Shown here: piece after piece, positions 1-64,000 of the stretch
How positions within the stretch are numbered: the first letter of the stretch is position 1
How the letters are laid out: the number at the start of each line of letters is the position of its first letter
DNA from: Clavibacter zhangzhiyongii
GTDB lineage: Bacteria; Actinomycetota; Actinomycetes; Actinomycetales; Microbacteriaceae
Assembly (NCBI RefSeq): GCF_014775655.1
Contig: NZ_CP061274.1
Coordinates: forward strand, 2,418,001 to 2,482,000
Direction: 5' to 3'
Length of the DNA: 64,000 nucleotides
Position numbers and translations under genes: made by a program
Notes under the pieces: generated by a model
What the model was told of the DNA's origin: nothing
Seen by the model: the letters and a program-made list of their open reading frames with translations, nothing else
The model's database searches: none

Positions 1-1280
1 TGCAGGCGCATGCAGGTCGCCATGTCCTCGGTGACCGAGATGGTGGCCAGCGGCATGATCGACTGCGCGTCGTCGTCGCGGTGCACGTCGACGTCGCGGA
101 TGATCGCGCGCACGGCGTCGAGCGCCCCGAGCGGCGACCAGTCCCGCTGCGCGAGGCGGGCCATGGCGCTGTCGTCGACGAGGGAGACCGCGTCGCGGTC
201 GGCGGAGTGTCGGCCGGAGAGGGCCGCGATCTCGGCGAGGTCGGCCCGCAGCGCGGCCATGTCGTCCTGCACCATGCGGGCGGCGATGGAGTCGACGCGC
301 TTCTGGAAGCGGTACGTCACGTCCGCGAGCGCCTGGCCGCGGCGGAGCTCGGCACGGGCGCGGCGCACGTCGTAGGCGACGTCGTCGAGCGCCTTCCGGA
401 CGTCCTGCTGGTCGGGCTCCAGCTCCGCGCGCGCCTTGTCGAGCACGTCGCCCGCGGTGCGGAGCGCGCGGAACACGCTGATCTCGGTGTCGGTCACGTA
501 GCGCGAGACGCCGAGGAGCATGAGGGCCTCGCGGCGGAGGATCGCGTTGGAGCCGCAGAAGAACGCCGCGTTCCAGCCGTCCTTGCCCTGCTGGATGGGG
601 CCGTAGAACAGGGGCGCCTGGCTGCCGAGCGGATCCGAGTCCGGCACGTTCACGAACACCTGCGGCGTCTGCACGAGCGCCATCCGCGGGTCCTCGAAGT
701 AGCCGAGCGTCTTGTCGAGGATGTCCGGCTCGGGGATCTGGTCCGCGTCGAGGATGAGCATGAACTCGCCCTCGGTCGTGAGGAGCGCGTTGTTGAGGTT
801 GCCGGCCTTGGCGTGCCGGGCGCGGCCCGTCCAGTCGGCGCTGCGGGTGATCCAGCCGATGCCCTCGGCCTCGGCGATGTCGCGCAGCTCCGTGCGGTTG
901 CCGTCGTCGAGCACCCACGTCTTGTGCGGGTACCGGATGCGCTGGGCGGCGCGGGCGGTGTCCATCACGAGGTCGAGCGGCTCGTTGTAGGTCGCGATGA
1001 ACACGTCGACCGTGAGGTCCGGCGCGGGCGCCGGCGGCTTCGGGCGGTCGCGCGCGCGCCACATAGTGAGGCCGAACAGCAGCGAGTCGATGAGGCTGTA
1101 CGTCTCGGCGAGCACCAGCGGGATCGCGATCCAGAGCGCCTCGGGGTTCACCGAGAACAGCAGGCGCCAGATGATGTAGTTGAGGCCGAGGATCGCGGTC
1201 ACCACCGCGAGGATCCGGATGATCGCGAAGCGCAGCGTCATGCGCCCGGTCCCGGGCGGCCTCGCCTCGGTGCGGCTCAC
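1..1280 (-). CDS. Cellulose-synthase-like family 2 glycosyltransferase (3' part outside window)
   Basis: Membrane processive-type glycosyltransferase, probably polymerising or exporting a polysaccharide. The visible N-terminal ~426 residues have two membrane segments (about 20-42 and 48-73 from the GTG start), the nucleotide-sugar domain opening FIATYNEP near 94, a DAD metal-binding motif near 178-180, the motif FFCGSNAILRREAL near 240-253, and TED near 417. The QxxRW motif would lie past the window edge. The GTG start was chosen because it overlaps the stop of the upstream phosphatase gene (GTGA); an ATG 13 codons later is an alternative. Between FFCGSNAILRREAL and TED there are about 150 charged, mostly helical residues, where BcsA-type enzymes have only a short stretch. 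Substrate is not predictable from this fragment. Confidence 0.85.
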   Translation of the reverse strand, partial: MSRTEARPPGTGRMTLRFAIIRILAVVTAILGLNYIIWRLLFSVNPEALWIAIPLVLAETYSLIDSLLFGLTMWRARDRPKPPAPAPDLTVDVFIATYNEPLDLVMDTARAAQRIRYPHKTWVLDDGNRTELRDIAEAEGIGWITRSADWTGRARHAKAGNLNNALLTTEGEFMLILDADQIPEPDILDKTLGYFEDPRMALVQTPQVFVNVPDSDPLGSQAPLFYGPIQQGKDGWNAAFFCGSNAILRREALMLLGVSRYVTDTEISVFRALRTAGDVLDKARAELEPDQQDVRKALDDVAYDVRRARAELRRGQALADVTYRFQKRVDSIAARMVQDDMAALRADLAEIAALSGRHSADRDAVSLVDDSAMARLAQRDWSPLGALDAVRAIIRDVDVHRDDDAQSIMPLATISVTEDMATCMRL

Positions 1281-2473
1281 GCGCGGCTCACGGCGAGGAC
1301 GGTCACGTCGTCGAGCGGCGTGCCGGCGGAGGCGAGGATGCGCACCCGGTCGACGAGCGCGTGGACGCCGCCCGCCTCGGTCACGAGCCGGCCGATGGCG
1401 GCGAACGCGGGGTCGCTGCCGCCGAACATGTCGAACAGGCCGTCGCTGAAGGTCACGAACGTGTCGCCGCGCGCGAGGACCGCGTGGCGCTCCTCCCACC
1501 GGTGGTCGGGGTCGATCCCCACGGGCAGGTCGCTCGTGTCGAGGTGGGTGACCCGGCCGTCGGCGTGGACGATGATCGTCAGGCCGTGGCCCGCGTCCGC
1601 GTACCGCAGCAGCCCGGAGGCCTGGTCGAGGTGCCCGTGCTGCAGGGTGACGAAGGCGCCCGTGCGGTCGAGGTCGGCGTCGAGCGAGCGGGCGGCGTCG
1701 GTGACCATCAGCCCGGTGTCCTCGAGGACGCCCGCGCCGTAGCGGTCGGCGGTGCTCGCGATGCCGCGGAGGACCGCGCGCACGGTGGCCGTGAGGATCG
1801 CGGCGCCCGTGCCCTTGCCCATCACGTCGGCGAGGGAGAAGCGGAGGCCCGAGGGCGTGCGCTCGTAGTCGTAGAAGTCGCCGCCCACGACCTGCGCGGG
1901 GATGCACACCGCCGCGACCTCGTAGCCCGGGATCTCCACCTCGGCCGCGGGCAGCAGCGCCGACTGCACGGCGTGCGCGCGCTCCATCTCGGCGCTCGCC
2001 ACCAGCTCGCGCTGCGCCCACTCGGCGAGCTCGCCGAAGAGCGCGAGCTGGGCGCGGTCGAGCGACCGCACGCGCATGTCGTAGAGGCAGAAGGTCCCGA
2101 TGACGACGCCCTCGGTGTCGCGGAGCGGGAACCCCGCGTAGAAGCGGATGTGCGGCTCGCCCGCGACCGACGGCAGGTGGCGGAAGACGGGGTGCGCCTG
2201 CGCGTCCTCGACGACGAGGATCCGCTCCTCGCGCACCGTGGTGTCGCAGAAGACGCTGCTGATGGGCGTCTCCGACAGCTCGGCGCCCGCGCAGGAGGCG
2301 AACCACATGCGATCGTGGTCCGCGAGGCCGATGGTGGACAGCGGCACGTCGAAGGCCGTGCGGGCCAGCCGGGTGACGCGGTCGAAGCGCTCCTCGGGCG
2401 GCCCGTCGAGCAGTCCGAGCGCCTGGACGGCTCGCTGGGTGGCGGTCTCCCGCGCGTCCCCGATCAGACTCAT
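1277..2473 (-). CDS. GAF-domain PP2C/SpoIIE-type protein serine phosphatase
   Basis: 398-residue cytoplasmic signalling phosphatase of the RsbU/SpoIIE type. A GAF-like sensor occupies about residues 15-165 and the PP2C domain about 185-398, with the metal-binding aspartate in VVGGDFYDYE, the segment SLADVMGKGTGAA and a late FSDGLFD aspartate. Such enzymes usually dephosphorylate anti-sigma-factor antagonists or act on second-messenger pathways. The ATG was preferred over an in-frame one 24 codons upstream because a GAGGG ribosome site precedes it and the protein then starts with the usual short lead into GAF. Its stop overlaps the start of the polysaccharide glycosyltransferase, so the two are probably co-translated; the sensor may tune polymer production (inference). 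Confidence 0.88.
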   Translation of the reverse strand: MSLIGDARETATQRAVQALGLLDGPPEERFDRVTRLARTAFDVPLSTIGLADHDRMWFASCAGAELSETPISSVFCDTTVREERILVVEDAQAHPVFRHLPSVAGEPHIRFYAGFPLRDTEGVVIGTFCLYDMRVRSLDRAQLALFGELAEWAQRELVASAEMERAHAVQSALLPAAEVEIPGYEVAAVCIPAQVVGGDFYDYERTPSGLRFSLADVMGKGTGAAILTATVRAVLRGIASTADRYGAGVLEDTGLMVTDAARSLDADLDRTGAFVTLQHGHLDQASGLLRYADAGHGLTIIVHADGRVTHLDTSDLPVGIDPDHRWEERHAVLARGDTFVTFSDGLFDMFGGSDPAFAAIGRLVTEAGGVHALVDRVRILASAGTPLDDVTVLAVSRA

Positions 2474-2646
2474 GCCCGCCCCCTCGCTGACGTGGGCCCC
2501 CGCCCACGCTGCCCGAGTGACCGGGCCCCTCAACCATACGTGCACGGACGGATCGCATACGACCCCAGAGGGGGGCCCGCGACGAGATAGGTGGTCGCAC
2601 CAGTGGGGCGGGACGCGGCGCGCTCGGCGGGGCGTCGGACGACCGA

Positions 2647-2724
2647 TGGTGCCCCCGCAGGGACTCGAACCCTGACCTGTAGCGATTTTAAGTCGCCCGT
2701 CTCTGCCGATTGGACTACGGGGGC
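2647..2724 (-). tRNA. tRNA-Leu (anticodon UAA), class I size, CCA encoded
   Basis: Cloverleaf on the minus strand: 7-bp acceptor GCCCCCG/CGGGGGC, a D arm, anticodon stem GGCGA/TCGCT with loop CTTAAAA (anticodon TAA), T arm CAGGG-TTCGAGT-CCCTG, discriminator A, and CCA encoded at 2647-2649. The body is 75 nt and the variable loop only about 6 nt, whereas bacterial leucine tRNAs normally have a long variable arm and are 82-90 nt. The Leu assignment rests on the anticodon and A73. Confidence 0.9.
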
Positions 2725-2786
2725 GCGGCGCCGCAGCGCTCCCGACAGCCTAGGGTCGGCGGGCGGATCCGGTGCGCCGGGCATGA

Positions 2787-2820
2787 CGACGGCCCGCAGG
2801 CTGGTGCCTGCGGGCCGTCG
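2787..2820 (-). terminator. Hairpin terminator downstream of ndh
   Basis: Perfect stem of about 15 bp (core GACGGCCCGCAGGC and its complement) closing a TGGT tetraloop, 28 bp past the NDH-2 stop. There is no clear U-tract, as is usual for GC-rich actinobacterial terminators. Confidence 0.7.
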
Positions 2821-2847
2821 ACGGGTGGAGCTAGGGGATCACGCGGA

Positions 2848-4332
2848 TCAGGCCGTGCGGTCCTCGTCGTTCGTCTCGGGCGTGGGCGCCGTGCTGTAGC
2901 TGCCCGCGAGCGCCGGGGACTTCTCGCCCTCGGAGGGCGCGTCGGCCTTCTCCTCCTCGGCCTTCTTGGCCGGGGCGGCCTCCTTCTTGGGCGCGGCCGG
3001 AGCGGCGTCCGCCGCCGGGCGCGGGCGCGACGCGAACGTCTCGAACGCGGTGCGCGGGGTCTCGCGCGCCTCGAGGGAGACGATGTCGCGGCCCCAGACG
3101 AGGTTGTTCAGCCAGCCCGTGACGACGCGCGCCTTGCGCTCGAAGGACGGGATCGCGAGGCCGTGGTAGCCGCGGTGCATGACCCAGGCGGGGAAGCCGG
3201 TGATGCCGATCTTCCCGGACTGGAACGCGCCCTGGTACAGGCCGAGGCCCGCGACGGCGCCGAGGTTCTTGTGGAAGTAGTCGGTGATGCCCTCGCCGCG
3301 GAGGCTCGCGGTGAGGTTCTTCGCCATGAGCTTGCCCTGGCGGACGGCGTGCTGCGCGTTGGGCACGCAGAAGCCGCCGACGCCGCCGCCGGTGAGGTCG
3401 GGGGTGGCCGCCACGTCGCCGGCGCCCCAGGCGTCCGCCACGATGCCGTCGTCGCCCTCGACGCGTCCGTCGGCGCGCACGCGCAGGCGCCCGCGCTCCT
3501 CGATGGGGAGGTCGGTGTTCTTGAGCATGGGGCTGGCCATGACGCCCGCGGTCCAGACGATGACGTCGGACTCGAACGACTCGCCGGTCGACAGCTCGAC
3601 GACGCCGCCGACGGCGGACTTCAGCTGCGTGTCGAGGTGCACGAGCGCGCCGCGCTCGGCGAGGTTCTTCAGCACCCAGTGGCTGGTCTCGAGCGACACC
3701 TCGGGCATGATGCGGCCCATGGCCTCGATGAGGTGGAAGTGCGTGTCCTCGAAGTCGATCTCGGGGTACTTCTTCACGAGGTCGGTCGCGATGCTGCGCA
3801 TCTCGGCGAAGACCTCGATGCCCGCGAAGCCGCCGCCGACCACCACGAAGGTGAGGAGGCGGTCGCGCTCGGGTCCGGCCGGCAGCGTGGCCGCGCGGTC
3901 GAAGTTGGCGAAGATGCGGTCGCGGATGGCGACGGCCTCCTCGATGGTCTTCAGGCCGATGGCCTCGTCCGCGACGCCCGGGATCGGGAACGTGCGGGAG
4001 ACGCTGCCCGCGGTGACGACGATGATGTCGTACTGGAACTCGTACGGCTCGCCCACGGGCGGCGTGATGGTCGCGGTCTTCGACGCGTGGTCGATGCCGG
4101 TGACCTTGGCGGTGACGACGTTGGTGGTGCGCAGGTGGCGTCGCTGGGACACCACGGCGTGGCGCGGCTCGATGGATCCGGAGACCACCTCGGGCAGGAA
4201 CGGCTGGTACGTCATGTACGGCAGCGGGTCGACCATGGTGACCTCGGCCTCGCCGGATCGGAGGTGCGACTCGAGCTTCCATGCCGTGTAGAAACCGGCG
4301 TAGCCGCCGCCGACGATCAGGATTTTGGGCAC
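2848..4332 (-). CDS. ndh: Type II NADH:quinone oxidoreductase (NDH-2)
   Basis: 494-residue single-subunit flavoprotein that oxidises NADH and reduces menaquinone at the inner membrane face without pumping protons. Seen: N-terminal FAD dinucleotide fold KILIVGGGYAGFYTAWKLE, a second NADH-binding fold VVVGGGFAGIEVFAEMR near residue 165, WTAGVMASPML, and the C-terminal FAD site AWGAGDVAATPDL. The last ~60 residues are a lysine/alanine/glutamate-rich tail that the catalytic core does not need. The start is a GTG preceded by GCAGGGAG at good spacing; a longer in-frame extension lacks any family similarity. Transcribed alone, with a hairpin just downstream. Confidence 0.93.
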   Translation of the reverse strand: MPKILIVGGGYAGFYTAWKLESHLRSGEAEVTMVDPLPYMTYQPFLPEVVSGSIEPRHAVVSQRRHLRTTNVVTAKVTGIDHASKTATITPPVGEPYEFQYDIIVVTAGSVSRTFPIPGVADEAIGLKTIEEAVAIRDRIFANFDRAATLPAGPERDRLLTFVVVGGGFAGIEVFAEMRSIATDLVKKYPEIDFEDTHFHLIEAMGRIMPEVSLETSHWVLKNLAERGALVHLDTQLKSAVGGVVELSTGESFESDVIVWTAGVMASPMLKNTDLPIEERGRLRVRADGRVEGDDGIVADAWGAGDVAATPDLTGGGVGGFCVPNAQHAVRQGKLMAKNLTASLRGEGITDYFHKNLGAVAGLGLYQGAFQSGKIGITGFPAWVMHRGYHGLAIPSFERKARVVTGWLNNLVWGRDIVSLEARETPRTAFETFASRPRPAADAAPAAPKKEAAPAKKAEEEKADAPSEGEKSPALAGSYSTAPTPETNDEDRTA

Positions 4333-4375
4333 GATGGATGACTCCCTGCAGGTTGTGGTCGAAATCAGGCTACCC

Positions 4376-5668
4376 CTAACGGAGCAGCCGTCTGAAATGC
4401 CGGAACGCGACGACGGCCATGGCGGCCGCGAGCGCCCCGAAGACGGAGAGGACGAGGGCCGGGATCCCCACCGCACGCAGCGCGCCCACGGTGGGCAGCG
4501 CGTCGGCGGAGGCATCGGCGGTGGGGGCGTCGGCGGGCACGGCGGGGCCGGCGTCCGGGGTGGCGGAGGCGGACGGATCCGGCGTCGCGACGGGCGCCCG
4601 GCGGTAGAGCCGCACCCACTCGGCGAGGTCGCCGAGCGGCTTCCCGCTGGCGGGCGGGACCTCGGCCGTCACGGCGGCGGCCGCGTCGACGAGCCCGCGG
4701 CCGTAGATCTCGGGCTGGCCCTTCGGGCGGGCGGTGGCGAGCACGCGCTCCACCACGTCGTCCGCCTTGAGCTCCGGATGCGCGGCGCGCACGAGCGCGA
4801 CCACCCCGGAGACGAGGGGCGCGGCGCCGCTCGTGCCGCTCCACTGCACGTACCCGCCGCCGGGCGCGACGCCCACGAGCTGCTCGCTCGGCGCGGCGAC
4901 CGCGATGGTGATGCCCTGCGAGGACGCGTCGAAGCTCGCCGCCCCCGCGCGGTCCACGCCCGCGACCGCCAGCACGCCCGGGATCGTGGCGGGCGCGCCG
5001 ACCTCGGTGGTGCCGCTCCCCCGGTTGCCCGCGGCCGCGACGACCACGACGTCGTGCTCGTAGGCGTAGAGGAAGGCGCGGTCCCAGCTCTCAGGCCAGT
5101 CGAGCGAGTTCCGGGTGAGGGACATGTTGATGACGCTCGCGCCGTTGTCGACGGCCCAGCGCACGGCGTCGGCGATCTGCGCGTCCTCGTCGCGGGCGCC
5201 GGGCGTCGGGCCGCCGAGCGCGACCGAGACGCTGAGGATGCTCGCGGCCGGGGCCACGCCGATGACGCCGGAGCCGGTGCCCGTGCCGCGGCCGGCGAGG
5301 AGCGACGCGACCATGGTGCCGTGCTCGCTCGAGGCGCCGACGGGGCGCGAGCCGTCCGCGGATCCGACGCCCGAGACGTCCGTGCCGCCCACGACCGCGC
5401 CGCGGAGGTCGGCCACGGAGGAGTCGACGCCCGTGTCGATGACGGCGACGTTCACGCCCTCGCCGCGCGTGGTCTGCCACGCCTGCTCGACGCCGTAGTC
5501 GCCGAGCCAGTACTGGCGCTCGCGGACGGGATCCGCGTGGGCGGGGGGCGCCGCGCTGAGCGCGGCGCCGAGGGCGAGGAGCCCGACGACGGCCGTGCGC
5601 GCGAGGCGGCGCGCCGGTCGGCCCGGGCCCGCTGCGTCACGCCGGCGCGCCTGGCGCTCCGGGATCAT
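4376..5668 (-). CDS. Secreted membrane-anchored S8 serine protease, mycosin-like
   Basis: 430-residue subtilisin-fold protease. An Arg-rich start and hydrophobic stretch (about 22-45) form a signal peptide ending near AHA-D. The triad is visible: Asp78 in VIDTGVD, His116 in EHGTMVASLLAG and Ser280 in SGTSGAAPLVSG, with oxyanion Asn215 in AAGNRG. A Pro/Ala linker leads to a C-terminal membrane helix and basic tail, so the catalytic domain faces outside. The layout resembles the mycosins of type VII secretion, but no Esx or Ecc genes occur here, so that role is only by family. Its ATG overlaps the DUF501 stop (ATGA), placing it in the ftsB-DUF501 operon. Confidence 0.85.
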   Translation of the reverse strand: MIPERQARRRDAAGPGRPARRLARTAVVGLLALGAALSAAPPAHADPVRERQYWLGDYGVEQAWQTTRGEGVNVAVIDTGVDSSVADLRGAVVGGTDVSGVGSADGSRPVGASSEHGTMVASLLAGRGTGTGSGVIGVAPAASILSVSVALGGPTPGARDEDAQIADAVRWAVDNGASVINMSLTRNSLDWPESWDRAFLYAYEHDVVVVAAAGNRGSGTTEVGAPATIPGVLAVAGVDRAGAASFDASSQGITIAVAAPSEQLVGVAPGGGYVQWSGTSGAAPLVSGVVALVRAAHPELKADDVVERVLATARPKGQPEIYGRGLVDAAAAVTAEVPPASGKPLGDLAEWVRLYRRAPVATPDPSASATPDAGPAVPADAPTADASADALPTVGALRAVGIPALVLSVFGALAAAMAVVAFRHFRRLLR

Positions 5669-6180
5669 GCCGCGTCGTGGTCGGCGCACTCGCAGACGTC
5701 GGGCGACCACGCGGCCCGGGCCAGCGCGATGTCGCCGATGGGGTTGACGCCGGGTCCGGCCGCGAGCGCGTGACCCGCCAGCGCGTGCAGGCACTTGACG
5801 CGCACGGGCATGCCGCCCGCGGAGACGCCGGCGAGCTCGGGCACCACGAGGATCGACTCGCGGTCGGCGAGGTAGGAGGCGTGCGCCGCGGCGTAGGCGT
5901 CGCGCAGCGCCTCGTCGTCGGCCAGGTCGTCCTGCAGCTCGGCCATCACGTGCTCGGCCTCGAGGTGCGAGATGGCGGCCGTGGCCGCGGGGTGGCACAG
6001 GTAGTAGAGCGTGGGGAACGGCGTGCCGTCGCTGAGGCGCGGGGCCGTGCTCACGACCGTGGGGTTGCCGCACACGCAGCGGGCGGCGATGCCGACCACG
6101 TCGCGCGCGGGGCGGCCGAGCTGGGCGGAGACGACGCGGACGTCCCGCTCCGAGGGCGGGTCGAAGGGGGGTCGGGTCAC
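5665..6180 (-). CDS. DUF501 family protein
   Basis: 171-residue cytoplasmic protein of the DUF501 family, whose members in Actinobacteria usually sit between a divIC/ftsB-like gene and downstream housekeeping genes, as here. Several cysteines are spread along the chain, including a CVCG pair near residue 36 and CEC near the C-terminus; they could bind a metal, but this is not demonstrated. It overlaps the upstream FtsB-like gene and the downstream protease by 4 nt each, so translation is probably coupled. Function unknown. Confidence 0.85.
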   Translation of the reverse strand: MTRPPFDPPSERDVRVVSAQLGRPARDVVGIAARCVCGNPTVVSTAPRLSDGTPFPTLYYLCHPAATAAISHLEAEHVMAELQDDLADDEALRDAYAAAHASYLADRESILVVPELAGVSAGGMPVRVKCLHALAGHALAAGPGVNPIGDIALARAAWSPDVCECADHDAA

Positions 6181-6734
6181 TGGTCGCCTCCCTGGACGGA
6201 TCCCTGGAGCTGGTCGGGCGGGGTGTCGCTGAGGGCGCTGGTGAGCGCGGATCCGAGCAGGGACTGCACCCAGTCCCGCTTCGTCTCCTGCAGGTCGTCG
6301 CTGATGGGCGCGCCGTCGGCCGTGGTGGTCGCGTCGCCGCGCGTGTCGGGCAGGCCGCGCACGAGGTAGCTCGTCTCGCCGGGCATCACGTAGAAGAGGC
6401 GGTCGCGGACCTGCGCCTTGAGGAACGCGGGGTCGTCGTAGCGGGCGCGCTGGTCCTGGAGCTGGGCGATGGTGCCCTTCTGGGCGTCCACCGCGCTCTG
6501 CAGGCTGCTGAGCTGCTGCCGCTGCTCGAGGTAGATGCGCAGGCCGGGGGCGAGGACCACGACCGTGAGGACGAGGAGCACGAGCACCATCGCGGAGAAG
6601 CCGGAGAAGCGCATGCTGCGGAGCCAGTTGCCGGCGGGGGCGTCGTCCTCGGGCAGGGTGACGGGGACGCGCTCGGTGCGCGGACGCGGGGCGCGACGGG
6701 CCCGGAGGGTGTCGAGGCCGGGGATGCGGGCCAT
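6177..6734 (-). CDS. Septum formation initiator protein (FtsB/DivIC family)
   Basis: 185-residue bitopic division protein. An Arg-rich cytoplasmic head (1-45) is followed by a single membrane segment (FSAMVLVLLVLTVVVLAPGL, about 45-64), then a periplasmic coiled coil rich in Gln and Leu (EQRQQLSSLQSAVDAQKG) and a C-terminal domain with RDRLFYVMPGETSYLV, typical of actinobacterial DivIC. FtsB/DivIC forms the FtsQBL complex that licenses septal peptidoglycan synthesis. It lies directly downstream of eno, the usual actinobacterial order, and is coupled to DUF501. The C-terminal ~60 residues are polar and likely disordered. Confidence 0.9.
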   Translation of the reverse strand: MARIPGLDTLRARRAPRPRTERVPVTLPEDDAPAGNWLRSMRFSGFSAMVLVLLVLTVVVLAPGLRIYLEQRQQLSSLQSAVDAQKGTIAQLQDQRARYDDPAFLKAQVRDRLFYVMPGETSYLVRGLPDTRGDATTTADGAPISDDLQETKRDWVQSLLGSALTSALSDTPPDQLQGSVQGGDQ

Positions 6735-6775
6735 CGGTCCTCCTTCGTGTGCGGGTGGGTGGTGCGGGTGGACGG

Positions 6776-6810
6776 CGGACCGCCCGCGCCGGATGGGCGC
6801 GGGCGGTCCG
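6776..6810 (-). terminator. Hairpin downstream of eno
   Basis: Near-perfect 15-bp stem built from GGACCGCCCGCGCC and its complement with a 5-nt loop, directly past the enolase stop. It separates eno from the division genes, so those may depend on read-through or their own promoter. Confidence 0.7.
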
Positions 6811-6816
6811 GCCGGA

Positions 6817-8145
<1,329 letters not shown>

Positions 8146-8188
8146 CTAGCCGCGGGCCCCTTCCGGGCTGCGGGCGGCGGCGCCCCCG

Positions 8189-8210
8189 CGCAGGTGTCGC
8201 GCAGGTGTCG
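8189..8210. repeat. Two tandem 11-bp repeats between hisS and eno
   Basis: CGCAGGTGTCG occurs twice back to back, ending just before the hisS stop and upstream of eno. It could be an operator half-site pair for eno or chance; nothing else supports a function. Confidence 0.4.
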
Positions 8211-8212
8211 GA

Positions 8213-9520
8213 TCAGCCGCGCGGGCCGCCGTCGAGCGGTCGCTCCTGCAACGACGCGGCGTCGGCGGTGTCCGCGTCGACCGACGCGAACGTGCGGAAG
8301 CCCTGCTGCTTGAGCGCCTCGAGGAGCGGGGCGACGTTCTTGGGGCGCGGCTCGAGCCGCACCCGGCGGCCGGACGCGACGAGCTCCGCCTTGAGGCGCG
8401 CGAGCACCGCGACGGGGGTCCGGCGGTCGTGCACGAGCGCGATGGCGTCGGCGTCCTCCGCGGCAGGCAGGACGGCGAGGTCGACGATCCGCTCGAAGCC
8501 GATGGAGAAGCCCGCGGCGGGCACGTCCTGGCCGAGGAAGCGGCCGATCATGCCGTCGTAGCGGCCGCCGCCGCCCACCGAGCTGCCGGACGCGGGGTGC
8601 GCGATCTCGAAGATCGTGCCCGTGTAGTAGCCCATGCCGCGCACGAGGGTCGGGTCGAAGCGGAGGGTGACGCCCTCGGGGAGGCCGACGAGCGCGTCGG
8701 CCAGGGTCTCCAGGTCGGCGACCGCGTCGGGGTCGACGCCCGCGGGGAGGATGCCGGTGATCGCCTCGGCCGTGAGCGGCACGCCGCCGTCGGCGAGCGC
8801 GGGCTCGATGCGCTCGAGGATCCCGCCGAGCACGTCGGCCGCGTCGGCCCCGCCCTCGGCGAGCTCGGCCACCACGCCCGCGGCGCCGATCTTGTCGAGC
8901 TTGTCGATGCTGATGAGGGCCTGGGCCTGGCGTTCCGGGGCGAAGCCGCAGGAGTCGAGGATCCCGGCGAGGATGCGCCGGTCGTTCACGCGGATGGTGC
9001 AGCCCGTGAGGCCGAGCGCCGCGAGCGTGGCCGCGGTGGCGGAGATCAGCTCGACCTCGGCCAGCTGCCCGGCCTCGCCGATGACGTCGATGTCGCACTG
9101 CATGAACTGGCGGTAGCGGCCCTTCTGCGGGCGCTCGGCGCGCCAGACCGGCGCCGCCTGGATCGACCGGAAGACGCCCGGCAGCTCGGCGCGGTGCGAG
9201 GCGTAGAAGCGTGCGAGCGGCACCGTGAGGTCGAAGCGGAGGCCGAGGTCGGAGAGCGCGAGGACGTCGCCGGAGTCGGCGGCCGCGCGCAGGTCGTCAC
9301 CCGAGAGGCCGCGCTTCAGCACGGAGTAGGCGAGCTTCTCGTTGTCGCCGCCGAGGCCCGCGTGCAGCCGGCCGGACTCCTCGACGACGGGGGTCTCGAT
9401 CTCGTCGAAGCCGTGCGCGCGGTAGGTGCGGCGGATGATCGCGAGCGCCTGCTCGCGGCGGGCCTTCTCTGCGGGCAGGAAGTCGCGCATGCCGCGGGGC
9501 GGCGTGATCTGCTGGGGCAT
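8213..9520 (-). CDS. hisS: Histidine--tRNA ligase
   Basis: 435-residue class II synthetase charging tRNA-His. Seen: N-terminal PPRGMRDFLPAEKARREQ, motif 2 (WRAERPQKGRYRQFMQCD), the histidine-A-type segments GMGYYTGTIFEI and GGRYDGMIGRF with motif-3 arginine in IGFERIVDL, and a C-terminal anticodon-binding domain from about residue 340. Length fits the bacterial homodimeric enzyme. The gene stands alone between eno and a TetR regulator 12 bp upstream, so the regulator and hisS may share a transcript. Nothing unusual except Asp/Ala-rich final residues. Confidence 0.97.
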   Translation of the reverse strand: MPQQITPPRGMRDFLPAEKARREQALAIIRRTYRAHGFDEIETPVVEESGRLHAGLGGDNEKLAYSVLKRGLSGDDLRAAADSGDVLALSDLGLRFDLTVPLARFYASHRAELPGVFRSIQAAPVWRAERPQKGRYRQFMQCDIDVIGEAGQLAEVELISATAATLAALGLTGCTIRVNDRRILAGILDSCGFAPERQAQALISIDKLDKIGAAGVVAELAEGGADAADVLGGILERIEPALADGGVPLTAEAITGILPAGVDPDAVADLETLADALVGLPEGVTLRFDPTLVRGMGYYTGTIFEIAHPASGSSVGGGGRYDGMIGRFLGQDVPAAGFSIGFERIVDLAVLPAAEDADAIALVHDRRTPVAVLARLKAELVASGRRVRLEPRPKNVAPLLEALKQQGFRTFASVDADTADAASLQERPLDGGPRG

Positions 9521-9532
9521 CCCCCGATTCTG

Positions 9533-10168
9533 TCAGGCGGCGGGCGACGGCTCGGGCGGTGCGGGCGGTCGGGCCTGGCCGGTCAGGTCGAGCCACGGCT
9601 CGATGCGCGGCGAGAACGAGTCGATGAGCGCCTCGAAGCCGCGGAGCGCCCGGGCGCGATCGCCGGAGATCACGAAGTCGAACTGCAGGCCGTAGGAGCC
9701 GGCCTGGAGGAGGTCCGCGGTGTCGACCGCGACGTCCTCGGGGACGCCGTGGGCGAGCATCCACTCGAGCCCGAAGCGCCGCCAGGCCGACACGCTCGCG
9801 ATGGCGTGCGGCCGGACGATGCCGTCGCGCGTGCGGAGGAGCGCCGCCTCGAACTCGAGGCGCTGGAAGTCGCGGTTGACGTCGGTGAGGCGCCAGCTCC
9901 AGGCGCGGGTCGCCCACTCCCGCAGCCGGTCGGGCGGGATCGTGCGGGGATCGCCCTCCACCATCTCCGCCTGGCGCTGGTCGATCGCGTCCATCGCGGC
10001 CTCGAGCAGCCGCTCCTTCGAGCCGAAGTGGTAGACGAGCACGAACGTGCTCTCCCCCAGCGCGTCGGCGAGGCCGCGGAACGTCACCGACTGGAGCGGG
10101 TGCGCGCGGAGGTGGTCGAGGATGTGGGCCAGCAGGCCCTGGCGGCGATGGGGATCCGGAGCGGCCAC
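9533..10168 (-). CDS. TetR/AcrR family transcriptional regulator
   Basis: 211-residue one-component repressor. The N-terminal helix-turn-helix covers about residues 15-60 (SVTFRGLADALGESTFVLVYHFGSKERLLEAA), and the C-terminal ligand/dimer domain is helical, with a Pro-rich tail. The GTG start lies about 5 nt after a TATGGT -10 element, implying a leaderless mRNA. An imperfect dyad over that element suggests autorepression. No divergent transporter or enzyme identifies the ligand; the immediate downstream gene is hisS. Assignment to TetR is firm, target unknown. Confidence 0.9.
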   Translation of the reverse strand: MAAPDPHRRQGLLAHILDHLRAHPLQSVTFRGLADALGESTFVLVYHFGSKERLLEAAMDAIDQRQAEMVEGDPRTIPPDRLREWATRAWSWRLTDVNRDFQRLEFEAALLRTRDGIVRPHAIASVSAWRRFGLEWMLAHGVPEDVAVDTADLLQAGSYGLQFDFVISGDRARALRGFEALIDSFSPRIEPWLDLTGQARPPAPPEPSPAA

Positions 10169-10173
10169 GTCTC

Positions 10174-10192
10174 ACCATAACAACCGTGATGG
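10174..10192 (-). promoter_or_regulatory. TetR gene -10 element with overlapping dyad operator
   Basis: The minus strand carries TATGGT (10174-10179) 5 nt before the GTG. The dyad CCATAAC-N4-GTGATGG (10175-10192, 6 of 7 arm positions matching) overlaps it, as expected of an autoregulatory TetR operator. No binding data. Confidence 0.5.
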
Positions 10193-10232
10193 ACAGGTGG
10201 CGAAGCCCGTTACCGTGTGGATGCCCAGGTCT

Positions 10233-10265
10233 GTCCGCCGTCTCCTTCGGGTGGAGGCGTCGGAC
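10233..10265 (-). terminator. Hairpin 1 downstream of mazG
   Basis: A 13-bp stem, GTCCG-CCGTCTCC pairing with GGAGGCG-CGGAC with one mismatch and one wobble, closing a TTCGGGT loop. Together with the next hairpin it fills the space between mazG and the TetR gene. Confidence 0.65.
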
Positions 10266-10272
10266 ACGGCGG

Positions 10273-10295
10273 CCCGGGATCGGGTAAATCCCGGG
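10273..10295 (-). terminator. Hairpin 2 downstream of mazG
   Basis: Perfect 8-bp stem CCCGGGAT/ATCCCGGG with 7-nt loop, 27 bp past the mazG stop. A double hairpin of this kind probably ends the mazG transcript. Confidence 0.65.
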
Positions 10296-10322
10296 CGACG
10301 CCCCCGCGGGCCGGACCTCGCC

Positions 10323-11069
10323 TCAGGCGCTCCGGCCCGCGTCGGGGGAGGCGACGCCGCCCTCCTCGTCGCCCGCCCCGCTCGTCCCGGGGGCCGGCTC
10401 CGCCGCGCGGATCTCCGCGGTCAGCGAGCGCAGCGTCGTCCGCAGCGCGCGCTCCGCGTCGAGGCCGCGCGACCGGGCCGACACGACGATCGCGAGCAGC
10501 AGCCGGCCGAGGTCGTCCTCGTCGTCGACCGGGATGGCGGCGGGCGCGTCCGCGTCGAGCAGGCCGATGCGCTCGGCGCGGCCGAGGAGCTTGTCGGCGA
10601 GGGCGAGGGACGGCATGGACATGGGGATCCCGTCGACGACGCTCGTGCGCGCCCGCTTCTCGCGGTCCTTGGCCGCGCCCCAGACGCGGAGCACGTCCTC
10701 GACGGTGTCGGCGCGCTCCTCGCCGAAGACGTGCGGGTGGCGGCGCACCATCTTCTCGGTGGCGGTGCGCGCGACGTCGGCGAGGTCGAAGCCCTCCCCC
10801 TCGGTGCGCGCGATGTCGGCGTGGAAGACGACCTGCAGCAGCACGTCGGCGAGCTCCTCGCGGATGCCCGGCACGTCGTCCGTCTCGATGGCCTCGACCA
10901 GCTCGTGGCTCTCCTCGAGGAGGTACGGGACGAGCGAGCGGTGGGTCATGCCGCGGTTCCAGACGCAGCCGTCGGGCGCGCGGAGGACGGCCATGGCCTG
11001 CGCGAGGCCGGCGACGGCGTCGACGGAGGCGTCGGAGGAGGAGGAGGACGGGGATGCGGGCTCGCTCAT
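10323..11069 (-). CDS. mazG: Nucleoside triphosphate pyrophosphohydrolase (MazG)
   Basis: 248-residue all-helical house-cleaning enzyme hydrolysing (d)NTPs to NMP and pyrophosphate. The MazG metal-binding signature is visible: EESHELVEAIE near residue 52, EELADVLLQVVFHADIA near 70-86, and VRRHPHVFG near 108. The N-terminal Ser/Ala/Asp-rich ~20 residues and the C-terminal ~25 residues look disordered. It lies in the hisS-mazG-mfd housekeeping stretch and is divergent from nhaA, with 107 bp between them. Some actinobacterial MazG proteins process oxidised nucleotides, but specificity cannot be read here. Confidence 0.92.
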   Translation of the reverse strand: MSEPASPSSSSSDASVDAVAGLAQAMAVLRAPDGCVWNRGMTHRSLVPYLLEESHELVEAIETDDVPGIREELADVLLQVVFHADIARTEGEGFDLADVARTATEKMVRRHPHVFGEERADTVEDVLRVWGAAKDREKRARTSVVDGIPMSMPSLALADKLLGRAERIGLLDADAPAAIPVDDEDDLGRLLLAIVVSARSRGLDAERALRTTLRSLTAEIRAAEPAPGTSGAGDEEGGVASPDAGRSA

Positions 11070-11096
11070 CCGGCCATCCTCGCATCGGGCCCCCGG

Positions 11097-11102
11097 TAGG
11101 CT
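11097..11102 (+). promoter_or_regulatory. Predicted -10 element (TAGGCT) for nhaA
   Basis: TAGGCT lies 75 bp before the nhaA ATG in the mazG-nhaA divergent gap. It matches the TANNNT form recurring before other rightward genes here. No convincing -35 element is visible. Confidence 0.4.
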
Positions 11103-11176
11103 GTGGGTCGGTGTGCCGGGAAGTCTGGTCGGCGGCGGGTGACCGTCTCCCCCTCCCCCGACCCCGGAAGGCGCAC

Positions 11177-12406
<1,230 letters not shown>

Positions 12407-12432
12407 GCGCCGAGCGGCGACCCGCCGTCGGG

Positions 12433-15400
12433 TCACGCCTTCGGCGCGGACTCCTTCGCGGCCGGCGCCGGCTCCACCGTGAACACGGCGTCGAGGAGCT
12501 GCCGCACCCAGTCGACGAGCTCGGCGTCGGGCAGCGGCTCGCCGTCGCGCTTGGGCAGGGGCACGGTGACCGCGTTGGTCTGCGCGAACAGGCGGCTGCC
12601 CGGGTACATGCGCTGCAGGCGCACCTGCTTGCTGTCGGCGAGGTCGGCCGGCGCGATGCGCAGGTTCGGCCCCATGGCGACGACCTCGCTGAGCCCGGCC
12701 CGCTGCGCGACCCGGCGCAGGCGCGACACCCGCACGAGGTTGTCGACCTCCACGGGCGGCTCGCCGTAGCGGTCCGACAGCTCCTCGATGACCCGGTCGA
12801 TCTGGTCGTCGGTGGCCGTGGGCGAGGCCGCCGTCGAGAGCTTCTGGTACGCCTCGAGGCGCAGCCGCTCGCTGTCGACGTACTCCTCGGGGATGTGCGC
12901 GTCGACCGGCAGCTCGAGCCGCAGCTCGGTCTGGCCCTCCGCGACGTCGCCGCGGAAGGTGGAGACGGCCTCGCCGATCATCCGCAGGTAGAGGTCGAAG
13001 CCGACGCCCTGGATGTGGCCCGACTGCTCGCCGCCCAGCAGGTTGCCGGCGCCGCGGATCTCGAGGTCCTTGAGCGCGACCTGCATGCCCGAGCCCAGCT
13101 CGTTGTTCGCCGCGATCGTGGACAGCCGGTCGTGCGCCGTCTCGGACAGCGGCTTGTCGGCGTCGTAGAGGAAGTACGCGTACGCGCGCTCCCGGCCACG
13201 GCCGACGCGGCCGCGCAGCTGGTGCAGCTGGCTGAGGCCGTACTTGTCGGCCCGGTCGATGATGAGCGTGTTCGCGTTGGCGATGTCGAGGCCGGTCTCG
13301 ATGATGGTGGTCGAGACGAGCACGTCGAACTTCCGCTCCCAGAAGTCGACGATGACCTGCTCCAGCATCGCCTCGCTCATCTTGCCGTGGGCCACGGCGA
13401 CGCGCGCCTCGGGCACCAGCTCCGCCAGCTCCGACGCCACGCGGTTGATGCTCGAGACGCGGTTGTGCACGAAGAAGACCTGGCCCTCGCGCAGCAGCTC
13501 GCGGCGGATCGCCGCGGCGATCTGCTTCTCGCTGTTGGGGCCCACGAACGTGAGGATCGGGTGCCGGTCCTCCGGCGGGGTGGCGAGCGTGGACATCTCG
13601 CGGATGCCCGTGACCGCCATCTCGAGCGTGCGCGGGATGGGCGTGGCCGACATCGCGAGGATGTCCACGTTGGCCTTCAGCTTCTTCAGCGCGTCCTTGT
13701 GCTCGACGCCGAACCGCTGCTCCTCGTCGATGATGACGAGCCCCACGTCCTTGAACGCGATGCTGCCCGTGAGCAGCCGGTGCGTGCCGATGACGACGTC
13801 GACCGAGCCGTCCTCGAGCCCCTTGATGGTCTCGCGCGACTCCTTGTCGGTCTGGAATCGGCTGAGCTGACGCAGGTGCACGGGGAACCCGGCGAAGCGC
13901 TCGGAGAACGTCTCGAAGTGCTGCTTCACGAGGAGCGTCGTGGGCACGAGCATCACGACCTGCTTGCCGTCCTGCACGGCCTTGAACGCGGCGCGCACGG
14001 CGATCTCCGTCTTGCCGAAGCCGACGTCGCCCGAGACCAGGCGGTCCATGGGGATGGGGCTCTCCATGTCGCGCTTGACCTCGTCGATGACGGTGAGCTG
14101 GTCGGGCGTCTCCATGAAGGGGAACGCCTCCTCGAGCTCGCGCTGCCACGGGGTGTCCGGCGGGAAGGAGTGCCCGCGCGACGCCATGCGCGCGGAGTAC
14201 AGCTTCACGAGCTCGACGGCGATGTCGCGGACGGCTCGGCGGGCCTTGCCCTTGGCGGCGGCCCAGTCGCTGCCGCCCATCTTGCTGAGGGCCGGCTCCT
14301 CGCCGCCGACGTAGCGGCTGAGCAGGTCGAGCTGGTCGGTGGGCACGAAGAGCTTGTCGCCCGGGTAGCCGCGCTTCGAGGGCGCGTACTCGATGACGAG
14401 GTACTCGCGACGGGTCTTCACGGCGTTGCGGCCGCCGGACGAGACCTCGCGCTGCGTGAGCTCGACGAACTTGCCGATGCCGTGCGTGGTGTGCACGACG
14501 TGGTCGCCCGGCTTCAGCTGAAGCGGGTCCACCACGTTCTTGCGGCGCGTGGCGAGCTTCTTGACCTGGCGGCTGTCGTAGCCGGCGGCGCGGCCGTAGA
14601 ACTCGCTCTCGGTGAGGAGCGCGAGCTGGATCTCGGGCATCTCGAAGCCCGCGTCGATCGCGGCGCGCAGGAGGTAGGCGACGCCCGCCTCGGGCTCCGC
14701 GGGGAACTCCTCGACCACGCGCGCGGGCACGCCCGCCTCGCGGAGGACGGTGTCGGCGCGCTCGACGAGGCCGGATCCCTGGGCGACGACGCCCACGCTC
14801 CAGCCGGCCGCGAGGCGCTCGCGCACGTGCTCGATGGCGCCGTCGGCGTTGCCCGCGAAGCTCGGCACGGGATCCGCCTCGATGCGGACGGTCATGACCT
14901 CGTCGATCCCCAGGTCCTCCGGCAGCACGTCGGTGGCCTGGAAGCCGGACAGGGTCCACCAGCGGCGCGGGCCGCGGGCGTCGCGCAGGCGGCCGAGCGA
15001 GAGGAAGTCGCCGGATGCGAGGTCGATGGGCGCCTGCGCGCCCGCGGTGGCGGCGTTCCACGCGGCGTCGAGGAACTCGCGGTTCGTGTCGGCGAGGCTC
15101 TGCGCGCGGGTGGACACCCGCTCGGGCGAGACGACGGCGATGGCCGCGTCGACCGGCAGGTAGTGCGTGACGGGGACCAGCTTGTCGACGAGCGCCGGCG
15201 CGAGCGACTCCATGCCCTCCACCGGGATGCCCTCGGCGATCTTGGCGAGCATCTGCTGCAGGTTCGGGAACTCGTGCTGCATCTCGCGGGCGCGCTGGCG
15301 CACGGGCGCGCTCAGCAGCAGCTCCCGGCTCGGCGGCAGCTCGACGGAGTCGACCGTCTCCTCGAGCGAGCGCTGGTCGGCGACCGCGAACGGGCGCATC

Positions 15401-16065
15401 TGGTCGACCTCGTCGCCGAAGAACTCGACGCGCACGGGGTGGTCGGAGACCGGCGGGAAGACGTCGAGGATGCCGCCGCGCACCGCGAACTCGCCGCGGC
15501 GCGTGACCATGTCGACGCGCGAGTACGCGAGGTCGACGAGCCGCACGGCGAGCTCGGACAGGTCGTGGCCGCGGCTGCCGGTGGTGAGCTGCACGGGCGC
15601 GAGCTCGGTGAGGTTGTCGGCGACGGGCTGCAGGGCCGCGCGCACGGAGGCGACGATGACGAGCGGACGGACCTCGGCGGCCGGCACCTCGCGGGCCCCC
15701 GCCCCGAGCGCGGCGTGCCACGCCTCCATGCGGCGGAGGGCGTGGATCCGCTTGCCGACGATCTCGGCGCTCGGGCTCAGCCGCTCGTGCGGCAGCGTCT
15801 CCCAGGCCGGGAACTCGAGGATCTCGGCGTCCGGCAGCACGGCGTCGAGGCTGCGGCGCATGCCCTCGGACTCGCGGCCGGTGGCGGTGACGACGAGCAG
15901 GCACCCCGGGATGCCGCGCTGGATGCGCTGGCGGAGGAGCCCCGCGAGCAGCGGCCCCTGGAGCCCCTCGGTGAGGGAGAAGTCGGCGTCGCGGGAGGCC
16001 GATGCGAGGGCGTCGTCGAACGTGGAGGCGCGCGAGAGCGCCGGGATCAAGCCCTGGAGGATCAC
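12433..16065 (-). CDS. mfd: Transcription-repair coupling factor Mfd
   Basis: 1210-residue DNA translocase that removes stalled RNA polymerase and recruits UvrA. Domains in order: UvrB-homology region (about 1-350), CarD-like RNA-polymerase-interacting domain (KPGDHVVHTTHGIGKFVEL near 515), RecG-like helicase with Walker A GDVGFGKTE near 675 and the DEEQ box near 775, helicase C-terminal part with the TRG-type ISTIETGLD-like motif, and TRCF C-terminal domain ending in an Ala/Pro/Lys tail. Length fits Mfd (about 1150-1220). Directly upstream of it, in the same orientation, mfd follows pth, the common Micrococcales arrangement. A conserved housekeeping gene with no anomalies seen. Confidence 0.97.
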   Translation of the reverse strand: MILQGLIPALSRASTFDDALASASRDADFSLTEGLQGPLLAGLLRQRIQRGIPGCLLVVTATGRESEGMRRSLDAVLPDAEILEFPAWETLPHERLSPSAEIVGKRIHALRRMEAWHAALGAGAREVPAAEVRPLVIVASVRAALQPVADNLTELAPVQLTTGSRGHDLSELAVRLVDLAYSRVDMVTRRGEFAVRGGILDVFPPVSDHPVRVEFFGDEVDQMRPFAVADQRSLEETVDSVELPPSRELLLSAPVRQRAREMQHEFPNLQQMLAKIAEGIPVEGMESLAPALVDKLVPVTHYLPVDAAIAVVSPERVSTRAQSLADTNREFLDAAWNAATAGAQAPIDLASGDFLSLGRLRDARGPRRWWTLSGFQATDVLPEDLGIDEVMTVRIEADPVPSFAGNADGAIEHVRERLAAGWSVGVVAQGSGLVERADTVLREAGVPARVVEEFPAEPEAGVAYLLRAAIDAGFEMPEIQLALLTESEFYGRAAGYDSRQVKKLATRRKNVVDPLQLKPGDHVVHTTHGIGKFVELTQREVSSGGRNAVKTRREYLVIEYAPSKRGYPGDKLFVPTDQLDLLSRYVGGEEPALSKMGGSDWAAAKGKARRAVRDIAVELVKLYSARMASRGHSFPPDTPWQRELEEAFPFMETPDQLTVIDEVKRDMESPIPMDRLVSGDVGFGKTEIAVRAAFKAVQDGKQVVMLVPTTLLVKQHFETFSERFAGFPVHLRQLSRFQTDKESRETIKGLEDGSVDVVIGTHRLLTGSIAFKDVGLVIIDEEQRFGVEHKDALKKLKANVDILAMSATPIPRTLEMAVTGIREMSTLATPPEDRHPILTFVGPNSEKQIAAAIRRELLREGQVFFVHNRVSSINRVASELAELVPEARVAVAHGKMSEAMLEQVIVDFWERKFDVLVSTTIIETGLDIANANTLIIDRADKYGLSQLHQLRGRVGRGRERAYAYFLYDADKPLSETAHDRLSTIAANNELGSGMQVALKDLEIRGAGNLLGGEQSGHIQGVGFDLYLRMIGEAVSTFRGDVAEGQTELRLELPVDAHIPEEYVDSERLRLEAYQKLSTAASPTATDDQIDRVIEELSDRYGEPPVEVDNLVRVSRLRRVAQRAGLSEVVAMGPNLRIAPADLADSKQVRLQRMYPGSRLFAQTNAVTVPLPKRDGEPLPDAELVDWVRQLLDAVFTVEPAPAAKESAPKA

Positions 16066-16141
16066 CAGATGATCGTACGCGCCGCCGCCGACACGGCCGC
16101 CGCCGTCCGCCGTGGGCGGACGCGCGGATCCCGCGGCGGGA

Positions 16142-16729
16142 TCAGGACGCGGCGGTGTGGAAGCGCAGCTGCGCCGCGATGAGGCCGTCGGACGCGATCA
16201 TCTCCACGGCGTCGGCCGCGTCCTCCAGGACGTTCGGCAGCACCTGCCGCTCGGTCGAGGAGAAGGGCTTGAGCACGAAGTCGGCCGCGTCCTGGCGGCC
16301 GGGCGGGCGGCCGATGCCGATGCGCACGCGCGTGAAGTCGCCCGTGCCCGCCGAGGAGATGATGTCGCGGATCCCGTTGTGGCCGCCGTGCCCGCCGCCC
16401 TGCTTGAGCTTCATGGAGTCGAAGGGGATGTCGAGCTCGTCGTGCGCGACGACGAGCTGGGACGCCTCCAGCGAGAAGTACTTGAGGAGGTTCGCGACCG
16501 GGCCGCCGGACAGGTTCATGAACGAGTTCGGCTTCGCCAGGATGAGCTTCGGCCCGCCCGGGACGGCGCGCCCCTCCGCGACCTGCGCGTTGGCGCGGTG
16601 CGAGCGGAACGTGGCGCGCATCCGGTCGGCGAGCACGTCGAGCGCCATCTGGCCGACGTTGTGCCGCGTGCCCGCGTACTGCGGTCCGGGGTTGCCGAGG
16701 CCGACCACGAGCAGGGTCCGGTCGTCCAC
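16142..16729 (-). CDS. pth: Peptidyl-tRNA hydrolase
   Basis: 195-residue enzyme that recycles peptidyl-tRNA by cleaving the ester bond. The catalytic His23 is in TRHNVGQMALD, after VVGLGNPGPQYAG. Also visible are Asn in KPNSFMNLSGGPV, the acidic site VAHDELDIPF, and the glycine/histidine loop GGGHGGHNGIRDII. Length is typical. It lies between rplY and mfd; rplY, pth and mfd all run leftward and probably form a stress/translation-quality transcription block with a hairpin between rplY and pth. Confidence 0.97.
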   Translation of the reverse strand: MDDRTLLVVGLGNPGPQYAGTRHNVGQMALDVLADRMRATFRSHRANAQVAEGRAVPGGPKLILAKPNSFMNLSGGPVANLLKYFSLEASQLVVAHDELDIPFDSMKLKQGGGHGGHNGIRDIISSAGTGDFTRVRIGIGRPPGRQDAADFVLKPFSSTERQVLPNVLEDAADAVEMIASDGLIAAQLRFHTAAS

Positions 16730-16774
16730 GTGCGCTCTCCTCGGTAGGTCGATGGCATCCGGGGGCGGATGCGC

Positions 16775-16823
16775 GGAGCCCGCCGGCTGTCGCCGGTGTC
16801 CCGGACGGCGGCCGACGGGCTCC
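16775..16823 (-). terminator. Hairpin between rplY and pth
   Basis: Outer stem GGAGCCCG/CGGGCTCC encloses a GC-rich structured loop. It lies 68 bp past the rplY stop, in a 161-bp gap, and is probably the end or an attenuation point of the rplY transcript. Confidence 0.55.
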
Positions 16824-16890
16824 GTGGTGCTGTCGTGCTGGTGGTGCGGTGCCGCACGGGGCGGCGACGCGGCGCGGGGCCGCGCGGGTG

Positions 16891-17538
16891 CTACTTGGCC
16901 GAGTCGTCCGACTGGTCGCCCGTGGCGCCCTCGTCGGTGACCGTGACGTCCGCGTCGCCCTCGGCGACGACGTCCTCGTCCACCGCGTCGGTGGTGAGGT
17001 CGAGCTGCGGGACGGAGACCGCGAGCACGAGCGTGTCGGGGTCGGTGACCAGCGTGGCGCCGGCGGGGAGGGTGACCTGGCCGGCCGTGACCTGCGCGCC
17101 CTCCTCGAAGCCCTCGATGGAGACGACGAAGGACTCGGGGATGTGCGTGGCCTCGACGTCGACCGTGATGGACGTGTTCTCGAGGGAGTGGATCGTGCCG
17201 GGGTAGGACTCGCCCTCGACGTGGATCGGGACCTCGACCTCGACGCGCTCGCCCTTGCGGACGACGATGAGGTCGACGTGCTCGATGATCTGGCGCACGG
17301 GGTCCTTCTGGACGTCCTTCACCAGCGCGAGCTGCGGCGTGCCCTCGATGTCGAGCGTGATGATCTGGTTCGCCTTGCGGATGATGAGCATGAGCTCGTG
17401 GCCCGGCAGCGTGACGTGCTGCGGGTCGGTGCCGTGGCCGTAGATGACCGCGGGGATCTTGCCGACCGCGCGGATCTTGCGGGCCGCGCCCTTGCCGAAC
17501 TGCGTGCGCAGCTCCGCGGTGAGGTTGTTGTCAACCAT
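16891..17538 (-). CDS. rplY: Large ribosomal subunit protein bL25, long CTC-type
   Basis: 215-residue general-stress/CTC form of L25 that binds 5S rRNA in the large subunit. The N-terminal 5S-binding domain includes AELRTQFGKGAARKIRAVGK and PAVIYGHGTDPQHVTLPG. The C-terminal beta domain from about residue 95 ends in an acidic, low-complexity tail (VAEGDADVTVTDEG) common in actinobacterial homologues. The ATG is preceded by AGGAGCGACACC. A 170-bp leader without coding capacity separates it from the fusion gene upstream. Confidence 0.95.
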   Translation of the reverse strand: MVDNNLTAELRTQFGKGAARKIRAVGKIPAVIYGHGTDPQHVTLPGHELMLIIRKANQIITLDIEGTPQLALVKDVQKDPVRQIIEHVDLIVVRKGERVEVEVPIHVEGESYPGTIHSLENTSITVDVEATHIPESFVVSIEGFEEGAQVTAGQVTLPAGATLVTDPDTLVLAVSVPQLDLTTDAVDEDVVAEGDADVTVTDEGATGDQSDDSAK

Positions 17539-17708
17539 GGTGTCGCTCCTAGTGCGGCCCGTGAGGGCTCGCGTCGTGTGTGTGTCGTCTGCTCGAACGC
17601 TTGCGCGTGAGGAATGAGGTGCGAGCCCCGTCCACCGCGTCGATAACGGACCGCCGCCGCGCTCGCGCACGGCTCCTGCGATCCCTCGCCGAAGTTCAAC
17701 CCCCGATG

Positions 17709-19691
17709 CTACCGGACGGACGGCTCCCCGGTCGACGCGGCGTCGGCATCGGGCGCGGGCGATCCCGCCGCGGGCGGCGTGGACTGCCCGACCCGGAGGC
17801 GCAGGCCGTCGTGCACGCCGTCGACGACGTCCTCGAACGCCACCGGCGTCCCGAGCGTCGCCGAGACGTAGACGCTGACCACGGTCGCGAGCGAGAGGAA
17901 CGCGTCGTCGACCGTGACGCCGGCCGGGCGGCCGCTGCGCAGCGCGTCCGCGATGTCGTCGTACTGGCGGTAGTGGCCCTCGAGGTACGTGTTGTCGAGG
18001 CGCGGCGAGCGCGGCAGGTCGGCGGCGTGGATCTCGAGCTCGGCGTCGTTCCGCACGTCCGCCTGCGCGGGCACGCCCGACTCGGGCGCCGCGTGGAAGT
18101 AGGTGAGGGATCCGGCCTCGATGACGGCGGTCCCGCGCGTGCCCTGCACCTGCACGCGGGTGTCGAGGCCCGGGTACCCCGCGGTCGTCGCCTGCATGGT
18201 GGCGAGCGCGCCGGACGCGAACCGGATCACCGCGACCGCGACGTCCTCCACCTCGATGCCGTCGTGCGCCAGCAGCGCCGTCTGCGCGTAGACCTCGACC
18301 GGCCGGCCGAGGTAGGAGACGAGCAGGTCGAGCGTGTGCACGCCCTGGTTCATGAGCGCGCCGCCGCCGTCGAGGTCCCACGTGCCGCGCCAGTGGCCGG
18401 AGTCGTAGAAGCCCTGGCTGCGCCACCACGGCGCGGTCGCGACCGCGGAGGTGAGGCGGCCGAGGCGGCCCGAGCGGACGGCCCGGTCGACGATGACGCT
18501 CGACGGGTTGAAGCGGTGCTGGCTGATGACCGTGGAGAGGATCCCCCGCCCGGCGGCCTCGCGCGCGAGCTCGGCGATGCGGCGGCCGCGCGCCAGGTCG
18601 ACGTCGAGCGGCTTCTCGATGACGACGTGCAGGCCGGCGGCGAGCGCCTCCTCGGCCAGGCCGATGTGCAAGCCGCTCGGCGTGCAGATGACGACGAGCT
18701 CGGCGCCGTCGGCCCGGATCATGTCGCCGAGGTGCGCGAACACGCGCGGCCGGTCGGCGCGCAGCTCGTCGACGACCACGTCGGCCAGCTCCTCGGCGGT
18801 GTCGGACGCGACGTCGACCAGCGCGGCGACGCGGAACTCGGGGTGCTCGGCGAGGACGCGCGCGTGGTGCGTGCCGATGACGCCGCAGCCGACGATGGCG
18901 ACGCGGATGGGCTCGTGGACGGCGGCCGCGGGGGCGCCGTCCCCCGTGGCGGCCGCGGGGGCGGCGTCGGCGGCGCGGATCGCGGCGGACGGCTCCGGCG
19001 GCGCTCCGGCCGCGTGGCGCGGGGCGTCCGCGGATGCGGCGGCGTGCGGCACGTCGTCGTCGGACCGGGCCTCGCGGACGAGCGCGGGCACGTCCGCCTC
19101 GGGCACCGCCGCGGCGGGCTCGGTCGACGTGGCCGGTGCGTCGTCGACGCGGTCGGGCGACGCCGTGCGGCCGCCGGGCAGCAGCTCGCGGACGGCGGCG
19201 TCGGCGAGCGCGACGGGATCGTCGGTGATGTCGAGCGTGATCCCCGGCTCGTCGTCGCCGAGCGGCTCGAGCGTGCGCAGCTGCGAGGCCAGGAGGCTCG
19301 ACGGCATGAAGTGGCCCGCGCGGGAGCCCAGGCGCTCGACCAGCAGCTCGTGGTCGCCCGCGAGGTGGACGAAGACGGCGTCGGGCGCGGCCGCGCGGAG
19401 GATGTCGCGGTAGGAGCGCTTCAGCGCGCTGCACGCGACGACGGGTCCGCCCTCGGGTCGGCCGGCGAGCGCACGGCCCACGTCCTCGAGCCAGGGGCGG
19501 CGGTCGTCGTCGTCGAGGGCGTGGCCCTCGGCCATCTTGCGGCGGTTGGCCGCGGGGTGCAGGTCGTCGCCGTCGAGGAACGGGACCCCGGCGTCCTGGG
19601 CGAGCAGCTCGCCCACCGTCGACTTGCCGGATCCGGAGACCCCCATCACGATCACGGGCGGGAACGGGCGGACGGCGTCGATGCGGATCAC
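17709..19691 (-). CDS. Gluconokinase fused to Gfo/Idh/MocA oxidoreductase
   Basis: About 660 residues in one frame. Residues 12-175 form a GntK-type gluconokinase (P-loop GVSGSGKST at 17-25, then DDLHPAANRRKMAEGHAL) making 6-phosphogluconate. An Ala/Pro/Asp-rich linker covers about 177-260. Residues 262-640 form a Gfo/Idh/MocA NAD(P)-dependent dehydrogenase (Rossmann IVGCGVIGTHHA, EKPLDVD motif, HWRGTWDLDGGGALMNQGVH). The normally separate enzymes are thus physically joined. It is divergent from gnd, which uses the kinase product. The start is uncertain: the GTG is supported by a TAGGAT element upstream, but its ribosome site is too close; an ATG 15 codons later is possible. Oxidoreductase substrate unknown. 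Confidence 0.85.
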   Translation of the reverse strand: MIRIDAVRPFPPVIVMGVSGSGKSTVGELLAQDAGVPFLDGDDLHPAANRRKMAEGHALDDDDRRPWLEDVGRALAGRPEGGPVVACSALKRSYRDILRAAAPDAVFVHLAGDHELLVERLGSRAGHFMPSSLLASQLRTLEPLGDDEPGITLDITDDPVALADAAVRELLPGGRTASPDRVDDAPATSTEPAAAVPEADVPALVREARSDDDVPHAAASADAPRHAAGAPPEPSAAIRAADAAPAAATGDGAPAAAVHEPIRVAIVGCGVIGTHHARVLAEHPEFRVAALVDVASDTAEELADVVVDELRADRPRVFAHLGDMIRADGAELVVICTPSGLHIGLAEEALAAGLHVVIEKPLDVDLARGRRIAELAREAAGRGILSTVISQHRFNPSSVIVDRAVRSGRLGRLTSAVATAPWWRSQGFYDSGHWRGTWDLDGGGALMNQGVHTLDLLVSYLGRPVEVYAQTALLAHDGIEVEDVAVAVIRFASGALATMQATTAGYPGLDTRVQVQGTRGTAVIEAGSLTYFHAAPESGVPAQADVRNDAELEIHAADLPRSPRLDNTYLEGHYRQYDDIADALRSGRPAGVTVDDAFLSLATVVSVYVSATLGTPVAFEDVVDGVHDGLRLRVGQSTPPAAGSPAPDADAASTGEPSVR

Positions 19692-19747
19692 TCCCTGCGG
19701 TTCGGTGAGGAACTCGTGCGGCGCGACCGTCTCGGTGGCGCTCGTCC

Positions 19748-19753
19748 ATCCTA
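19748..19753 (-). promoter_or_regulatory. Predicted -10 element (TAGGAT) for the gluconokinase fusion gene
   Basis: TAGGAT on the minus strand, about 57 bp before the chosen GTG, in the 141-bp gap shared with gnd. It excludes longer N-terminal extensions if used. No clear -35. Confidence 0.4.
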
Positions 19754-19797
19754 CGAGACGCTCCCCGGGGACCGGCTGACGCCCGGGAGGCCGGGCG

Positions 19798-19803
19798 TAG
19801 CCT
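19798..19803 (+). promoter_or_regulatory. Predicted -10 element (TAGCCT) for gnd
   Basis: TAGCCT lies 30 bp before the gnd ATG, with CTGACG 16 bp upstream as a possible -35. A strong AAGGAGG ribosome site follows. Confidence 0.5.
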
Positions 19804-19832
19804 GAGCAGCACTGTCGACAAGGAGGCATCAG

Positions 19833-21287
19833 ATGTCAGATGACCAGCAGGCCACGGCGAACATCGGGGTGGTGGGGCTCGCGGTGATGGGCTCGAACCT
19901 CGCCCGCAACCTCGCCAGCCGCGAGGGCAACACGGTCGCGGTGTACAACCGCACCACCCAGAAGACCACCGACCTCATCGAGGAGCACCCCGAGGCCGGC
20001 TTCGTCGCCGCCACCACGGTCGAGGAGTTCGCGGCCTCGCTGCAGCGGCCCCGCACCGCGATCATCATGGTCAAGGCCGGACGCGGCACGGACGCCGTGA
20101 TCGAGCAGCTGACCGAGGCGTTCGAGGAGGGCGACATCATCGTGGACGGCGGCAACGCGCTGTTCACCGACACCATCCGCCGCGAGAAGGAGGTCCGCGC
20201 GAAGGGCCTCCACTTCGTCGGCGCCGGCATCTCCGGCGGCGAGGAGGGCGCGCTCAAGGGCCCGAGCATCATGCCCGGCGGCACCGCGGAGGCGTACGAG
20301 ACGCTCGGCCCCATCCTCGAGTCGATCGCCGCGGTCGCGGAGGGCAAGCCCTGCGTCACCCACATCGGCACCGACGGCGCCGGCCACTTCGTGAAGATGA
20401 TCCACAACGGCATCGAGTACGCCGACATGCAGCTCATCGCCGAGTCGTTCGACCTGCTGCGCCGCGTCGGCGGCCACGAGCCGGACGCCATCGCGGACGT
20501 GTTCGAGGAGTGGAACGGGGGCGACCTCGAGTCGTACCTCATCGAGATCACCGCGGAGGTGCTCCGCCAGAAGGACGCGTCGAGCGGGAAGCCGCTCGTC
20601 GACGTGATCGTCGACCAGGCCGGATCCAAGGGCACGGGCGTCTGGACGGTGCAGAACGCGGTGGGCCTCGGCGTGCCGGTCGGCGGGATCGCGGAGGCCG
20701 TGTTCGCGCGCGCCGTGTCCTCGAAGCCCGAGCAGCGGAAGGCCGTGCAGGCCACCATCACGAGCCGCCCCGAGATCCAGTCCGGCGGCGACACCTTCGA
20801 GGACGACGTGCGCGCCGCGCTCTACGCGAGCAAGGTCGTCGCTTACGCGCAGGGCTTCGACGCGATCATCGCGGGCGCGAAGGAGTACGGCTGGGACATC
20901 GACAAGGGCAAGGTCGCGGAGATCTGGCGCGGCGGCTGCATCATCCGCGCCCAGTTCCTCAACCGCATCGTCGAGGCGTACGAGAAGGACTCCGGCCTCG
21001 CGACGCTGCTCGAGGACCCGTACTTCGCGAAGGCCGTCGCCGACGGCGAGCAGGCGTGGCGCCGGGTCGTCTCGGTCGCCGCGCTGTCGGGGATCCCGGT
21101 CCCCGGCTTCGCCTCGGCCCTCAGCTACTACGACTCGCTCGCCTCCGAGCGCCTGCCCGCCGCCCTCGTGCAGGGCCAGCGCGACTTCTTCGGCGCGCAC
21201 ACGTACCACCGCACCGACAAGGAGGGTACCTTCCACACGCTGTGGTCCGGCGACCGCTCCGAGGTCGAGGCGGAGGACACGCACTAG
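19833..21287 (+). CDS. gnd: 6-phosphogluconate dehydrogenase (decarboxylating)
   Basis: 484-residue pentose-phosphate enzyme converting 6-phosphogluconate to ribulose 5-phosphate, CO2 and NADPH. Seen: NADP fold VVGLAVMGSNLARNLASRE, the signature region GAGISGGEEGALKGPSIMPGG, catalytic lysine in HFVKMIHNGIEYADMQLIAE, and the C-terminal substrate-closing GAHTYHRTD. Length matches the dimeric long form. It is divergent from the gluconokinase fusion, so gluconate entry and 6-phosphogluconate oxidation are probably co-regulated. A strong hairpin follows. Confidence 0.97.
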   Translation: MSDDQQATANIGVVGLAVMGSNLARNLASREGNTVAVYNRTTQKTTDLIEEHPEAGFVAATTVEEFAASLQRPRTAIIMVKAGRGTDAVIEQLTEAFEEGDIIVDGGNALFTDTIRREKEVRAKGLHFVGAGISGGEEGALKGPSIMPGGTAEAYETLGPILESIAAVAEGKPCVTHIGTDGAGHFVKMIHNGIEYADMQLIAESFDLLRRVGGHEPDAIADVFEEWNGGDLESYLIEITAEVLRQKDASSGKPLVDVIVDQAGSKGTGVWTVQNAVGLGVPVGGIAEAVFARAVSSKPEQRKAVQATITSRPEIQSGGDTFEDDVRAALYASKVVAYAQGFDAIIAGAKEYGWDIDKGKVAEIWRGGCIIRAQFLNRIVEAYEKDSGLATLLEDPYFAKAVADGEQAWRRVVSVAALSGIPVPGFASALSYYDSLASERLPAALVQGQRDFFGAHTYHRTDKEGTFHTLWSGDRSEVEAEDTH

Positions 21288-21310
21288 CCGGTCCGCTGAC
21301 CGACGCCGAC

Positions 21311-21339
21311 GCCCCGCCGCCCCTCGTGGGCGGCGGGGC
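21311..21339 (+). terminator. Hairpin terminator downstream of gnd
   Basis: Perfect 11-bp stem GCCCCGCCGCC/GGCGGCGGGGC with a 7-nt loop, 23 bp past the stop and followed by GTCTGTC. Confidence 0.75.
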
Positions 21340-21358
21340 GTCTGTCACACTGGACCGG

Positions 21359-21733
21359 ATGGACGACGACGAGCACCCGGAGCTCGCGGGCTACGAGCCG
21401 CACCGCCCGCGGAGCCTGCGCAGCCGGCGCACCCTGCTCGTGATGCGGGTCGTCGTCGTGGTCGGGATCGTGAGCCTGCTGCTCCCCGGCGCCGTCACGA
21501 TGGTGCGCGTCGGCGCGAGCACGGCCGACATGGCCTGCGCCGACTTCGTGCGCTTCGAGCGGCCCGACGCGCCCTCCTACGAGGTGCGGTTCCAGCTCTT
21601 CGGCCCCGGGTTCCTGGGCTACGAGTGCTACACGCGCTACGCCTTCGGCGGCGACGAGCACATCGTCTCGCTCGGGCTCATCCCCTCGGGGCGCGTCGCC
21701 CGCGAGGTCGTCGAGCGGAACTCCGAGGACTGA
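21359..21733 (+). CDS. Hypothetical single-span membrane protein
   Basis: 124 residues: a charged cytoplasmic N-terminus (about 30 residues, Arg/His-rich), one membrane segment (MRVVVVVGIVSLLLPGAVTMV, about 29-50) and an outside domain of about 70 residues with two cysteines (MACADFVRF and GYECYTRY) that could form a disulfide. No family recognised. It stands alone between the gnd terminator and a bidirectional hairpin shared with prs, so it needs its own promoter, which I could not identify clearly. Confidence 0.75.
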   Translation: MDDDEHPELAGYEPHRPRSLRSRRTLLVMRVVVVVGIVSLLLPGAVTMVRVGASTADMACADFVRFERPDAPSYEVRFQLFGPGFLGYECYTRYAFGGDEHIVSLGLIPSGRVAREVVERNSED

Positions 21734-21735
21734 CG

Positions 21736-21759
21736 CCGGGCCGCCCGCAGGCGGCCCGG
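21736..21759. terminator. Bidirectional hairpin between convergent genes
   Basis: Perfect 10-bp stem CCGGGCCGCC/GGCGGCCCGG closing a CGCA tetraloop, between the small membrane protein gene and prs. Confidence 0.75.
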
Positions 21760-21774
21760 ATCCGGCGCTCGGGC

Positions 21775-22767
21775 CTAGGCCGCGCCGTCGAACATGCTGG
21801 TGACGGATCCGTCGTCGAACACCTCGTGGATCGCGCGGGCGAGCAGCGGCGCGATGGGCAGCACCGTGAGCTTGTCCCAGCGCTTCTCCTCGGGGATCGG
21901 CAGGGAGTCCGTGACGACGACCGAGTCGATGTGCGGGCTGTTCAGGATCTGCGTGGCCGGGTCCGAGAAGACCGCGTGCGTGGCCGCGACGACGACGCCC
22001 GTGGCGCCGTTCTTCTTCAGCGCCTCGGCGGCGGAGACGATGGTGCGGCCGGTGTCGATGAGGTCGTCGACCAGGAGGCAGACGCGGCCCTCCACATCGC
22101 CCACGATCTCGTGCACGGTGACCTGGTTGTGCACCTTCGGGTCGCGGCGCTTGTGGATGATGGCGAGCGGCGCGCCGAGCTTGTCGCTCCAGATGTCGGC
22201 GACGCGGACGCGGCCCATGTCGGGCGACACGACCGTGAGCGTCGTGGAGTCGAGCACGGAGCGCATGTGCTCGAGGAGCACGGGCATCGCGAAGAGGTGG
22301 TCGACGGGGCCGTCGAAGAAGCCCTGGATCTGGGCGGCGTGCAGGTCGACCGACATGATGCGGTCGGCGCCGGCGGCCTTGAAGAGATCCGCGACGAGAC
22401 GGGCGGAGATCGGCTCGCGGCCGCGGCCCTTCTTGTCCTGGCGGGCATACGGGTAGAACGGCGCGACCACCGTGATGCGCTTGGCGGAGGCGCGCTTCAG
22501 GGCGTCCACCATGATGAGCTGCTCCATGAGCCACTCGTTGATGGGCGCCGTGTGCGACTGGATGACGAACGCGTCGCTGCCGCGCACGCTCTCGTCGTAG
22601 CGGATGTACAGCTCGCCGTTGGCGAAGGTCCGCGCGTCGGTGTGCACGAGGGACGTCTCGAGCTCCTCCGCGATCTGCTCGGCGAGCTCAGGGTGCGCTC
22701 GCCCGGTGACGAGGACCAGCCGCTTCTCACCAGCAGTCTTGATTGCGGGCACGGGACTCCGTTTCAT
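21775..22767 (-). CDS. prs: Ribose-phosphate diphosphokinase
   Basis: 330-residue enzyme making PRPP from ribose 5-phosphate and ATP for nucleotide, histidine and tryptophan synthesis. Seen: ARTFANGELYIRYDESVRG, the ATP loop FYPYARQDKKGRGREP, the metal-site histidine in SVDLHAAQIQGFF, and the PRPP-binding loop VCLLVDDLIDTGRTI. The ATG overlaps the glmU stop by one base (TGATG), so translation is coupled to glmU, the conserved Firmicutes/Actinobacteria pairing that ties UDP-GlcNAc and PRPP supply. Confidence 0.97.
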   Translation of the reverse strand: MKRSPVPAIKTAGEKRLVLVTGRAHPELAEQIAEELETSLVHTDARTFANGELYIRYDESVRGSDAFVIQSHTAPINEWLMEQLIMVDALKRASAKRITVVAPFYPYARQDKKGRGREPISARLVADLFKAAGADRIMSVDLHAAQIQGFFDGPVDHLFAMPVLLEHMRSVLDSTTLTVVSPDMGRVRVADIWSDKLGAPLAIIHKRRDPKVHNQVTVHEIVGDVEGRVCLLVDDLIDTGRTIVSAAEALKKNGATGVVVAATHAVFSDPATQILNSPHIDSVVVTDSLPIPEEKRWDKLTVLPIAPLLARAIHEVFDDGSVTSMFDGAA

Positions 22768-24311
22768 CAGTGCTGCTCGGTGTTCTCGGCACCGGACGCG
22801 TCGTCCGGGTGCCCGTCGGCTGCCTCGACGGCGGCCCGGGCCTCGGGGGTGCCCGGTCGCTTGGCCTCGGTCCAGCCGACCATGTTGCGTTGCGGCGCCA
22901 CCGAGATGCCGAGTGCGCCGGGTGGGACGTCCTTGCGGATGACGGCACCGGCACCCGTGTAGGAGCCGGTACCGATCCTAACGGGTGCCACGAGGACGTT
23001 CCGCGAGCCGAGGTGCACGTGGTCGCCCACCTCGGTGCGGTGCTTGGCGACGCCGTCGTAGTTCGCGAAGATCGCGCCCGCGCCGATGTTCGAGTGCTCG
23101 CCGACGGTCGCGTCGCCCACGTAGCTGAGGTGCGGGACCTTGCTGTGCGCGCCGATCTCGGCGTTCTTCGTCTCGACGTAGGCGCCGATCTTGCCGCCCT
23201 CGCCGAGGCGCGTGCCGGGGCGGAGGTAGGAGAACGGGCCCACGGTCGCGCGGGCGCCGATGACGCTGAGGTCCGCGTCGGTGCGGCGCACCTCCGCGTC
23301 CTCGCCGACCTCGGTGTCGCGGAGCGTCGTGTCGGGGCCGACGGTCGCGCCCGCGGCGACCGTGGAGGCGCCGAGGACCTGCGTGCCCGGGAGGATCGTG
23401 ACGTCGGCGGCGAGCGTGGCCTTCACGTCGATCCAGGTGGTGCGCGGGTCCTGGATCGTGACGCCCGCGAGCTGCCAGCGGCGGATGATGCGGGCGTTCA
23501 GCTCGGTCGCCGCGGCCGTGAGCTGCACGCGGTCGTTGATGCCGGCGACGAGCCAGCTGTCGCGCACGGGCAGGGCCTCGATGGAGCCGCCCGCGCGACG
23601 GATCACGTCCGCCGCGTCGGTGAGGTACTTCTCGCGCTGCGCGTTGTCCGTGCCGATGACGCCGAGCGTCTGCCGGAGCGCCTCGGCGTCGAAGACGTAG
23701 ACGCCCGCGTTGACCTCGTCGATGCGCAGCTGCTCGCCGGTCGCGTCCTTCTGCTCGACGATGGCCTCGAAGGCCCCGTCCTGGCCGCGGATGATGCGGC
23801 CGTTGCCGGTCGGGTCGTCGAGGCGGGCGGTGAGGAGCGTGAGGTCGTTGCGCGCCTGGCGGTGCGCGGAGACGAGGGAGCGGAGGGTCGCGGCGTCCAG
23901 CAGCGGCACGTCGCCCGAGAGCACGACGACCTGGCCGGTGAACCCTTCGGGCAGGGCCGTGATGCCCACCTCGACCGCGCGGCCCGTGCCGGGGATCTCG
24001 TCCTGGTCGACGACGAGCGCCTGCGGCGACAGCGCGTTCACGACCTCGACGACCTGGTCGCGCTCGTGCCGGACGACGGTGACGATGTGGCGGGCGCCGA
24101 GCTCCTCCGCGGTCGCGAGCACGTGGCCGACGAGCGGCAGGCCGGCCAGCGCGTGCAGGACCTTGGGCAGGCGCGAGCGCATGCGGGTGCCCTGGCCGGC
24201 CGCGAGGATCACGACGGCGATGGAGGGGCTGCGCGGCTCGCCGTCCACGTCGAGCTCGCCCGTCACGATGGGGATCTCGCGGGTCCTCGGCGTGCTGTCT
24301 GACTCGGTCAT
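22767..24311 (-). CDS. glmU: Bifunctional GlmU: GlcN-1-P acetyltransferase / UDP-GlcNAc pyrophosphorylase
   Basis: 514-residue cytoplasmic enzyme performing the last two steps to UDP-GlcNAc. The uridyltransferase domain begins with VVILAAGQGTRMRSRLPKVL near residue 33 and includes LSGDVPLL. The left-handed beta-helix acetyltransferase domain runs from about residue 270, with hexapeptide repeats, RPGTRLGEG and the active segment GAIFANYDGVAKHRTEVGDH. The C-terminal tail past the helix is about 35 polar residues. First gene of the glmU-prs pair; a tRNA-Gln gene lies 51 bp upstream. Confidence 0.97.
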   Translation of the reverse strand: MTESDSTPRTREIPIVTGELDVDGEPRSPSIAVVILAAGQGTRMRSRLPKVLHALAGLPLVGHVLATAEELGARHIVTVVRHERDQVVEVVNALSPQALVVDQDEIPGTGRAVEVGITALPEGFTGQVVVLSGDVPLLDAATLRSLVSAHRQARNDLTLLTARLDDPTGNGRIIRGQDGAFEAIVEQKDATGEQLRIDEVNAGVYVFDAEALRQTLGVIGTDNAQREKYLTDAADVIRRAGGSIEALPVRDSWLVAGINDRVQLTAAATELNARIIRRWQLAGVTIQDPRTTWIDVKATLAADVTILPGTQVLGASTVAAGATVGPDTTLRDTEVGEDAEVRRTDADLSVIGARATVGPFSYLRPGTRLGEGGKIGAYVETKNAEIGAHSKVPHLSYVGDATVGEHSNIGAGAIFANYDGVAKHRTEVGDHVHLGSRNVLVAPVRIGTGSYTGAGAVIRKDVPPGALGISVAPQRNMVGWTEAKRPGTPEARAAVEAADGHPDDASGAENTEQH

Positions 24312-24362
24312 CGCGATCTCCCTGGTCCTGTTGCGTCTCTCCGGCGCGGCCGGCGGGCGTCG

Positions 24363-24434
24363 CTCCGCCCCCAGGATTCGAACCTGGACCTCACAGCTCC
24401 AAAGGCTGAAGTGCTGCCGTTACACCAAGGCGGA
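24363..24434 (-). tRNA. tRNA-Gln (anticodon UUG)
   Basis: 72-nt cloverleaf on the minus strand: acceptor TCCGCCT/GGGCGGA, anticodon loop CTTTGGA (TTG), T arm CCAGG-TTCGAAT-CCTGG, discriminator G as usual for glutamine tRNAs. CCA is not encoded (CGA follows). It lies immediately upstream of glmU, as in many Actinobacteria. Confidence 0.95.
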
Positions 24435-24509
24435 CCGCTCACGGCCCGGCCGTGCGCAGGTCGAGTCTGCCAGAGGTGCCCGCGGCCCGAGACCGGGCGC
24501 GTCGGGCGG

Positions 24510-24902
24510 TCAGGCGCCGGGGGCGCGGCGTCGGCGGAGGGCGCCGCGGATCCGGAGCAGGAGGAACAGCGCACCGGAGACCGCGATCCCGACGGCCCCG
24601 CCGATGAGCACGCGCGCGTCGAACGCGCCGTGCGGGAAGGGCCACACCTGGCTGAGGAGGGCGGCGCTGCCGAGCAGGCCCGGGGCCAGCACCAGCGCGA
24701 CCACGGCCTCCTGCCGGGGGAGCATCTGCTCGGTCCCGCGGCGCCGATCACGGATGGCGGTGCCGATGACGCCCGTCCACAGCGGCGCCGCGAGGACGAG
24801 GTTCGCGACCGGGGCGAGGAGGAGCGCGACGAGGAAGGACAGGGCCAGGGCGCCCACGTACCACCACGGCATGACGGAGCGGACGGAGGGGAGGTCGGCC
24901 AT
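24510..24902 (-). CDS. Hypothetical four-span membrane protein
   Basis: 130 residues with about four hydrophobic segments (near 11-32, 37-48, 66-84 and 96-116), a basic loop RDRRRGTEQMLPRQE and an Arg-rich C-terminus. No family recognised. It is divergent from a MarR regulator with 51 bp between, so it may be that regulator's target. A TAGCGT element ends 7 nt before the ATG, implying a leaderless transcript. Confidence 0.7.
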   Translation of the reverse strand: MADLPSVRSVMPWWYVGALALSFLVALLLAPVANLVLAAPLWTGVIGTAIRDRRRGTEQMLPRQEAVVALVLAPGLLGSAALLSQVWPFPHGAFDARVLIGGAVGIAVSGALFLLLRIRGALRRRRAPGA

Positions 24903-24908
24903 GCCCTC

Positions 24909-24914
24909 ACGCTA
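24909..24914 (-). promoter_or_regulatory. Predicted -10 (TAGCGT), leaderless membrane-protein gene
   Basis: TAGCGT on the minus strand ends 7 nt before the ATG, putting the expected transcription start at or next to the start codon; no ribosome site is visible. Confidence 0.5.
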
Positions 24915-24953
24915 GCGACCGGGCGTCGGCCGCCGGACCGGCATGATGGGGGG

Positions 24954-25457
24954 ATGCCCAGCCGCGACGAGGTCGACCGCATCGTCGACGCGTGGCGGCG
25001 CGAGCGGCCCGACCTCGACTTCTCGCCGCTCGAGGTGCTGTCGCGGGTCGGGCGGCTGTCACGGCTCCTCGAGCGCGCCCGGCGCTCGGCGTTCCAGGAG
25101 TCCGAGCTCGAGTCGTGGGAGTTCGACGTGCTGTCGGCGCTGCGGCGGGCGGGCGATCCCTACCAGCTGAGCCCCAAGGCGCTCCTGCAGCAGACCCTCG
25201 TCTCCTCCGGCACCATGACGAACCGCATCGACCGGCTCGTGGCGCGGGGACTCGTGGAGCGGCGGACGGACCCGCACGACGGGCGCGGGATCCTCGTGGT
25301 CATGTCGGACGCCGGGCGCTCGCGGGTCGACACGGCGATCACGCGGCTCGTGGCCGAGGAGGCCGAGCTGCTCGAGACGATGCCGGCCGCCGACCGCGGC
25401 GTGCTCGCGGGGCTGCTGCGGCAGCTCATCCTCGACCTCGACGACGACGGGGCCTGA
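24954..25457 (+). CDS. MarR family transcriptional regulator
   Basis: 167-residue winged-helix regulator. The DNA-binding region runs about 50-115: WEFDVLSALRRAG, LSPKALLQQTLVSSGTMTNR as recognition helices, and the wing VERRTDPHDGRGILVVMSD. Flanking helices form the dimer. Such proteins usually repress an adjacent transporter or enzyme in response to a small aromatic ligand or oxidant; here the divergent neighbour is the four-span membrane protein. Start: ATG preceded by a G-rich GATGGGGGG. Ligand unknown. Confidence 0.92.
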   Translation: MPSRDEVDRIVDAWRRERPDLDFSPLEVLSRVGRLSRLLERARRSAFQESELESWEFDVLSALRRAGDPYQLSPKALLQQTLVSSGTMTNRIDRLVARGLVERRTDPHDGRGILVVMSDAGRSRVDTAITRLVAEEAELLETMPAADRGVLAGLLRQLILDLDDDGA

Positions 25458-25464
25458 CGCCCGC

Positions 25465-25815
25465 TCAGGCGTGGGCGACGCAGCGGCGCGCAGCCGGGCG
25501 GATCTCGAGCCGGCCCGCCGGGATGGCCTCGTCGCAGACCTCGCAGCGGCCGTAGGCGCCGGCGTCGAGCCGCGCGACCGCGGCGTCGACGTCGGCGAGG
25601 CGCACGCGGGCCTCGCGGATCATCGCGTCGGACTGCGAGCGCTCGAACGCGAGGGTCGCGCCCTCGGGGTCGTGCTCGTCGTCGGAGTTCGCGTCCTGGC
25701 GGGCCTCGACGATGGCGGCCACGTCACGGTCGAGCCCGCGGATGAGGGCGAGCGTGTCGGCCCGCAGCACGGCGAGGGCCGTGCGCGGGTCGACGGGGGC
25801 GGGATCCTCCGGCAC
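25465..25815 (-). CDS. TraR/DksA family zinc-finger protein with Cys3His variant
   Basis: 116 residues. An N-terminal helical region is followed by a C-terminal zinc finger, CEVC-N17-CVAH. In most family members the last ligand is cysteine; here it is histidine, so the finger would be Cys3His if it binds zinc. DksA relatives bind the RNA polymerase secondary channel and modulate rRNA and stress promoters; this short form lacks the DksA coiled-coil tip acidic pair, so the effect is uncertain. It ends 7 bp past the convergent MarR gene and lies downstream of the LLM gene in the same direction. Confidence 0.85.
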   Translation of the reverse strand: MPEDPAPVDPRTALAVLRADTLALIRGLDRDVAAIVEARQDANSDDEHDPEGATLAFERSQSDAMIREARVRLADVDAAVARLDAGAYGRCEVCDEAIPAGRLEIRPAARRCVAHA

Positions 25816-25822
25816 GCGACGG

Positions 25823-26830
25823 CTAGGCGGCGACGAGCGCGTGCGCGTCGGCCAGCAGCTCCACCGAGCGGAGGCGCTCGGACGTCTGCTGCGACGCGTG
25901 CCCGACGATGACCTCGTCGACGCCCGCCTGCTCCGCGAAGCGGTTCGCGTAGTCGGACACCTCGGCGCCCGTGCCGATGCCGGTGTAGGTCATCATGCTC
26001 GCGACGTGGGCGCCGACGGGGGCCTCGAGGAGGCGGTCGAGCTCGTCGTCGGTGAAGGTCTGCGTGGCCGGGATCTGGCCGCTCTGGCGGAGCAGCATCA
26101 TGAGCCGCGCGCGGCGGACGCCGGCGAACTGCCGCTCGGCGTCGGCGCGGTCGTCGGCGGCGATGGCGTTGATGCCCGCGATCGCGTAGGGCGCGTCGAG
26201 CTGCTCCGAGGGGCGGAAGTCGCGGCGGTAGATCGCGACGGCGTCGAGGAGCATGTCGGGCGCGAAGTGGGAGGCGAAGGCGAACGGCAGGCCGAGCGCC
26301 GCGGCGAGCTGGGCGCCGAAGGTCGAGGATCCCAGGATGTAGAGGGGCACGCGGGTGCCGGCGCCGGGGGTCGCGGAGACGCCGGGGACCTGGCTCTCGC
26401 CGGCGAGGAAGCCCTGCAGCTCGACGACGTCCTCCGGGAAGCGGTCGGACGACGCGGGGTCGCGGCGGAGCGCCCGGAAGGTGGCCTGGTCGCTGCCGGG
26501 GGCACGGCCGAGGCCGAGGTCGATGCGGCCCGGGTGCAGCGTCTCGAGCGTGCCGAACTGCTCCGCGATGGTGAGCGGCGAGTGGTTCGGCAGCATGACG
26601 CCGCCCGAGCCGAGCCGGATGGTGGAGGTCTGGCTCGCCACGTGGGCGATGAGGACGCTCGTCGCGCTCGACGCGATGGAGGCCATGTTGTGGTGCTCCG
26701 CGTACCAGACGCGGCGGTACCCGCTCCGCTCGGCCTGCTGGGCGAGGGCGACGGAGGCCTGGAAGCTGTCGCGGGCGGTCTCCCCGGGGGCGATGGGGGC
26801 GAGGTCGAGGATGGAGAGCGGGACGGTCAT
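25823..26830 (-). CDS. LLM-class flavin-dependent oxidoreductase
   Basis: 335-residue luciferase-like TIM-barrel monooxygenase or reductase using FMN or F420. It opens [19 protein letters not shown] and contains [30 protein letters not shown] and [14 protein letters not shown], typical of the MsnO8-like alkanal monooxygenase group. Its ATG overlaps the stop of the LysE/ArgO exporter (ATGA), so the two are co-expressed; this pairing with an amino-acid exporter is not an obvious pathway. Substrate unknown. Confidence 0.9.
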
Positions 26831-27678
26831 GCACGGTCCAACAGCGCGGACCCCTCCGGTGTTCCTCGCGGCGTCGGGGCCGGCGCTCCGGGCGTGGCGG
26901 CGGCCGGGTCGGCGGCCACGGCGGCGGTGCGCTCCGCGGCGGCGGCGTCGGTCGCGCGCCCGGCGTCCCGGCGCCGCCGGACCGTCGACCACATGGCGAC
27001 GACGCCCGCGAGCAGCGCGCACACGACGGTCGCGACGAGGATCCGCACCCCCTCCCCCGGCCCGGCCGGCACGAGCGGCAGCAGGATCTGCACCGCGAGC
27101 ACGAGCATCACCGCGGCGATGACGGTGTCGAGCACGCGCCACGCGGCCGGGCGCGCGAGCACGGGCGCGAAGACGCGGGCGGCCGTCGCGAGGAGCGTGA
27201 ACCACACGCAGCTCGCCACCATCGCGCCGACGCCGAACGCCCACCGGCCGTCGCCGTGGCCCGCGGCGACGGATCCGACGAGGAGCACCGTGTCGAGGTA
27301 CACGTGCGGGTTCAGCCAGGTGAGCGCGAGGCACGCGGCGACGACGGCGCCGAGCGAGCGGGGCGCGGACGCGGCGACCTGCAGGCCGTGCGGCGCCAGG
27401 GCGCGCAGGAGCGAGAGCGCGGCGTAGCCGGCGAGGAAGCAGGCGCCGAGGACGCGGATGACCACGATCGCGACGGGCGCCGCCTCGATCACCGCGCCGA
27501 CGCCGGCGACGCCCAGGCCGATGAGGATCAGGTCGGAGACCGCGCAGATGAGCACGACGACGCCCACGTGCTCGCGCCGCGTGCCCTGGCGGAGGAGGAA
27601 CGCGTTCTGCGCGCCGATCGCGGCGATGAGCGAGAAGCCGAGGCCGAAGCCGGAGAGCGCGTGCGCGAGGGGGTGCAT
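26827..27678 (-). CDS. LysE/ArgO family amino-acid exporter
   Basis: 283-residue inner-membrane exporter for basic amino acids (arginine, lysine or analogues). Six hydrophobic segments are visible, beginning [25 protein letters not shown], the hallmark start of ArgO/LysE, with [16 protein letters not shown] in the middle. A C-terminal ~50-residue Arg then Ala/Pro-rich tail is longer than in E. coli ArgO. The ATG follows TAGCGT closely (leaderless). It is divergent from an ArgP/LysG-type regulator, the classical Corynebacterium lysG-lysE arrangement, and leads the LLM gene. Confidence 0.9.
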
Positions 27679-27685
27679 GGCCTCC

Positions 27686-27691
27686 ACGCTA
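27686..27691 (-). promoter_or_regulatory. Predicted -10 (TAGCGT) for the exporter
   Basis: TAGCGT on the minus strand, 7 nt before the exporter ATG; with the operator-like repeat just upstream it defines a regulator-activated leaderless promoter (inference). Confidence 0.5.
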
Positions 27692-27710
27692 GGGACCGCG
27701 GGGGCATCAG

Positions 27711-27729
27711 ACCAGCTCATGTTGCTGGT
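27711..27729. promoter_or_regulatory. LysR-type operator candidate (ACCAGC-N7-GCTGGT)
   Basis: Perfect 6-bp inverted repeat with a 7-nt spacer, midway between the exporter and ArgP-like gene -10 elements. Position and symmetry fit a LysR-family primary site controlling both promoters. Confidence 0.65.
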
Positions 27730-27736
27730 GCACCGT

Positions 27737-27742
27737 TAGCAT
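27737..27742 (+). promoter_or_regulatory. Predicted -10 (TAGCAT) for the ArgP-like regulator
   Basis: TAGCAT ends 5-8 nt before the tandem ATG codons, again indicating leaderless transcription; the LysR-type repeat covers its -35 region. Confidence 0.5.
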
Positions 27743-27747
27743 CGCTG

Positions 27748-28644
27748 ATGATGGACATCCGCACCGAGCACCTGCGCACGCTGGCCGCCGTCATCGACAC
27801 GGGCACGCTCGACGCGGCCGCCCGCGCCCTGCGGCTGACGCCCTCGGCGGTGAGCCAGCGGATCACCGCGCTCGAGCGGAGCGCCGGCCGCGTGCTCCTC
27901 CGCCGCACCCGGCCCGCGACCACCACCGAGGCGGGCGACGCCGTGCTCCGCCACGCCCGCCAGGTGCTCCTGCTCGAGCGCGACCTCGACGGCCTGCTCG
28001 GCGTGGGCGACGGCGACGCGCCCCGTGCCGGCACCGCCGCGGTGCCCGTGGTCGTGAACGGCGACTCGCTCGCGTCGTGGCTGCTGCCCGCCTTCGCCGC
28101 GCTCGCCGCGGAGACCGGGCAGGCCGTGGAGGTGCTGCGCGAGGACGAGCACCACTCCCTCGACCTGCTGCGCGACGGATCCGCGATGGCCGCCGTCACG
28201 AGCGTGCGGGACCCGGTGCAGGGCTGCACCTCCGAACGGCTCGGTCGGATGCGCTACCGCGCCCTCGCGACGCCCGACTACGTCGCCGCGCACCTGCCCG
28301 ACGGCCCCACGCCGAGCGCGCTGGCCGCGGCGCCGCTCGTGATGTACGACCGCAAGGACGCCATGCAGGACCGCTGGCTGCGCGCCCGCCGCGCACCCGT
28401 GGGCCAGCCGCGGCACTACGTGCCGTCGTCGGCGGAGTTCGTCACCGCGGTCACGCTCGGCATGGGCTGGGGCATGCTGCCCGACCTGCAGGCCGAGGAG
28501 CTCGTGGAGCGGGGCGCGCTGGTGCCGCTCGCCGAGGGATCCCACGTGGACGTGGCCCTGCACTGGCAGCGCTGGAGCGTCGACTCCCCCGTGCTCGCCG
28601 ACCTCACCCGGCACGTGCGCGCCGCGGCCGCCTCGCTCCGGTAG
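27748..28644 (+). CDS. ArgP/LysG-type LysR transcriptional regulator
   Basis: 298 residues. The N-terminal helix-turn-helix (LRTLAAVIDTGTLDAAARAL, then TPSAVSQRITALERSAG) is followed by a periplasmic-binding-fold effector domain (about 90-290) with VNGDSLASWLLPAF, as in ArgP/LysG. These regulators activate the LysE/ArgO exporter when cytosolic lysine, arginine or histidine rises; the divergent exporter fits exactly. Two ATGs are adjacent; the first is given, the second is equally possible. Followed by a palindromic hairpin shared with metI. Confidence 0.92.
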   Translation: MMDIRTEHLRTLAAVIDTGTLDAAARALRLTPSAVSQRITALERSAGRVLLRRTRPATTTEAGDAVLRHARQVLLLERDLDGLLGVGDGDAPRAGTAAVPVVVNGDSLASWLLPAFAALAAETGQAVEVLREDEHHSLDLLRDGSAMAAVTSVRDPVQGCTSERLGRMRYRALATPDYVAAHLPDGPTPSALAAAPLVMYDRKDAMQDRWLRARRAPVGQPRHYVPSSAEFVTAVTLGMGWGMLPDLQAEELVERGALVPLAEGSHVDVALHWQRWSVDSPVLADLTRHVRAAAASLR

Positions 28645-28671
28645 GGAGCGGGCGGCCGCGGGCGTGCGGGT

Positions 28672-28689
28672 CGCGGGTCGCGACCCGCG
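28672..28689. terminator. Palindromic hairpin between convergent argP-like and metI genes
   Basis: Perfect 18-bp palindrome CGCGGGTCGCGACCCGCG in the 48-bp gap between two convergent genes; likely serves both directions. Confidence 0.6.
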
Positions 28690-28692
28690 GAA

Positions 28693-29352
28693 TCAGCGGC
28701 GCAGCGCCGCCCGGGCCAGCCGGTTGCCGATGAGCTGCACCACCTGCACGAGCACGATGATGATCAGCACCGCCGCCCAGGTCACGACCGGCTCGAACTG
28801 CCGGTAGCCGTAGACGATGGCGAAGTTCCCGAGGCCGCCGCCGCCGACAGCGCCCGCGACCGCCGTCATGTCGACGATGCCCACGAAGACGAACGTGTAG
28901 CCGAGGATCAGCGGCCCGAGCGCCTCCGGGATGAGGAGCGTGGAGATGATCCGCACCGGGCTCGCGCCCACGGACCGGGCCGCCTCGATCACGCCCGGCT
29001 GCACCGTGAGCAGGTTCTGCTCGACGATGCGGCTGATGGCGAAGGACGCCCCGAGCGACAGCGTGAAGATGACCGCCGGCTGCCCGATGCCGCTGCCCGT
29101 CACGAGGCGGGCGAGGGGCTGCGCGGCGACCAGGAAGATCACGAACGGGATGGGCCGGAACGTGTTGACCACCACGTTGAGCACGGCGAACACGGCGCGG
29201 TTCGGGAGGAGGCTGCCGGCGCGCGTGAGGTAGAGGCCGAGGCCCATGAGGAGGCCGCCGAGCCCGCCGAACAGCAGCGTGAGCAGCACCATCGTGAGGG
29301 TCTCGACCGTCGAGCGGCCGAGGAGCGGCAGGAGCGGGGTGAGCGCGTCCAT
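28693..29352 (-). CDS. metI: Methionine ABC transporter permease MetI
   Basis: 219-residue inner-membrane subunit of the D/L-methionine importer. About five hydrophobic segments, and the cytoplasmic EAA loop EAARSVGASPVRIISTLLIP that docks on MetN. It follows metN with a 1-nt gap (TGAGATG), the last gene of metQ-metN-metI. Length matches MetI. Confidence 0.95.
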   Translation of the reverse strand: MDALTPLLPLLGRSTVETLTMVLLTLLFGGLGGLLMGLGLYLTRAGSLLPNRAVFAVLNVVVNTFRPIPFVIFLVAAQPLARLVTGSGIGQPAVIFTLSLGASFAISRIVEQNLLTVQPGVIEAARSVGASPVRIISTLLIPEALGPLILGYTFVFVGIVDMTAVAGAVGGGGLGNFAIVYGYRQFEPVVTWAAVLIIIVLVQVVQLIGNRLARAALRR

Positions 29353-29353
29353 C

Positions 29354-30391
29354 TCAGACCACCTCCGTCACGGTGACGCCGGCGCGGTCGGCCGCGAGCA
29401 CCTCGTCGATGCGCGCGGGATCGCCCCCGAGCGCGAGGGTCAGGTTGCCGAACGTGCGGCCCTGGATGTCGGTGATGCCGCCGTGGACGACCTCGAACGC
29501 GATCCCCGCGGCGGCGAGCGCCCGGAAGACCTCGGTCTGGGTGGCCCCGCCGTCCGCGAAGGACAGCGTGACGAGCCGGCCGGGGTGGCGGGCCCGCAGG
29601 CGCGCCACCTCCTCGGCCTCGGGCACGCCGGCGACGACGGTGGAGACGAAGCGGCGCGCGGCGTCGGTCGTGGGCCGCGAGAACACGTCGAAGACCTCGC
29701 CCTGCTCGATGACGCGGCCGGAGTCCATCACGGCCACGCGGTCGGCGATGGACTTGATGACCTCCATCTCGTGCGTGATGACGACGATGGTGACGCCGAG
29801 CTCCTCGTTGACGCGGCGGAGGAGCGCGAGGACCTCGCTCGTGGTCTCGGGGTCCAGCGCGCTCGTGGCCTCGTCGGCGAGCAGGATCGCGGGGCTCGTG
29901 GCGAGCGCTCGGGCGATGCCGACGCGCTGCTTCTGGCCGCCGGACAGCTCGTCGGGCCGGGCGTGCGCCTTGTCGGCGAGGCCGACGAAGTGCAGGAGGT
30001 CGCTGATCCGCCGCTGCTGCTGGTCCTTGGGCATGCCCGCGACGGACAGCGGGTAGGCGACGTTGCCCCACACGGTCTTCGAGGTGAAGAGGTTGAACTG
30101 CTGGAAGACCATGCCGATGCCGAGGCGCAGCTTCCGGAGCTCCCGCTCGGGCAGGCCCTGGATCTCCCGGCCGTCGACCGAGACGGTGCCCGTCGTCGGC
30201 CGCTCGAGCGCGTTCACGAGCCGCACGAGGGTGCTCTTGCCGGCGCCGGAGTAGCCGATGATCCCGAACACCTCGCCGCGGCGGATGTCGAGGTCGACGT
30301 CGGCGAGCGCGGCGAGGCCCGGCTCGCCCTTGGCGCGCGGCGGGTACTGCTTGCCGACGCCCCGCAGGGAGACGTGCGGGGCGTCCGTCAT
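29354..30391 (-). CDS. metN: Methionine ABC transporter ATP-binding protein MetN
   Basis: 345-residue ATPase. Walker A IIGYSGAGKSTLVRLVNALE, Q-loop GMVFQQFNLF, signature ELSGGQKQRVGIARALA, Walker B ILLADEATSALD and H-loop THEMEVIK are all intact. A C-terminal NIL domain (about 265-345) should bind methionine and inhibit uptake when the cell is replete. The ATG overlaps the metQ stop (ATGA). Gene order metQ-metN-metI differs from the E. coli metNIQ order. Confidence 0.96.
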   Translation of the reverse strand: MTDAPHVSLRGVGKQYPPRAKGEPGLAALADVDLDIRRGEVFGIIGYSGAGKSTLVRLVNALERPTTGTVSVDGREIQGLPERELRKLRLGIGMVFQQFNLFTSKTVWGNVAYPLSVAGMPKDQQQRRISDLLHFVGLADKAHARPDELSGGQKQRVGIARALATSPAILLADEATSALDPETTSEVLALLRRVNEELGVTIVVITHEMEVIKSIADRVAVMDSGRVIEQGEVFDVFSRPTTDAARRFVSTVVAGVPEAEEVARLRARHPGRLVTLSFADGGATQTEVFRALAAAGIAFEVVHGGITDIQGRTFGNLTLALGGDPARIDEVLAADRAGVTVTEVV

Positions 30392-31320
30392 CGACCCGCC
30401 TTCTGATCCGCGACGGCCTTCTCGGTGGTGGTGAGGATGCCCTGCAGCTCGTCGGCCGGCGTCTTCAGCGGGATCGCCGTGCCGCCCGAGTTCTCGACCA
30501 GCGCGTCCACGACGGCGGGGGTGTCCTCGAAGATCCGCGCGAGCTCCCGGTAGGTCTCGTTCTCCGCGTCGTCGGCGCGGCTCGCGAAGACGTTGACGTA
30601 GGCGAGGGAGTTGGGGTCGCTCGGGTCGTCCTGCGCGATGGCGTCGTCGGAGGTGAGGCCGGCGTCGGTGACGTAGTCGTTGTTGATGATGACGGCGTCG
30701 GCGTCGGGCAGCGACGTCGCGGTGAGGGCGGCGTCGACCGTGGTGACGGTGACCTTCGAGGCGGCCTGGTCGACGTCGTCGAGGGTGGAGATGCTGGATC
30801 CGCCGCCCTTCAGCGTCACGAGGCCGGCGCTCTGCAGCACGAGCAGGCTGCGGGCGAGGTTCGACTCGTCGTTGGGGACGACGACGGTGCCGCCCTCGGG
30901 GATCTCGTCGACCGAGCCGTGCTTCTGCGAGTACAGCGCGAGCGGGTAGATGGCGGTGGCGCCGATGGGCGTGAGGTCGTCGCCCGCGCCCTCGTTGTAC
31001 TGCGCGAGGTAGACGAGGTGCTGGAACTGGTTGAGGTCGATCTCGCCCTCGGACAGCGCGGGGTTCAGCTGCGGGTACTCGGTGAAGTCGACGATCTCGA
31101 CGTCGATGCCCTCCGCCTTCGCGGCGTCCACGAAGGCGGGCCACTGCGGGTCGCTCGCGCCGACGACGCCGATGCGGACGGCCTTGCCGCCGCCCGAGAA
31201 CGCGCCCGTGGCGAAGAGGGCCGCCGCGACGATCGCGAGGACGACGACGACCGCGCCGATGATGAGGCCGAGGCGGCTCTTCCGCTTCGGGGCGTCGATC
31301 AGGGGTGCCTGGGTGGTCAT
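30388..31320 (-). CDS. metQ: Methionine-binding protein MetQ (NlpA family), membrane-anchored without lipobox
   Basis: 310-residue substrate-binding protein. After about 17 polar residues comes a hydrophobic helix (RLGLIIGAVVVVLAIVAAAL) and then the NlpA domain from KAVRIGVVGASDPQW onward. MetQ proteins are normally lipoproteins with a cysteine directly after the signal; no cysteine occurs around this helix, so anchoring is probably by an uncleaved N-terminal segment. The ATG is preceded by GAGAGG. First gene of the operon, with a long structured leader. Confidence 0.92.
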   Translation of the reverse strand: MTTQAPLIDAPKRKSRLGLIIGAVVVVLAIVAAALFATGAFSGGGKAVRIGVVGASDPQWPAFVDAAKAEGIDVEIVDFTEYPQLNPALSEGEIDLNQFQHLVYLAQYNEGAGDDLTPIGATAIYPLALYSQKHGSVDEIPEGGTVVVPNDESNLARSLLVLQSAGLVTLKGGGSSISTLDDVDQAASKVTVTTVDAALTATSLPDADAVIINNDYVTDAGLTSDDAIAQDDPSDPNSLAYVNVFASRADDAENETYRELARIFEDTPAVVDALVENSGGTAIPLKTPADELQGILTTTEKAVADQKAGR

Positions 31321-31505
31321 GGGGATCCTCTCGGTGGTGCGGGGCCGGTGCTGTCCGGTGGTGGTGCGGGTGCGGGTCGTGCGGGTGCGGGTGGTGCGGC
31401 TCGGTGCTGCGCGGGGACGTACGGGAGCGCGCCGGACGGGCGCGCGCCGGCACGGCGGACCGGTGGCGTCCCGGGCGCACGACGCGGGCGAGCGGTGCGG
31501 TGCGC

Positions 31506-31552
31506 GGTGCAGGACGCCGGCGACGGCCGGTTCGCCGCGTCCCTGCAGCACC
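31506..31552 (-). promoter_or_regulatory. Large hairpin at the 5' end of the metQ leader
   Basis: On the metQ strand GGTGCTGCAGGGACGC pairs with GCGTCCTGCACC apart from small bulges, capped by an inner GGCGA/TCGCC stem-loop. It starts where transcription from the TACCGT element (31556-31561) should begin. It could be a riboswitch aptamer, attenuator or RNA-stabilising element; no family recognised. Confidence 0.5.
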
Positions 31553-31597
31553 TCGACGGTAGGCGCCACGGCGGGGGCATGTCGAACCGGGCCGTAA

Positions 31598-31614
31598 CAC
31601 GGGGACACCCCGTG
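31598..31614. promoter_or_regulatory. 7-bp perfect inverted repeat CACGGGG-ACA-CCCCGTG
   Basis: Lies 41 bp before the ATG of the rightward membrane protein gene and 37 bp beyond the metQ -10 element. It could be an operator for either direction or an RNA hairpin. Confidence 0.4.
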
Positions 31615-31654
31615 CGGTGCCCGGGATGTGGCAGGGTCGGCCACGGAGGTGCCC

Positions 31655-32527
31655 ATGCACGAGGAGGACGACGACGTCTCCGCGCTCCCCGTCGACCAGC
31701 TGCGGCGGCGGGTCTACGCGCAGGGCGCCGACGAGCGCGACGGGCGGTGGATCCGCGCGGCCGCCGAGCTGGTCCGCCGCGAACGTGCGTCCCAGCCTCC
31801 GGAGGGGACGGGGCCGCTGGTCGGCGGCGGCTCCCCCGATGTCCGCGGATCCGTCGACGCCGACGCGGACGCCGATGTCCCGGAGCCGGACGACGACCCC
31901 GCGGACGACGGCGACCCCGCCCCGCGCCCCGCATCCCGCCGCGCCCTCGCCTGGGCCGCCGGTGCCCTCGCGGTCGGCCTCCTCGCGGGCGGCGCGATCG
32001 GCGCGGCCGCGGGCGCCGGATCCCCCGCCCCGACCCCCGAGGGCGGTGCCGCCACCCCGGCCGCCGTCGCGCCGCCGTCCGCCGCGGGATCCTCCCCCGC
32101 CCCGACCGCGAGCGCCGACGGCCCGGCGCTCCTCGGCCCCGACTCCGCGTCCGACCGGCGCAGCCGCCCGGTCGGCGCGATCTTCGACGGCCCGCAGGAG
32201 GACGGCGACCGCCCGCCCAAGGCGGTCCGCGCCGACGTCGACGCCACCAGCATCCGCGCCGTGCAGACGAGCGTCGGCCTCTACGCGGGGCTCTCCGTGA
32301 CGGGCGACCTGTGCCTGCTGGTGTTCCCGAGCGGCGGCGCGGGCGTCGTCACGTGCGCGTCGCCCGACCGCATCGCGTCCGACGGCCTCCGCATCGCGTG
32401 GACCACCGAGTTCCCGTCGCGCAACCGCGACGGCTCGACGGGCATGATCACGGGCGACGTCGAGGCGACGTGGTCGGGCGACGACCTCATCACGCTCACG
32501 ACGCCGGACCGCATCCTCGCGTACTGA
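31655..32527 (+). CDS. Hypothetical membrane protein with extracytoplasmic domain
   Basis: 290 residues. The cytoplasmic N-terminal ~95 residues include LPVDQLRRRVYAQG and an acidic run; then one membrane segment (ALAWAAGALAVGLLAGGAIG, about 107-128), a long Ala/Pro/Ser/Gly linker, and an outside domain of about 100 residues with two cysteines (GDLCLLVF and VVTCASPDR). No family recognised. The general plan, and weakly the DQLRRRVYAQG start, resemble the tandem pair at 45-48 kb (DLRRVAYGR). Start: ATG after GGAGG. Anti-sigma-like topology but no zinc-binding motif. Confidence 0.75.
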   Translation: MHEEDDDVSALPVDQLRRRVYAQGADERDGRWIRAAAELVRRERASQPPEGTGPLVGGGSPDVRGSVDADADADVPEPDDDPADDGDPAPRPASRRALAWAAGALAVGLLAGGAIGAAAGAGSPAPTPEGGAATPAAVAPPSAAGSSPAPTASADGPALLGPDSASDRRSRPVGAIFDGPQEDGDRPPKAVRADVDATSIRAVQTSVGLYAGLSVTGDLCLLVFPSGGAGVVTCASPDRIASDGLRIAWTTEFPSRNRDGSTGMITGDVEATWSGDDLITLTTPDRILAY

Positions 32528-32557
32528 GCGGCGACGGCCATCGGGCCCCGCTTCACC

Positions 32558-32578
32558 GGCTAGCGGAAGCCGCTGGCC
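32558..32578. terminator. Hairpin between convergent genes
   Basis: 9-bp stem GGCTAGCGG/CCGCTGGCC with one G-T wobble and an AAG loop, in the 66-bp gap between the membrane-protein gene and the ABC-F gene. Confidence 0.55.
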
Positions 32579-32593
32579 TGCGGACCCGGGCGG

Positions 32594-34411
<1,818 letters not shown>

Positions 34412-34417
34412 CGCACG

Positions 34418-34423
34418 AGCCTA
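34418..34423 (-). promoter_or_regulatory. Predicted -10 (TAGGCT) for the ABC-F gene
   Basis: TAGGCT on the minus strand ends 6 nt before the GTG start; no ribosome site precedes it. Confidence 0.5.
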
Positions 34424-34560
34424 GGTGGTACCCACCCGGGGAATTCCCGCGAGCCGCGCGCCGTTGGCCCCCATCGTGACCCGCGAGGGCCGCGCGCTCG
34501 AGGGGGAGCAGCCCGCCCCGCCGCCGACGCACGGGGATCCGCCCACCGCGAGGAGCGCAC

Positions 34561-35862
34561 ATGACGACCGCACCCGACACCGCATCCCTCCCCGCGATCG
34601 TCGCGCCCCGGGAGCCCGCGGAGCCCGCCACCGCCGCCCCCGCCCGCCGCGAGCCCGCCGTCGGCCTCCTCGTCTACGCGTCCACGCTGCTCGTCCTCGT
34701 CGCGTCCGGCGCCGCGCCCTCGCCGCTCTACCCCGTGTACCAGGAGGAGTGGGCGCTCCCGCCCGTGGTGCTGACGGTCGTGTTCGCCGTCTACGTGCTC
34801 GGCCTCCTCGCGACCCTGCTCACGGCCGGCCGGCTGTCCGACCACATCGGCCGCCGGCCCGTGATCCTCGGGGCCCTCGCCGTCTCCACCGTCGCGATGC
34901 TCGTCTTCGCCTTCGCGCACGACGGACTGGCGCTCGTGGTCGCCCGCATCCTCCAGGGCCTCGCGATCGGGCTCGCCACGGGCGCGCTCGGCGCCGGCAT
35001 GATCGACCACCAGCCGACCCGCCGCACCGGCCTCGCCGCGTTCCTCAACGGCGTCGTGCCGCCGGCCGCGCTCACGGTCGGGGCGCTCGGCAGCGGGTTC
35101 CTCGTGGCCTACGGACCGGCCCCCGAGGAGACCGTGTTCGTCGTGCTCGCGGCCCTCATGGTCGCGGCCGGCGTCGCGGTCGCGTTCGTGCCGGAGCGGC
35201 AGCCGCGGCGGGCGGGGGCGCTGCGATCGCTCGTGCCGTCGGTCGTCGTCCCGCGGGCCGCGCGCGCCGTCTTCACCGCCGTCGTCGGCGGGATGATCGC
35301 GAGCTGGGCGCTCGGCGGCATGTTCCTCGCCTTCATCGGATCCGTGCTCGGCACCACCTTCGGCCTGCACAGCGCGGCGCTCACGGGCGCGGCCATCGCC
35401 CTGTTCACCGGCACGGGCGCGATCACCGGCATCGTGATCCGCACCCGCGACGCCCGCCGCAGCCTCATCGTCGGCGTGGTCGCCCTCGTGCTCGGGCCGA
35501 TCGGCCTCGTCGCCGCCATCTGGACCGCCTCGCTCCCCCTCTTCGCGGTCGCGGCGGTCATCGGCGGCGTGGGCTTCGGCGCCGGCTTCCAGGCGGGCCT
35601 CCGGCTGGTGCTCGCGGAGGCGCCCGTCGACCAGCGCGCGAGCCTCCTCTCCTCCGTCTACGTCGCGAGCTACCTCGCCTTCGGCGTGCCGAGCATCGTC
35701 GCGGGCGTGTTCGTCGAGGCGGACGGGCTGCCGATCGTGCTCACGGTCTACGGCGCGTTCGTCGCGGCGAGCGCCCTGGTCGCGCTCGTGCTCCAGCTCA
35801 CCGGTCGCCGTACGCGCCGGGCGGAGCGGATCGCCGACGCCCGGGACGCCGCCGCGAGCTGA
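34561..35862 (+). CDS. Major facilitator superfamily transporter
   Basis: 433-residue inner-membrane transporter with about twelve hydrophobic segments. Between helices 2 and 3 lies the MFS loop motif GRLSDHIGRRPVILG. The central loop near 205-220 is basic (PERQPRRAGALRS). Likely a drug or metabolite efflux pump by overall layout, but substrate cannot be inferred and no regulator gene is adjacent. ATG preceded by GAGGAGCGCAC. The first ~35 residues are Ala/Pro-rich and cytoplasmic. Confidence 0.9.
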   Translation: MTTAPDTASLPAIVAPREPAEPATAAPARREPAVGLLVYASTLLVLVASGAAPSPLYPVYQEEWALPPVVLTVVFAVYVLGLLATLLTAGRLSDHIGRRPVILGALAVSTVAMLVFAFAHDGLALVVARILQGLAIGLATGALGAGMIDHQPTRRTGLAAFLNGVVPPAALTVGALGSGFLVAYGPAPEETVFVVLAALMVAAGVAVAFVPERQPRRAGALRSLVPSVVVPRAARAVFTAVVGGMIASWALGGMFLAFIGSVLGTTFGLHSAALTGAAIALFTGTGAITGIVIRTRDARRSLIVGVVALVLGPIGLVAAIWTASLPLFAVAAVIGGVGFGAGFQAGLRLVLAEAPVDQRASLLSSVYVASYLAFGVPSIVAGVFVEADGLPIVLTVYGAFVAASALVALVLQLTGRRTRRAERIADARDAAAS

Positions 35863-35892
35863 CGGCGAGCGCCCGCGGCCCCGACCGCCGCG

Positions 35893-35906
35893 CCCCCGCA
35901 CGGGGG
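35893..35906 (+). terminator. Short hairpin downstream of the MFS gene
   Basis: Five-bp CCCCC/GGGGG stem with GCAC loop, 30 bp past the MFS stop and touching the next promoter. Weak evidence. Confidence 0.35.
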
Positions 35907-35912
35907 TACCAT
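35907..35912 (+). promoter_or_regulatory. Predicted -10 (TACCAT) for the small hydrophobic protein gene
   Basis: TACCAT about 90 bp before the ATG; the 5' leader contains a CCGGCGAAGCGCCGG hairpin. Confidence 0.35.
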
Positions 35913-36002
35913 CGGGGCGCCGCGCGGGAGCTCCCGGCATCCCGCGAGCATCCCCTCCCGACCGGCGAAGCGCCGGCGGACCCCCGAACGGAAGGTCGCC
36001 CC

Positions 36003-36173
36003 ATGGCGTTCATCGTCGTCCTGCTCGTCCTCTGGCTGATCCTCACGGTCGTCGGCTTCGCCATCGAGGGCCTCGTCTGGCTCGGGATCATCGGCATCAT
36101 CCTGGTCGTCGGCACGATCGTGCTCGGCACCCTGCGCCGCCGGTACAACGCGGCGAAGACGCCCAAGGCCTAG
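36003..36173 (+). CDS. Small hydrophobic membrane protein
   Basis: 56 residues, two hydrophobic segments (FIVVLLVLWLILTVVGFAI and LVWLGIIGIILVVGTIVLG) and a basic tail RRRYNAAKTPKA. It resembles short hydrophobic proteins widespread in Actinobacteria with unknown role. The ATG is preceded by CGGAAGG. Monocistronic, convergent with moaE 24 bp away. Real coding is supported by the ribosome site, codon usage and a sensible topology. Confidence 0.75.
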   Translation: MAFIVVLLVLWLILTVVGFAIEGLVWLGIIGIILVVGTIVLGTLRRRYNAAKTPKA

Positions 36174-36197
36174 TCGCCGCGTCCTCCGGCGTCCGGG

Positions 36198-36629
36198 TCA
36201 GCCGAGCGACGCCACCCACTCGCTCGTGCCGTCGTCGAAGGCCTGCTGCTTCCAGATGGGGACGCGCTGCTTGACCTCGTCGACCAGGAGGCCGCACGCG
36301 GCGAAGGCGTCGGCGCGATGCGCGGACGAGACGGCGCAGGTGAGCGCGACGTCGCCGATGCCGAGCCGGCCGACGCGGTGCTCGACCGCGATGCGCACCT
36401 CCGGGTAGCGCGCGGAGACGTCGAGCGCGACCTGCCGGATCGCCTGCCGGGCGGCCGGATGCGCGGAGTAGTCGAGCCAGAGGACGCCCTTGCCGTCGTC
36501 GTGGTCGCGCACGACGCCCTCGAAGGTCACGACGGCGCCCGCGTCGTCGGCGCGCACGGCGTCGGCGCAGTCCTCGACGCGGATGCCGCCGCCCGCGATG
36601 CGGGCGAAGAGGACGCGGTCGGCGGTCAC
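36198..36629 (-). CDS. moaE: Molybdopterin synthase catalytic subunit
   Basis: 143-residue large subunit transferring sulfur from MoaD to precursor Z to make molybdopterin. Seen: VTFEGVVRDHDDGKGVLWLDY, IAVEHRVGRLGIGDVAL, and the lysine region VDEVKQRVPIWKQQ that forms the active site. The small subunit MoaD is not in this window. It overlaps the mogA gene by 4 nt, the last gene of moeA-moaC-mogA-moaE. Confidence 0.94.
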   Translation of the reverse strand: MTADRVLFARIAGGGIRVEDCADAVRADDAGAVVTFEGVVRDHDDGKGVLWLDYSAHPAARQAIRQVALDVSARYPEVRIAVEHRVGRLGIGDVALTCAVSSAHRADAFAACGLLVDEVKQRVPIWKQQAFDDGTSEWVASLG

Positions 36630-37165
36630 GAGGCGGCTCCGGTCGCCGGGCCGGTGTCGGCCGCCGGGTCCGTCGCCGGGTGCACGGAGCCGCGGATCTG
36701 CGCGAGCACGTGGTCGAGGATCCCGTCGAGGAGCCCGAGCCCGTCGCGCACGCCGCCCGGCGAGCCCGGCAGGTTCATGACGAACGCCCCGCCCGCGGCG
36801 CCCGCGTGCCCGCGCGTCAGCACGGCCGTGGGCGTGTGGGCCGTGCCGATGCGGCGGGCCTCCTCCATGATCCCGGGGAGCTCGAGGTCGAGGAGCGGGC
36901 GGGTCGCCTCGGGGGTGCGGTCGGTGGGCGTGACGCCCGTGCCGCCCGTGGTGAGGATCACGCGCGCGTCGCCCGCGACGGCCTCGGCGAGCGCCGCGGC
37001 GACCCCGGGCCCGTCGGCGCGCACGTGCGGACCGTCGACCGCGAAGCCGCGCTCGGCGAGCCAGGCGGCGATGACGGGACCGGTGCGGTCCTCGTACTCC
37101 CCCGCGGCGGCGCGCGTGGAGGCGACGATCACGACGGCGCGGCCGCGCGGGTCCGCCGCGGTCAT
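36626..37165 (-). CDS. mogA: Molybdopterin adenylyltransferase (MogA/MoaB family)
   Basis: 179-residue MoCF-fold enzyme that activates molybdopterin by adenylation before molybdenum insertion. The signature TTGGTGVTPTDRTPEATRP near 110 and the substrate region AGGAFVMNLPGSPGGVRDGL are intact. It overlaps moaC by 4 nt and moaE by 4 nt. Naming as mogA or moaB is a matter of subfamily; function is the same by family. Confidence 0.92.
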   Translation of the reverse strand: MTAADPRGRAVVIVASTRAAAGEYEDRTGPVIAAWLAERGFAVDGPHVRADGPGVAAALAEAVAGDARVILTTGGTGVTPTDRTPEATRPLLDLELPGIMEEARRIGTAHTPTAVLTRGHAGAAGGAFVMNLPGSPGGVRDGLGLLDGILDHVLAQIRGSVHPATDPAADTGPATGAAS

Positions 37166-37659
37166 GCCCGCTCCCAGTCGCCGGACTTGCCGCCCTGCTT
37201 CTCGCGCACGAGCACGTCGGTGATCACGGCGCGCGCGTCGACCGCCTTGAGCATGTCGTAGAGCGTGAGCGCGGCGACCGACGCGGCCGTGAGCGCCTCC
37301 ATCTCGACGCCCGTGGCGCCCGTGGTGCTGACGGACGCGACCACGGTGAGCCGGTCCCCGTCGCCGGTGATGTCGATCTCGATGCGGCCGATCGGCAGCG
37401 GGTGGCAGAGCGGGATGAGGTCCGACGTCCGCTTCGCCGCCATGATCCCCGCGATGCGCGCCGTGCCGACGGCCTCGCCCTTGGGGAGGTCGCCCGTGAT
37501 CACGGCCGCGACGACCTCGGGTCGCGTGACGAGCACGGCCTGCGCGACGGCGCGGCGCTTCGTGACGGCCTTGTCGGTCACGTCGACCATGTGGGCGGAG
37601 CCGTCCTGCCGCAGGTGCGTGAGGGACGGCGCGGCGGCGCTCGTCGCGGGATCAGTCAT
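37162..37659 (-). CDS. moaC: Cyclic pyranopterin monophosphate synthase
   Basis: 165-residue enzyme that completes precursor Z (cPMP) from the MoaA product. Seen: MVDVTDKAVTKRRAVA, the long conserved segment AAKRTSDLIPLCHPLPI, and TGATGVEMEALTAASVAAL followed by YDMLKAVD. The partner MoaA is absent from the window. The ATG lies 8 nt inside the end of moeA, so translation is coupled. Confidence 0.95.
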   Translation of the reverse strand: MTDPATSAAAPSLTHLRQDGSAHMVDVTDKAVTKRRAVAQAVLVTRPEVVAAVITGDLPKGEAVGTARIAGIMAAKRTSDLIPLCHPLPIGRIEIDITGDGDRLTVVASVSTTGATGVEMEALTAASVAALTLYDMLKAVDARAVITDVLVREKQGGKSGDWERA

Positions 37660-38947
37660 CGATGCTCCAGACGGTGACGGGGTCGCCGGCCTCGAGCCGC
37701 TCGAGCCCTGCGGGGATGTGGACGAGGTGGGTGGCGGTCGCGTACGCGTGCAGGAGGTGGGATCCGGGCCCGCCGACCGCGACGACGCGGCCGTCGGCGT
37801 CGAGGCGCCCGCGGCGCACCTGGTGCTTGCCGGCGGGCGAGTCGAGCGGGGCCGCGAGCGGCAGCTCCCGCGACGGGCGGTCGGCGTGCGCGCGGCCGGC
37901 GATCCGCCGCAGCACGGGACGCAGGAACAGCTCGAACGAGACGAGCGCGCTGACGGGGTTGCCGGGGAAGGCGACCACCGGGATGCGCGCGCCGCCGAGG
38001 TCCGCCGTGCCGAGCCCCTGTGGCCCGCCCGGCTGCACGGCGACGGAGGCGAACTCCACGCCGCCGCCCTCGAGCACGTCGCGCACGACCTCGTAGGCGC
38101 CCGCGCTGACCCCGCCCGTCGTGACCAGCAGGTCGACGCCGCGGGCGGCGTCGCGGAGGGCATCGCGCACCCGGTCGGCGTCGTCGGACGCGACCCGCAG
38201 GGCGCGGACCTCGACGCCCGCATCCTGCAGGGACGCGGCGAGCGCGACGGAGTTGGCGTCGTGGACCTGGCCGGGCGCGAGCTCCTCGCCGGGTCCGCGG
38301 AGCTCGAGGCCCGTGGAGAGGAGGAGGACGACGGGACGGCGGCGGACCGCGATGCGCGCGACGCCGGCCGACGCGAGGACGCCGAGGTGCGCCGGGAGGA
38401 GGCGCGTGCCGGCGGCGACGAGCACGCTGCCCGCGGCGAGGTCGCTGCCCTGGGCGCGGACGAAGGCGCCCGGATCCACGGGCGCGCGGAAGGAGACGGT
38501 GGCGTCGGCGGCGTCCTCGTCGACGAAGCGGTCAGGCGTCGCGGCCTCGATGGGCACGATCGCGTCGGCGCCGGGCGGGACGGGCGCGCCGGTCATGCAG
38601 GGGGCGGCGGTGCCGGGATCCAGGGGCGCGGCGGGGCGGCCCGCGGGGATCCGCGCGGCGATGCGGAGGACGGCCGGATCCCGATCGGTCGCGTCGGCGA
38701 GGTCGGCCGCGCGCACGGCGTAGCCGTCCATCTGCGAGTTGCGGAAGGGCGGCAGGTCGATGGGGCTCGTGACGTCGACGGCGAGGACGCGGCCGGCGAA
38801 CCGGTGCGGATCGCGGGTCAGCGCCTCCGCGGTCGCCGGCAGCTCCTCGGCCGGCAGCTCGGCGAGCGGGGCGAGGAGGTCGCGCACGGCCGCCCGGTGC
38901 TCGTCGACCGTGCGTCGTCGTCGGCCAGCGGGGCGGTCGGGGGTCAT
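37652..38947 (-). CDS. moeA: Molybdopterin molybdenumtransferase
   Basis: 431-residue enzyme inserting molybdate into adenylated molybdopterin. Seen: SQMDGYAVRAADLAD, the segment CMTGAPVPPGADAIVP, DANSVALAASLQDAGVEV, the MoCF motif LLVTTGGVSAGAYEVV, PVVAFPGNPVSALVSFE and a C-terminal domain IV. First gene of the cofactor operon, divergent from a small membrane protein gene with 117 bp between. The ATG was chosen over an upstream one giving an Arg/Ala/Pro-rich extension without similarity. It supports the two Moco oxidoreductases at 53.6 and 59.9 kb. Confidence 0.95.
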   Translation of the reverse strand: MTPDRPAGRRRRTVDEHRAAVRDLLAPLAELPAEELPATAEALTRDPHRFAGRVLAVDVTSPIDLPPFRNSQMDGYAVRAADLADATDRDPAVLRIAARIPAGRPAAPLDPGTAAPCMTGAPVPPGADAIVPIEAATPDRFVDEDAADATVSFRAPVDPGAFVRAQGSDLAAGSVLVAAGTRLLPAHLGVLASAGVARIAVRRRPVVLLLSTGLELRGPGEELAPGQVHDANSVALAASLQDAGVEVRALRVASDDADRVRDALRDAARGVDLLVTTGGVSAGAYEVVRDVLEGGGVEFASVAVQPGGPQGLGTADLGGARIPVVAFPGNPVSALVSFELFLRPVLRRIAGRAHADRPSRELPLAAPLDSPAGKHQVRRGRLDADGRVVAVGGPGSHLLHAYATATHLVHIPAGLERLEAGDPVTVWSIDD

Positions 38948-39064
38948 CCCCCCATCATCCCCCGGGGCGGGAGGGCGCGCGCCGGGCGGGATCGCCGCCC
39001 TCCCCCTTCGCGCACCGGCCAGGGGCCCTTGCCCCCGCCGCGCAGCCCGCGCGACCATGTGCGC

Positions 39065-39289
39065 ATGGATCCGCACGAGCGCCGACGCGCCGCCCTGCGC
39101 CGCGCGGTCGCCGCGGTCGGCGGCGTCCTCGTGGTCGCCGCGGTCGCGCTCGGCGTGGTGGGCGTGGTCGTCTACACGGGCGGATCCGACCTGGGCCTCC
39201 TGGCGCTCGTCGCCGCGCTCGCCCTGGTCACCGCGGGCGCGGGGCTGGTCGTCGCGGCCGTGCGGGCGGGGGCGGGTCGCCGGCGCTGA
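39065..39289 (+). CDS. Small two-span membrane protein
   Basis: 74 residues with a basic start (MDPHERRRAALRRA), two hydrophobic segments (about 16-38 and 43-66) and an Arg-rich end. No family recognised; conservation cannot be judged. It has no strong ribosome site. It lies divergent from moeA. Confidence 0.5.
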   Translation: MDPHERRRAALRRAVAAVGGVLVVAAVALGVVGVVVYTGGSDLGLLALVAALALVTAGAGLVVAAVRAGAGRRR

Positions 39290-39398
39290 GCTCCCGGCGG
39301 GTACGGGGCGGGCAGCTCAGCCACCCCTCCCCAGGCGCGAGTCGCCGCGGGGTGTCCGGGACCCGAAGCCGCCCCTGCCGCGCGCGACCGCCCCGACA

Positions 39399-39404
39399 TA
39401 GGGT
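39399..39404 (+). promoter_or_regulatory. Predicted -10 (TAGGGT), leaderless isocitrate-lyase-family gene
   Basis: TAGGGT ends 6 nt before the ATG, so transcription should start at the start codon. Confidence 0.55.
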
Positions 39405-39410
39405 CGGACC

Positions 39411-40184
39411 ATGACCATCGCCGCCCGCGGGCAGAACCTCGTCGACCTCCACACCGCACCCGAGCTCCTCCAGGTGGTGAACGTGTGGGATGCCATCTCG
39501 GCCGCCACCGTCGCCGCCCTTCCCGAGACGAAGGCGCTCGCCACCGCGAGCCACTCCATCGCCGCCACCTTCGGCTACGCGGACGGCGAGAACATCCCGC
39601 TCGACCTCCACCTCGACATGATCGGCCGCATCGTCGCGGCCGTCGAGCAGCCCGTCTCCGCCGACCTCGAGTCCGGCTACGGCGACGCGGGCGAGACCGT
39701 GCGCCGCGCCGTCGGCGTGGGCGTGGTCGGCGCGAACCTGGAGGACGGCATGCGCCCCCTCGACGCGTCGATCCGCGCGGTCGAGGCCGCCGTCGCCGCC
39801 GCGCAGGCCGAGGGCGTGCCCTTCGCGCTCAACGCCCGCACCGACGCGTACGTCCTGGGCGGCGACCGCGACCGGTCCGACATCCTCGCCGACGCCGTCG
39901 AGCGGAGCCGCGCCTACATGGCGGCGGGCGCCACGTCGGTCTTCGTGCCCGGGCCGCTCACGGAGGACGAGGTGCGCACTCTTGTCGACGCCGTCGGCCC
40001 GCAGCGCCTCACGGTCATCGGCGTCCCCGGATCCCTCTCCCCCGCCCGCTTCCAGGAGCTCGGCGTCGCCCGCGTCTCCTACGGCCCGTGGACCCAGCGC
40101 GTCGCGCTCACCGCGCTGCAGGACACGGCGACCGCCCTCTACGCCGGCGGCGCGCTGCCCGAGGGGACGCGGCCGCTCAACTGA
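39411..40184 (+). CDS. Isocitrate lyase / PEP mutase superfamily protein
   Basis: 257-residue TIM-barrel enzyme. The superfamily residues are visible: VNVWDAISAATVAAL, Asp/Glu of VSADLESGYGDAGE, NLEDGMRPLDAS and NARTDAYVLGGDRDRSD. These enzymes cleave or form C-C or C-P bonds alpha to a carboxylate; the canonical isocitrate lyase KKCGH motif is not seen, so a methylisocitrate-lyase-like or oxaloacetate-hydrolase-like activity is possible. No pathway neighbours. It appears leaderless. Confidence 0.88.
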   Translation: MTIAARGQNLVDLHTAPELLQVVNVWDAISAATVAALPETKALATASHSIAATFGYADGENIPLDLHLDMIGRIVAAVEQPVSADLESGYGDAGETVRRAVGVGVVGANLEDGMRPLDASIRAVEAAVAAAQAEGVPFALNARTDAYVLGGDRDRSDILADAVERSRAYMAAGATSVFVPGPLTEDEVRTLVDAVGPQRLTVIGVPGSLSPARFQELGVARVSYGPWTQRVALTALQDTATALYAGGALPEGTRPLN

Positions 40185-40279
40185 CGGTCCCGACCGCGTC
40201 GACCGGGGCGCGGCGGATGCGGTCGAGCCCGCTTCCACCGCGCCCTGGTTGACTGGCCACCCACCCGAAGGAGCACGAC

Positions 40280-41179
40280 GTGACCGACACCCCCGCCCCG
40301 GCATCCGCCTCCGCCCCCCGCGCCGAGATCGGCGTCATCGGCGGATCCGGCCTCTACGCCCTGCTCGACCCCGCGACCAGCACGTCGCACACGATCGAGA
40401 CGCCGTTCGGGCCGACCTCGAGCGAGGTCGCCGTCGGCGAGCTGGCCGGCCGCCGCGTCGCGTTCCTCACCCGGCACGGCGCCGACCACTCGGTCGCGCC
40501 GCACCTCATCGACTACCGGGCCAACGTGTGGGCGCTCGCGTCGCTCGGCGTCACGGCCATCGTCTCGTCCTCGGCCGTGGGCGGCGTCTCGCCGGACTAC
40601 CCGCCGGGATCGCTCGTGCTCACCGACCAGCTGCTCGACCGCACCTGGGGCCGGCCCGACACGTTCTTCGACCAGGGCGTCGTGCAGCACCTCTCCGCCG
40701 CGGATCCCTTCGACCCCGAGCTGCACGGCCTCGCCGCCGCGGCGCTCGTGGAGCTCGAGGGCGGCGACCGGGCGGATCCCGCGGGGCCCCTGCGCACCTC
40801 CGGCACCGTGGTCGTGATCCAGGGGCCGCGCTTCTCCACCCGCGCCGAGTCGCTGTGGTTCCGCCAGGCCGGCGCGCACATCGTCAACATGACGCAGTAC
40901 CCCGAGGTGGTGCTCGCCTCCGAGCTGAACGTCGGCACGGTCAACCTGTCGTTCGTCACCGACGCCGATGCGGGACTCGCCCCGCTGCCCGGCGAGCAGG
41001 GCGACGCCGTCACGGCCGAGCTGGTCTTCACGCGGCTGAAGGAGGCGCAGCCGCGCATCGTGCGGGCGATCGAGGCGGTCATCCGCGCGATCCCCGCCGG
41101 CTACCGCGGGCGGCCGCTCATCGACCCGGACGCCGTGGCCTCCGTGCTCGCGCGTCCGACGACCGGGGCGCGCTCGTGA
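40280..41179 (+). CDS. mtnP: S-methyl-5'-thioadenosine phosphorylase
   Basis: 299-residue nucleoside phosphorylase that salvages MTA to adenine and methylthioribose 1-phosphate. Seen: GVIGGSGLYALLDP, the phosphate loop LTRHGADHSVAPHLIDYRAN, GPRFSTRAESLWFRQAGAH and MTQYPEVVLASELNV. GTG start after GAAGGAG. It overlaps the following epimerase gene (GTGA), an unexpected partner for methionine salvage. Actinobacterial MtnP may also act on adenosine; specificity is not readable here. Confidence 0.92.
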   Translation: MTDTPAPASASAPRAEIGVIGGSGLYALLDPATSTSHTIETPFGPTSSEVAVGELAGRRVAFLTRHGADHSVAPHLIDYRANVWALASLGVTAIVSSSAVGGVSPDYPPGSLVLTDQLLDRTWGRPDTFFDQGVVQHLSAADPFDPELHGLAAAALVELEGGDRADPAGPLRTSGTVVVIQGPRFSTRAESLWFRQAGAHIVNMTQYPEVVLASELNVGTVNLSFVTDADAGLAPLPGEQGDAVTAELVFTRLKEAQPRIVRAIEAVIRAIPAGYRGRPLIDPDAVASVLARPTTGARS

Positions 41180-42240
41180 GCGACGGGGTCCTCCTCGTCA
41201 CGGGCGGCGCGGGCTTCATCGGCGGCACGGTCGTGCAGGCGGCGCTCGCGGAGGGACGGCGCGTGCGCGTCCTGGACTCGCTGCGGGCCGACGTGCACGG
41301 CGGCGAGCCGGACGTGGATCCGCGCGTCGAGCTCGTCCGCGGCGACGTCACGGACCCGGACGCCGTCGCGCGCGCCCTCGAGGGCGTCGACGTCGTCTGC
41401 CACCAGGCCGCGAAGGTCGGCTTGGGCGTCGACTTCCTCGACGCCCCCGACTACGTCGCCACGAACGACGGCGGCACCGCGATCCTCCTCGCCGGGATGA
41501 CCCGCGCGGGCATCGACCGCCTCGTGCTCGCCAGCTCGATGGTCGTCTACGGCGAGGGCGCGTACGCGGGCGCTGACGGGCCGGTGCGCCCGCCCGCGCG
41601 CCGCGTCGCCGACCTCGACGCGGGGATGTACGACCCCGTGGACCCCGCCACGGGCGAGCCGCTCGTCCCCACGCTCATCGGCGAGGACGTGCCGCTGGAT
41701 CCGCGCAACGTCTACGCCACCACGAAGCTCGCGCAGGAGAACCTCGCGAGCTCCTGGACCCGTGCCACGGGCGGCCGCGCCGCCGCGCTCCGCTACCACA
41801 ACGTGTACGGCCCGGGCATGCCGCAGAACACGCCGTACGCGGGCGTCGCGTCGCTGTTCCGCTCGGCGCTCGCGCGCGGCGAGGCCCCGCGCGTCTTCGA
41901 GGACGGCCGGCAGCGCCGCGACTTCGTGCACGTGCGCGACGTCGCGAGCGCCAACCTCGCCGCGCTCGCCTGGACCGCGGATCGCGAGGCCGGGTCCTTC
42001 CGCGCCTTCAACGTCGGCAGCGGCACCGTGCACACCATCGGCGAGATGGCGGAGGCGCTCGCGCGCGAGGCCGGCGGATCCGCGCCCGTCACCACGGGCG
42101 AGTACCGGCTCGGCGACGTGCGGCACATCACGGCGTCGTCGGAGCGCCTGCGCACGGAGCTCGGCTGGGAGCCCGCCATGACGTTCGCGGAGGGCATGCG
42201 CGAGTTCGCGACGGCGCCGCTGCGGAGCGCGGTCGTCTGA
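41176..42240 (+). CDS. NAD-dependent epimerase/dehydratase (extended SDR)
   Basis: 354-residue nucleotide-sugar epimerase or dehydratase family member. Rossmann motif LLVTGGAGFIGGTVVQAAL at the start, HQAAKVGLGVDFLD, catalytic YATTK (Tyr about 184), and RRDFVHVRDVASANL. By layout it resembles UDP-glucose 4-epimerase/WcaG-type enzymes. It is translationally coupled to mtnP by a 4-nt overlap and is followed by a hairpin. Substrate uncertain. Confidence 0.9.
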   Translation: MSDGVLLVTGGAGFIGGTVVQAALAEGRRVRVLDSLRADVHGGEPDVDPRVELVRGDVTDPDAVARALEGVDVVCHQAAKVGLGVDFLDAPDYVATNDGGTAILLAGMTRAGIDRLVLASSMVVYGEGAYAGADGPVRPPARRVADLDAGMYDPVDPATGEPLVPTLIGEDVPLDPRNVYATTKLAQENLASSWTRATGGRAAALRYHNVYGPGMPQNTPYAGVASLFRSALARGEAPRVFEDGRQRRDFVHVRDVASANLAALAWTADREAGSFRAFNVGSGTVHTIGEMAEALAREAGGSAPVTTGEYRLGDVRHITASSERLRTELGWEPAMTFAEGMREFATAPLRSAVV

Positions 42241-42244
42241 GGCT

Positions 42245-42270
42245 CGGCCCCGGCGTGCGCGTCGGGGCCG
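42245..42270 (+). terminator. Hairpin terminator after the epimerase gene
   Basis: Perfect 8-bp stem CGGCCCCG/CGGGGCCG with a 10-nt loop, 5 bp past the stop. Confidence 0.6.
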
Positions 42271-42355
42271 CGCGTGGTACCCGGGTGCTGGCCTCCCGCG
42301 GATCCCGGCACCTCCGAGGGAGGCGCCGCGCGGGCCCGCCCGCGAGACTGGGCGC

Positions 42356-42805
42356 ATGACCTCCGCTCCACGACGCCGCGTCGTCGCGCGCTCCGGCGTC
42401 GCCCTCGCGCTCGGCGCCACGTCCCTCGCGCTCACCGCGTGCTCCGGCATCAGCGAGGACCTGGCCGACATCTACGCCATCACCTACGAGGTGACCACGA
42501 CCGGACCGGCCGACGGCGGCCTGACGGACGTGTCCTACGCGGAGGCCGCACGCCGCGGGCGCCCGTCGATCGTGAAGGACGTCGGCCCGGCGTCCTTCGC
42601 TCCCGGCGACGACTCCGCGAGCTCCGTCTGGACGGTCGAGTCGGTCGTCACCGCGGAGGACTGGGCCTTCGTGCAGGCGACGCCCGCGGACGGCGAGGCG
42701 CTGACCTGCCGGATCCTCGTCGACGGCGTGAAGGAGATCGCCTCCTCGACCGCGGCGGCGGGCCAGCCCGTGACCTGCCAGGTGCCGACGGCGCCCTTCG
42801 GCTGA
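42356..42805 (+). CDS. Lipoprotein, MmpS-like
   Basis: 149 residues: Arg-rich n-region, hydrophobic core (SGVALALGATSLALT) and lipobox LTAC with Cys about 29. The mature part begins with a YEVTTTG strand and contains DVSYAEA and a cysteine pair in LTCRILVDGVKE and PVTCQVPTA. This pattern (YEV-TG, YTDA, CRI-VDG) resembles the periplasmic domain of MmpS proteins, accessory factors of RND lipid or siderophore exporters; no MmpL gene is nearby. The lipobox is certain, the family assignment tentative. Confidence 0.72.
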   Translation: MTSAPRRRVVARSGVALALGATSLALTACSGISEDLADIYAITYEVTTTGPADGGLTDVSYAEAARRGRPSIVKDVGPASFAPGDDSASSVWTVESVVTAEDWAFVQATPADGEALTCRILVDGVKEIASSTAAAGQPVTCQVPTAPFG

Positions 42806-42884
42806 CCCCTCCGGACGCCGACCTCACGATCCGCGCGGCCGCTCGCCCGGCCGGCGCGGATCACCCGGACGCTCCGGGCGGACG

Positions 42885-43673
42885 TCAGTACTTTGCGGAC
42901 TGCCCGCCGTCGATGGGCAGCACGGCGGCGTTCACGTACGCGGCGTCCGAGGAGAGCAGGAACGCGACGACCGACGCGATCTCCTCGGCCTCGCCGTAGC
43001 GCTTGGTCGGGTTGCCCTGGATGAACTCCTCGGCGGCGCCGCGCGGGTCCTCGGCGCTGAGCTGCTTCATGGACGCCTCGACCATCGGGGTCCAGATGGC
43101 CCCGGGCGCGATCGCGTTGATGCGGATGCCGAACTCGCCGTACTCGACGGCGGAGTTCCGGGTGAGGCCGACGACGCCGTGCTTCGCGGCCGCGTAGCCG
43201 GACTGGTTGCCGACGCCGCGGATCCCGCCGACGCTCGCCGTGTTCACGACCATGCCGGAGCCCTGCGCGCGCATGACGGCGAGGACCTTCTCGAGGCCGA
43301 GGAACACGCCGCGGAGGTTGATGGCGACGACCTTGTCGAACTCGGCGGCCGTGAAGTCCTCCGTGAGGTTCTGGCGGCCCTCGATGCCCGCGTTGTTGAA
43401 GAAGCCGTCGATGCGGCCGAAGCGCTCGACGGTGGCGGCGACGTACGCGTCGACGTCGGACTCCTGGGACACGTCGGCGACGACGGTGATGACCTCGGCG
43501 TCGGGCGCCGCGGCGCGGACGGCATCCACGCTGGTCGCGAGGCCCTGCTCGGAGATGTCGACGAGCGACAGGCGGGCGCCCTCGGCGGCGAGGCGGACGG
43601 CGGCGGCGCGGCCGAGGCCGGATCCTCCGCCGGTGATGAGGACGACCTCGTCGGTGAATCGGGTGGTGGTCAT
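42885..43673 (-). CDS. SDR family oxidoreductase
   Basis: 262-residue classical short-chain dehydrogenase. Cofactor motif LITGGGSGLGRAAAVRLA near residue 12, NNAGIEG, catalytic Ser/Tyr/Lys with YAAAKHGVVGLTR, and the end motif YVNAAVLPIDGGQSAKY. NAD is suggested by the acidic residue after strand 2 (LSLVDISEQG). ATG after CAGGAG. A 70-nt leader carries two strong palindromes, so this gene is probably tightly regulated. Substrate unknown. Confidence 0.92.
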   Translation of the reverse strand: MTTTRFTDEVVLITGGGSGLGRAAAVRLAAEGARLSLVDISEQGLATSVDAVRAAAPDAEVITVVADVSQESDVDAYVAATVERFGRIDGFFNNAGIEGRQNLTEDFTAAEFDKVVAINLRGVFLGLEKVLAVMRAQGSGMVVNTASVGGIRGVGNQSGYAAAKHGVVGLTRNSAVEYGEFGIRINAIAPGAIWTPMVEASMKQLSAEDPRGAAEEFIQGNPTKRYGEAEEIASVVAFLLSSDAAYVNAAVLPIDGGQSAKY

Positions 43674-43726
43674 GGGGGTCTCCTGACGGGTGGGGCGGCG
43701 GCCCGCACCTCGTGGCGAGCCACCAT

Positions 43727-43742
43727 CCATGCGATCGCATGG
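43727..43742. promoter_or_regulatory. Perfect 16-bp palindrome CCATGCGATCGCATGG
   Basis: Located 54 bp upstream of the SDR ATG, in its leader or promoter. Perfect dyad symmetry with no spacer fits a TetR- or GntR-type operator. Confidence 0.65.
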
Positions 43743-43746
43743 ACAT

Positions 43747-43759
43747 ACCTACCGTAGGT
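43747..43759. promoter_or_regulatory. Second inverted repeat ACCTAC-N-GTAGGT
   Basis: Perfect 6-bp arms around one base, 4 bp from the first palindrome and overlapping the stop codon of the CPBP gene. It resembles TetR-type operators and may overlap the SDR promoter. Confidence 0.6.
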
Positions 43760-44741
43760 CGGGATCCTGGGCGCGCAATCCGCGTGCCGCCCGCTGCCGC
43801 CGATCCCCCACCTGGAGCGCGACGCGGATCGCGACGAAGGCGAGCCCGCCCAGCACGATGTGCACGAGCACCAGCGCGACGGCGTCCGGCTCCACGAACG
43901 CGACGTCCCAGCCCGAGGGCGCCCAGCCCGGACCGCCGAGGACCATGCGCGTCACGGTCAGCTGCGTCCAGTGGAAGGCCACGGCCACGAGCACCGCCCC
44001 CTCGACGGGGATCCGCCGGGCGGCGACGAGCGCCAGCCCGAAGAGCGCGAGCTGCACGACGTAGACGACCGGATCCTGTCCCGCCGGGAACATCCGGAGC
44101 GGGCCCGGCTCTCCGCCCGTGACGATCGCCACGAGCGCGCGGACCGGGGCGACCACCACGCCGAGCAGGGGGAAGAGCGCGGTCGTGAGGATCGTCGCGG
44201 CCGCGAGCCCGAGCCCGTCGCGCAGGTTCGTCCAGACATGGCCGCGGAGCGCGATCTCCTCGGGGATCGCCTCGTAGAGCGCGAGGACCACGCCGTTCAC
44301 CAGGAGGAAGCCGGCGAAGGCGAGGAGGTCGAGGTCGTCGACGCGGATCCAGCCGAGCGCGCCCGCCGGGATCCACACGAGGGCGCCGGTGACCGCGCCG
44401 ACCGCGGCGCCGAGCGCGACCGGCCGGCGGACGCGCGGCGCGAGGCCCATGCTCCGCAGGCTGCGGCGGTCGAGGCGCCGGCGCAGCAGCACCGCGGCCG
44501 GCACCGCGAGCGCCGTCATGAGGACGGCCTGCAGGACGACCTCGAGGAGCAGCGGGGCGCCGGTCGTCCGCGTCACCGCGTCCGCGATGCCGACGGAGAG
44601 CCCGAGCGCGACGCCCAGGGACGCCCAGCCGAGGAGCGCGACGAGCACCGCGCCCGCCCACGGACGCGCGTGGCGCACCTGGGCCACGCGGCGCGGGTCG
44701 GTGGACGGGTCGGCGGACGCGGCGGCGGCGGCGGTGGTCAC
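43749..44741 (-). CDS. CPBP family intramembrane metalloprotease
   Basis: About 330 residues and eight hydrophobic segments. The protease motif EEIALRGHVW (EExxxR) lies in one helix, with His in FHWTQL and HIVLGGLAFVAI supplying further metal ligands. Bacterial CPBP (Abi) proteins process membrane or secreted peptides and often give bacteriocin self-immunity. The GTG start is provisional; an ATG 14 codons upstream is possible. Neighbours give no substrate hint. The 3' end overlaps one of the SDR operators. Confidence 0.85.
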   Translation of the reverse strand: MTTAAAAASADPSTDPRRVAQVRHARPWAGAVLVALLGWASLGVALGLSVGIADAVTRTTGAPLLLEVVLQAVLMTALAVPAAVLLRRRLDRRSLRSMGLAPRVRRPVALGAAVGAVTGALVWIPAGALGWIRVDDLDLLAFAGFLLVNGVVLALYEAIPEEIALRGHVWTNLRDGLGLAAATILTTALFPLLGVVVAPVRALVAIVTGGEPGPLRMFPAGQDPVVYVVQLALFGLALVAARRIPVEGAVLVAVAFHWTQLTVTRMVLGGPGWAPSGWDVAFVEPDAVALVLVHIVLGGLAFVAIRVALQVGDRRQRAARGLRAQDPDLR

Positions 44742-44847
44742 GGGGTCGTCTCGTCTCGTCGGGGGCGGGTCCGGCGCCTCCATGCTCGCGGCGGGCGCGA
44801 CCCCGGGGAGGCGGCTCGACGGCGCGGCCCGCATCGGGGGCGCGGGA

Positions 44848-45324
44848 TCAGCCGGCGTACGCCCCCGCGCCGGACCCGGGCGACGGCGTCGCGGCTCCGT
44901 CCGCCTGCGTGAAGTCGAACACCAGCACCCCGTGCGGATCCGGCGCGAGCAGCGGCCCGACGAACTCCTTGAAGGCCGCGTGCTGCGCGTCGATGCGCGC
45001 GGGATCCGCGATCAGCGGCTCCCCGAGGTACAGGTTGCGGTCGCCCTCGGAGGAGAAGGTCAGCACGAAGCCGAGCTCGAACCCGCGGCCGACGCCCTCG
45101 GGGCTCGACTGCGTGCCCGCGTGCAGCGAGCGGATGTACGGGCCGGAGCCGTCGGGGTGCGGCGAGTCGGCGAGCGCGCGGAAGCGGCGGTCCACCTCGG
45201 CGTGCGACCCGGCGGGCGCGTCGTCGCGGAGCCGGAACAGCACGACGTGGTGGACGAGGCCGGGCACGTGGTCGCGGGCGGTGAGCTGGGCGTCGGTGAG
45301 GGCGGGGCGGGCGTCGGTGGTCAT
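44848..45324 (-). CDS. Dabb (stress-responsive alpha/beta barrel) domain protein
   Basis: 158 residues. The dimeric alpha/beta barrel domain spans about 22-140, beginning VHHVVLFRLRDDAPAG and including FELGFVLTFSSEGDRNLYL and GVLVFDFTQ. Dabb proteins include polyketide cyclases and stress proteins; no partner enzyme is present, so activity is unknown. The last ~15 residues are Gly/Ala/Pro-rich. The ATG is preceded by CAGGATCCGGAC, which could be a weak ribosome site or a -10. Confidence 0.85.
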   Translation of the reverse strand: MTTDARPALTDAQLTARDHVPGLVHHVVLFRLRDDAPAGSHAEVDRRFRALADSPHPDGSGPYIRSLHAGTQSSPEGVGRGFELGFVLTFSSEGDRNLYLGEPLIADPARIDAQHAAFKEFVGPLLAPDPHGVLVFDFTQADGAATPSPGSGAGAYAG

Positions 45325-45442
45325 GTCCGGATCCTGGCCCGATCCGGCGTCGACGGCACGGTCGGGATCCGCCGCGGTGTCCGCCGACGGCCCCCCGCAC
45401 GGTGACCCCGACGGGGACCTGCCGCTGGCGGATCCGCCGACG

Positions 45443-45448
45443 TAGCCT
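45443..45448 (+). promoter_or_regulatory. Predicted -10 (TAGCCT) for the tandem membrane protein pair
   Basis: TAGCCT, identical to the gnd element, 49 bp upstream of the first ATG; a GAGGAGG ribosome site follows it. Confidence 0.45.
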
Positions 45449-45496
45449 GAGCGGTACCGCACCGCGCCGCGATGCGCCGCGCGACGAGGAGGCCGC

Positions 45497-46612
45497 ATGA
45501 CCGACGCGACGGCCGCCCCCGACGCCGCGCTCGCCCGCCGTCTCCGCGACGATCCGGAGGCCGCGCGTCGCCTCGACGACCTGCGGCGCGTGGCGTACGG
45601 ACGCGGCGGATCCGCGGCGCCGCTCGTCGAGGTGCCCGCCGCCCTCCGGGAGCGCACGGGGTACGCCGACCGCGAGCTGCCCGCGCCGCTCGTCGCATTG
45701 CTCGAGGAGGAGGCGCGGCTCGTCGACGAGGGGGCCGCGCTGCTCGCGGCGGAGCGCCCGGCCCCGGGGCCGCCGGACGGGTCGGCTGCGACCGCCGGCA
45801 CGAGGACGCACGGCGTCTACGCCGCCGCGGATGCGGACGCCGACGCGGCCGCCCCGCCGACCCCGTCCCCCGCACGCCGCCGCGCGGCGATCACGGCGTC
45901 CGTCGCGGGCCTCCTGGTGCTCGCGGGCCTCGGCGCCGCCTCCGCCGCGGGCGTCCTCGACCTCGGCGCGCCGGCCGCTCCGGAGGCCGCCGCGGGCGCC
46001 TCGGACTCCCGCGGATCCGCGCCCGGCACCGCCACCCCGCGCGGCCAGGCGATGGGCACCCCCGACGGGCGACGCGGCGCGCCCCTGCCCGACTTCACGG
46101 CGGATCCGCCCGTGCCCGTGCCGCCGACGGAGGAGGAGATCGCGGAGGAGCTGCGGATCCGCGCCGACCAGAGCTGGGAGCTCGTGCTCACGCAGGAGCC
46201 CGACGCCGTGCGGCCCGACGTGCGCGCCGAGCGGATCGTCGACCAGGAGGAGTACGCCGAGACCCAGGTCGACTGCCTGCGCGCCGCCGGGGTCGACGCG
46301 CAGCTGAGCGGCCGGGACAGCTACGGCATCACCGACCCGGACCACGTCGCCGTGCACGTCTGCGAGGTGCGGTTCCCGATGCGCCCCGACGTCCCGCGCA
46401 GCGACGCCGAGCTCGCCTACCTCCACGACTACTACGCGTCCTTCCTCCTCCCCTGCTACCGGGCGGAGGGGGCGTCCGACATCGGCGAGCTCCCGGAGGT
46501 CGACGAGTTCATCGCCCTCGCCCGCGCGCAGCGCCCGTGGAGCCCGTTCCCGGCGCGCATGTCCGGCCGCCTCTCCGCCGCATGCCCCGAGCTGCCGGCG
46601 GCGTTCCGGTGA
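45497..46612 (+). CDS. Membrane-anchored four-cysteine protein, paralogue A
   Basis: 371 residues, family not recognised. Cytoplasmic N-terminus with LARRLRDDPEAARRLDDLRR followed by VAYGR, and a conserved LPAPLVALLEEEARLVDEGA; membrane segment (AAITASVAGLLVLAGLGAAS, about 130-152); Pro-rich linker; outside domain from about 205 with four cysteines in VDCLRAAG, HVCEVRF, LLPCYRAEG and AACPELPAAFR. The DYY/W and LHDY motifs precede the third cysteine. The next gene encodes the same plan. The GAGGAGG site supports the ATG. Topology suggests an envelope sensor or binding protein; function unknown. Confidence 0.85.
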   Translation: MTDATAAPDAALARRLRDDPEAARRLDDLRRVAYGRGGSAAPLVEVPAALRERTGYADRELPAPLVALLEEEARLVDEGAALLAAERPAPGPPDGSAATAGTRTHGVYAAADADADAAAPPTPSPARRRAAITASVAGLLVLAGLGAASAAGVLDLGAPAAPEAAAGASDSRGSAPGTATPRGQAMGTPDGRRGAPLPDFTADPPVPVPPTEEEIAEELRIRADQSWELVLTQEPDAVRPDVRAERIVDQEEYAETQVDCLRAAGVDAQLSGRDSYGITDPDHVAVHVCEVRFPMRPDVPRSDAELAYLHDYYASFLLPCYRAEGASDIGELPEVDEFIALARAQRPWSPFPARMSGRLSAACPELPAAFR

Positions 46613-47766
46613 CCGGCTCCCCGTCCGACGCCGACGCCCTCCGCCGCCGCCTGCGCGACGACCCCGACGCCGCGGCGTCCCTCGACGGGTTGCGGCGCGC
46701 CGCGTACGGGCGCGCGGCCGACGAGGAGCCGCCGCCGCCGGACGCTCCGCCGCCGGACGCCCCGCGGCCGACCGCCGGGACGCACGCTGACGCGGACGCG
46801 GACGCGGACGCGGACGCGCTCCCGGCGCCGCTCGTCGCGCTGCTGGCCGTGGAGGCGCGGCTCGTCGAGGAGGGCCGGCGGCTGCTGGCCGCGGAGGCGG
46901 ACCGCGGCACCGCGAGCGGCGTCGACCCCGCGCCGGGACAGGACCGCCGGGAGGAGGCCGACCGGCCGGACCACGACCACGACCCCGCCCCCGACCCCGC
47001 TCCGACCGGGGATGCCCCGCACGCGCCCCGCTCCGGCGCGCGTCGCGGCCGCCTCCTGCGCCCCGCCGCGATCGCCGCCGCCCTCGCCGGCGTCGTCCTC
47101 GTCGCCGGGCTCGGCACCGCCTCCGCCTCCGGCCTCCTCTCCGACGACGACGGCTGGCGGAGCCAGGAGCCGACCTCCACCCCGGGCCCGCCGAGCACCC
47201 CGGATCCGCGCCTCGGCATGCCCGTCCCCGAATTCACGACGGAGCCTCCCGCGCAGCTCCACGAGGACCTCACCGACGCCGAGACCGCCGCAGCCCTCCG
47301 GGAGAGCGCGGACGCGGCGTGGCAGCGCGTGCTCCGCGACCGGCCGGACGCGGTGCGGCCCGACGTGCCGGTCGAGCGGATCCTCGAGGGCGAGGAGTGG
47401 GTGCGGCAGCAGGCGGCCTGCCTCGGCGAGTCCGGCGTGCGCGTGCAGGTGATCGGCACCGGCGACGACGCGCGCCTCGGCACCGACACCGCGGACGCCG
47501 TCGTGCGCTACGTCTGCCAGGTCCGCTTCGCGGCCGCGCCCCGGGGGCCCCTGACGACCGCCGCCCTCAGCTGGCTGCACGACTACTTCGTCGACCGGCT
47601 GATCCCCTGCTACGCGGCGGCGGGCGAACCGTACGAGGGCGAGGTGCCCGACCGCGACACCGCCATCGCGCGCGCCCGGGCGGGGGATCCGTGGCAGCCG
47701 TCGGTCGCGACGCCCGACGGCATCCTCGAGGCCCTCTGCCCGGGCGCGCCCGCCGGCTTCCGCTGA
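46609..47766 (+). CDS. Membrane-anchored four-cysteine protein, paralogue B
   Basis: 385 residues, homologous to the preceding product: LRRRLRDDPDAAASLDGLRR at the start, LPAPLVALLAVEARLVEEGR, one membrane segment (IAAALAGVVLVAGLGTASAS), a Pro-rich linker, and four matching cysteines in AACLGESG, YVCQVRF, LIPCYAAAG and ALCPGAPAGFR. It differs by an Asp/Ala hexanucleotide-repeat tract and a longer acidic/His segment (RPDHDHDP). GTG start overlapping the upstream stop (GTGA), so co-translated. Likely a tandem duplication whose copies have diverged. Confidence 0.85.
   Translation: MTGSPSDADALRRRLRDDPDAAASLDGLRRAAYGRAADEEPPPPDAPPPDAPRPTAGTHADADADADADALPAPLVALLAVEARLVEEGRRLLAAEADRGTASGVDPAPGQDRREEADRPDHDHDPAPDPAPTGDAPHAPRSGARRGRLLRPAAIAAALAGVVLVAGLGTASASGLLSDDDGWRSQEPTSTPGPPSTPDPRLGMPVPEFTTEPPAQLHEDLTDAETAAALRESADAAWQRVLRDRPDAVRPDVPVERILEGEEWVRQQAACLGESGVRVQVIGTGDDARLGTDTADAVVRYVCQVRFAAAPRGPLTTAALSWLHDYFVDRLIPCYAAAGEPYEGEVPDRDTAIARARAGDPWQPSVATPDGILEALCPGAPAGFR
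46789..46818 (+). repeat. Five tandem GACGCG hexamers
   Basis: Encodes Asp-Ala five times within paralogue B. The unit is a multiple of three, so slippage would change tract length without a frameshift. Confidence 0.9.
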
Positions 47767-47805
47767 CCCGCCGCCCCGCCTGCTGAGGACGCTTCTCACC
47801 GCGGT

Positions 47806-47811
47806 TAGGGT
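47806..47811 (+). promoter_or_regulatory. Predicted -10 (TAGGGT) for the permease operon
   Basis: TTAGGGT 52 bp before the permease ATG, next to an ACCGCGGT palindrome that may bind a regulator. Zur is known to control related permease pairs, but I see no clear Zur box. Confidence 0.4.
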
Positions 47812-47862
47812 GGAGCCCGTGCGCGCCCTCCTCGGACCCCGGCCTCGCGCCACCGGTCCGCG

Positions 47863-49083
47863 ATGACGGACCGGCACACCCCGTTCGCGCCGGACGACGA
47901 CGGCGCATCGCCCTTCGACCGCCCCGTCCGCCCCCGCCGCGAGCGCGCCCGCGACCGCCGGATCCGCGCGACCGCCGCGCCCGCCGAGACGGCGCTGGCG
48001 TACGCCCCCGCCTCCCCCGTCGCGACGGCGACGCTCCCCCGCGCCCACGGGGATCACGACCACGACCACGACCACCCCGACGCCCCGCGCGCCACCCCCG
48101 CCGGCCTCCGCACCGGCCTCGTCACGGGCCTCGCGCTCGTCCTCCTGCTCCTCGCCCTCCGCGCCGCCTCCCCCGCGCTCGGCGACAGCGTCCTGCCCGA
48201 CCGGCTCCAGGACCTCGTGACGCTCAGCGTCAGCGTCATCGTGGAGTCGCTGCCGTTCGTGATCCTCGGCATCGTCCTGTCGATCGTCGTGCAGGTGTGG
48301 GTGCCGCCCGGCGTGATCGAGCGCCGCCTGCCGCGCAACCCGTTCGCGCGCCGCGCCTGCATCTCGTTCCTCGGCATGGCGCTGCCCGTCTGCGAGTGCG
48401 GCAACGTGCCGCTCGCCCGCGGCCTGGTGGTGCGCGGCTTCACGGTGCCGGAGTCGATCACGTTCCTGCTGGCGGCGCCGATCCTCAACCCGATCACCAT
48501 CATCACGACCCACGCGGCGTTCGGCTGGGACGGCTGGATCCTCGTGGCCCGCCTCGTCGGCGGCTTCCTCATCGCCAACGTGGTCGGCTGGCTCTTCAGC
48601 CTCCACCCGCAGCCCGACCGGCTCCTCACCGACGAGTTCCGCGCCGAGTGCGCCCTGCCCGACCCGCACGCGCACGGCGGCGCGCGCGTCCGCAAGTCGA
48701 TCTCGCTGTTCGGCCGCGAGGCGACCACGATCATGCCGGCGCTCGTCATCGGCTCCCTGCTGGCCGGCCTCATCCAGGTCGCTGTGCCGCGCGAGGTGCT
48801 CGTCACCCTCGGCGGCAGCCCGATCCTCTCCGTCCTCGCGCTGATGCTCCTCGCCTTCGTCGTCTCGGTCTGCTCCAACGTCGACGCGTTCTTCGTGCTC
48901 TCGTTCGGATCCGTGTTCCTGCCCGGCGGCATCGTCGCCTTCCTGGTGTTCGGGCCGGTCATCGACGTGAAGATGCTCGCGCTCATGCGCACCACCTACT
49001 CGACCCGCACGCTCGTGATGATCACCTCGGTCGTCGCGCTGATCAGCCTCGCGCTGGGATGGGGTGTCAATGCGATCGCCTGA
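47863..49083 (+). CDS. YraQ-type permease (DUF318)
   Basis: 406-residue inner-membrane protein of the permease family that includes YraQ. A cytoplasmic N-terminus (about 85 residues) bears the metal-binding-like run HGDHDHDHDHPD. About eight membrane segments follow, with the family motifs MALPVCECGNVPLARGL and SVCSNVDAFFVLSFGS. These permeases pair with TIGR03943 proteins and have been linked to metal or metal-chelate movement; the substrate is unproven. Its 3' end overlaps the next gene. Confidence 0.88.
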   Translation: MTDRHTPFAPDDDGASPFDRPVRPRRERARDRRIRATAAPAETALAYAPASPVATATLPRAHGDHDHDHDHPDAPRATPAGLRTGLVTGLALVLLLLALRAASPALGDSVLPDRLQDLVTLSVSVIVESLPFVILGIVLSIVVQVWVPPGVIERRLPRNPFARRACISFLGMALPVCECGNVPLARGLVVRGFTVPESITFLLAAPILNPITIITTHAAFGWDGWILVARLVGGFLIANVVGWLFSLHPQPDRLLTDEFRAECALPDPHAHGGARVRKSISLFGREATTIMPALVIGSLLAGLIQVAVPREVLVTLGGSPILSVLALMLLAFVVSVCSNVDAFFVLSFGSVFLPGGIVAFLVFGPVIDVKMLALMRTTYSTRTLVMITSVVALISLALGWGVNAIA

Positions 49084-49954
49084 CGACCGGGAGCCCGGCT
49101 CCCGGACCACCGCCCTCCGCCGCATCCGCCGCCGCCGTTCCGCGGGCGGCCGCGCCTCGTCCACCGTGGGCCTCGTGCTCCTCGCGGCGTGCATCGTCTC
49201 GACGCTGTGGCTCGCGGTCACGGGCCAGCTGGGCCTCTACATCCACCCGCGCTACTTCGTCTTCACGGGGATCATGGCGGTGATCGGCCTCGTCGCCACC
49301 GTCGCCGGCTTCGCGCTGCGACCCGCGGACGCGGCCGAGGAGCACGACCACGACCACGGATCCGCCGCCCCCGGCGACCTCGCCGACCTCGGCGCCGAGA
49401 CCCGGGCTCCCGGCCGTGCCTCCCTCCGTGCGCGCGTCTCGCGCATCGCCGTCGCGGGCGTGGTGACGATCACCGTGGTCGCCGTCCTCGTCCTGCCGCC
49501 GCGCACGCTCACCACGAGCACGGTCACGCAGCGCGCCCTGAACTCCAGCACCGTGTCGTCCGACGCCGCGCCCGACCAGGAGCTCCTCGGCACGAGCGAC
49601 TTCTCCACGCTCAGCGTCAAGGACTGGTCGGTGCTGCTCGCGCAGACGACCGATCCCACCTTCTTCACGTCGAAGTCGGTCGACGTCACGGGCTTCGTGA
49701 GCGCCGACCCCGACGCGCCCGACGACGTCTTCTACGTGACCCGCTTCGTCGTCACCTGCTGCGCGGTCGACGCGCAGCCCGTCGGCGTGCCCGTCTACCA
49801 GCCGGGCTGGTCCTCGACCCTCGAGACCGACGAGTGGGTGCGCGTCACGGGTCCGTTCGCCACCAACCCGAGCACCGGCAGCCGCCAGCCGCTCGCCGTC
49901 GTGCCGCAGGGCGTCGAGCAGGTCGACCAGCCGGCCGACCCCTACGTGTACTGA
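49070..49954 (+). CDS. TIGR03943 family putative permease subunit
   Basis: 294 residues. Two N-terminal membrane segments (VGLVLLAACIVSTLWLAV, about 30-48, and FVFTGIMAVIGLVATVAG), a loop EEHDHDHGS with further His-Asp, a third segment (AVAGVVTITVVAVLVLPP, about 126-144), and a C-terminal outside domain of about 150 residues including FYVTRFVVTCCAVDAQPVGV, the family signature. The partner of YraQ-like permeases, with which it overlaps by 14 nt. ATG taken; a GTG two codons earlier also fits. Confidence 0.85.
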   Translation: MRSPDDREPGSRTTALRRIRRRRSAGGRASSTVGLVLLAACIVSTLWLAVTGQLGLYIHPRYFVFTGIMAVIGLVATVAGFALRPADAAEEHDHDHGSAAPGDLADLGAETRAPGRASLRARVSRIAVAGVVTITVVAVLVLPPRTLTTSTVTQRALNSSTVSSDAAPDQELLGTSDFSTLSVKDWSVLLAQTTDPTFFTSKSVDVTGFVSADPDAPDDVFYVTRFVVTCCAVDAQPVGVPVYQPGWSSTLETDEWVRVTGPFATNPSTGSRQPLAVVPQGVEQVDQPADPYVY

Positions 49955-49961
49955 GCCGCCC

Positions 49962-51353
49962 GTGACCGACGCCGCCCCGTCCCCGCGCGCCTTCCGCCGG
50001 GCGTTCACCGCCGTGATCCTCGTGCTCGTCCTCGTCTGCGGTGGCCTCCTCGTGGTCGCCGGCAGCCAGGGGCCGCGGCTGGTGCGCACGGACGTGGATC
50101 CGCTCGCCGTCGTGCAGCAGTCCCGCCAGCGTCTCGTGCTCGCGGCGAACCGGCCGATCCAGCCCGTCGACGCGTCCACGATCCGGATGGAGCCGGGCGC
50201 CGACTTCACCGTCGACACGCAGGCCGACCGGATCATCCTCGACTTCGCGCGCCCGCTCGCGTACGACGCCGACTACACGGTCTCGATCGACGGCGTGCAG
50301 GGCGTGGGCGGCGGCCCCGCGTCCGACCTCCGCACCGCGTTCCGCACGGGCGATCCCGGCATGTTCGTGCTCGTCCGCGGCGGCGAGCAGCAGGCCGACC
50401 GCATCGTGCGGCAGAGCGTCGCGGGCACCGGCGACGGCGCGAGCGACGTGGTCTTCCAGGCCACGAAGATCCAGGAGTACGCGGTCGTCGGCGACTCGCT
50501 CGTCGTGGCGACCCTCCAGGACGACGGCTCGAACGCCCTCGTCATCGCGGCCCTCGACGGATCCGGCCAGGTCGACCTGCCGCTGCCCGGTCGCGGGACG
50601 CTGCAGGACCTGCACGCCGCGGACACGGGAACCACGGTCGGCTTCCGCTTCACGAGCGCGGACGGCGGGCAGTACGACGACACGCTCATGGTCGACGACG
50701 TCGGCGCCGGGGCCGCCCCGACGCCCGTGGTCGGCCTCGACGGGCGGGAGCTCAGCGCGCAGGCCTGGGGCTTCGTGCCCGGCCGGCCGCAGCTCGTGGC
50801 GCACGGGCAGGACGGCGACCTGTTCCTCGTGACGGTCGACGGATCGTCGCCCATCGTCCCGCTCGGCCGCCACGGCACGCTCGGCCCGTTCTCAGCGGAC
50901 GGCACGCGCCTCGCGGTCACGGACCCGGGCTCGACGACCGAGATCGACCTGCGCACCGCCCAGCAGACGCGGCTGCCCACCGAGACCGGCGGCGCCGACC
51001 TCCAGTACGACGGCGCGATCTCGTTCGTGCCCGGCGACGACGCCGCGGTGCTCCGCGTGCGCACGGCGCTGGATCCCGCGACCGGCCGCGCCTCGCAGCG
51101 CCTCGTCGTCGTGCGCGACGGCCGGGCGAGCGACGTCTACGTGCCCGCGGATCCGGCCACCCGCCTCACGGGCCTCACGGTCACGCCGAACGGCCGCTTC
51201 GCGCTGCTCGAGACGGTGCCGGATCCCGCGCGCGGCGCCAGCGACGACTACCCGCGGGAGCCGCGCGACACGACGGTGACGACGCTCCTCGTCGAGCTGG
51301 CCACCGGCACGGTGACCCGCAGCGTCGCCGGCTTCGAGGTCACGATCGGCTGA
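49962..51353 (+). CDS. Membrane-anchored Ig-like/beta-propeller protein
   Basis: 463 residues: one N-terminal membrane segment (AVILVLVLVCGGLLVVAG), an Ig-like domain (about 45-125; NRPIQPVDASTIRMEPGADF, then YTVSIDGVQGV) and a propeller-like domain with repeated GD-LVVATLQDDGSNALVIA, DGTRLAVTDPG and PNGRFALLETV strands. GTG start 7 nt after the TIGR03943 stop, so third gene of the operon. No family recognised; probably an extracytoplasmic binding or scaffold component of the permease system (inference). Confidence 0.75.
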   Translation: MTDAAPSPRAFRRAFTAVILVLVLVCGGLLVVAGSQGPRLVRTDVDPLAVVQQSRQRLVLAANRPIQPVDASTIRMEPGADFTVDTQADRIILDFARPLAYDADYTVSIDGVQGVGGGPASDLRTAFRTGDPGMFVLVRGGEQQADRIVRQSVAGTGDGASDVVFQATKIQEYAVVGDSLVVATLQDDGSNALVIAALDGSGQVDLPLPGRGTLQDLHAADTGTTVGFRFTSADGGQYDDTLMVDDVGAGAAPTPVVGLDGRELSAQAWGFVPGRPQLVAHGQDGDLFLVTVDGSSPIVPLGRHGTLGPFSADGTRLAVTDPGSTTEIDLRTAQQTRLPTETGGADLQYDGAISFVPGDDAAVLRVRTALDPATGRASQRLVVVRDGRASDVYVPADPATRLTGLTVTPNGRFALLETVPDPARGASDDYPREPRDTTVTTLLVELATGTVTRSVAGFEVTIG

Positions 51354-51378
51354 CGCGGGCGCATCCCCCGGACGCGCC

Positions 51379-51415
51379 GACGGCCCCGGCTCCCCGGAGG
51401 GGAGACGAGGCCGTC
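51379..51415. terminator. Hairpin terminator after the permease operon
   Basis: GACGGCC/GGCCGTC outer stem with an inner CTCCCC/GGGGAG stem, between the convergent propeller and lipoprotein genes; may act in both directions. Confidence 0.65.
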
Positions 51416-51470
51416 GATGCGTTCCGCTGTGATCGCAGGTGGTGCGTCCCGGGCGTGCCCGGGGTGGGTG

Positions 51471-52163
51471 CTACTTGGTGTTGACGGTGATCTTGGCGAT
51501 GCCGACGACGAGCTCGTCGGTGACGGCGTCGGTGCCGAAGGTGCTGTTCAGCAGCGCGGCGGCGTCGGGGCTGACCTTGACGGTGGTGCCCTCGAGGACG
51601 GCGTTGTCGCCCTCCATGGCGAGGGGCTTCAGGGTCGTGCCGTCGAGGTTGAAGATGTAGACGTCGTTCATGATCTCGCCCTCGCCGACCTGGACCGAGC
51701 CCGTGAGGCGGCTGGTGCCGGGGTCGATGACGAAGTCGGTGAGCTTCACGACGGTGTCGCCGGCGGTGAGGCTGATGCCGGAGCCGTCGTGGTCGATCTC
51801 GCCCTGGACGTAGGGGCGGTAGTCCATCTCGGGGTCGAAGTACTTCACGTTGCCGCCGGTGATGGGGAACGCGAGGGTGCCGGTGGCGCCGTCGAGGGTC
51901 GCGCCGCCGATGACGCCGGGGGTCAGGCCCAGGGTCGTGAGGGCGCCGGTGAAGCCGCTGTCGAGGGTGACCTTGGTGTCGACGCCAGTGAGGGTCGGGA
52001 TCGTCGCGAGCGGCGTGGGGTTCGCCTCGGTCGTGGCCGACGCGGACGGCGCGGCGGACGAGGAGGACGACGGGCTCTCGGCGGGGGTCGAGCAGGCCGC
52101 GAGGCCGACGACGAGGAAGCCCGCGGTGGCGAGGCCGAAGACGGACTTGGTGAGGTTGCGCAT
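51471..52163 (-). CDS. Secreted lipoprotein of unknown family
   Basis: 230 residues: n-region MRNLTKS, hydrophobic core, lipobox LAAC with Cys about 24, a Ser/Ala/Thr-rich linker (30-50), then an all-beta domain with TLAFPITGGNVKYFDPEMDY, DGSGISLTAGDTVVKLTDFV and GEGEIMNDVYIFNLDG. The ATG follows GAAGGAAATCCC. Base use is a little less GC-biased than its neighbours in this domain. It has its own promoter region opposite the PadR gene. Function unknown. Confidence 0.8.
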   Translation of the reverse strand: MRNLTKSVFGLATAGFLVVGLAACSTPAESPSSSSSAAPSASATTEANPTPLATIPTLTGVDTKVTLDSGFTGALTTLGLTPGVIGGATLDGATGTLAFPITGGNVKYFDPEMDYRPYVQGEIDHDGSGISLTAGDTVVKLTDFVIDPGTSRLTGSVQVGEGEIMNDVYIFNLDGTTLKPLAMEGDNAVLEGTTVKVSPDAAALLNSTFGTDAVTDELVVGIAKITVNTK

Positions 52164-52339
52164 GGGATTTCCTTCGCTGTGTGGTCTGGGATCCGCCCGG
52201 TTCCCCGGGCGACACAGGGACTTCGGCACCGTCGGGGAAGGGGTTGGGATCCGTCTGCCTTTCCCAGGTGAACGCCAGGTTCGTCCACGGCGGGCCCGGA
52301 TCCATGCGGATCCGCTGCCAGCCCGCCCTAACCGGGGTC

Positions 52340-52376
52340 TTGACTTCCGACAGTCGCCGATATATCGTCGCTACAT
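52340..52376 (+). promoter_or_regulatory. PadR gene promoter with overlapping AT-rich operator
   Basis: TTGACT (52340-52345) as -35, TATCGT (52363-52368) at 17-bp spacing as -10. The perfect palindrome CGATATATCG (52358-52367) and a nearby TACATCG overlap the -10, as expected for PadR autorepression. Conspicuously AT-rich against the local background. Confidence 0.65.
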
Positions 52377-52427
52377 CGCGACAGCACGCCGCGATCCCCG
52401 AACCCATTCGACCGGAAGGAGCGCTCC

Positions 52428-53141
52428 GTGCGCACCCACGACCACGACCACGAGTCGTCCCACTCCCACTCCCACTCCCCCCACGACGACCGCCGGCACG
52501 ACGGCGCCCCCGCCGACCGCCACGAGCCCCGCATGCAGCACCACGGCGGCTTCCACCCGCGCATGATGCCGGGCCGCCCGATGGCCCGCGGCTTCCGCCC
52601 CGGTGAGGGCGGACCCGGCTTCCCCGGGTTCCCGGGCTTCCCCGGCATGGGCGGCTTCGGCGGCCCCGGCTTCGGCCCGGGCCGCGGACGCGGCGGACGG
52701 GGACGCGCCCGCCGCGGCGACGTCCGCCTCGCGATCCTCTCCCTCCTCGCCGAGGCCCCCTCGAACGGCTACGGCCTCATCACCGGCATCGCCGCGAAGA
52801 GCGAGGGCGCCTGGCGGCCGAGCCCCGGATCCGTCTACCCCACGCTCCAGCAGCTCGTCGACGAGGACCTCATCGTCGCCGACGAGTCCGGCTCGAAGAG
52901 CGTCTACTCCCTCACCGACGCGGGCCGCGCCCACGTCGAGGAGCACCGGGCGGAGATCGACGCCGCCTGGGCCGCCACCACCGACAAGTCCGAGGGCGAG
53001 GACGCGTTCCAGACGAGCCTCATGAAGCTCATGGGCGTGGTGAAGCCGCTGATGCACGACGCGACCGACGCCCAGCGCCAGGCCGCCGCGGAGAAGCTCG
53101 ACGAGACACGGCGCGCGCTGTACGCGATCCTCGCCGACTGA
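52428..53141 (+). CDS. PadR family regulator with His-rich and Gly/Phe-rich N-terminus
   Basis: 237 residues. The N-terminal 95 are unusual: a His/Asp/Ser tract (THDHDHESSHSHSHS), then repeats of GFPGFPGF type and an RGRGGRGRARRG segment. The PadR winged helix follows (about 97-175: VRLAILSLLAEAPSNGYGLI, SPGSVYPTLQQLVDEDLI, SKSVYSLTDAGRAHVEEHR) and a C-terminal helical dimerisation part. GTG start after GGAAGGAG. The histidines suggest metal binding or response; the target may be itself and the opposite lipoprotein gene. Confidence 0.88.
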   Translation: MRTHDHDHESSHSHSHSPHDDRRHDGAPADRHEPRMQHHGGFHPRMMPGRPMARGFRPGEGGPGFPGFPGFPGMGGFGGPGFGPGRGRGGRGRARRGDVRLAILSLLAEAPSNGYGLITGIAAKSEGAWRPSPGSVYPTLQQLVDEDLIVADESGSKSVYSLTDAGRAHVEEHRAEIDAAWAATTDKSEGEDAFQTSLMKLMGVVKPLMHDATDAQRQAAAEKLDETRRALYAILAD

Positions 53142-53178
53142 TCCCGACCCCGCGCCGGCCCGCACGTGCCGGCCGCAG

Positions 53179-53216
53179 ACGACGACGGCCCCCGCACCAG
53201 CGGGGGCCGTCGTCGT
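53179..53216. terminator. Strong bidirectional hairpin after padR
   Basis: Perfect 17-bp stem with an ACCA loop, between the convergent padR gene and an acidic-protein gene. Confidence 0.8.
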
Positions 53217-53228
53217 GCGCGGGGCGGG

Positions 53229-53495
53229 TCAGCGGACGGCCGCTCCCGTGTCGAGGTCGTCGCCGGCCTCGAGGTCGGGGCCGTCGGACTGGGTGATGTC
53301 GATGCCCAGGCCGCCGTCGGCGTCGTCGTCGTCGTCGTCGTCGGCAACGTCGTCGTCGTCGAGCGGCACGACGCGCTCCGCGTCGATGGCCTCCTCGACG
53401 TCGCGGCCGTCGGCCCCGACGAGCTCCTCCTCGTCGACGCCCGTGTCGTCCAGGTCGCGGTCGGCGGGGTCGCGGGGGTTCTCGATGTCGCTCAC
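53229..53495 (-). CDS. Small acidic protein with poly-Asp run
   Basis: 88 residues, highly acidic and probably disordered. Starts VSDIENPRDPADRDLDDTG, and a run of seven Asp codons sits in a perfect trinucleotide repeat. GTG start after GAGGAGAG, the main evidence that it is translated. No family recognised; similar acidic small proteins are common in Microbacteriaceae. It lies alone downstream of the Moco oxidoreductase gene. Confidence 0.65.
   Translation of the reverse strand: MSDIENPRDPADRDLDDTGVDEEELVGADGRDVEEAIDAERVVPLDDDDVADDDDDDDADGGLGIDITQSDGPDLEAGDDLDTGAAVR
53322..53342. repeat. Seven-copy GTC/GAC trinucleotide repeat
   Basis: Encodes a poly-aspartate run in the small acidic protein; four more GTC units follow after a six-base break. 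Confidence 0.9.
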
Positions 53496-53619
53496 GGTGC
53501 TCTCCTCTGCTGGTCGATGCGGCGCGTGCGCGCCGTGCTCCGACGCTACGCGCCCCGGCTCCGCGCGTCCGGGGAGGACCGGCCGGCCGCGGCGACCCGG
53601 GCCAGCGGACCCGGTCGGC

Positions 53620-55239
53620 TCAGGCGACGCTGACGGTGATGCCGTGCCAGCCCGTCGCGCCGTCGGGGGCGGGCGGCGCCTCGTCGGAGGTCTGCGTGGC
53701 ACCCGTGGTGTCGGTCGCGCGCACCTCGACGCGGTGGGATCCGCTCGTCGCGTCCCACGCGTACGACCACTGCCGCCAGGTGTCCGCGCCCACGCCGTCG
53801 CCGAGCGTCGCCTCGACCCAGTCGCCCTCGTCGACGCGCACCTCCACGCGCTCGATGCCGGTGTGCTGCGCCCAGGCCATGCCCGCGACCGCGACGCGGC
53901 CGGCGTCCACGCGGACGCCCGAGCGCGGGGTGTCGATGCGCGAGCCGGTCTTGATGGGCCCGCGCTCGGTCCAGCCGCGCGTCGACCAGTAGGCGACGTC
54001 CTCGGCGAAGGTCGTGACCTTCAGCTCGGTGACCCACTTGGTGGCCGAGACGTAGCCGTAGAGGCCGGGCACGACCATCCGCACGGGGAAGCCGTGCTGC
54101 TGCGGCAGGGGCTCGCCGTTCATGCCGACGGCGAGGATCGAGGCGCGGTCGGGATCCGTGAGCGCCTCGAGGGGCGTGCTCGCGGTCCAGCCGTCCTGGC
54201 TCGTGGAGAGCACCATGTCGGCGCCGGCGGTGGGGCGGGCCCGCTCGAGCAGCAGGCGGATCGGGTAGCCGAGCCAGAGCGCATTGCCGATCAGGTTCCC
54301 GCCGACCTCGTTGGAGACGCAGGTGAGGGTGGTCACGTGCTCCTCGAGGGGGAGGGCGAGCAGCTCCGCGAAGGAGATCTCGACCTCCTCCTCGACCATG
54401 CCGGTGATGCGCAGCCGCCACGACGCCGCGTCGACCGACGGCACCTGGAGCGCGGTGTCGATGCGGTAGAAGGCGTCGGCGGGCGTGACGAAGGGGGCGA
54501 GGCCGGGGACGCCGAGCTCGGCGGAGGCGGGGATCGCGGCGGCGGGCGCGGCCGCGCGCGGGAGCACGAGCGTGCGGCGGAAGTCGTCCACGCGGGCGGC
54601 GGCGGCGTTGACGCCCCGGGCCACGGATCCGGCGACCACGGAGGCGACGCCCGCGACGACGGTCATCACGAGGAAGGTGCGGCGCTCGACGCGGGCTCCG
54701 GCGCCCGGGGTGAGCGGGGCGCGCGCGGCCGGGCGGGCGATCCCGCGGACGGGCGCGGCGACCGCGGCCGCGGCGGTGTCGGCGCGGGCGACCGCGTCGC
54801 GCCAGTCGCGGAGGCGGTCGGCGCCGCGGTGGAGGATGAAGACGCCCGCGAGCATCCCGACGATCGTGGGGATCGCCGCGGCGCCCGTGGCCCCGGCGCG
54901 CGTCGTGGCGGCGAGCACCGCGACGCCGGCGAAGAGCGCGAGCACGACGACGCCCAGCGGCGGGCGGCGCACCTGCAGGATCCCGGCGAGGGCGGCGGCC
55001 GCGAGCACCACGAGCGCGAGCACCACGAGCAGCGCCGCCTTGTCGCCCGTGCCGAACAGGGCGATCACCGCGTCCTTCACGCCCGGGGGCACGAGGTCGA
55101 TGACCAGCGCGCCGACCGCGAGCACCGGGCTCGCCGCGGGCGCGACGAATGCCGCCGCGATCTCGGCGACGGCCAGCACCGCCAGCGCCGCGACGACCCC
55201 CAGGAACGCGGACCACGCGCGGAGGGCCGCACGGGTCAC
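53620..55239 (-). CDS. Membrane molybdopterin-dependent (sulfite-oxidase-fold) oxidoreductase 1
   Basis: 539 residues. About five N-terminal membrane segments (9-33, 37-60, 68-88, 94-112, 119-137), a cytoplasmic stretch, a twin-arginine motif at 186-187 (ARVERRTFLV) just before a sixth segment (190-206), then the Moco domain from about 250 with the molybdenum-ligand Cys307 in TLTCVSNEVGGNLIGNALW and a C-terminal dimerisation-type beta domain. The catalytic part would face outside. GTG start overlapping the kinase stop (GTGA): it is the output gene of a two-component operon. Substrate unknown; sulfite, nitrate or protein sulfoxide are only family possibilities. Confidence 0.9.
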   Translation of the reverse strand: MTRAALRAWSAFLGVVAALAVLAVAEIAAAFVAPAASPVLAVGALVIDLVPPGVKDAVIALFGTGDKAALLVVLALVVLAAAALAGILQVRRPPLGVVVLALFAGVAVLAATTRAGATGAAAIPTIVGMLAGVFILHRGADRLRDWRDAVARADTAAAAVAAPVRGIARPAARAPLTPGAGARVERRTFLVMTVVAGVASVVAGSVARGVNAAAARVDDFRRTLVLPRAAAPAAAIPASAELGVPGLAPFVTPADAFYRIDTALQVPSVDAASWRLRITGMVEEEVEISFAELLALPLEEHVTTLTCVSNEVGGNLIGNALWLGYPIRLLLERARPTAGADMVLSTSQDGWTASTPLEALTDPDRASILAVGMNGEPLPQQHGFPVRMVVPGLYGYVSATKWVTELKVTTFAEDVAYWSTRGWTERGPIKTGSRIDTPRSGVRVDAGRVAVAGMAWAQHTGIERVEVRVDEGDWVEATLGDGVGADTWRQWSYAWDATSGSHRVEVRATDTTGATQTSDEAPPAPDGATGWHGITVSVA

Positions 55240-56498
55240 GAGGCGACCGGCTTGCTGTACGGCAGGATCACGTCGAAGCGGCAGCCGCCGTCGACGTTCT
55301 GGACGGTGACGTCGCCGTCGTGCGCGCGCACGATGCCGCGGACGATCGCGAGGCCGAGGCCCGCGCCGCCACCGCCCGACGCGTAGCCGCCGTCGTGCGT
55401 GCCCTCCGCCTGCACGGCGGGATCCGGCGGCGCGGCCTCCGTGGCCGGCGCCGGGAAGTCGGGTCCGAGGGCGGGGCGGCCGGTGGCGCTCTTGCCGTAG
55501 GCGCGCGGGGTGCGGGATCCGGTGCTCCGCCAGCCCGCGTCGAACACGCGCGGGAGGTCGGCCTCGGGGATGCCGCCCGCCGTGTCCTCGACGGACAGGA
55601 CGGCGAGGTTGCCGGAGTCGCGGTGCGCGGAGATGACGATGCGGCCGCCCGGGAGCGACTGCTGGATGGCGTTCATGACGAGGTTGCCGACGACGCGCGA
55701 CAGCTCGCGGGGATCGCCCTGCACCACGAGGTCGTCGTGCGCGGTCACGCCGCGGAGGTCGACCTTGCGCGCCTGGGCGACCGGGCCGAGCTCGGCGACG
55801 GTGTCGCTCACGACGTCGTAGAGGGAGACGCGCTCGACGGCGAGCTCGAGGCTGCCCGAGTTGATGCGCGACAGCTCGAACAGGTCGTCGACCATGCCGT
55901 TGAGGCGGTTCGCCTGCACGCGGATCTGCCGGAAGTAGCGGTGCTCGTCGTCGACCATGCCGTCCTCGAGGGACTCCGCCATGGCGCGGATCCCGGCGAG
56001 CGGCGTGCGCAGGTCGTGCGACATCCACGCGATGAGCTCGCGGCGGCTGCGCTCCTGCGCCTCCATCCGGTCGCGGGCGTCGGCGAGGCGGCGGTTGGCG
56101 GCGCTCAGCTCGCGGGCGAGCTGCGCGAACTCGGTGCTGGTGGGGCGGCCGGGCTCGACCGCGGCCTCCTCGCCCATGGACGCGGCGTAGCGGCCGAGCT
56201 CGCGGCTTCCGCGCACGAGGGTCATGCCGAGCATCGCGGCCATCACGAGGGAGACGAGCGCGGAGACGGCCGCGACCGAGAGGAAGGCGGTGAGGCCGGC
56301 GTCGTCGACGAGCATGCCGGCGGTGACCGCGACCATGCCGCCCACGACCGAGAGCACGGCCGCGAGCGCGACCACGCAGATCTGCAGCACGAGCGAGCGG
56401 CGGCGGAGCAGGCGCAGCAGCACGCTCGCGCCGAGGCCGACGATGGCGGCGCAGACGAGCGCGGTCAGGACGACGATGAGGAAGGAGTCGGCGCTCAC
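55236..56498 (-). CDS. Two-component sensor histidine kinase
   Basis: 420 residues. Three hydrophobic segments at about 6-30, 37-62 and 70-94 and almost no extracytoplasmic domain; HAMP-like helix (about 95-145); phospho-acceptor His161 in AWMSHDLRTPLAGIRAM; N-box Asn near 276 (GNLVMNAIQQ); D-box VEDTAGGIPEADL; F-box FDAGWRST; G-box GAGLGLAIVRGIV. Between F and G boxes lie about 42 extra Pro/Ala/Gly-rich residues (331-372), giving an unusually long ATP lid. GTG start overlaps the response-regulator stop. Signal unknown; perhaps membrane or redox state. Confidence 0.93.
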   Translation of the reverse strand: MSADSFLIVVLTALVCAAIVGLGASVLLRLLRRRSLVLQICVVALAAVLSVVGGMVAVTAGMLVDDAGLTAFLSVAAVSALVSLVMAAMLGMTLVRGSRELGRYAASMGEEAAVEPGRPTSTEFAQLARELSAANRRLADARDRMEAQERSRRELIAWMSHDLRTPLAGIRAMAESLEDGMVDDEHRYFRQIRVQANRLNGMVDDLFELSRINSGSLELAVERVSLYDVVSDTVAELGPVAQARKVDLRGVTAHDDLVVQGDPRELSRVVGNLVMNAIQQSLPGGRIVISAHRDSGNLAVLSVEDTAGGIPEADLPRVFDAGWRSTGSRTPRAYGKSATGRPALGPDFPAPATEAAPPDPAVQAEGTHDGGYASGGGGAGLGLAIVRGIVRAHDGDVTVQNVDGGCRFDVILPYSKPVAS

Positions 56499-57328
56499 GC
56501 GTCGCCCTCGGCGGGCGCGACGGGCACGGCCGGCGCGGCGACCGCGGGCGTCGCGGCCTCCGGGTCGAACCGGTAGCCCACGCCCCACACGGTGCCGAGG
56601 AGCACGGGGTGCGCGGGATCCGCCTCGATCTTCTCCCGCAGCCGCCGCACGTGCACGGTGACGGTGGAGAGGTCGCCGATCTCCCAGCCCCACACGGAGC
56701 GGAGGAGGTCGTCGCGGCCGAAGACGCGGCGGGGGTTCCGCAGCAGGAAGGCGAGGAGGTCGAACTCGCGCGACGTGAGGGAGAGCATCGCGCCGGCCTG
56801 GTGGATCTCGCGCGCGCCGAGGTCGAGCACGAACGGCCCCGCGACGAAGGGCGGCTCGGGCACGGGCTCGGGCACCGTGCGGCGGAGCACGGCGCGGACG
56901 CGGAGCACGAGCTCGCGCGGGGAGAAGGGCTTCGCGAGGTAGTCGTCGGCGCCGGCGTCGAGGCCGTTGACGCGGTCCTCGCCCTGGCCGAGCGCCGTGA
57001 GCATCACGACGGGGACGGGCGACTCGGGGTGCAGGGCGCGGATCCGCCGGCACACCTCGAGGCCGTCGAGGCCGGGGAGCATGCGGTCGAGCACGACGAG
57101 GTCGGGCATCCGCTCGGTGGCGACGCGCACGGCCTCGAGGCCGTCGGCGACGGTCTCGACCTGGAAGCCGGAGGACTTGAGGTAGCGGCAGACGACCTCG
57201 TTGACCGTCGGGTCGTCCTCGACGACGAGGATCCGGCGGCCGCGCAGCGGATCCGGGCGCGAGGGGTCGGGCCGCGCGGGGTCGGGTCGGGCGGCGTCGG
57301 CGCGCGCGGGGTCGAAGGTGGGGCTCAC
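56495..57328 (-). CDS. OmpR-family response regulator
   Basis: 277 residues: a 30-residue N-terminal extension of DPARPDP-like repeats, receiver domain (about 31-148, phospho-acceptor Asp81 in VVLDRMLPGLDG), and a winged-helix DNA-binding domain (about 165-262; LTSREFDLLAFLLRNPRRVF, VWGWEIGDLSTVTVHVRRLR, GVGYRFDPE), then an Ala/Pro tail. First gene of the regulator-kinase-Moco oxidoreductase operon; divergent from the GT2 operon, which it may also control. The repeat extension could be shorter if a later start is used. Confidence 0.93.
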   Translation of the reverse strand: MSPTFDPARADAARPDPARPDPSRPDPLRGRRILVVEDDPTVNEVVCRYLKSSGFQVETVADGLEAVRVATERMPDLVVLDRMLPGLDGLEVCRRIRALHPESPVPVVMLTALGQGEDRVNGLDAGADDYLAKPFSPRELVLRVRAVLRRTVPEPVPEPPFVAGPFVLDLGAREIHQAGAMLSLTSREFDLLAFLLRNPRRVFGRDDLLRSVWGWEIGDLSTVTVHVRRLREKIEADPAHPVLLGTVWGVGYRFDPEAATPAVAAPAVPVAPAEGDA

Positions 57329-57436
57329 CCGGCCAGACTATGCGCCGGTCCCTGGGGCGGGCCCGGGCGTGTCCGGCTTGCGAGCGAGCCGTCACCCCTC
57401 CGCCGGCGCGCGGCGTCCGCTCCCGGTCGGGCCTCC

Positions 57437-57442
57437 TAGGCT
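57437..57442 (+). promoter_or_regulatory. Predicted -10 (TAGGCT), leaderless GT2 operon
   Basis: TAGGCT ends 6 nt before the ATG of the glycosyltransferase gene; no ribosome site is seen. Confidence 0.5.
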
Positions 57443-57448
57443 CCAAGG

Positions 57449-58156
57449 ATGATGCGAGCGCTGGTGGACGTGGTCCTGCCCTGCCTGGACGAGGCGGAGG
57501 CCCTGCCCTGGGTGCTCGGCCGCCTGCCCGAGGGGTACCGCGCGATCGTGGTCGACAACGGGTCCATCGACGGGTCGGCCGAGGTCGCGCGCGCGCACGG
57601 CGCCCTCGTGGTGACGGAGTCGCGGCGCGGGTTCGGGGCGGCGGCGCACGCGGGGCTCGAGGCGGCGACCGCGCCGCTCGTCGCGTTCTGCGACGCCGAC
57701 GCGTCGATGGATCCCGCGCTCCTCCCCCGCGTGGTCGACCCCGTCCGCGACGGCGAGCGCGACCTCGTGCTCGGCCGCCGCGTCCCGTCGGCGCGCGGCG
57801 CGTGGCCGGTGCACGCGCGCATCGCGAACCTCGAGCTCGCCCGGCGGCTGCGGCGGATCACGGGCGTGCCGCTGCACGACCTCGGGCCCATGCGCTGCGG
57901 ACGGCGCACCGAGCTGCTCGACCTCGGGATCCTCGACCGGCGCAGCGGCTATCCGCTGGAGATGCTGCTGCGGGCGTCGGCGGCCCGGTGGCGCATCCTG
58001 GAGGTGGACATGCCGTACGCGCCGCGCGTGGGGCGGTCCAAGGTGACCGGCACCGTGCGCGGGACCGTCCAGGCCGTGCGCGACATGTCGCGCGTGCTGG
58101 CCGAGGCGCGCGCCGCGGCGGCCGGAGCCGACCGCACCCCGGGAGGAGCCGCGTGA
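57449..58156 (+). CDS. Family 2 glycosyltransferase (polyprenol-phosphate sugar synthase type)
   Basis: 235 residues, soluble or peripherally attached, without membrane segments. GT-A fold signs: VVLPCLDEAEALPWVL at the start, VVDNGSIDGSAEVARAHGA, RRGFGAAAHAGLEAA, and CDADASMDP as the metal-binding DxD. It resembles dolichol/polyprenol-phosphate hexose synthases. It overlaps the next gene by 4 nt and leads a three-gene operon. Tandem ATGs; the second may be used. Confidence 0.9.
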   Translation: MMRALVDVVLPCLDEAEALPWVLGRLPEGYRAIVVDNGSIDGSAEVARAHGALVVTESRRGFGAAAHAGLEAATAPLVAFCDADASMDPALLPRVVDPVRDGERDLVLGRRVPSARGAWPVHARIANLELARRLRRITGVPLHDLGPMRCGRRTELLDLGILDRRSGYPLEMLLRASAARWRILEVDMPYAPRVGRSKVTGTVRGTVQAVRDMSRVLAEARAAAAGADRTPGGAA

Positions 58157-58836
58157 CCGCCGTCGTCGTCATCGCCAAGGAGTGCATCCCGGGCCGCGTG
58201 AAGACGCGCCTGCACCCGCCGTTCACGCTCGAGGAGGCCGCCGAGCTCGCGTCCGCGGCCCTCGCCGACACGCTCGCCGCCGTCGACACCGCCGCGCCCG
58301 ACCGCCGCGTCCTGCTCTTCGACGGCACCACCCCGCCCGCGGAGGCCGCCGGCTACGACGTGATCCCGCAGGTCGCGGGCGACCTCGACGAGCGCCTCGC
58401 CGCCATGTTCGACGCGCTCGACGGCCCCGTGCTCCTCGTCGGGATGGACACGCCGCAGCTCACCGCCGACCTGCTCCGCCCCGTGCTCGACTCGTGGGCC
58501 GACGGCGCGCGCGGTCCCGACGCCTGGTTCGGCCCGGCCAACGACGGCGGCTTCTGGGCGCTCGGGCTGCGGGATCCCGACGGCGGCCTCGTGCGCGGCG
58601 TGCCGATGTCGCGCGACGACACCGGGGCGATCCAGCTGTCGCGGCTGATCGACGCCGGGCTCGACGTGGCGATGCTGCCCGAGCTCACCGACGTGGACAC
58701 GGTCGACGACGCGCGGGAGGCCGCCGCGGCCGCCCCCGCCCATCGCTTCGCCGCCGCGCTCCGAATCCTGATGGTCGCCGCGGGGTCCCGCGACGCGTCC
58801 GATCCGACCGCACCACCGCAGGGGGAGTCCGCATGA
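58153..58836 (+). CDS. TIGR04282/DUF2064 family glycosyltransferase-like protein
   Basis: 227 residues. Family start VIAKECIPGRVKTRLHPPFT (a variant of APxPGxxKTRL), then LLVGMDTPQLTADLLRP and WFGPANDGGFWALGL. The family is annotated in arsenosugar biosynthesis, but that does not fit every occurrence, and no arsenic genes occur here. GTG start overlapping the GT2 gene; ATGA overlap with the methyltransferase gene. Probably a nucleotide- or sugar-phosphate-transferring enzyme acting with both. Confidence 0.88.
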   Translation: MTAVVVIAKECIPGRVKTRLHPPFTLEEAAELASAALADTLAAVDTAAPDRRVLLFDGTTPPAEAAGYDVIPQVAGDLDERLAAMFDALDGPVLLVGMDTPQLTADLLRPVLDSWADGARGPDAWFGPANDGGFWALGLRDPDGGLVRGVPMSRDDTGAIQLSRLIDAGLDVAMLPELTDVDTVDDAREAAAAAPAHRFAAALRILMVAAGSRDASDPTAPPQGESA

Positions 58837-59531
58837 GCCTGGCCGTCGAGCAGCCCGAGGAAAGCGCCGCGACGCGCGACCGCACCTTCGGATCCGGCGG
58901 CGGCGAGCCCTACGCCCGGGCGCTCCGCGACGCCGGCGAGGTCCTCTTCCTCTCGCTGTCCTCCGAGGACGACAGCGACGAGGTCATCGACATCAGCCGC
59001 TGGAGCGCCGACGCCGACGCGGTCGACGCCAGCCTGCTCGTCGACGCCCACGGACCCGTGCTCGACGTCGGCTGCGGCCCGGGCCGCATGGTCCGCGCCG
59101 CGATGGACGCCGGCCTCGGCGCCCTCGGCATCGACGTCTCCCCCACGGTGATCGAGATGGCCGCGGGCCTCGGCCTGCCCGTGCTGCACCGCTCCGTCTT
59201 CGAGCGCCTGCCGCGCGAGGGCGGCTGGGGCACGCTCCTCCTCCTCGACGGCAACATCGGCATCGGCGGCGACGCGGCCGCGCTCCTCGCCCGCTGCGGC
59301 GAGCTCCTCGACGACCAGGGCGCGCTCGTGGTGGAGACCCACGTGGATCCCGCCCGCGACCGCACCTTCGAGTGCACGGTCGAGGACGCCCAGGGCCGCG
59401 CGAGCGACCCCTTCCCGTGGGCGCAGGTCGGCCGCGACGCCGTTGCGCGCATGGCCCCCGGCGCGGGCCTCGCGCTCGCTCAGTGCTGGGAGACCGAGGG
59501 CCGGTCCTTCTGCCGCCTCGTCCGCGCGTAG
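58833..59531 (+). CDS. Class I SAM-dependent methyltransferase
   Basis: 232 residues. SAM-binding motif I VLDVGCGPGRMVRAAMDAG near 75-93, with GIDVSPTVIEMA following, then LLLLDGNIGIGGD as motif II/III. The N-terminal ~70 residues, including GEVLFLSLSSEDDSDEVIDI, are not part of the fold. Third gene of the GT2 operon. Its last 52 bp overlap the 3' end of the convergent membrane-protein gene. Acceptor unknown, perhaps the glycosylated product. Confidence 0.88.
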   Translation: MSLAVEQPEESAATRDRTFGSGGGEPYARALRDAGEVLFLSLSSEDDSDEVIDISRWSADADAVDASLLVDAHGPVLDVGCGPGRMVRAAMDAGLGALGIDVSPTVIEMAAGLGLPVLHRSVFERLPREGGWGTLLLLDGNIGIGGDAAALLARCGELLDDQGALVVETHVDPARDRTFECTVEDAQGRASDPFPWAQVGRDAVARMAPGAGLALAQCWETEGRSFCRLVRA

Positions 59532-59944
59532 AGCGCGGCGATCACGGCCGTCGCCACCGCGGTGGCGACCCACATGAGGGCGAGCCGCGGCGCGTAGTCG
59601 GCGATGAGGATGGTCGGGTTCTCGTTGCCGATCGCCCTCGCCCGGATCTCCGGCACGACCACGAGGGTCATCACGGCCATCACGACGACGCCGGCCTGCA
59701 CGATGACGAGCGCGCCCGGGGGCATCCGCCGCCCGGCCTTCCGCAGCAGGAGGCCCGCCGCGAAGACGACGGGCGACAGGATCGCGTCGTGCACGAGGAT
59801 CGCCAGCAGCAGGAACACGGCGACGCCGACCACCTGGTCGGTGCGCTGCGTGTCGAGCAGCGTGCGGACGCCGACGGCGAGGCCGATCACGCCCACGGCG
59901 ATGAGGATCACGCGGGCCGCGAGGATCCGACGGGTGCCGGTCAT
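59480..59944 (-). CDS. Small four-span membrane protein of the Moco operon
   Basis: 154 residues with about four membrane segments (LAARVILIAVGVIGLAVGV, VVGVAVFLLLAILVHDAIL, ALVIVQAGVVVMAVMTLVVV and ALMWVATAVATAVIAAL). No cofactor motifs apart from one buried His-Asp in ILVHDAILSP. The ATG shares a base with the upstream stop (TGATG), so it is coupled to the Moco oxidoreductase and may be its partner or quinone-side subunit (inference). No family recognised. Confidence 0.75.
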   Translation of the reverse strand: MTGTRRILAARVILIAVGVIGLAVGVRTLLDTQRTDQVVGVAVFLLLAILVHDAILSPVVFAAGLLLRKAGRRMPPGALVIVQAGVVVMAVMTLVVVPEIRARAIGNENPTILIADYAPRLALMWVATAVATAVIAALYARTRRQKDRPSVSQH

Positions 59945-61194
59945 CACACCACCTCCAGGGTCGAGAGCCACTTGGTCTGCAGCACGCCGGGGCGCCCGGG
60001 CGCGATCATGCGCGCCGGGTAGCCGTGCTGGATGTCGAGGGGCGCGCCGTCGAGCTCGAGCGCGACGAGGGTGAGCGGGTCGCGCACGTACTCCGGCCCC
60101 ATCTCGGTGGCCCGGAAGCCGCCGCTCTGCTCGAGGCTCGTGACGCGGAGGCGGGCGCCGGGGTCGGCGCCGACGGCGTCCATGAGGTCCATGAGGCGCA
60201 CGCCGCGCCACGTGGCCGACTGGCTCCAACCCTCGACGCACGCGATGGGCAGCGTGGCGGTGACGAGCTCCATGGCGCGGAGGTCGGCCATCGTGAAGGC
60301 GCGCGAGGCGGAGCCCGCCGAGACGGTGAGCGCCCACGCGGGATCCATCGCCGTCTCGGTCACGCCCGCGGCCTCGGCCGTGCGGTTGACGGGCAGCGCC
60401 TGCGGGCCGGTGCCCATGACGCGCGGGCCGAACGCGTTGAACGGCGCGAGGATCCGGAACGACTGCCCGGCGGTCAGCCCCACGACCGCGGCGACGGACG
60501 CGCCGACGGCGACGAGGAAGCCGCGGCGCGCGATCGGGGTCGGCGTGACGGGGGTGTCGTCGATCCAGGCGAGCACGCGGCCGGTGACGCCGCGCGGGGC
60601 GTCAGCGGACGCGGAGCCGGGCGCGGATGCGGACTCGGCGCCGACGGGCGCGTCCTCCACGATGGGCGACTCGTCCGCCTGCCCGCGCCGCCAGTGCCCG
60701 GCGATGGCGGGCAGCTTCACGCCGATGTGGATCGCGAGCGACCCGACCACCACGAACGCCAGCGCCCAGTGCGTCTGCCGGAAGTAGAACGGGAACGGCA
60801 CCCACTGGAACGTGTTGACGAGGCCGATGGCCACCTCGAGCAGCGACGCCCCGACGAACACGGCGATGGACGCGCGCTCCAGGAACGAGACCACGCCGGT
60901 GACGGGCGGGTACGTGAGCAGCTCGGGGAAGACGATCCAGAGCTTGGCGAGCAGCAGGGGCACGCACGCGATGCCGGCCGTGATGTGGATCCCCTGCGTC
61001 ACCCGGTACAGCGACACGGGCGCGGTCGGGAAGCGCATCCACGGCAGCGGCTCCTGCAGGTAGTGGCTGTAGAGGCCCGTGGCGAAGCAGACCAGGAAGG
61101 CGAGGCCGAGCAGGCGCCCGACCACCACCGCCAGGCGCGTCGTGCGCGCCGGGGAGGCGAGCCGGCGGCGCGCCTCGTGCATCAACGTGCGCAT
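59944..61194 (-). CDS. Membrane molybdopterin-dependent oxidoreductase 2 with cytochrome-b-like anchor
   Basis: 416 residues. Four N-terminal membrane segments (about 24-44, 66-90, 108-128, 140-160) contain histidines at 44, 70, 142 and 156, suggesting a heme-b-binding anchor like YedZ/cytochrome b561. After a polar loop comes a twin-arginine motif (RR at 223-224, PIARRGFLV) before a fifth segment, then the Moco domain with ligand Cys319 in LPIACVEGWSQSATWRGVRL and the ending GRPGVLQTKWLSTLEVV. It reads as a natural YedZ-YedY-like fusion. ATG after GGAGG. Divergent from the mannosyltransferase gene. Substrate unknown. Confidence 0.88.
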   Translation of the reverse strand: MRTLMHEARRRLASPARTTRLAVVVGRLLGLAFLVCFATGLYSHYLQEPLPWMRFPTAPVSLYRVTQGIHITAGIACVPLLLAKLWIVFPELLTYPPVTGVVSFLERASIAVFVGASLLEVAIGLVNTFQWVPFPFYFRQTHWALAFVVVGSLAIHIGVKLPAIAGHWRRGQADESPIVEDAPVGAESASAPGSASADAPRGVTGRVLAWIDDTPVTPTPIARRGFLVAVGASVAAVVGLTAGQSFRILAPFNAFGPRVMGTGPQALPVNRTAEAAGVTETAMDPAWALTVSAGSASRAFTMADLRAMELVTATLPIACVEGWSQSATWRGVRLMDLMDAVGADPGARLRVTSLEQSGGFRATEMGPEYVRDPLTLVALELDGAPLDIQHGYPARMIAPGRPGVLQTKWLSTLEVV

Positions 61195-61261
61195 GCGGAC
61201 CTCCGGGTCCCTCGGTGACGCGTCGGGGCCCCGGCGCGGCGGGCGCCCGGGGAGGGTTCGA

Positions 61262-61267
61262 CACAAT
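61262..61267 (+). promoter_or_regulatory. Predicted -10 (CACAAT), leaderless mannosyltransferase gene
   Basis: CACAAT lies 5 nt before the GTG start in the 78-bp divergent gap; a TTCGAC precedes it closely. Weak. Confidence 0.35.
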
Positions 61268-61272
61268 GGGGT

Positions 61273-62718
61273 GTGCGCACCGCCCTCACCGTCCTCGTCC
61301 TGGTCGTCATGGCCGCGCTCACCGGGTGGTCGGTCGTCGCGTTCGATCTGTTCGGAGCGGCCGACGACGAGGCCTTCTTCCGCCGCGAGGGTGCCGCGCC
61401 GCTGTTCTGGCTCGTGATCGTGCTCTGGTTGCTCTTCGGAGCCGCCGTGCTCCTGGTGCGGAAGGTCGAGCGACGGGACGCCACCCTGATCGTGGTGGCG
61501 GGCTCCCTCATCCTCGCGCTGGCGGCCATGGCCGGTCCGCCGAACACGAGCACCGACTCCGCACGCTACGCCTGGGACGGCATCGTCCAGGTGCACGGCA
61601 CGTCGCCGTACCTCCACACCCCCGCGGATCCGGACCTCCGCGACCTCCGGCCGGAGTGGTTGTACCCCGAGCCGGTGTTCCTCGACGACGGCACGTGGCG
61701 CTGCGAGGGCGAGCGCCTGCTGGGCCTCTACGAGACCGGCGGCGGCCCGCCCATGTGCACGGCGCTCAACCGGCCGCAGGTCCCGACCATCTACCCGCCG
61801 GCCGCGGAGATGTTCTTCGCGGGCGTCCGGGCCGTCGTGCCCGACGACGTCGGGTACGTGGCCTTCCAGGTCGCGGGCGTCCTCATCCACCTGGGCGTGA
61901 CGCTGCTGCTCGTGCGCGCCCTGCGGCAGCGCGGGAAGCCCGTGTGGTGGGCGGCGCTGTGGGGCTGGTGCCCGCTCGTCGCGAGCGAGGTCGTCACGAA
62001 CTCCCACGTCGACGCGCTCGGCGCGCTGCTCGCGCTGGCCGCGACGATCCTCGTCGCCGGCGGCATGCGCTGGCGCGGCGGGATCGCGATGGGGGCGGCC
62101 ATCGCGACCAAGCTCATCCCGGTGATCGCGGCCCCGGCGCTGCTGCGCCGCCAACCGTGGAAGGTCATCGTGGCGGCGGTCGTCACCTTCGCGGTGCTGT
62201 ACGTGCCGTACGTGGTCACCACGGGCATCGGCGTGCTCGGCTACCTGCCCGGCTACCTGCAGGAGGAGGGGTACGAGTCGGGCGGCACCTTCCCGCTCGT
62301 CGAGCTGGTCGTCCCCGACGGCTACGGGCTGCCGGTGGTCGCGCTCATCCTCGCGGTGACGGCCGGCGTCGTCTGGCGGCGGACGGACCCGGCGGATCCG
62401 TGGGTCGGCCAGGTCGTGATGATCGGCGTGACGCTCCTCGCCGTCAGCCCCCGCTACTCCTGGTACGCGCTGCTGCTCATCCCGTTCATCGCCATGACGG
62501 GCCGCGGCGAGTGGTTCGCGGTGGTGGGCGCGCTCGCGCTGCGGCTGTTCGCGCCGGACATCTGGGCGTGGCAGATCGCGCTCGTGACGGCCGTCGTGGT
62601 CGTCGTGGCCGGCTCGCTCGTGCGCCTCGGGCCGGACGGGCGGCGGGAGCTCGTGCCGCCGGCCGTGCGGCGGCGGCTCGGCCGGGCGCGCATCCCCGCG
62701 GACGGGCCCGGCGCCTGA
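61273..62718 (+). CDS. Polytopic GT-C glycosyltransferase (GT87/mannosyltransferase-like)
   Basis: 481 residues with about eleven hydrophobic segments. An Asp in the first outside loop (TSTDSARYAWDGIVQVHGTSPY), VPTIYPPAAEMFFAG and AIATKLIPVIAAPALL fit GT-C enzymes that use polyprenol-phosphate sugars, such as GT87 mannosyltransferases. It is the natural acceptor-side partner of the GT2 polyprenol-phosphate synthase 4 kb away. GTG start, apparently leaderless. The C-terminal ~40 residues are basic and cytoplasmic. Confidence 0.82.
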   Translation: MRTALTVLVLVVMAALTGWSVVAFDLFGAADDEAFFRREGAAPLFWLVIVLWLLFGAAVLLVRKVERRDATLIVVAGSLILALAAMAGPPNTSTDSARYAWDGIVQVHGTSPYLHTPADPDLRDLRPEWLYPEPVFLDDGTWRCEGERLLGLYETGGGPPMCTALNRPQVPTIYPPAAEMFFAGVRAVVPDDVGYVAFQVAGVLIHLGVTLLLVRALRQRGKPVWWAALWGWCPLVASEVVTNSHVDALGALLALAATILVAGGMRWRGGIAMGAAIATKLIPVIAAPALLRRQPWKVIVAAVVTFAVLYVPYVVTTGIGVLGYLPGYLQEEGYESGGTFPLVELVVPDGYGLPVVALILAVTAGVVWRRTDPADPWVGQVVMIGVTLLAVSPRYSWYALLLIPFIAMTGRGEWFAVVGALALRLFAPDIWAWQIALVTAVVVVVAGSLVRLGPDGRRELVPPAVRRRLGRARIPADGPGA

Positions 62719-62740
62719 CCCCGGGCGCCTGACCCGGGGC

Positions 62741-63808
62741 TCAGGCGCCGCGCGGGACCGTGACGCGCAGCTCCTCGCCCGCGGTCGGCCGGAGCGCGGC
62801 GAAGGCGGCGGCGTCGAGCTCCGCGGTGACCTCGGCTCCCGCGTCCGGGACGAGGTCGGCCGCGGCCGGGGCGCCGCCGGCGGACGCGACGAGGCGCAGC
62901 GTCACCCGGATCCGACCGGCCGCGGCCTCCACGCGACGGACGACGCCGGTGAGCCGCGCGCGGGTCGCGTCGGACGGCAGGGCGTCCGGCCCCCGCGTCA
63001 GCCGCACGTCCGCGGGCGAAGCGAGCAGCACGACCGCGCCGCCCGCCGCGTCCCGCCCCTCGACGCGGTTCATGCCGACGAGCCGGGCCACGTACGCCGT
63101 CGCCGGGCGGGCCGCGACGTCGGCGGGCGCGCCCTCCTGCACCCGGCGTCCGCCCTCCAGCACGTGGATCCGGTCGGCCAGCGCCAGCGCGTCCACCGGA
63201 TCGTGCGTCACGAGCACGCCCGCGCCGCCGAACCGCCGGAGCTCGTCGGCGAGGAGGTCGCGCACGTCCAGCCGCGTTCCCGCGTCGAGCGCGGCCATCG
63301 GCTCGTCGAGGAGCAGCAGCGGCGGCTCGAGCACGAGCGCGCGGGCGAGCGCGACACGCTGCGACTGGCCGCCCGACAGCGCGGCCGGGCGCCGGTCGGC
63401 GAGGTGCGCGATGCCGAGCCGGTCGAGGAGGGCGCGCGCCCGGACATCGGCGTCCGCGCGGGCGACGCCGTGCGCCCGCGGCCCGAACGCCACGTTCGCC
63501 AGCGCCGACAGGTGAGGGAAGAGGAGGTGGTCCTGGAAGACGACGCCGACGCCGCGGCCCTCGGCGGGGATCCGCGCGGCGCCGCCGTCCGCGTCCTCGA
63601 GCACCCGGCCGTCGAGCGCGACGCGCCCCGCCGTCAGCGGCACGAGCCCCGCGAGCGCGCGGAGCAGCGTGGACTTGCCGGCGCCGTTGGGGCCGACGAC
63701 CGCGGTCACGGATCCGGCCGGCACCCGCAGCCGGACGTCGAGCCGGAAGGCGGGGCGCTGGACGACGACGCGCGCGTCGAGCCCGCGGTCGGGCACGGCG
63801 CCGCTCAC
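62741..63808 (-). CDS. modC: Molybdate ABC transporter ATP-binding protein
   Basis: 355 residues. Walker [20 protein letters not shown] near 41, Q-loop [17 protein letters not shown], signature [15 protein letters not shown], Walker [14 protein letters not shown]-loop [14 protein letters not shown]-terminal TOBE-like domain (about 290-355) should bind oxyanion. Molybdate specificity is inferred from the ModB-like gene it overlaps by 4 nt (GTGA) and from the nearby Moco enzymes. GTG start chosen by this overlap. Confidence 0.9.
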
Positions 63809-64000
63809 GCGCGCACCCCCGACGTCCACCGGTCGCGGAGGCCCACGAGCACGACGACCGACACCGCGAGCAGCACCAGGCTGAGCACGACGGCGGCGTC
63901 CGGATCCGTCTGCAGCGCCAGGTAGGCCGACAGCGGGATCGTCTGGGTCACCCCCGGGAAGCTCCCCGCGAAGGTGAGCGTCGCCCCGAACTCGCCGAGC
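63805..64000 (-). CDS. modB: Molybdate ABC transporter permease (5' part outside window)
   Basis: Only the C-terminal 64 residues are visible. They contain the ModB hallmark [20 protein letters not shown], then [20 protein letters not shown] and a final membrane segment [17 protein letters not shown]. It forms the channel for molybdate import with ModC. Its stop overlaps the modC start. A ModA-binding-protein gene would be expected just beyond the window. Confidence 0.88.

What the first reader, a model, noticed from the sequence alone, without database searches (positions are those of the whole stretch)
53620..62718. Candidate envelope redox-glycosylation locus with two Moco membrane enzymes
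Within 9.1 kb lie a regulator-kinase-Moco oxidoreductase operon, a GT2/TIGR04282/methyltransferase operon, a second Moco oxidoreductase with a small membrane partner, and a GT-C mannosyltransferase. The soluble GT2 looks like a polyprenol-phosphate sugar synthase and the GT-C like its user. I know of no characterised pathway joining these with two sulfite-oxidase-fold enzymes. I infer a cell-surface glycoconjugate or redox-repair system.
Basis: partly seen in the sequence, partly recalled or inferred. Interest (0 to 1): 0.8.

Follow-up and report, generated by a model that had tools for sequence, protein, structure and literature searches.

The report
Methylthio-sugar surface pathway with sulfoxide enzyme
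This stretch of an actinobacterial genome appears to encode a pathway that makes a rare sulfur-containing sugar known from the tuberculosis bacterium and puts it on the cell surface, together with a molybdenum enzyme that probably reduces that sugar's sulfur when it becomes oxidised.

Summary
GT2, TIGR04282, methyltransferase (MT) and one Moco oxidoreductase (Moco2) share one neighbourhood in 23 of 40 fetched loci (22 of 39 outside the genus). The glycosylation half resembles a known pathway: methylthioxylose (MTX) capping in mycobacteria, where MtxS is Rv0539, MtxT is Rv0541c and the starting metabolite is 5'-methylthioadenosine. That link predicted an MTA phosphorylase and a GalE-like epimerase here; both lie adjacent in the same window at 40280-42240. 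In 248 Actinomycetota genomes, full-length Moco2 occurs in 36, all among the 41 with this GT2. The epimerase (39) and MT (32) are likewise confined to those 41 at the cut-offs used. In about a quarter of 80 Mycobacteriaceae MTX-type loci, MT, Moco2 and the two-component system sit inside the locus. Moco2 matches the orphan Sco3746 family: heme plus Moco, with a Tat-exported catalytic domain. Best reading: a polyprenyl-linked methylthiopentose surface modification plus a quinol-linked enzyme acting on its sulfoxide. The chemistry is inferred, not shown. The other Moco enzyme (53620-55239) is not part of the conserved core.

The parts
40280..41179 (+). S-methyl-5'-thioadenosine phosphorylase-like gene (MTAP, Rv0535 type)
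   Evidence: Best NCBIfam families are MTAP (267 bits vs cut-off 306; 247 vs 275, so below both); PF01048 over cut-off; last 4 bases overlap the epimerase start
41176..42240 (+). GalE-like NAD-dependent epimerase (EPI), proposed ribo-to-xylo epimerase
   Evidence: 65% identical to the epimerase of the L018 locus, E 1.8e-122; best NCBIfam galE 134 bits vs cut-off 262; in 39 of 248 genomes at E<=1e-90, all with GT2
53620..55239 (-). Moco1: membrane-anchored SUOX-fold oxidoreductase, last gene of the RR-HK-Moco1 operon; not part of the conserved core
   Evidence: PF00174 149.7 bits, Big_7; best solved match sulfite:cytochrome c oxidoreductase; separate gene in 1 of 40 loci
55236..56498 (-). Sensor histidine kinase (HK)
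   Evidence: HisKA and HATPase_c over cut-off
56495..57328 (-). OmpR-type response regulator (RR)
   Evidence: Response_reg and Trans_reg_C over cut-off; 120 bp divergent gap to GT2
57449..58156 (+). GT2, soluble polyprenol-phosphate sugar synthase type (MtxS-like)
   Evidence: PF00535 69.6 bits; nearest NCBIfam dolichyl-phosphate hexose transferase (74.9 bits vs cut-off 375); 53-56% identical to mycobacterial counterparts
58153..58836 (+). TIGR04282/DUF2064 protein (CofC-related family; proposed to activate the sugar 1-phosphate)
   Evidence: DUF2064 73 bits over cut-off; TIGR04282 110.6 bits (cut-off 134), CofC 34.5 bits (cut-off 105); invariant K17 T18 R19, D99, D131 G132 G133
58833..59531 (+). 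Class I SAM methyltransferase (MT), role unknown
   Evidence: in 32 of 248 genomes at E<=1e-12, all within the GT2 set; invariant D78, G80-R85 (GCGPGR)
59480..59944 (-). Small membrane protein downstream of Moco2
   Evidence: start overlaps Moco2 stop (TGATG); homologue next to Moco2 in 6 of 40 loci
59944..61194 (-). Moco2: Sco3746-type heme-Moco oxidoreductase, 5 TM helices, internal Tat motif, SUOX domain
   Evidence: PF00174 77.5 bits; AlphaFold helices 19-47, 60-92, 101-128, 138-170, 223-244; invariant H70, H142, H156, R223-R224, C319 in 23 of 23 aligned
61273..62718 (+). GT87-family GT-C, proposed transferase using the polyprenyl-linked sugar; takes the place of the MtxT-type GT-C
   Evidence: PF09594 50.3 bits over cut-off; never together with the MtxT-type GT-C
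36198..39076 (-). Moco synthesis genes moaE, moaB/mog, moeA (context; supply Moco)
   Evidence: NCBIfam best hits below their curated cut-offs, except the domain model TIGR00177, which the moaB/mog gene passes (91.4 vs 85.35)
62741..63829 (-). ABC ATPase read as ModC (context; genes read as modB and moaA follow outside the window)
   Evidence: ORFs; names by inspection, not scanned

Best explanation
The locus makes and displays a 5-deoxy-5-methylthio-pentose on the cell surface and maintains its sulfur redox state. Proposed steps: (1) MTAP splits 5'-methylthioadenosine into adenine and 5-methylthioribose 1-phosphate; (2) the TIGR04282 protein activates it as a nucleotide sugar; (3) the GalE-like enzyme epimerises ribo to xylo (its place in the order is unknown); (4) the GT2 (MtxS-like) moves it to polyprenyl phosphate; (5) after flipping, the GT-C (MtxT-type elsewhere, GT87 here) adds it to a surface glycan; (6) Moco2, whose catalytic domain is exported through an internal Tat signal and wired to the quinone pool by b hemes, reduces the methylsulfinyl form back to the thioether. 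RR-HK controls the module. Shown: gene content, domain make-up, invariant residues, synteny and co-distribution. Inferred: every reaction, the substrate of Moco2 and the direction in which it works. The MT's role is open.
For: Synteny: Mycobacteriaceae loci read MTAP>EPI>..>GT2>TIGR04282><GT-C with nothing else of the set in 41 of 80 named loci, and in about a quarter the RR/HK, MT and Moco2 genes sit inside that same locus (23 with MT, RR and HK, 21 with Moco2). Published: Rv0539 = MtxS, Rv0541c = MtxT (PMC8780516 figure legend); Rv0535 = MTAP (reference title); the donor is 5'-methylthioadenosine (PMC11127046 passage). Prediction met: MTAP and EPI adjacent in this window. Co-distribution in 248 genomes: GT2 in 41; a T4282 hit in 41 of 41; EPI in 39, Moco2 in 36, MT in 32, MtxT-type GT-C in 29, none of these four elsewhere at the cut-offs used. 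Within 20 kb: GT2-T4282 40 of 41, GT2-EPI 37 of 39, GT2-Moco2 29 of 36, MT-Moco2 29 of 31. Moco2 matches the Sco3746 description: five TMDs, heme histidines, twin-arginine before TMD5, Tat dependence shown (PMC5449189 passages). MTX sulfoxide (MSX) is found in LAM (PMC8531672 passages); a paper title names a natural carbohydrate substrate for MsrA.
Against: No chemistry was measured, and the paper listings seen show no methylthiopentose outside mycobacteria. MTAP is a common enzyme (118 of 248 genomes at E<=1e-30), and 5 of the 41 GT2 genomes lack a strong copy. MTAP and EPI lie about 15 kb from GT2 here, and only 11 of 40 fetched loci show an MTAP. T4282 is not specific: 15 of 207 genomes without the GT2 have a hit. 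Profile scores place Moco2's domain no nearer to MsrP than to sulfite oxidases, and Foldseek does not discriminate either. The role of MT is unexplained; 5 of 41 GT2 genomes lack Moco2, and G044 has GT2, MT and the GT-C but neither EPI nor Moco2 at the cut-offs. Co-distribution p values ignore phylogeny, and thresholds were set after seeing the tables.
Confidence: 0.68

Rival explanations
1. The glycosylation module makes the methylthiopentose, but Moco2 is an envelope methionine-sulfoxide reductase for proteins (a fused MsrPQ) that merely shares regulation with it.
For: MsrP/MsrQ are the named distant homologues of the Sco3746 family, and MsrPQ is controlled by a two-component system, as a TCS is linked here.
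Against: A general protein-repair enzyme should also occur without the sugar pathway; full-length Moco2 at E<=1e-30 is in 36 of 41 GT2 genomes and 0 of 207 others.
Confidence: 0.15
2. Moco2 works in the oxidative direction, or on the sugar rather than the sulfur, creating the sulfoxide or another modified sugar as the mature product.
For: MSX-bearing termini were abundant in LAM digests (PMC8531672 passages); many relatives in the fold family are oxidases or dehydrogenases.
Against: Group 1 (YedY-type) enzymes are described as likely all reductases fed by membrane cytochromes (PMC7759655 passage), but membership of Moco2 in that group was not established. Moco2 lacks the long loop after the Mo cysteine seen in sulfite oxidase.
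Confidence: 0.2
3. The lipid-linked sugar is not MTA-derived; GT2/TIGR04282/EPI make another polyprenyl-linked sugar and the MTAP gene is ordinary methionine salvage.
For: MTAP is common (118 of 248 genomes), not always nearby (11 of 40 loci), and 5 of 41 GT2 genomes lack a strong copy.
Against: MTAP is next to EPI here, in a same-family genome (L021) and in 63 of 80 Mycobacteriaceae loci, where the pathway is published as methylthioxylose.
Confidence: 0.15
4. Chance neighbours around a molybdenum gene island: the Moco enzymes sit here because of moa/moe/mod genes.
For: Moco synthesis genes and a putative molybdate transporter lie on both sides in this genome.
Against: The same core recurs in distant families, and genes co-occur genome by genome even when unlinked. 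Flanking Moco genes were not looked for in those loci beyond ModC.
Confidence: 0.03

Closest known systems
Methylthioxylose (MTX) capping pathway of mycobacterial lipoarabinomannan (MtxS Rv0539, MtxT Rv0541c, MTAP Rv0535)
   Same: Same GT2 / TIGR04282 / epimerase / MTAP set as in named Mycobacteriaceae loci; extracytoplasmic transfer from a polyprenyl-linked donor.
   Different: Other acceptor possible (whether the window's organism makes lipoarabinomannan was not tested); GT87 instead of MtxT-type GT-C; MTAP-EPI about 15 kb away; added MT, Moco2, small protein and two-component system.
Sco3746 family of polytopic heme-Moco proteins
   Same: Five TM helices, heme histidines in TM helices, twin-arginine motif before TM5, C-terminal Moco domain.
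   Different: Nothing structural seen; a genomic context and candidate substrate are added here. The Sco3746 sequence itself was not compared.
MsrPQ (YedYZ) envelope methionine-sulfoxide repair with its two-component system
   Same: Extracytoplasmic Moco domain plus b-heme membrane domain, linked to a two-component system.
   Different: Single fused polypeptide; tied to a sugar pathway; no specific sequence kinship to MsrP over sulfite oxidases.
Arsenosugar-associated proteins TIGR04282/TIGR04283
   Same: A TIGR04282 protein beside a GT2; both settings would concern 5-deoxy-5-substituted pentofuranoses (recalled).
   Different: No ArsM/ArsS gene among the locus genes; the GT2 scores only 35.7 bits on TIGR04283 against a cut-off of 182.

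Membership tests
Mycobacterial MTX pathway | MtxS-type GT2 next to a TIGR04282 gene | tested here: met
   53-56% identity to mycobacterial GT2
Mycobacterial MTX pathway | MTA phosphorylase and GalE-like epimerase encoded together | tested here: met
   40280-42240, 4-base overlap; MTAP models' cut-offs narrowly missed
Mycobacterial MTX pathway | MtxT-type GT-C | tested here: not met
   no match at E<=1e-15 in this genome; a GT87 GT-C takes the place
Mycobacterial MTX pathway | 5-deoxy-5-methylthio-xylofuranose in an envelope glycan | not testable with these tools
   needs glycan analysis
Sco3746 family | Five TM helices with twin-arginine motif before TM5 and C-terminal Moco domain | tested here: met
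   described in PMC5449189
Sco3746 family | Conserved heme histidines in TM helices | tested here: met
   H70, H142, H156 invariant in 23 of 23 aligned
Sco3746 family | Tat-dependent export | not testable with these tools
   shown by others for Sco3746
Sulfite oxidase / dehydrogenase | Mo-ligand Cys followed by the sulfite-binding loop and a dimerisation domain | tested here: not met
   Moco2 has a short CVEGWS loop; a homologue's domain is gapped against the C-AGNRR loop of chicken sulfite oxidase; Moco2 ends after the Mo domain. What the loop binds is recalled.
MsrP (YedY) | Sequence above the NCBIfam MsrP cut-off | tested here: not met
   30.2 bits vs 207
MsrP (YedY) | Sulfoxide reductase activity | not testable with these tools
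   needs assay
TIGR04282 (arsenosugar-associated) | Score above curated cut-off 134 | tested here: not met
   110.6 bits over positions 1-188 of 189; DUF2064 Pfam cut-off is met

The most novel reading that the evidence does not exclude
Many Actinomycetota coat their surface with a methylthiopentose that serves as a renewable oxidant trap: oxidants turn it into the sulfoxide and a dedicated quinol-driven heme-Moco enzyme (the orphan Sco3746 family) reduces it back. This would be the first enzyme I know of that is dedicated to repairing an oxidised glycan, and it would make TIGR04282 proteins the general activators of 5-deoxy-5-heteroatom pentoses.
Probability: 0.38. Interest if true: 0.88.

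Novelty: new variant of a known kind. Interest (0 to 1): 0.72.

Why it matters
MTX is called the hallmark of Mtb LAM (PMC8531672 abstract), and a 2024 paper states it is unclear whether the reaction exists outside lipoarabinomannan assembly (PMC11127046 passage). The locus gives a concrete, testable answer in harmless laboratory actinobacteria. It gives the orphan Sco3746 family a candidate substrate, the TIGR04282 family a candidate reaction, and a reason why an envelope sugar would carry a thioether.

Tried and rejected
Rejected: the CutRS secretion-stress system as the two-component match (PMC12802291 passages: no glycosyl or molyb term in the main text). A chance cluster. Both Moco enzymes as one system: a separate Moco1 gene was seen in 1 of 40 loci. 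Sulfite oxidase for Moco2. A direct arsenosugar cassette: in the parallel cluster of family f18 the radical SAM protein of L149 scores only 34 bits on ArsS against a cut-off of 300.

Led nowhere: searches for TIGR04282 in papers; Foldseek for Moco2 gave only the general SUOX fold, MsrP, sulfite dehydrogenases and PruR alike; the MT structure could not be run because the machine was busy, so the MT's role stayed open. The key MTX paper (Angala 2017) is not held, so its content is taken from citing papers.

Thresholds: the GT2 set of 41 uses E<=2e-40 (G179 at 1.2e-40 in, G067 at 2.4e-40 out). EPI E<=1e-90 and Moco2 E<=1e-30 lie in gaps of the score lists; other cut-offs were tried (Moco2 at E<=1e-15 adds 7 genomes outside the GT2 set; a GT2 cut-off of 1e-60 leaves 5 Moco2 genomes outside). 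The T4282 hit of G104 is weak and 1.1 Mb away. Neighbourhoods were fetched for 39 of the 58 places, the better-scoring ones apart from the own genome, plus one same-genus locus; 19 were left out. Some fetched loci are short contigs (L036, L039).
Full report
What is there. They appear to form four transcription units around two divergent gaps: RR-HK-Moco1 (minus) faces GT2-TIGR04282-MT (plus) across 120 bp, and Moco2-small protein (minus) faces the GT87 gene (plus) across 78 bp. The MT and small-protein genes overlap tail to tail at 59480-59531. The genome is one contig of 3.098 Mb. Molybdenum genes lie on both sides: moaE, moaB/mog and moeA at 36198-39076, and genes read by inspection as modC, modB and moaA from 62741 rightward. 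They explain the Moco supply; I do not count them in the conserved core.

Is it conserved? The TIGR04282 protein had matches at E<=1e-10 in 56 of 248 Actinomycetota genomes. I fetched 39 of its 58 places plus one same-genus locus. GT2, TIGR04282, MT and Moco2 stand together in 23 of the 40 loci; 21 of these 23 also have RR and HK, 21 the epimerase and 23 one of two GT-C types.

The link to a known pathway. The recurrent order epimerase - GT2 - TIGR04282 - convergent GT-C recalled Rv0536-Rv0541c of M. tuberculosis. Papers in the library give MtxS = Rv0539 making the polyprenyl-linked MTX and MtxT = Rv0541c transferring it to LAM (PMC8780516, figure legend), Rv0535 = MTA phosphorylase (reference title in PMC4248442), and 5'-methylthioadenosine as the starting metabolite (PMC11127046, passage). 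I did not see the M. tuberculosis sequences. The match rests on gene order in named Mycobacteriaceae loci (80 loci, the best of a capped list), where MTAP > epimerase > two unassigned positions > GT2 > TIGR04282 > < GT-C fits the Rv numbers. Two gene calls of that size were seen in the gap in L043. That Rv0536 is the epimerase and Rv0540 the TIGR04282 protein is recalled.

A prediction that came true. If this is the MTX pathway, the genome should hold an MTAP and this epimerase. Searches of the own genome found both adjacent, in this very window: MTAP 40280-41179 and epimerase 41176-42240, overlapping by 4 bases. MTAP is the best-scoring family, a little below its curated cut-offs. In the same-family genome G188, MTAP and the epimerase lie beside Moco2.

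Co-distribution. In the same 248 genomes, 41 have the GT2 at E<=2e-40. All 41 have a T4282 hit at E<=1e-10 (one weak and unlinked), but so have 15 of the other 207. 39 have the epimerase, 36 full-length Moco2, 32 the MT, 29 the MtxT-type GT-C; none of the other 207 genomes has these four at the cut-offs used. At genus level 19 of 19 Moco2 genera are among 24 GT2 genera of 161. Sister genomes lacking GT2 lack the rest too, for example G183 in family f5 and G172, G193, G215, G227 in family f1. MTAP is commoner: 36 of 41 against 82 of 207. The window's GT87 at E<=1e-60 is in 5 of 241 genomes, all in the GT2 set and none with the MtxT-type GT-C. The two GT-Cs thus look like alternatives; 7 GT2 genomes have neither.

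Why the Moco enzyme belongs. In named Mycobacteriaceae, 21 of 80 loci carry Moco2 and 23 the MT and RR/HK within the MTX-type locus; several loci are cut by contig ends. Where Moco2 has moved away in mycobacterial genomes, the MT is beside it in three (L152-L154) but on another contig in a fourth, G247. Over all genomes MT and Moco2 are within 20 kb in 29 of the 31 that have both; G062 and G247 are the exceptions.

What Moco2 is. It matches the Sco3746 family of Tooke et al. (PMC5449189, passages): five TM helices (AlphaFold mean pLDDT 80), histidines in the helices (H70, H142, H156), an invariant twin arginine (R223, R224) before helix 5, and a C-terminal Moco domain with an invariant Cys in a CVxGWS-like motif. 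Those authors showed Tat-dependent export with reporter fusions and named MsrP/MsrQ as distant homologues; in the passages I read no function was assigned. The catalytic domain is therefore expected outside, where the sugar is. Its sequence and fold do not decide between sulfoxide reductase and other SUOX enzymes, but the loop that follows the cysteine in chicken sulfite oxidase is missing. Methylsulfinyl-xylose is present in LAM (PMC8531672, passages), and a 2009 title names a carbohydrate substrate for MsrA (reference in PMC5911930). Hence the proposal: an enzyme for the sulfoxide of the surface sugar.

The TIGR04282 step. The protein scores weakly on CofC, a nucleotidyltransferase (34.5 bits, cut-off 105), and keeps K-T-R and D-G-G. 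A divergent set of six genomes (family f18) carries another MTAP-like and GT2 pair, with a TIGR04282 protein in five of the six fetched loci (not L148) and an epimerase in five (not L151); in L149 and L150, the two read gene by gene, a radical SAM gene is present too. I infer that TIGR04282 proteins activate 5-substituted pentose 1-phosphates; this is not tested.

Limits. No chemistry; thresholds chosen after viewing; p values not corrected for phylogeny; many genomes are draft assemblies; host names behind most G handles are unknown. Searches whose listings showed no report of this sugar, or of its link to a Moco enzyme, outside mycobacteria: in an open-licence library only.

Noticed in passing
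L146-L151 (family f18 genomes): A divergent parallel cluster: MTAP-like phosphorylase, GT2, TIGR04282 and GalE-like epimerase in varying completeness; in L149/L150 also a radical SAM/SPASM gene, a methyltransferase and a membrane protein, with selD near it in L150. It may make another 5-substituted pentose.
   Followed up: partly
L021:7526-8621: Moco2 gene of a same-family genome is split over two reading frames, while the neighbouring genes are found; broken gene or assembly error.
   Followed up: no
window 53620-55239: Moco1, SorA-like with an N-terminal membrane part, is co-operonic with RR-HK here and in the same-genus locus L055, but no separate Moco1 gene was found in the other 39 loci.
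   Followed up: partly
window 59480-59944 and L024, L033, L038, L046, L051, L055: Small multi-helix (by eye) membrane protein next to Moco2 with invariant H52-D53, N109 and D116-Y117 in 7 of 7; possibly an extra subunit.
   Followed up: partly
L156:7988-8656: Third SUOX-fold gene in the genome, without membrane helices by eye, with a short Cys loop (IHCVTTW).
   Followed up: partly
G241, G104, G013, G026, G076, G179, G184: Seven genomes have the GT2 but neither MtxT-type GT-C nor the GT87; a third transferase type is expected.
   Followed up: no
window 47863-51353: Putative permease of the DUF318 kind followed by a TIGR03943-like gene, read by eye only.
   Followed up: no
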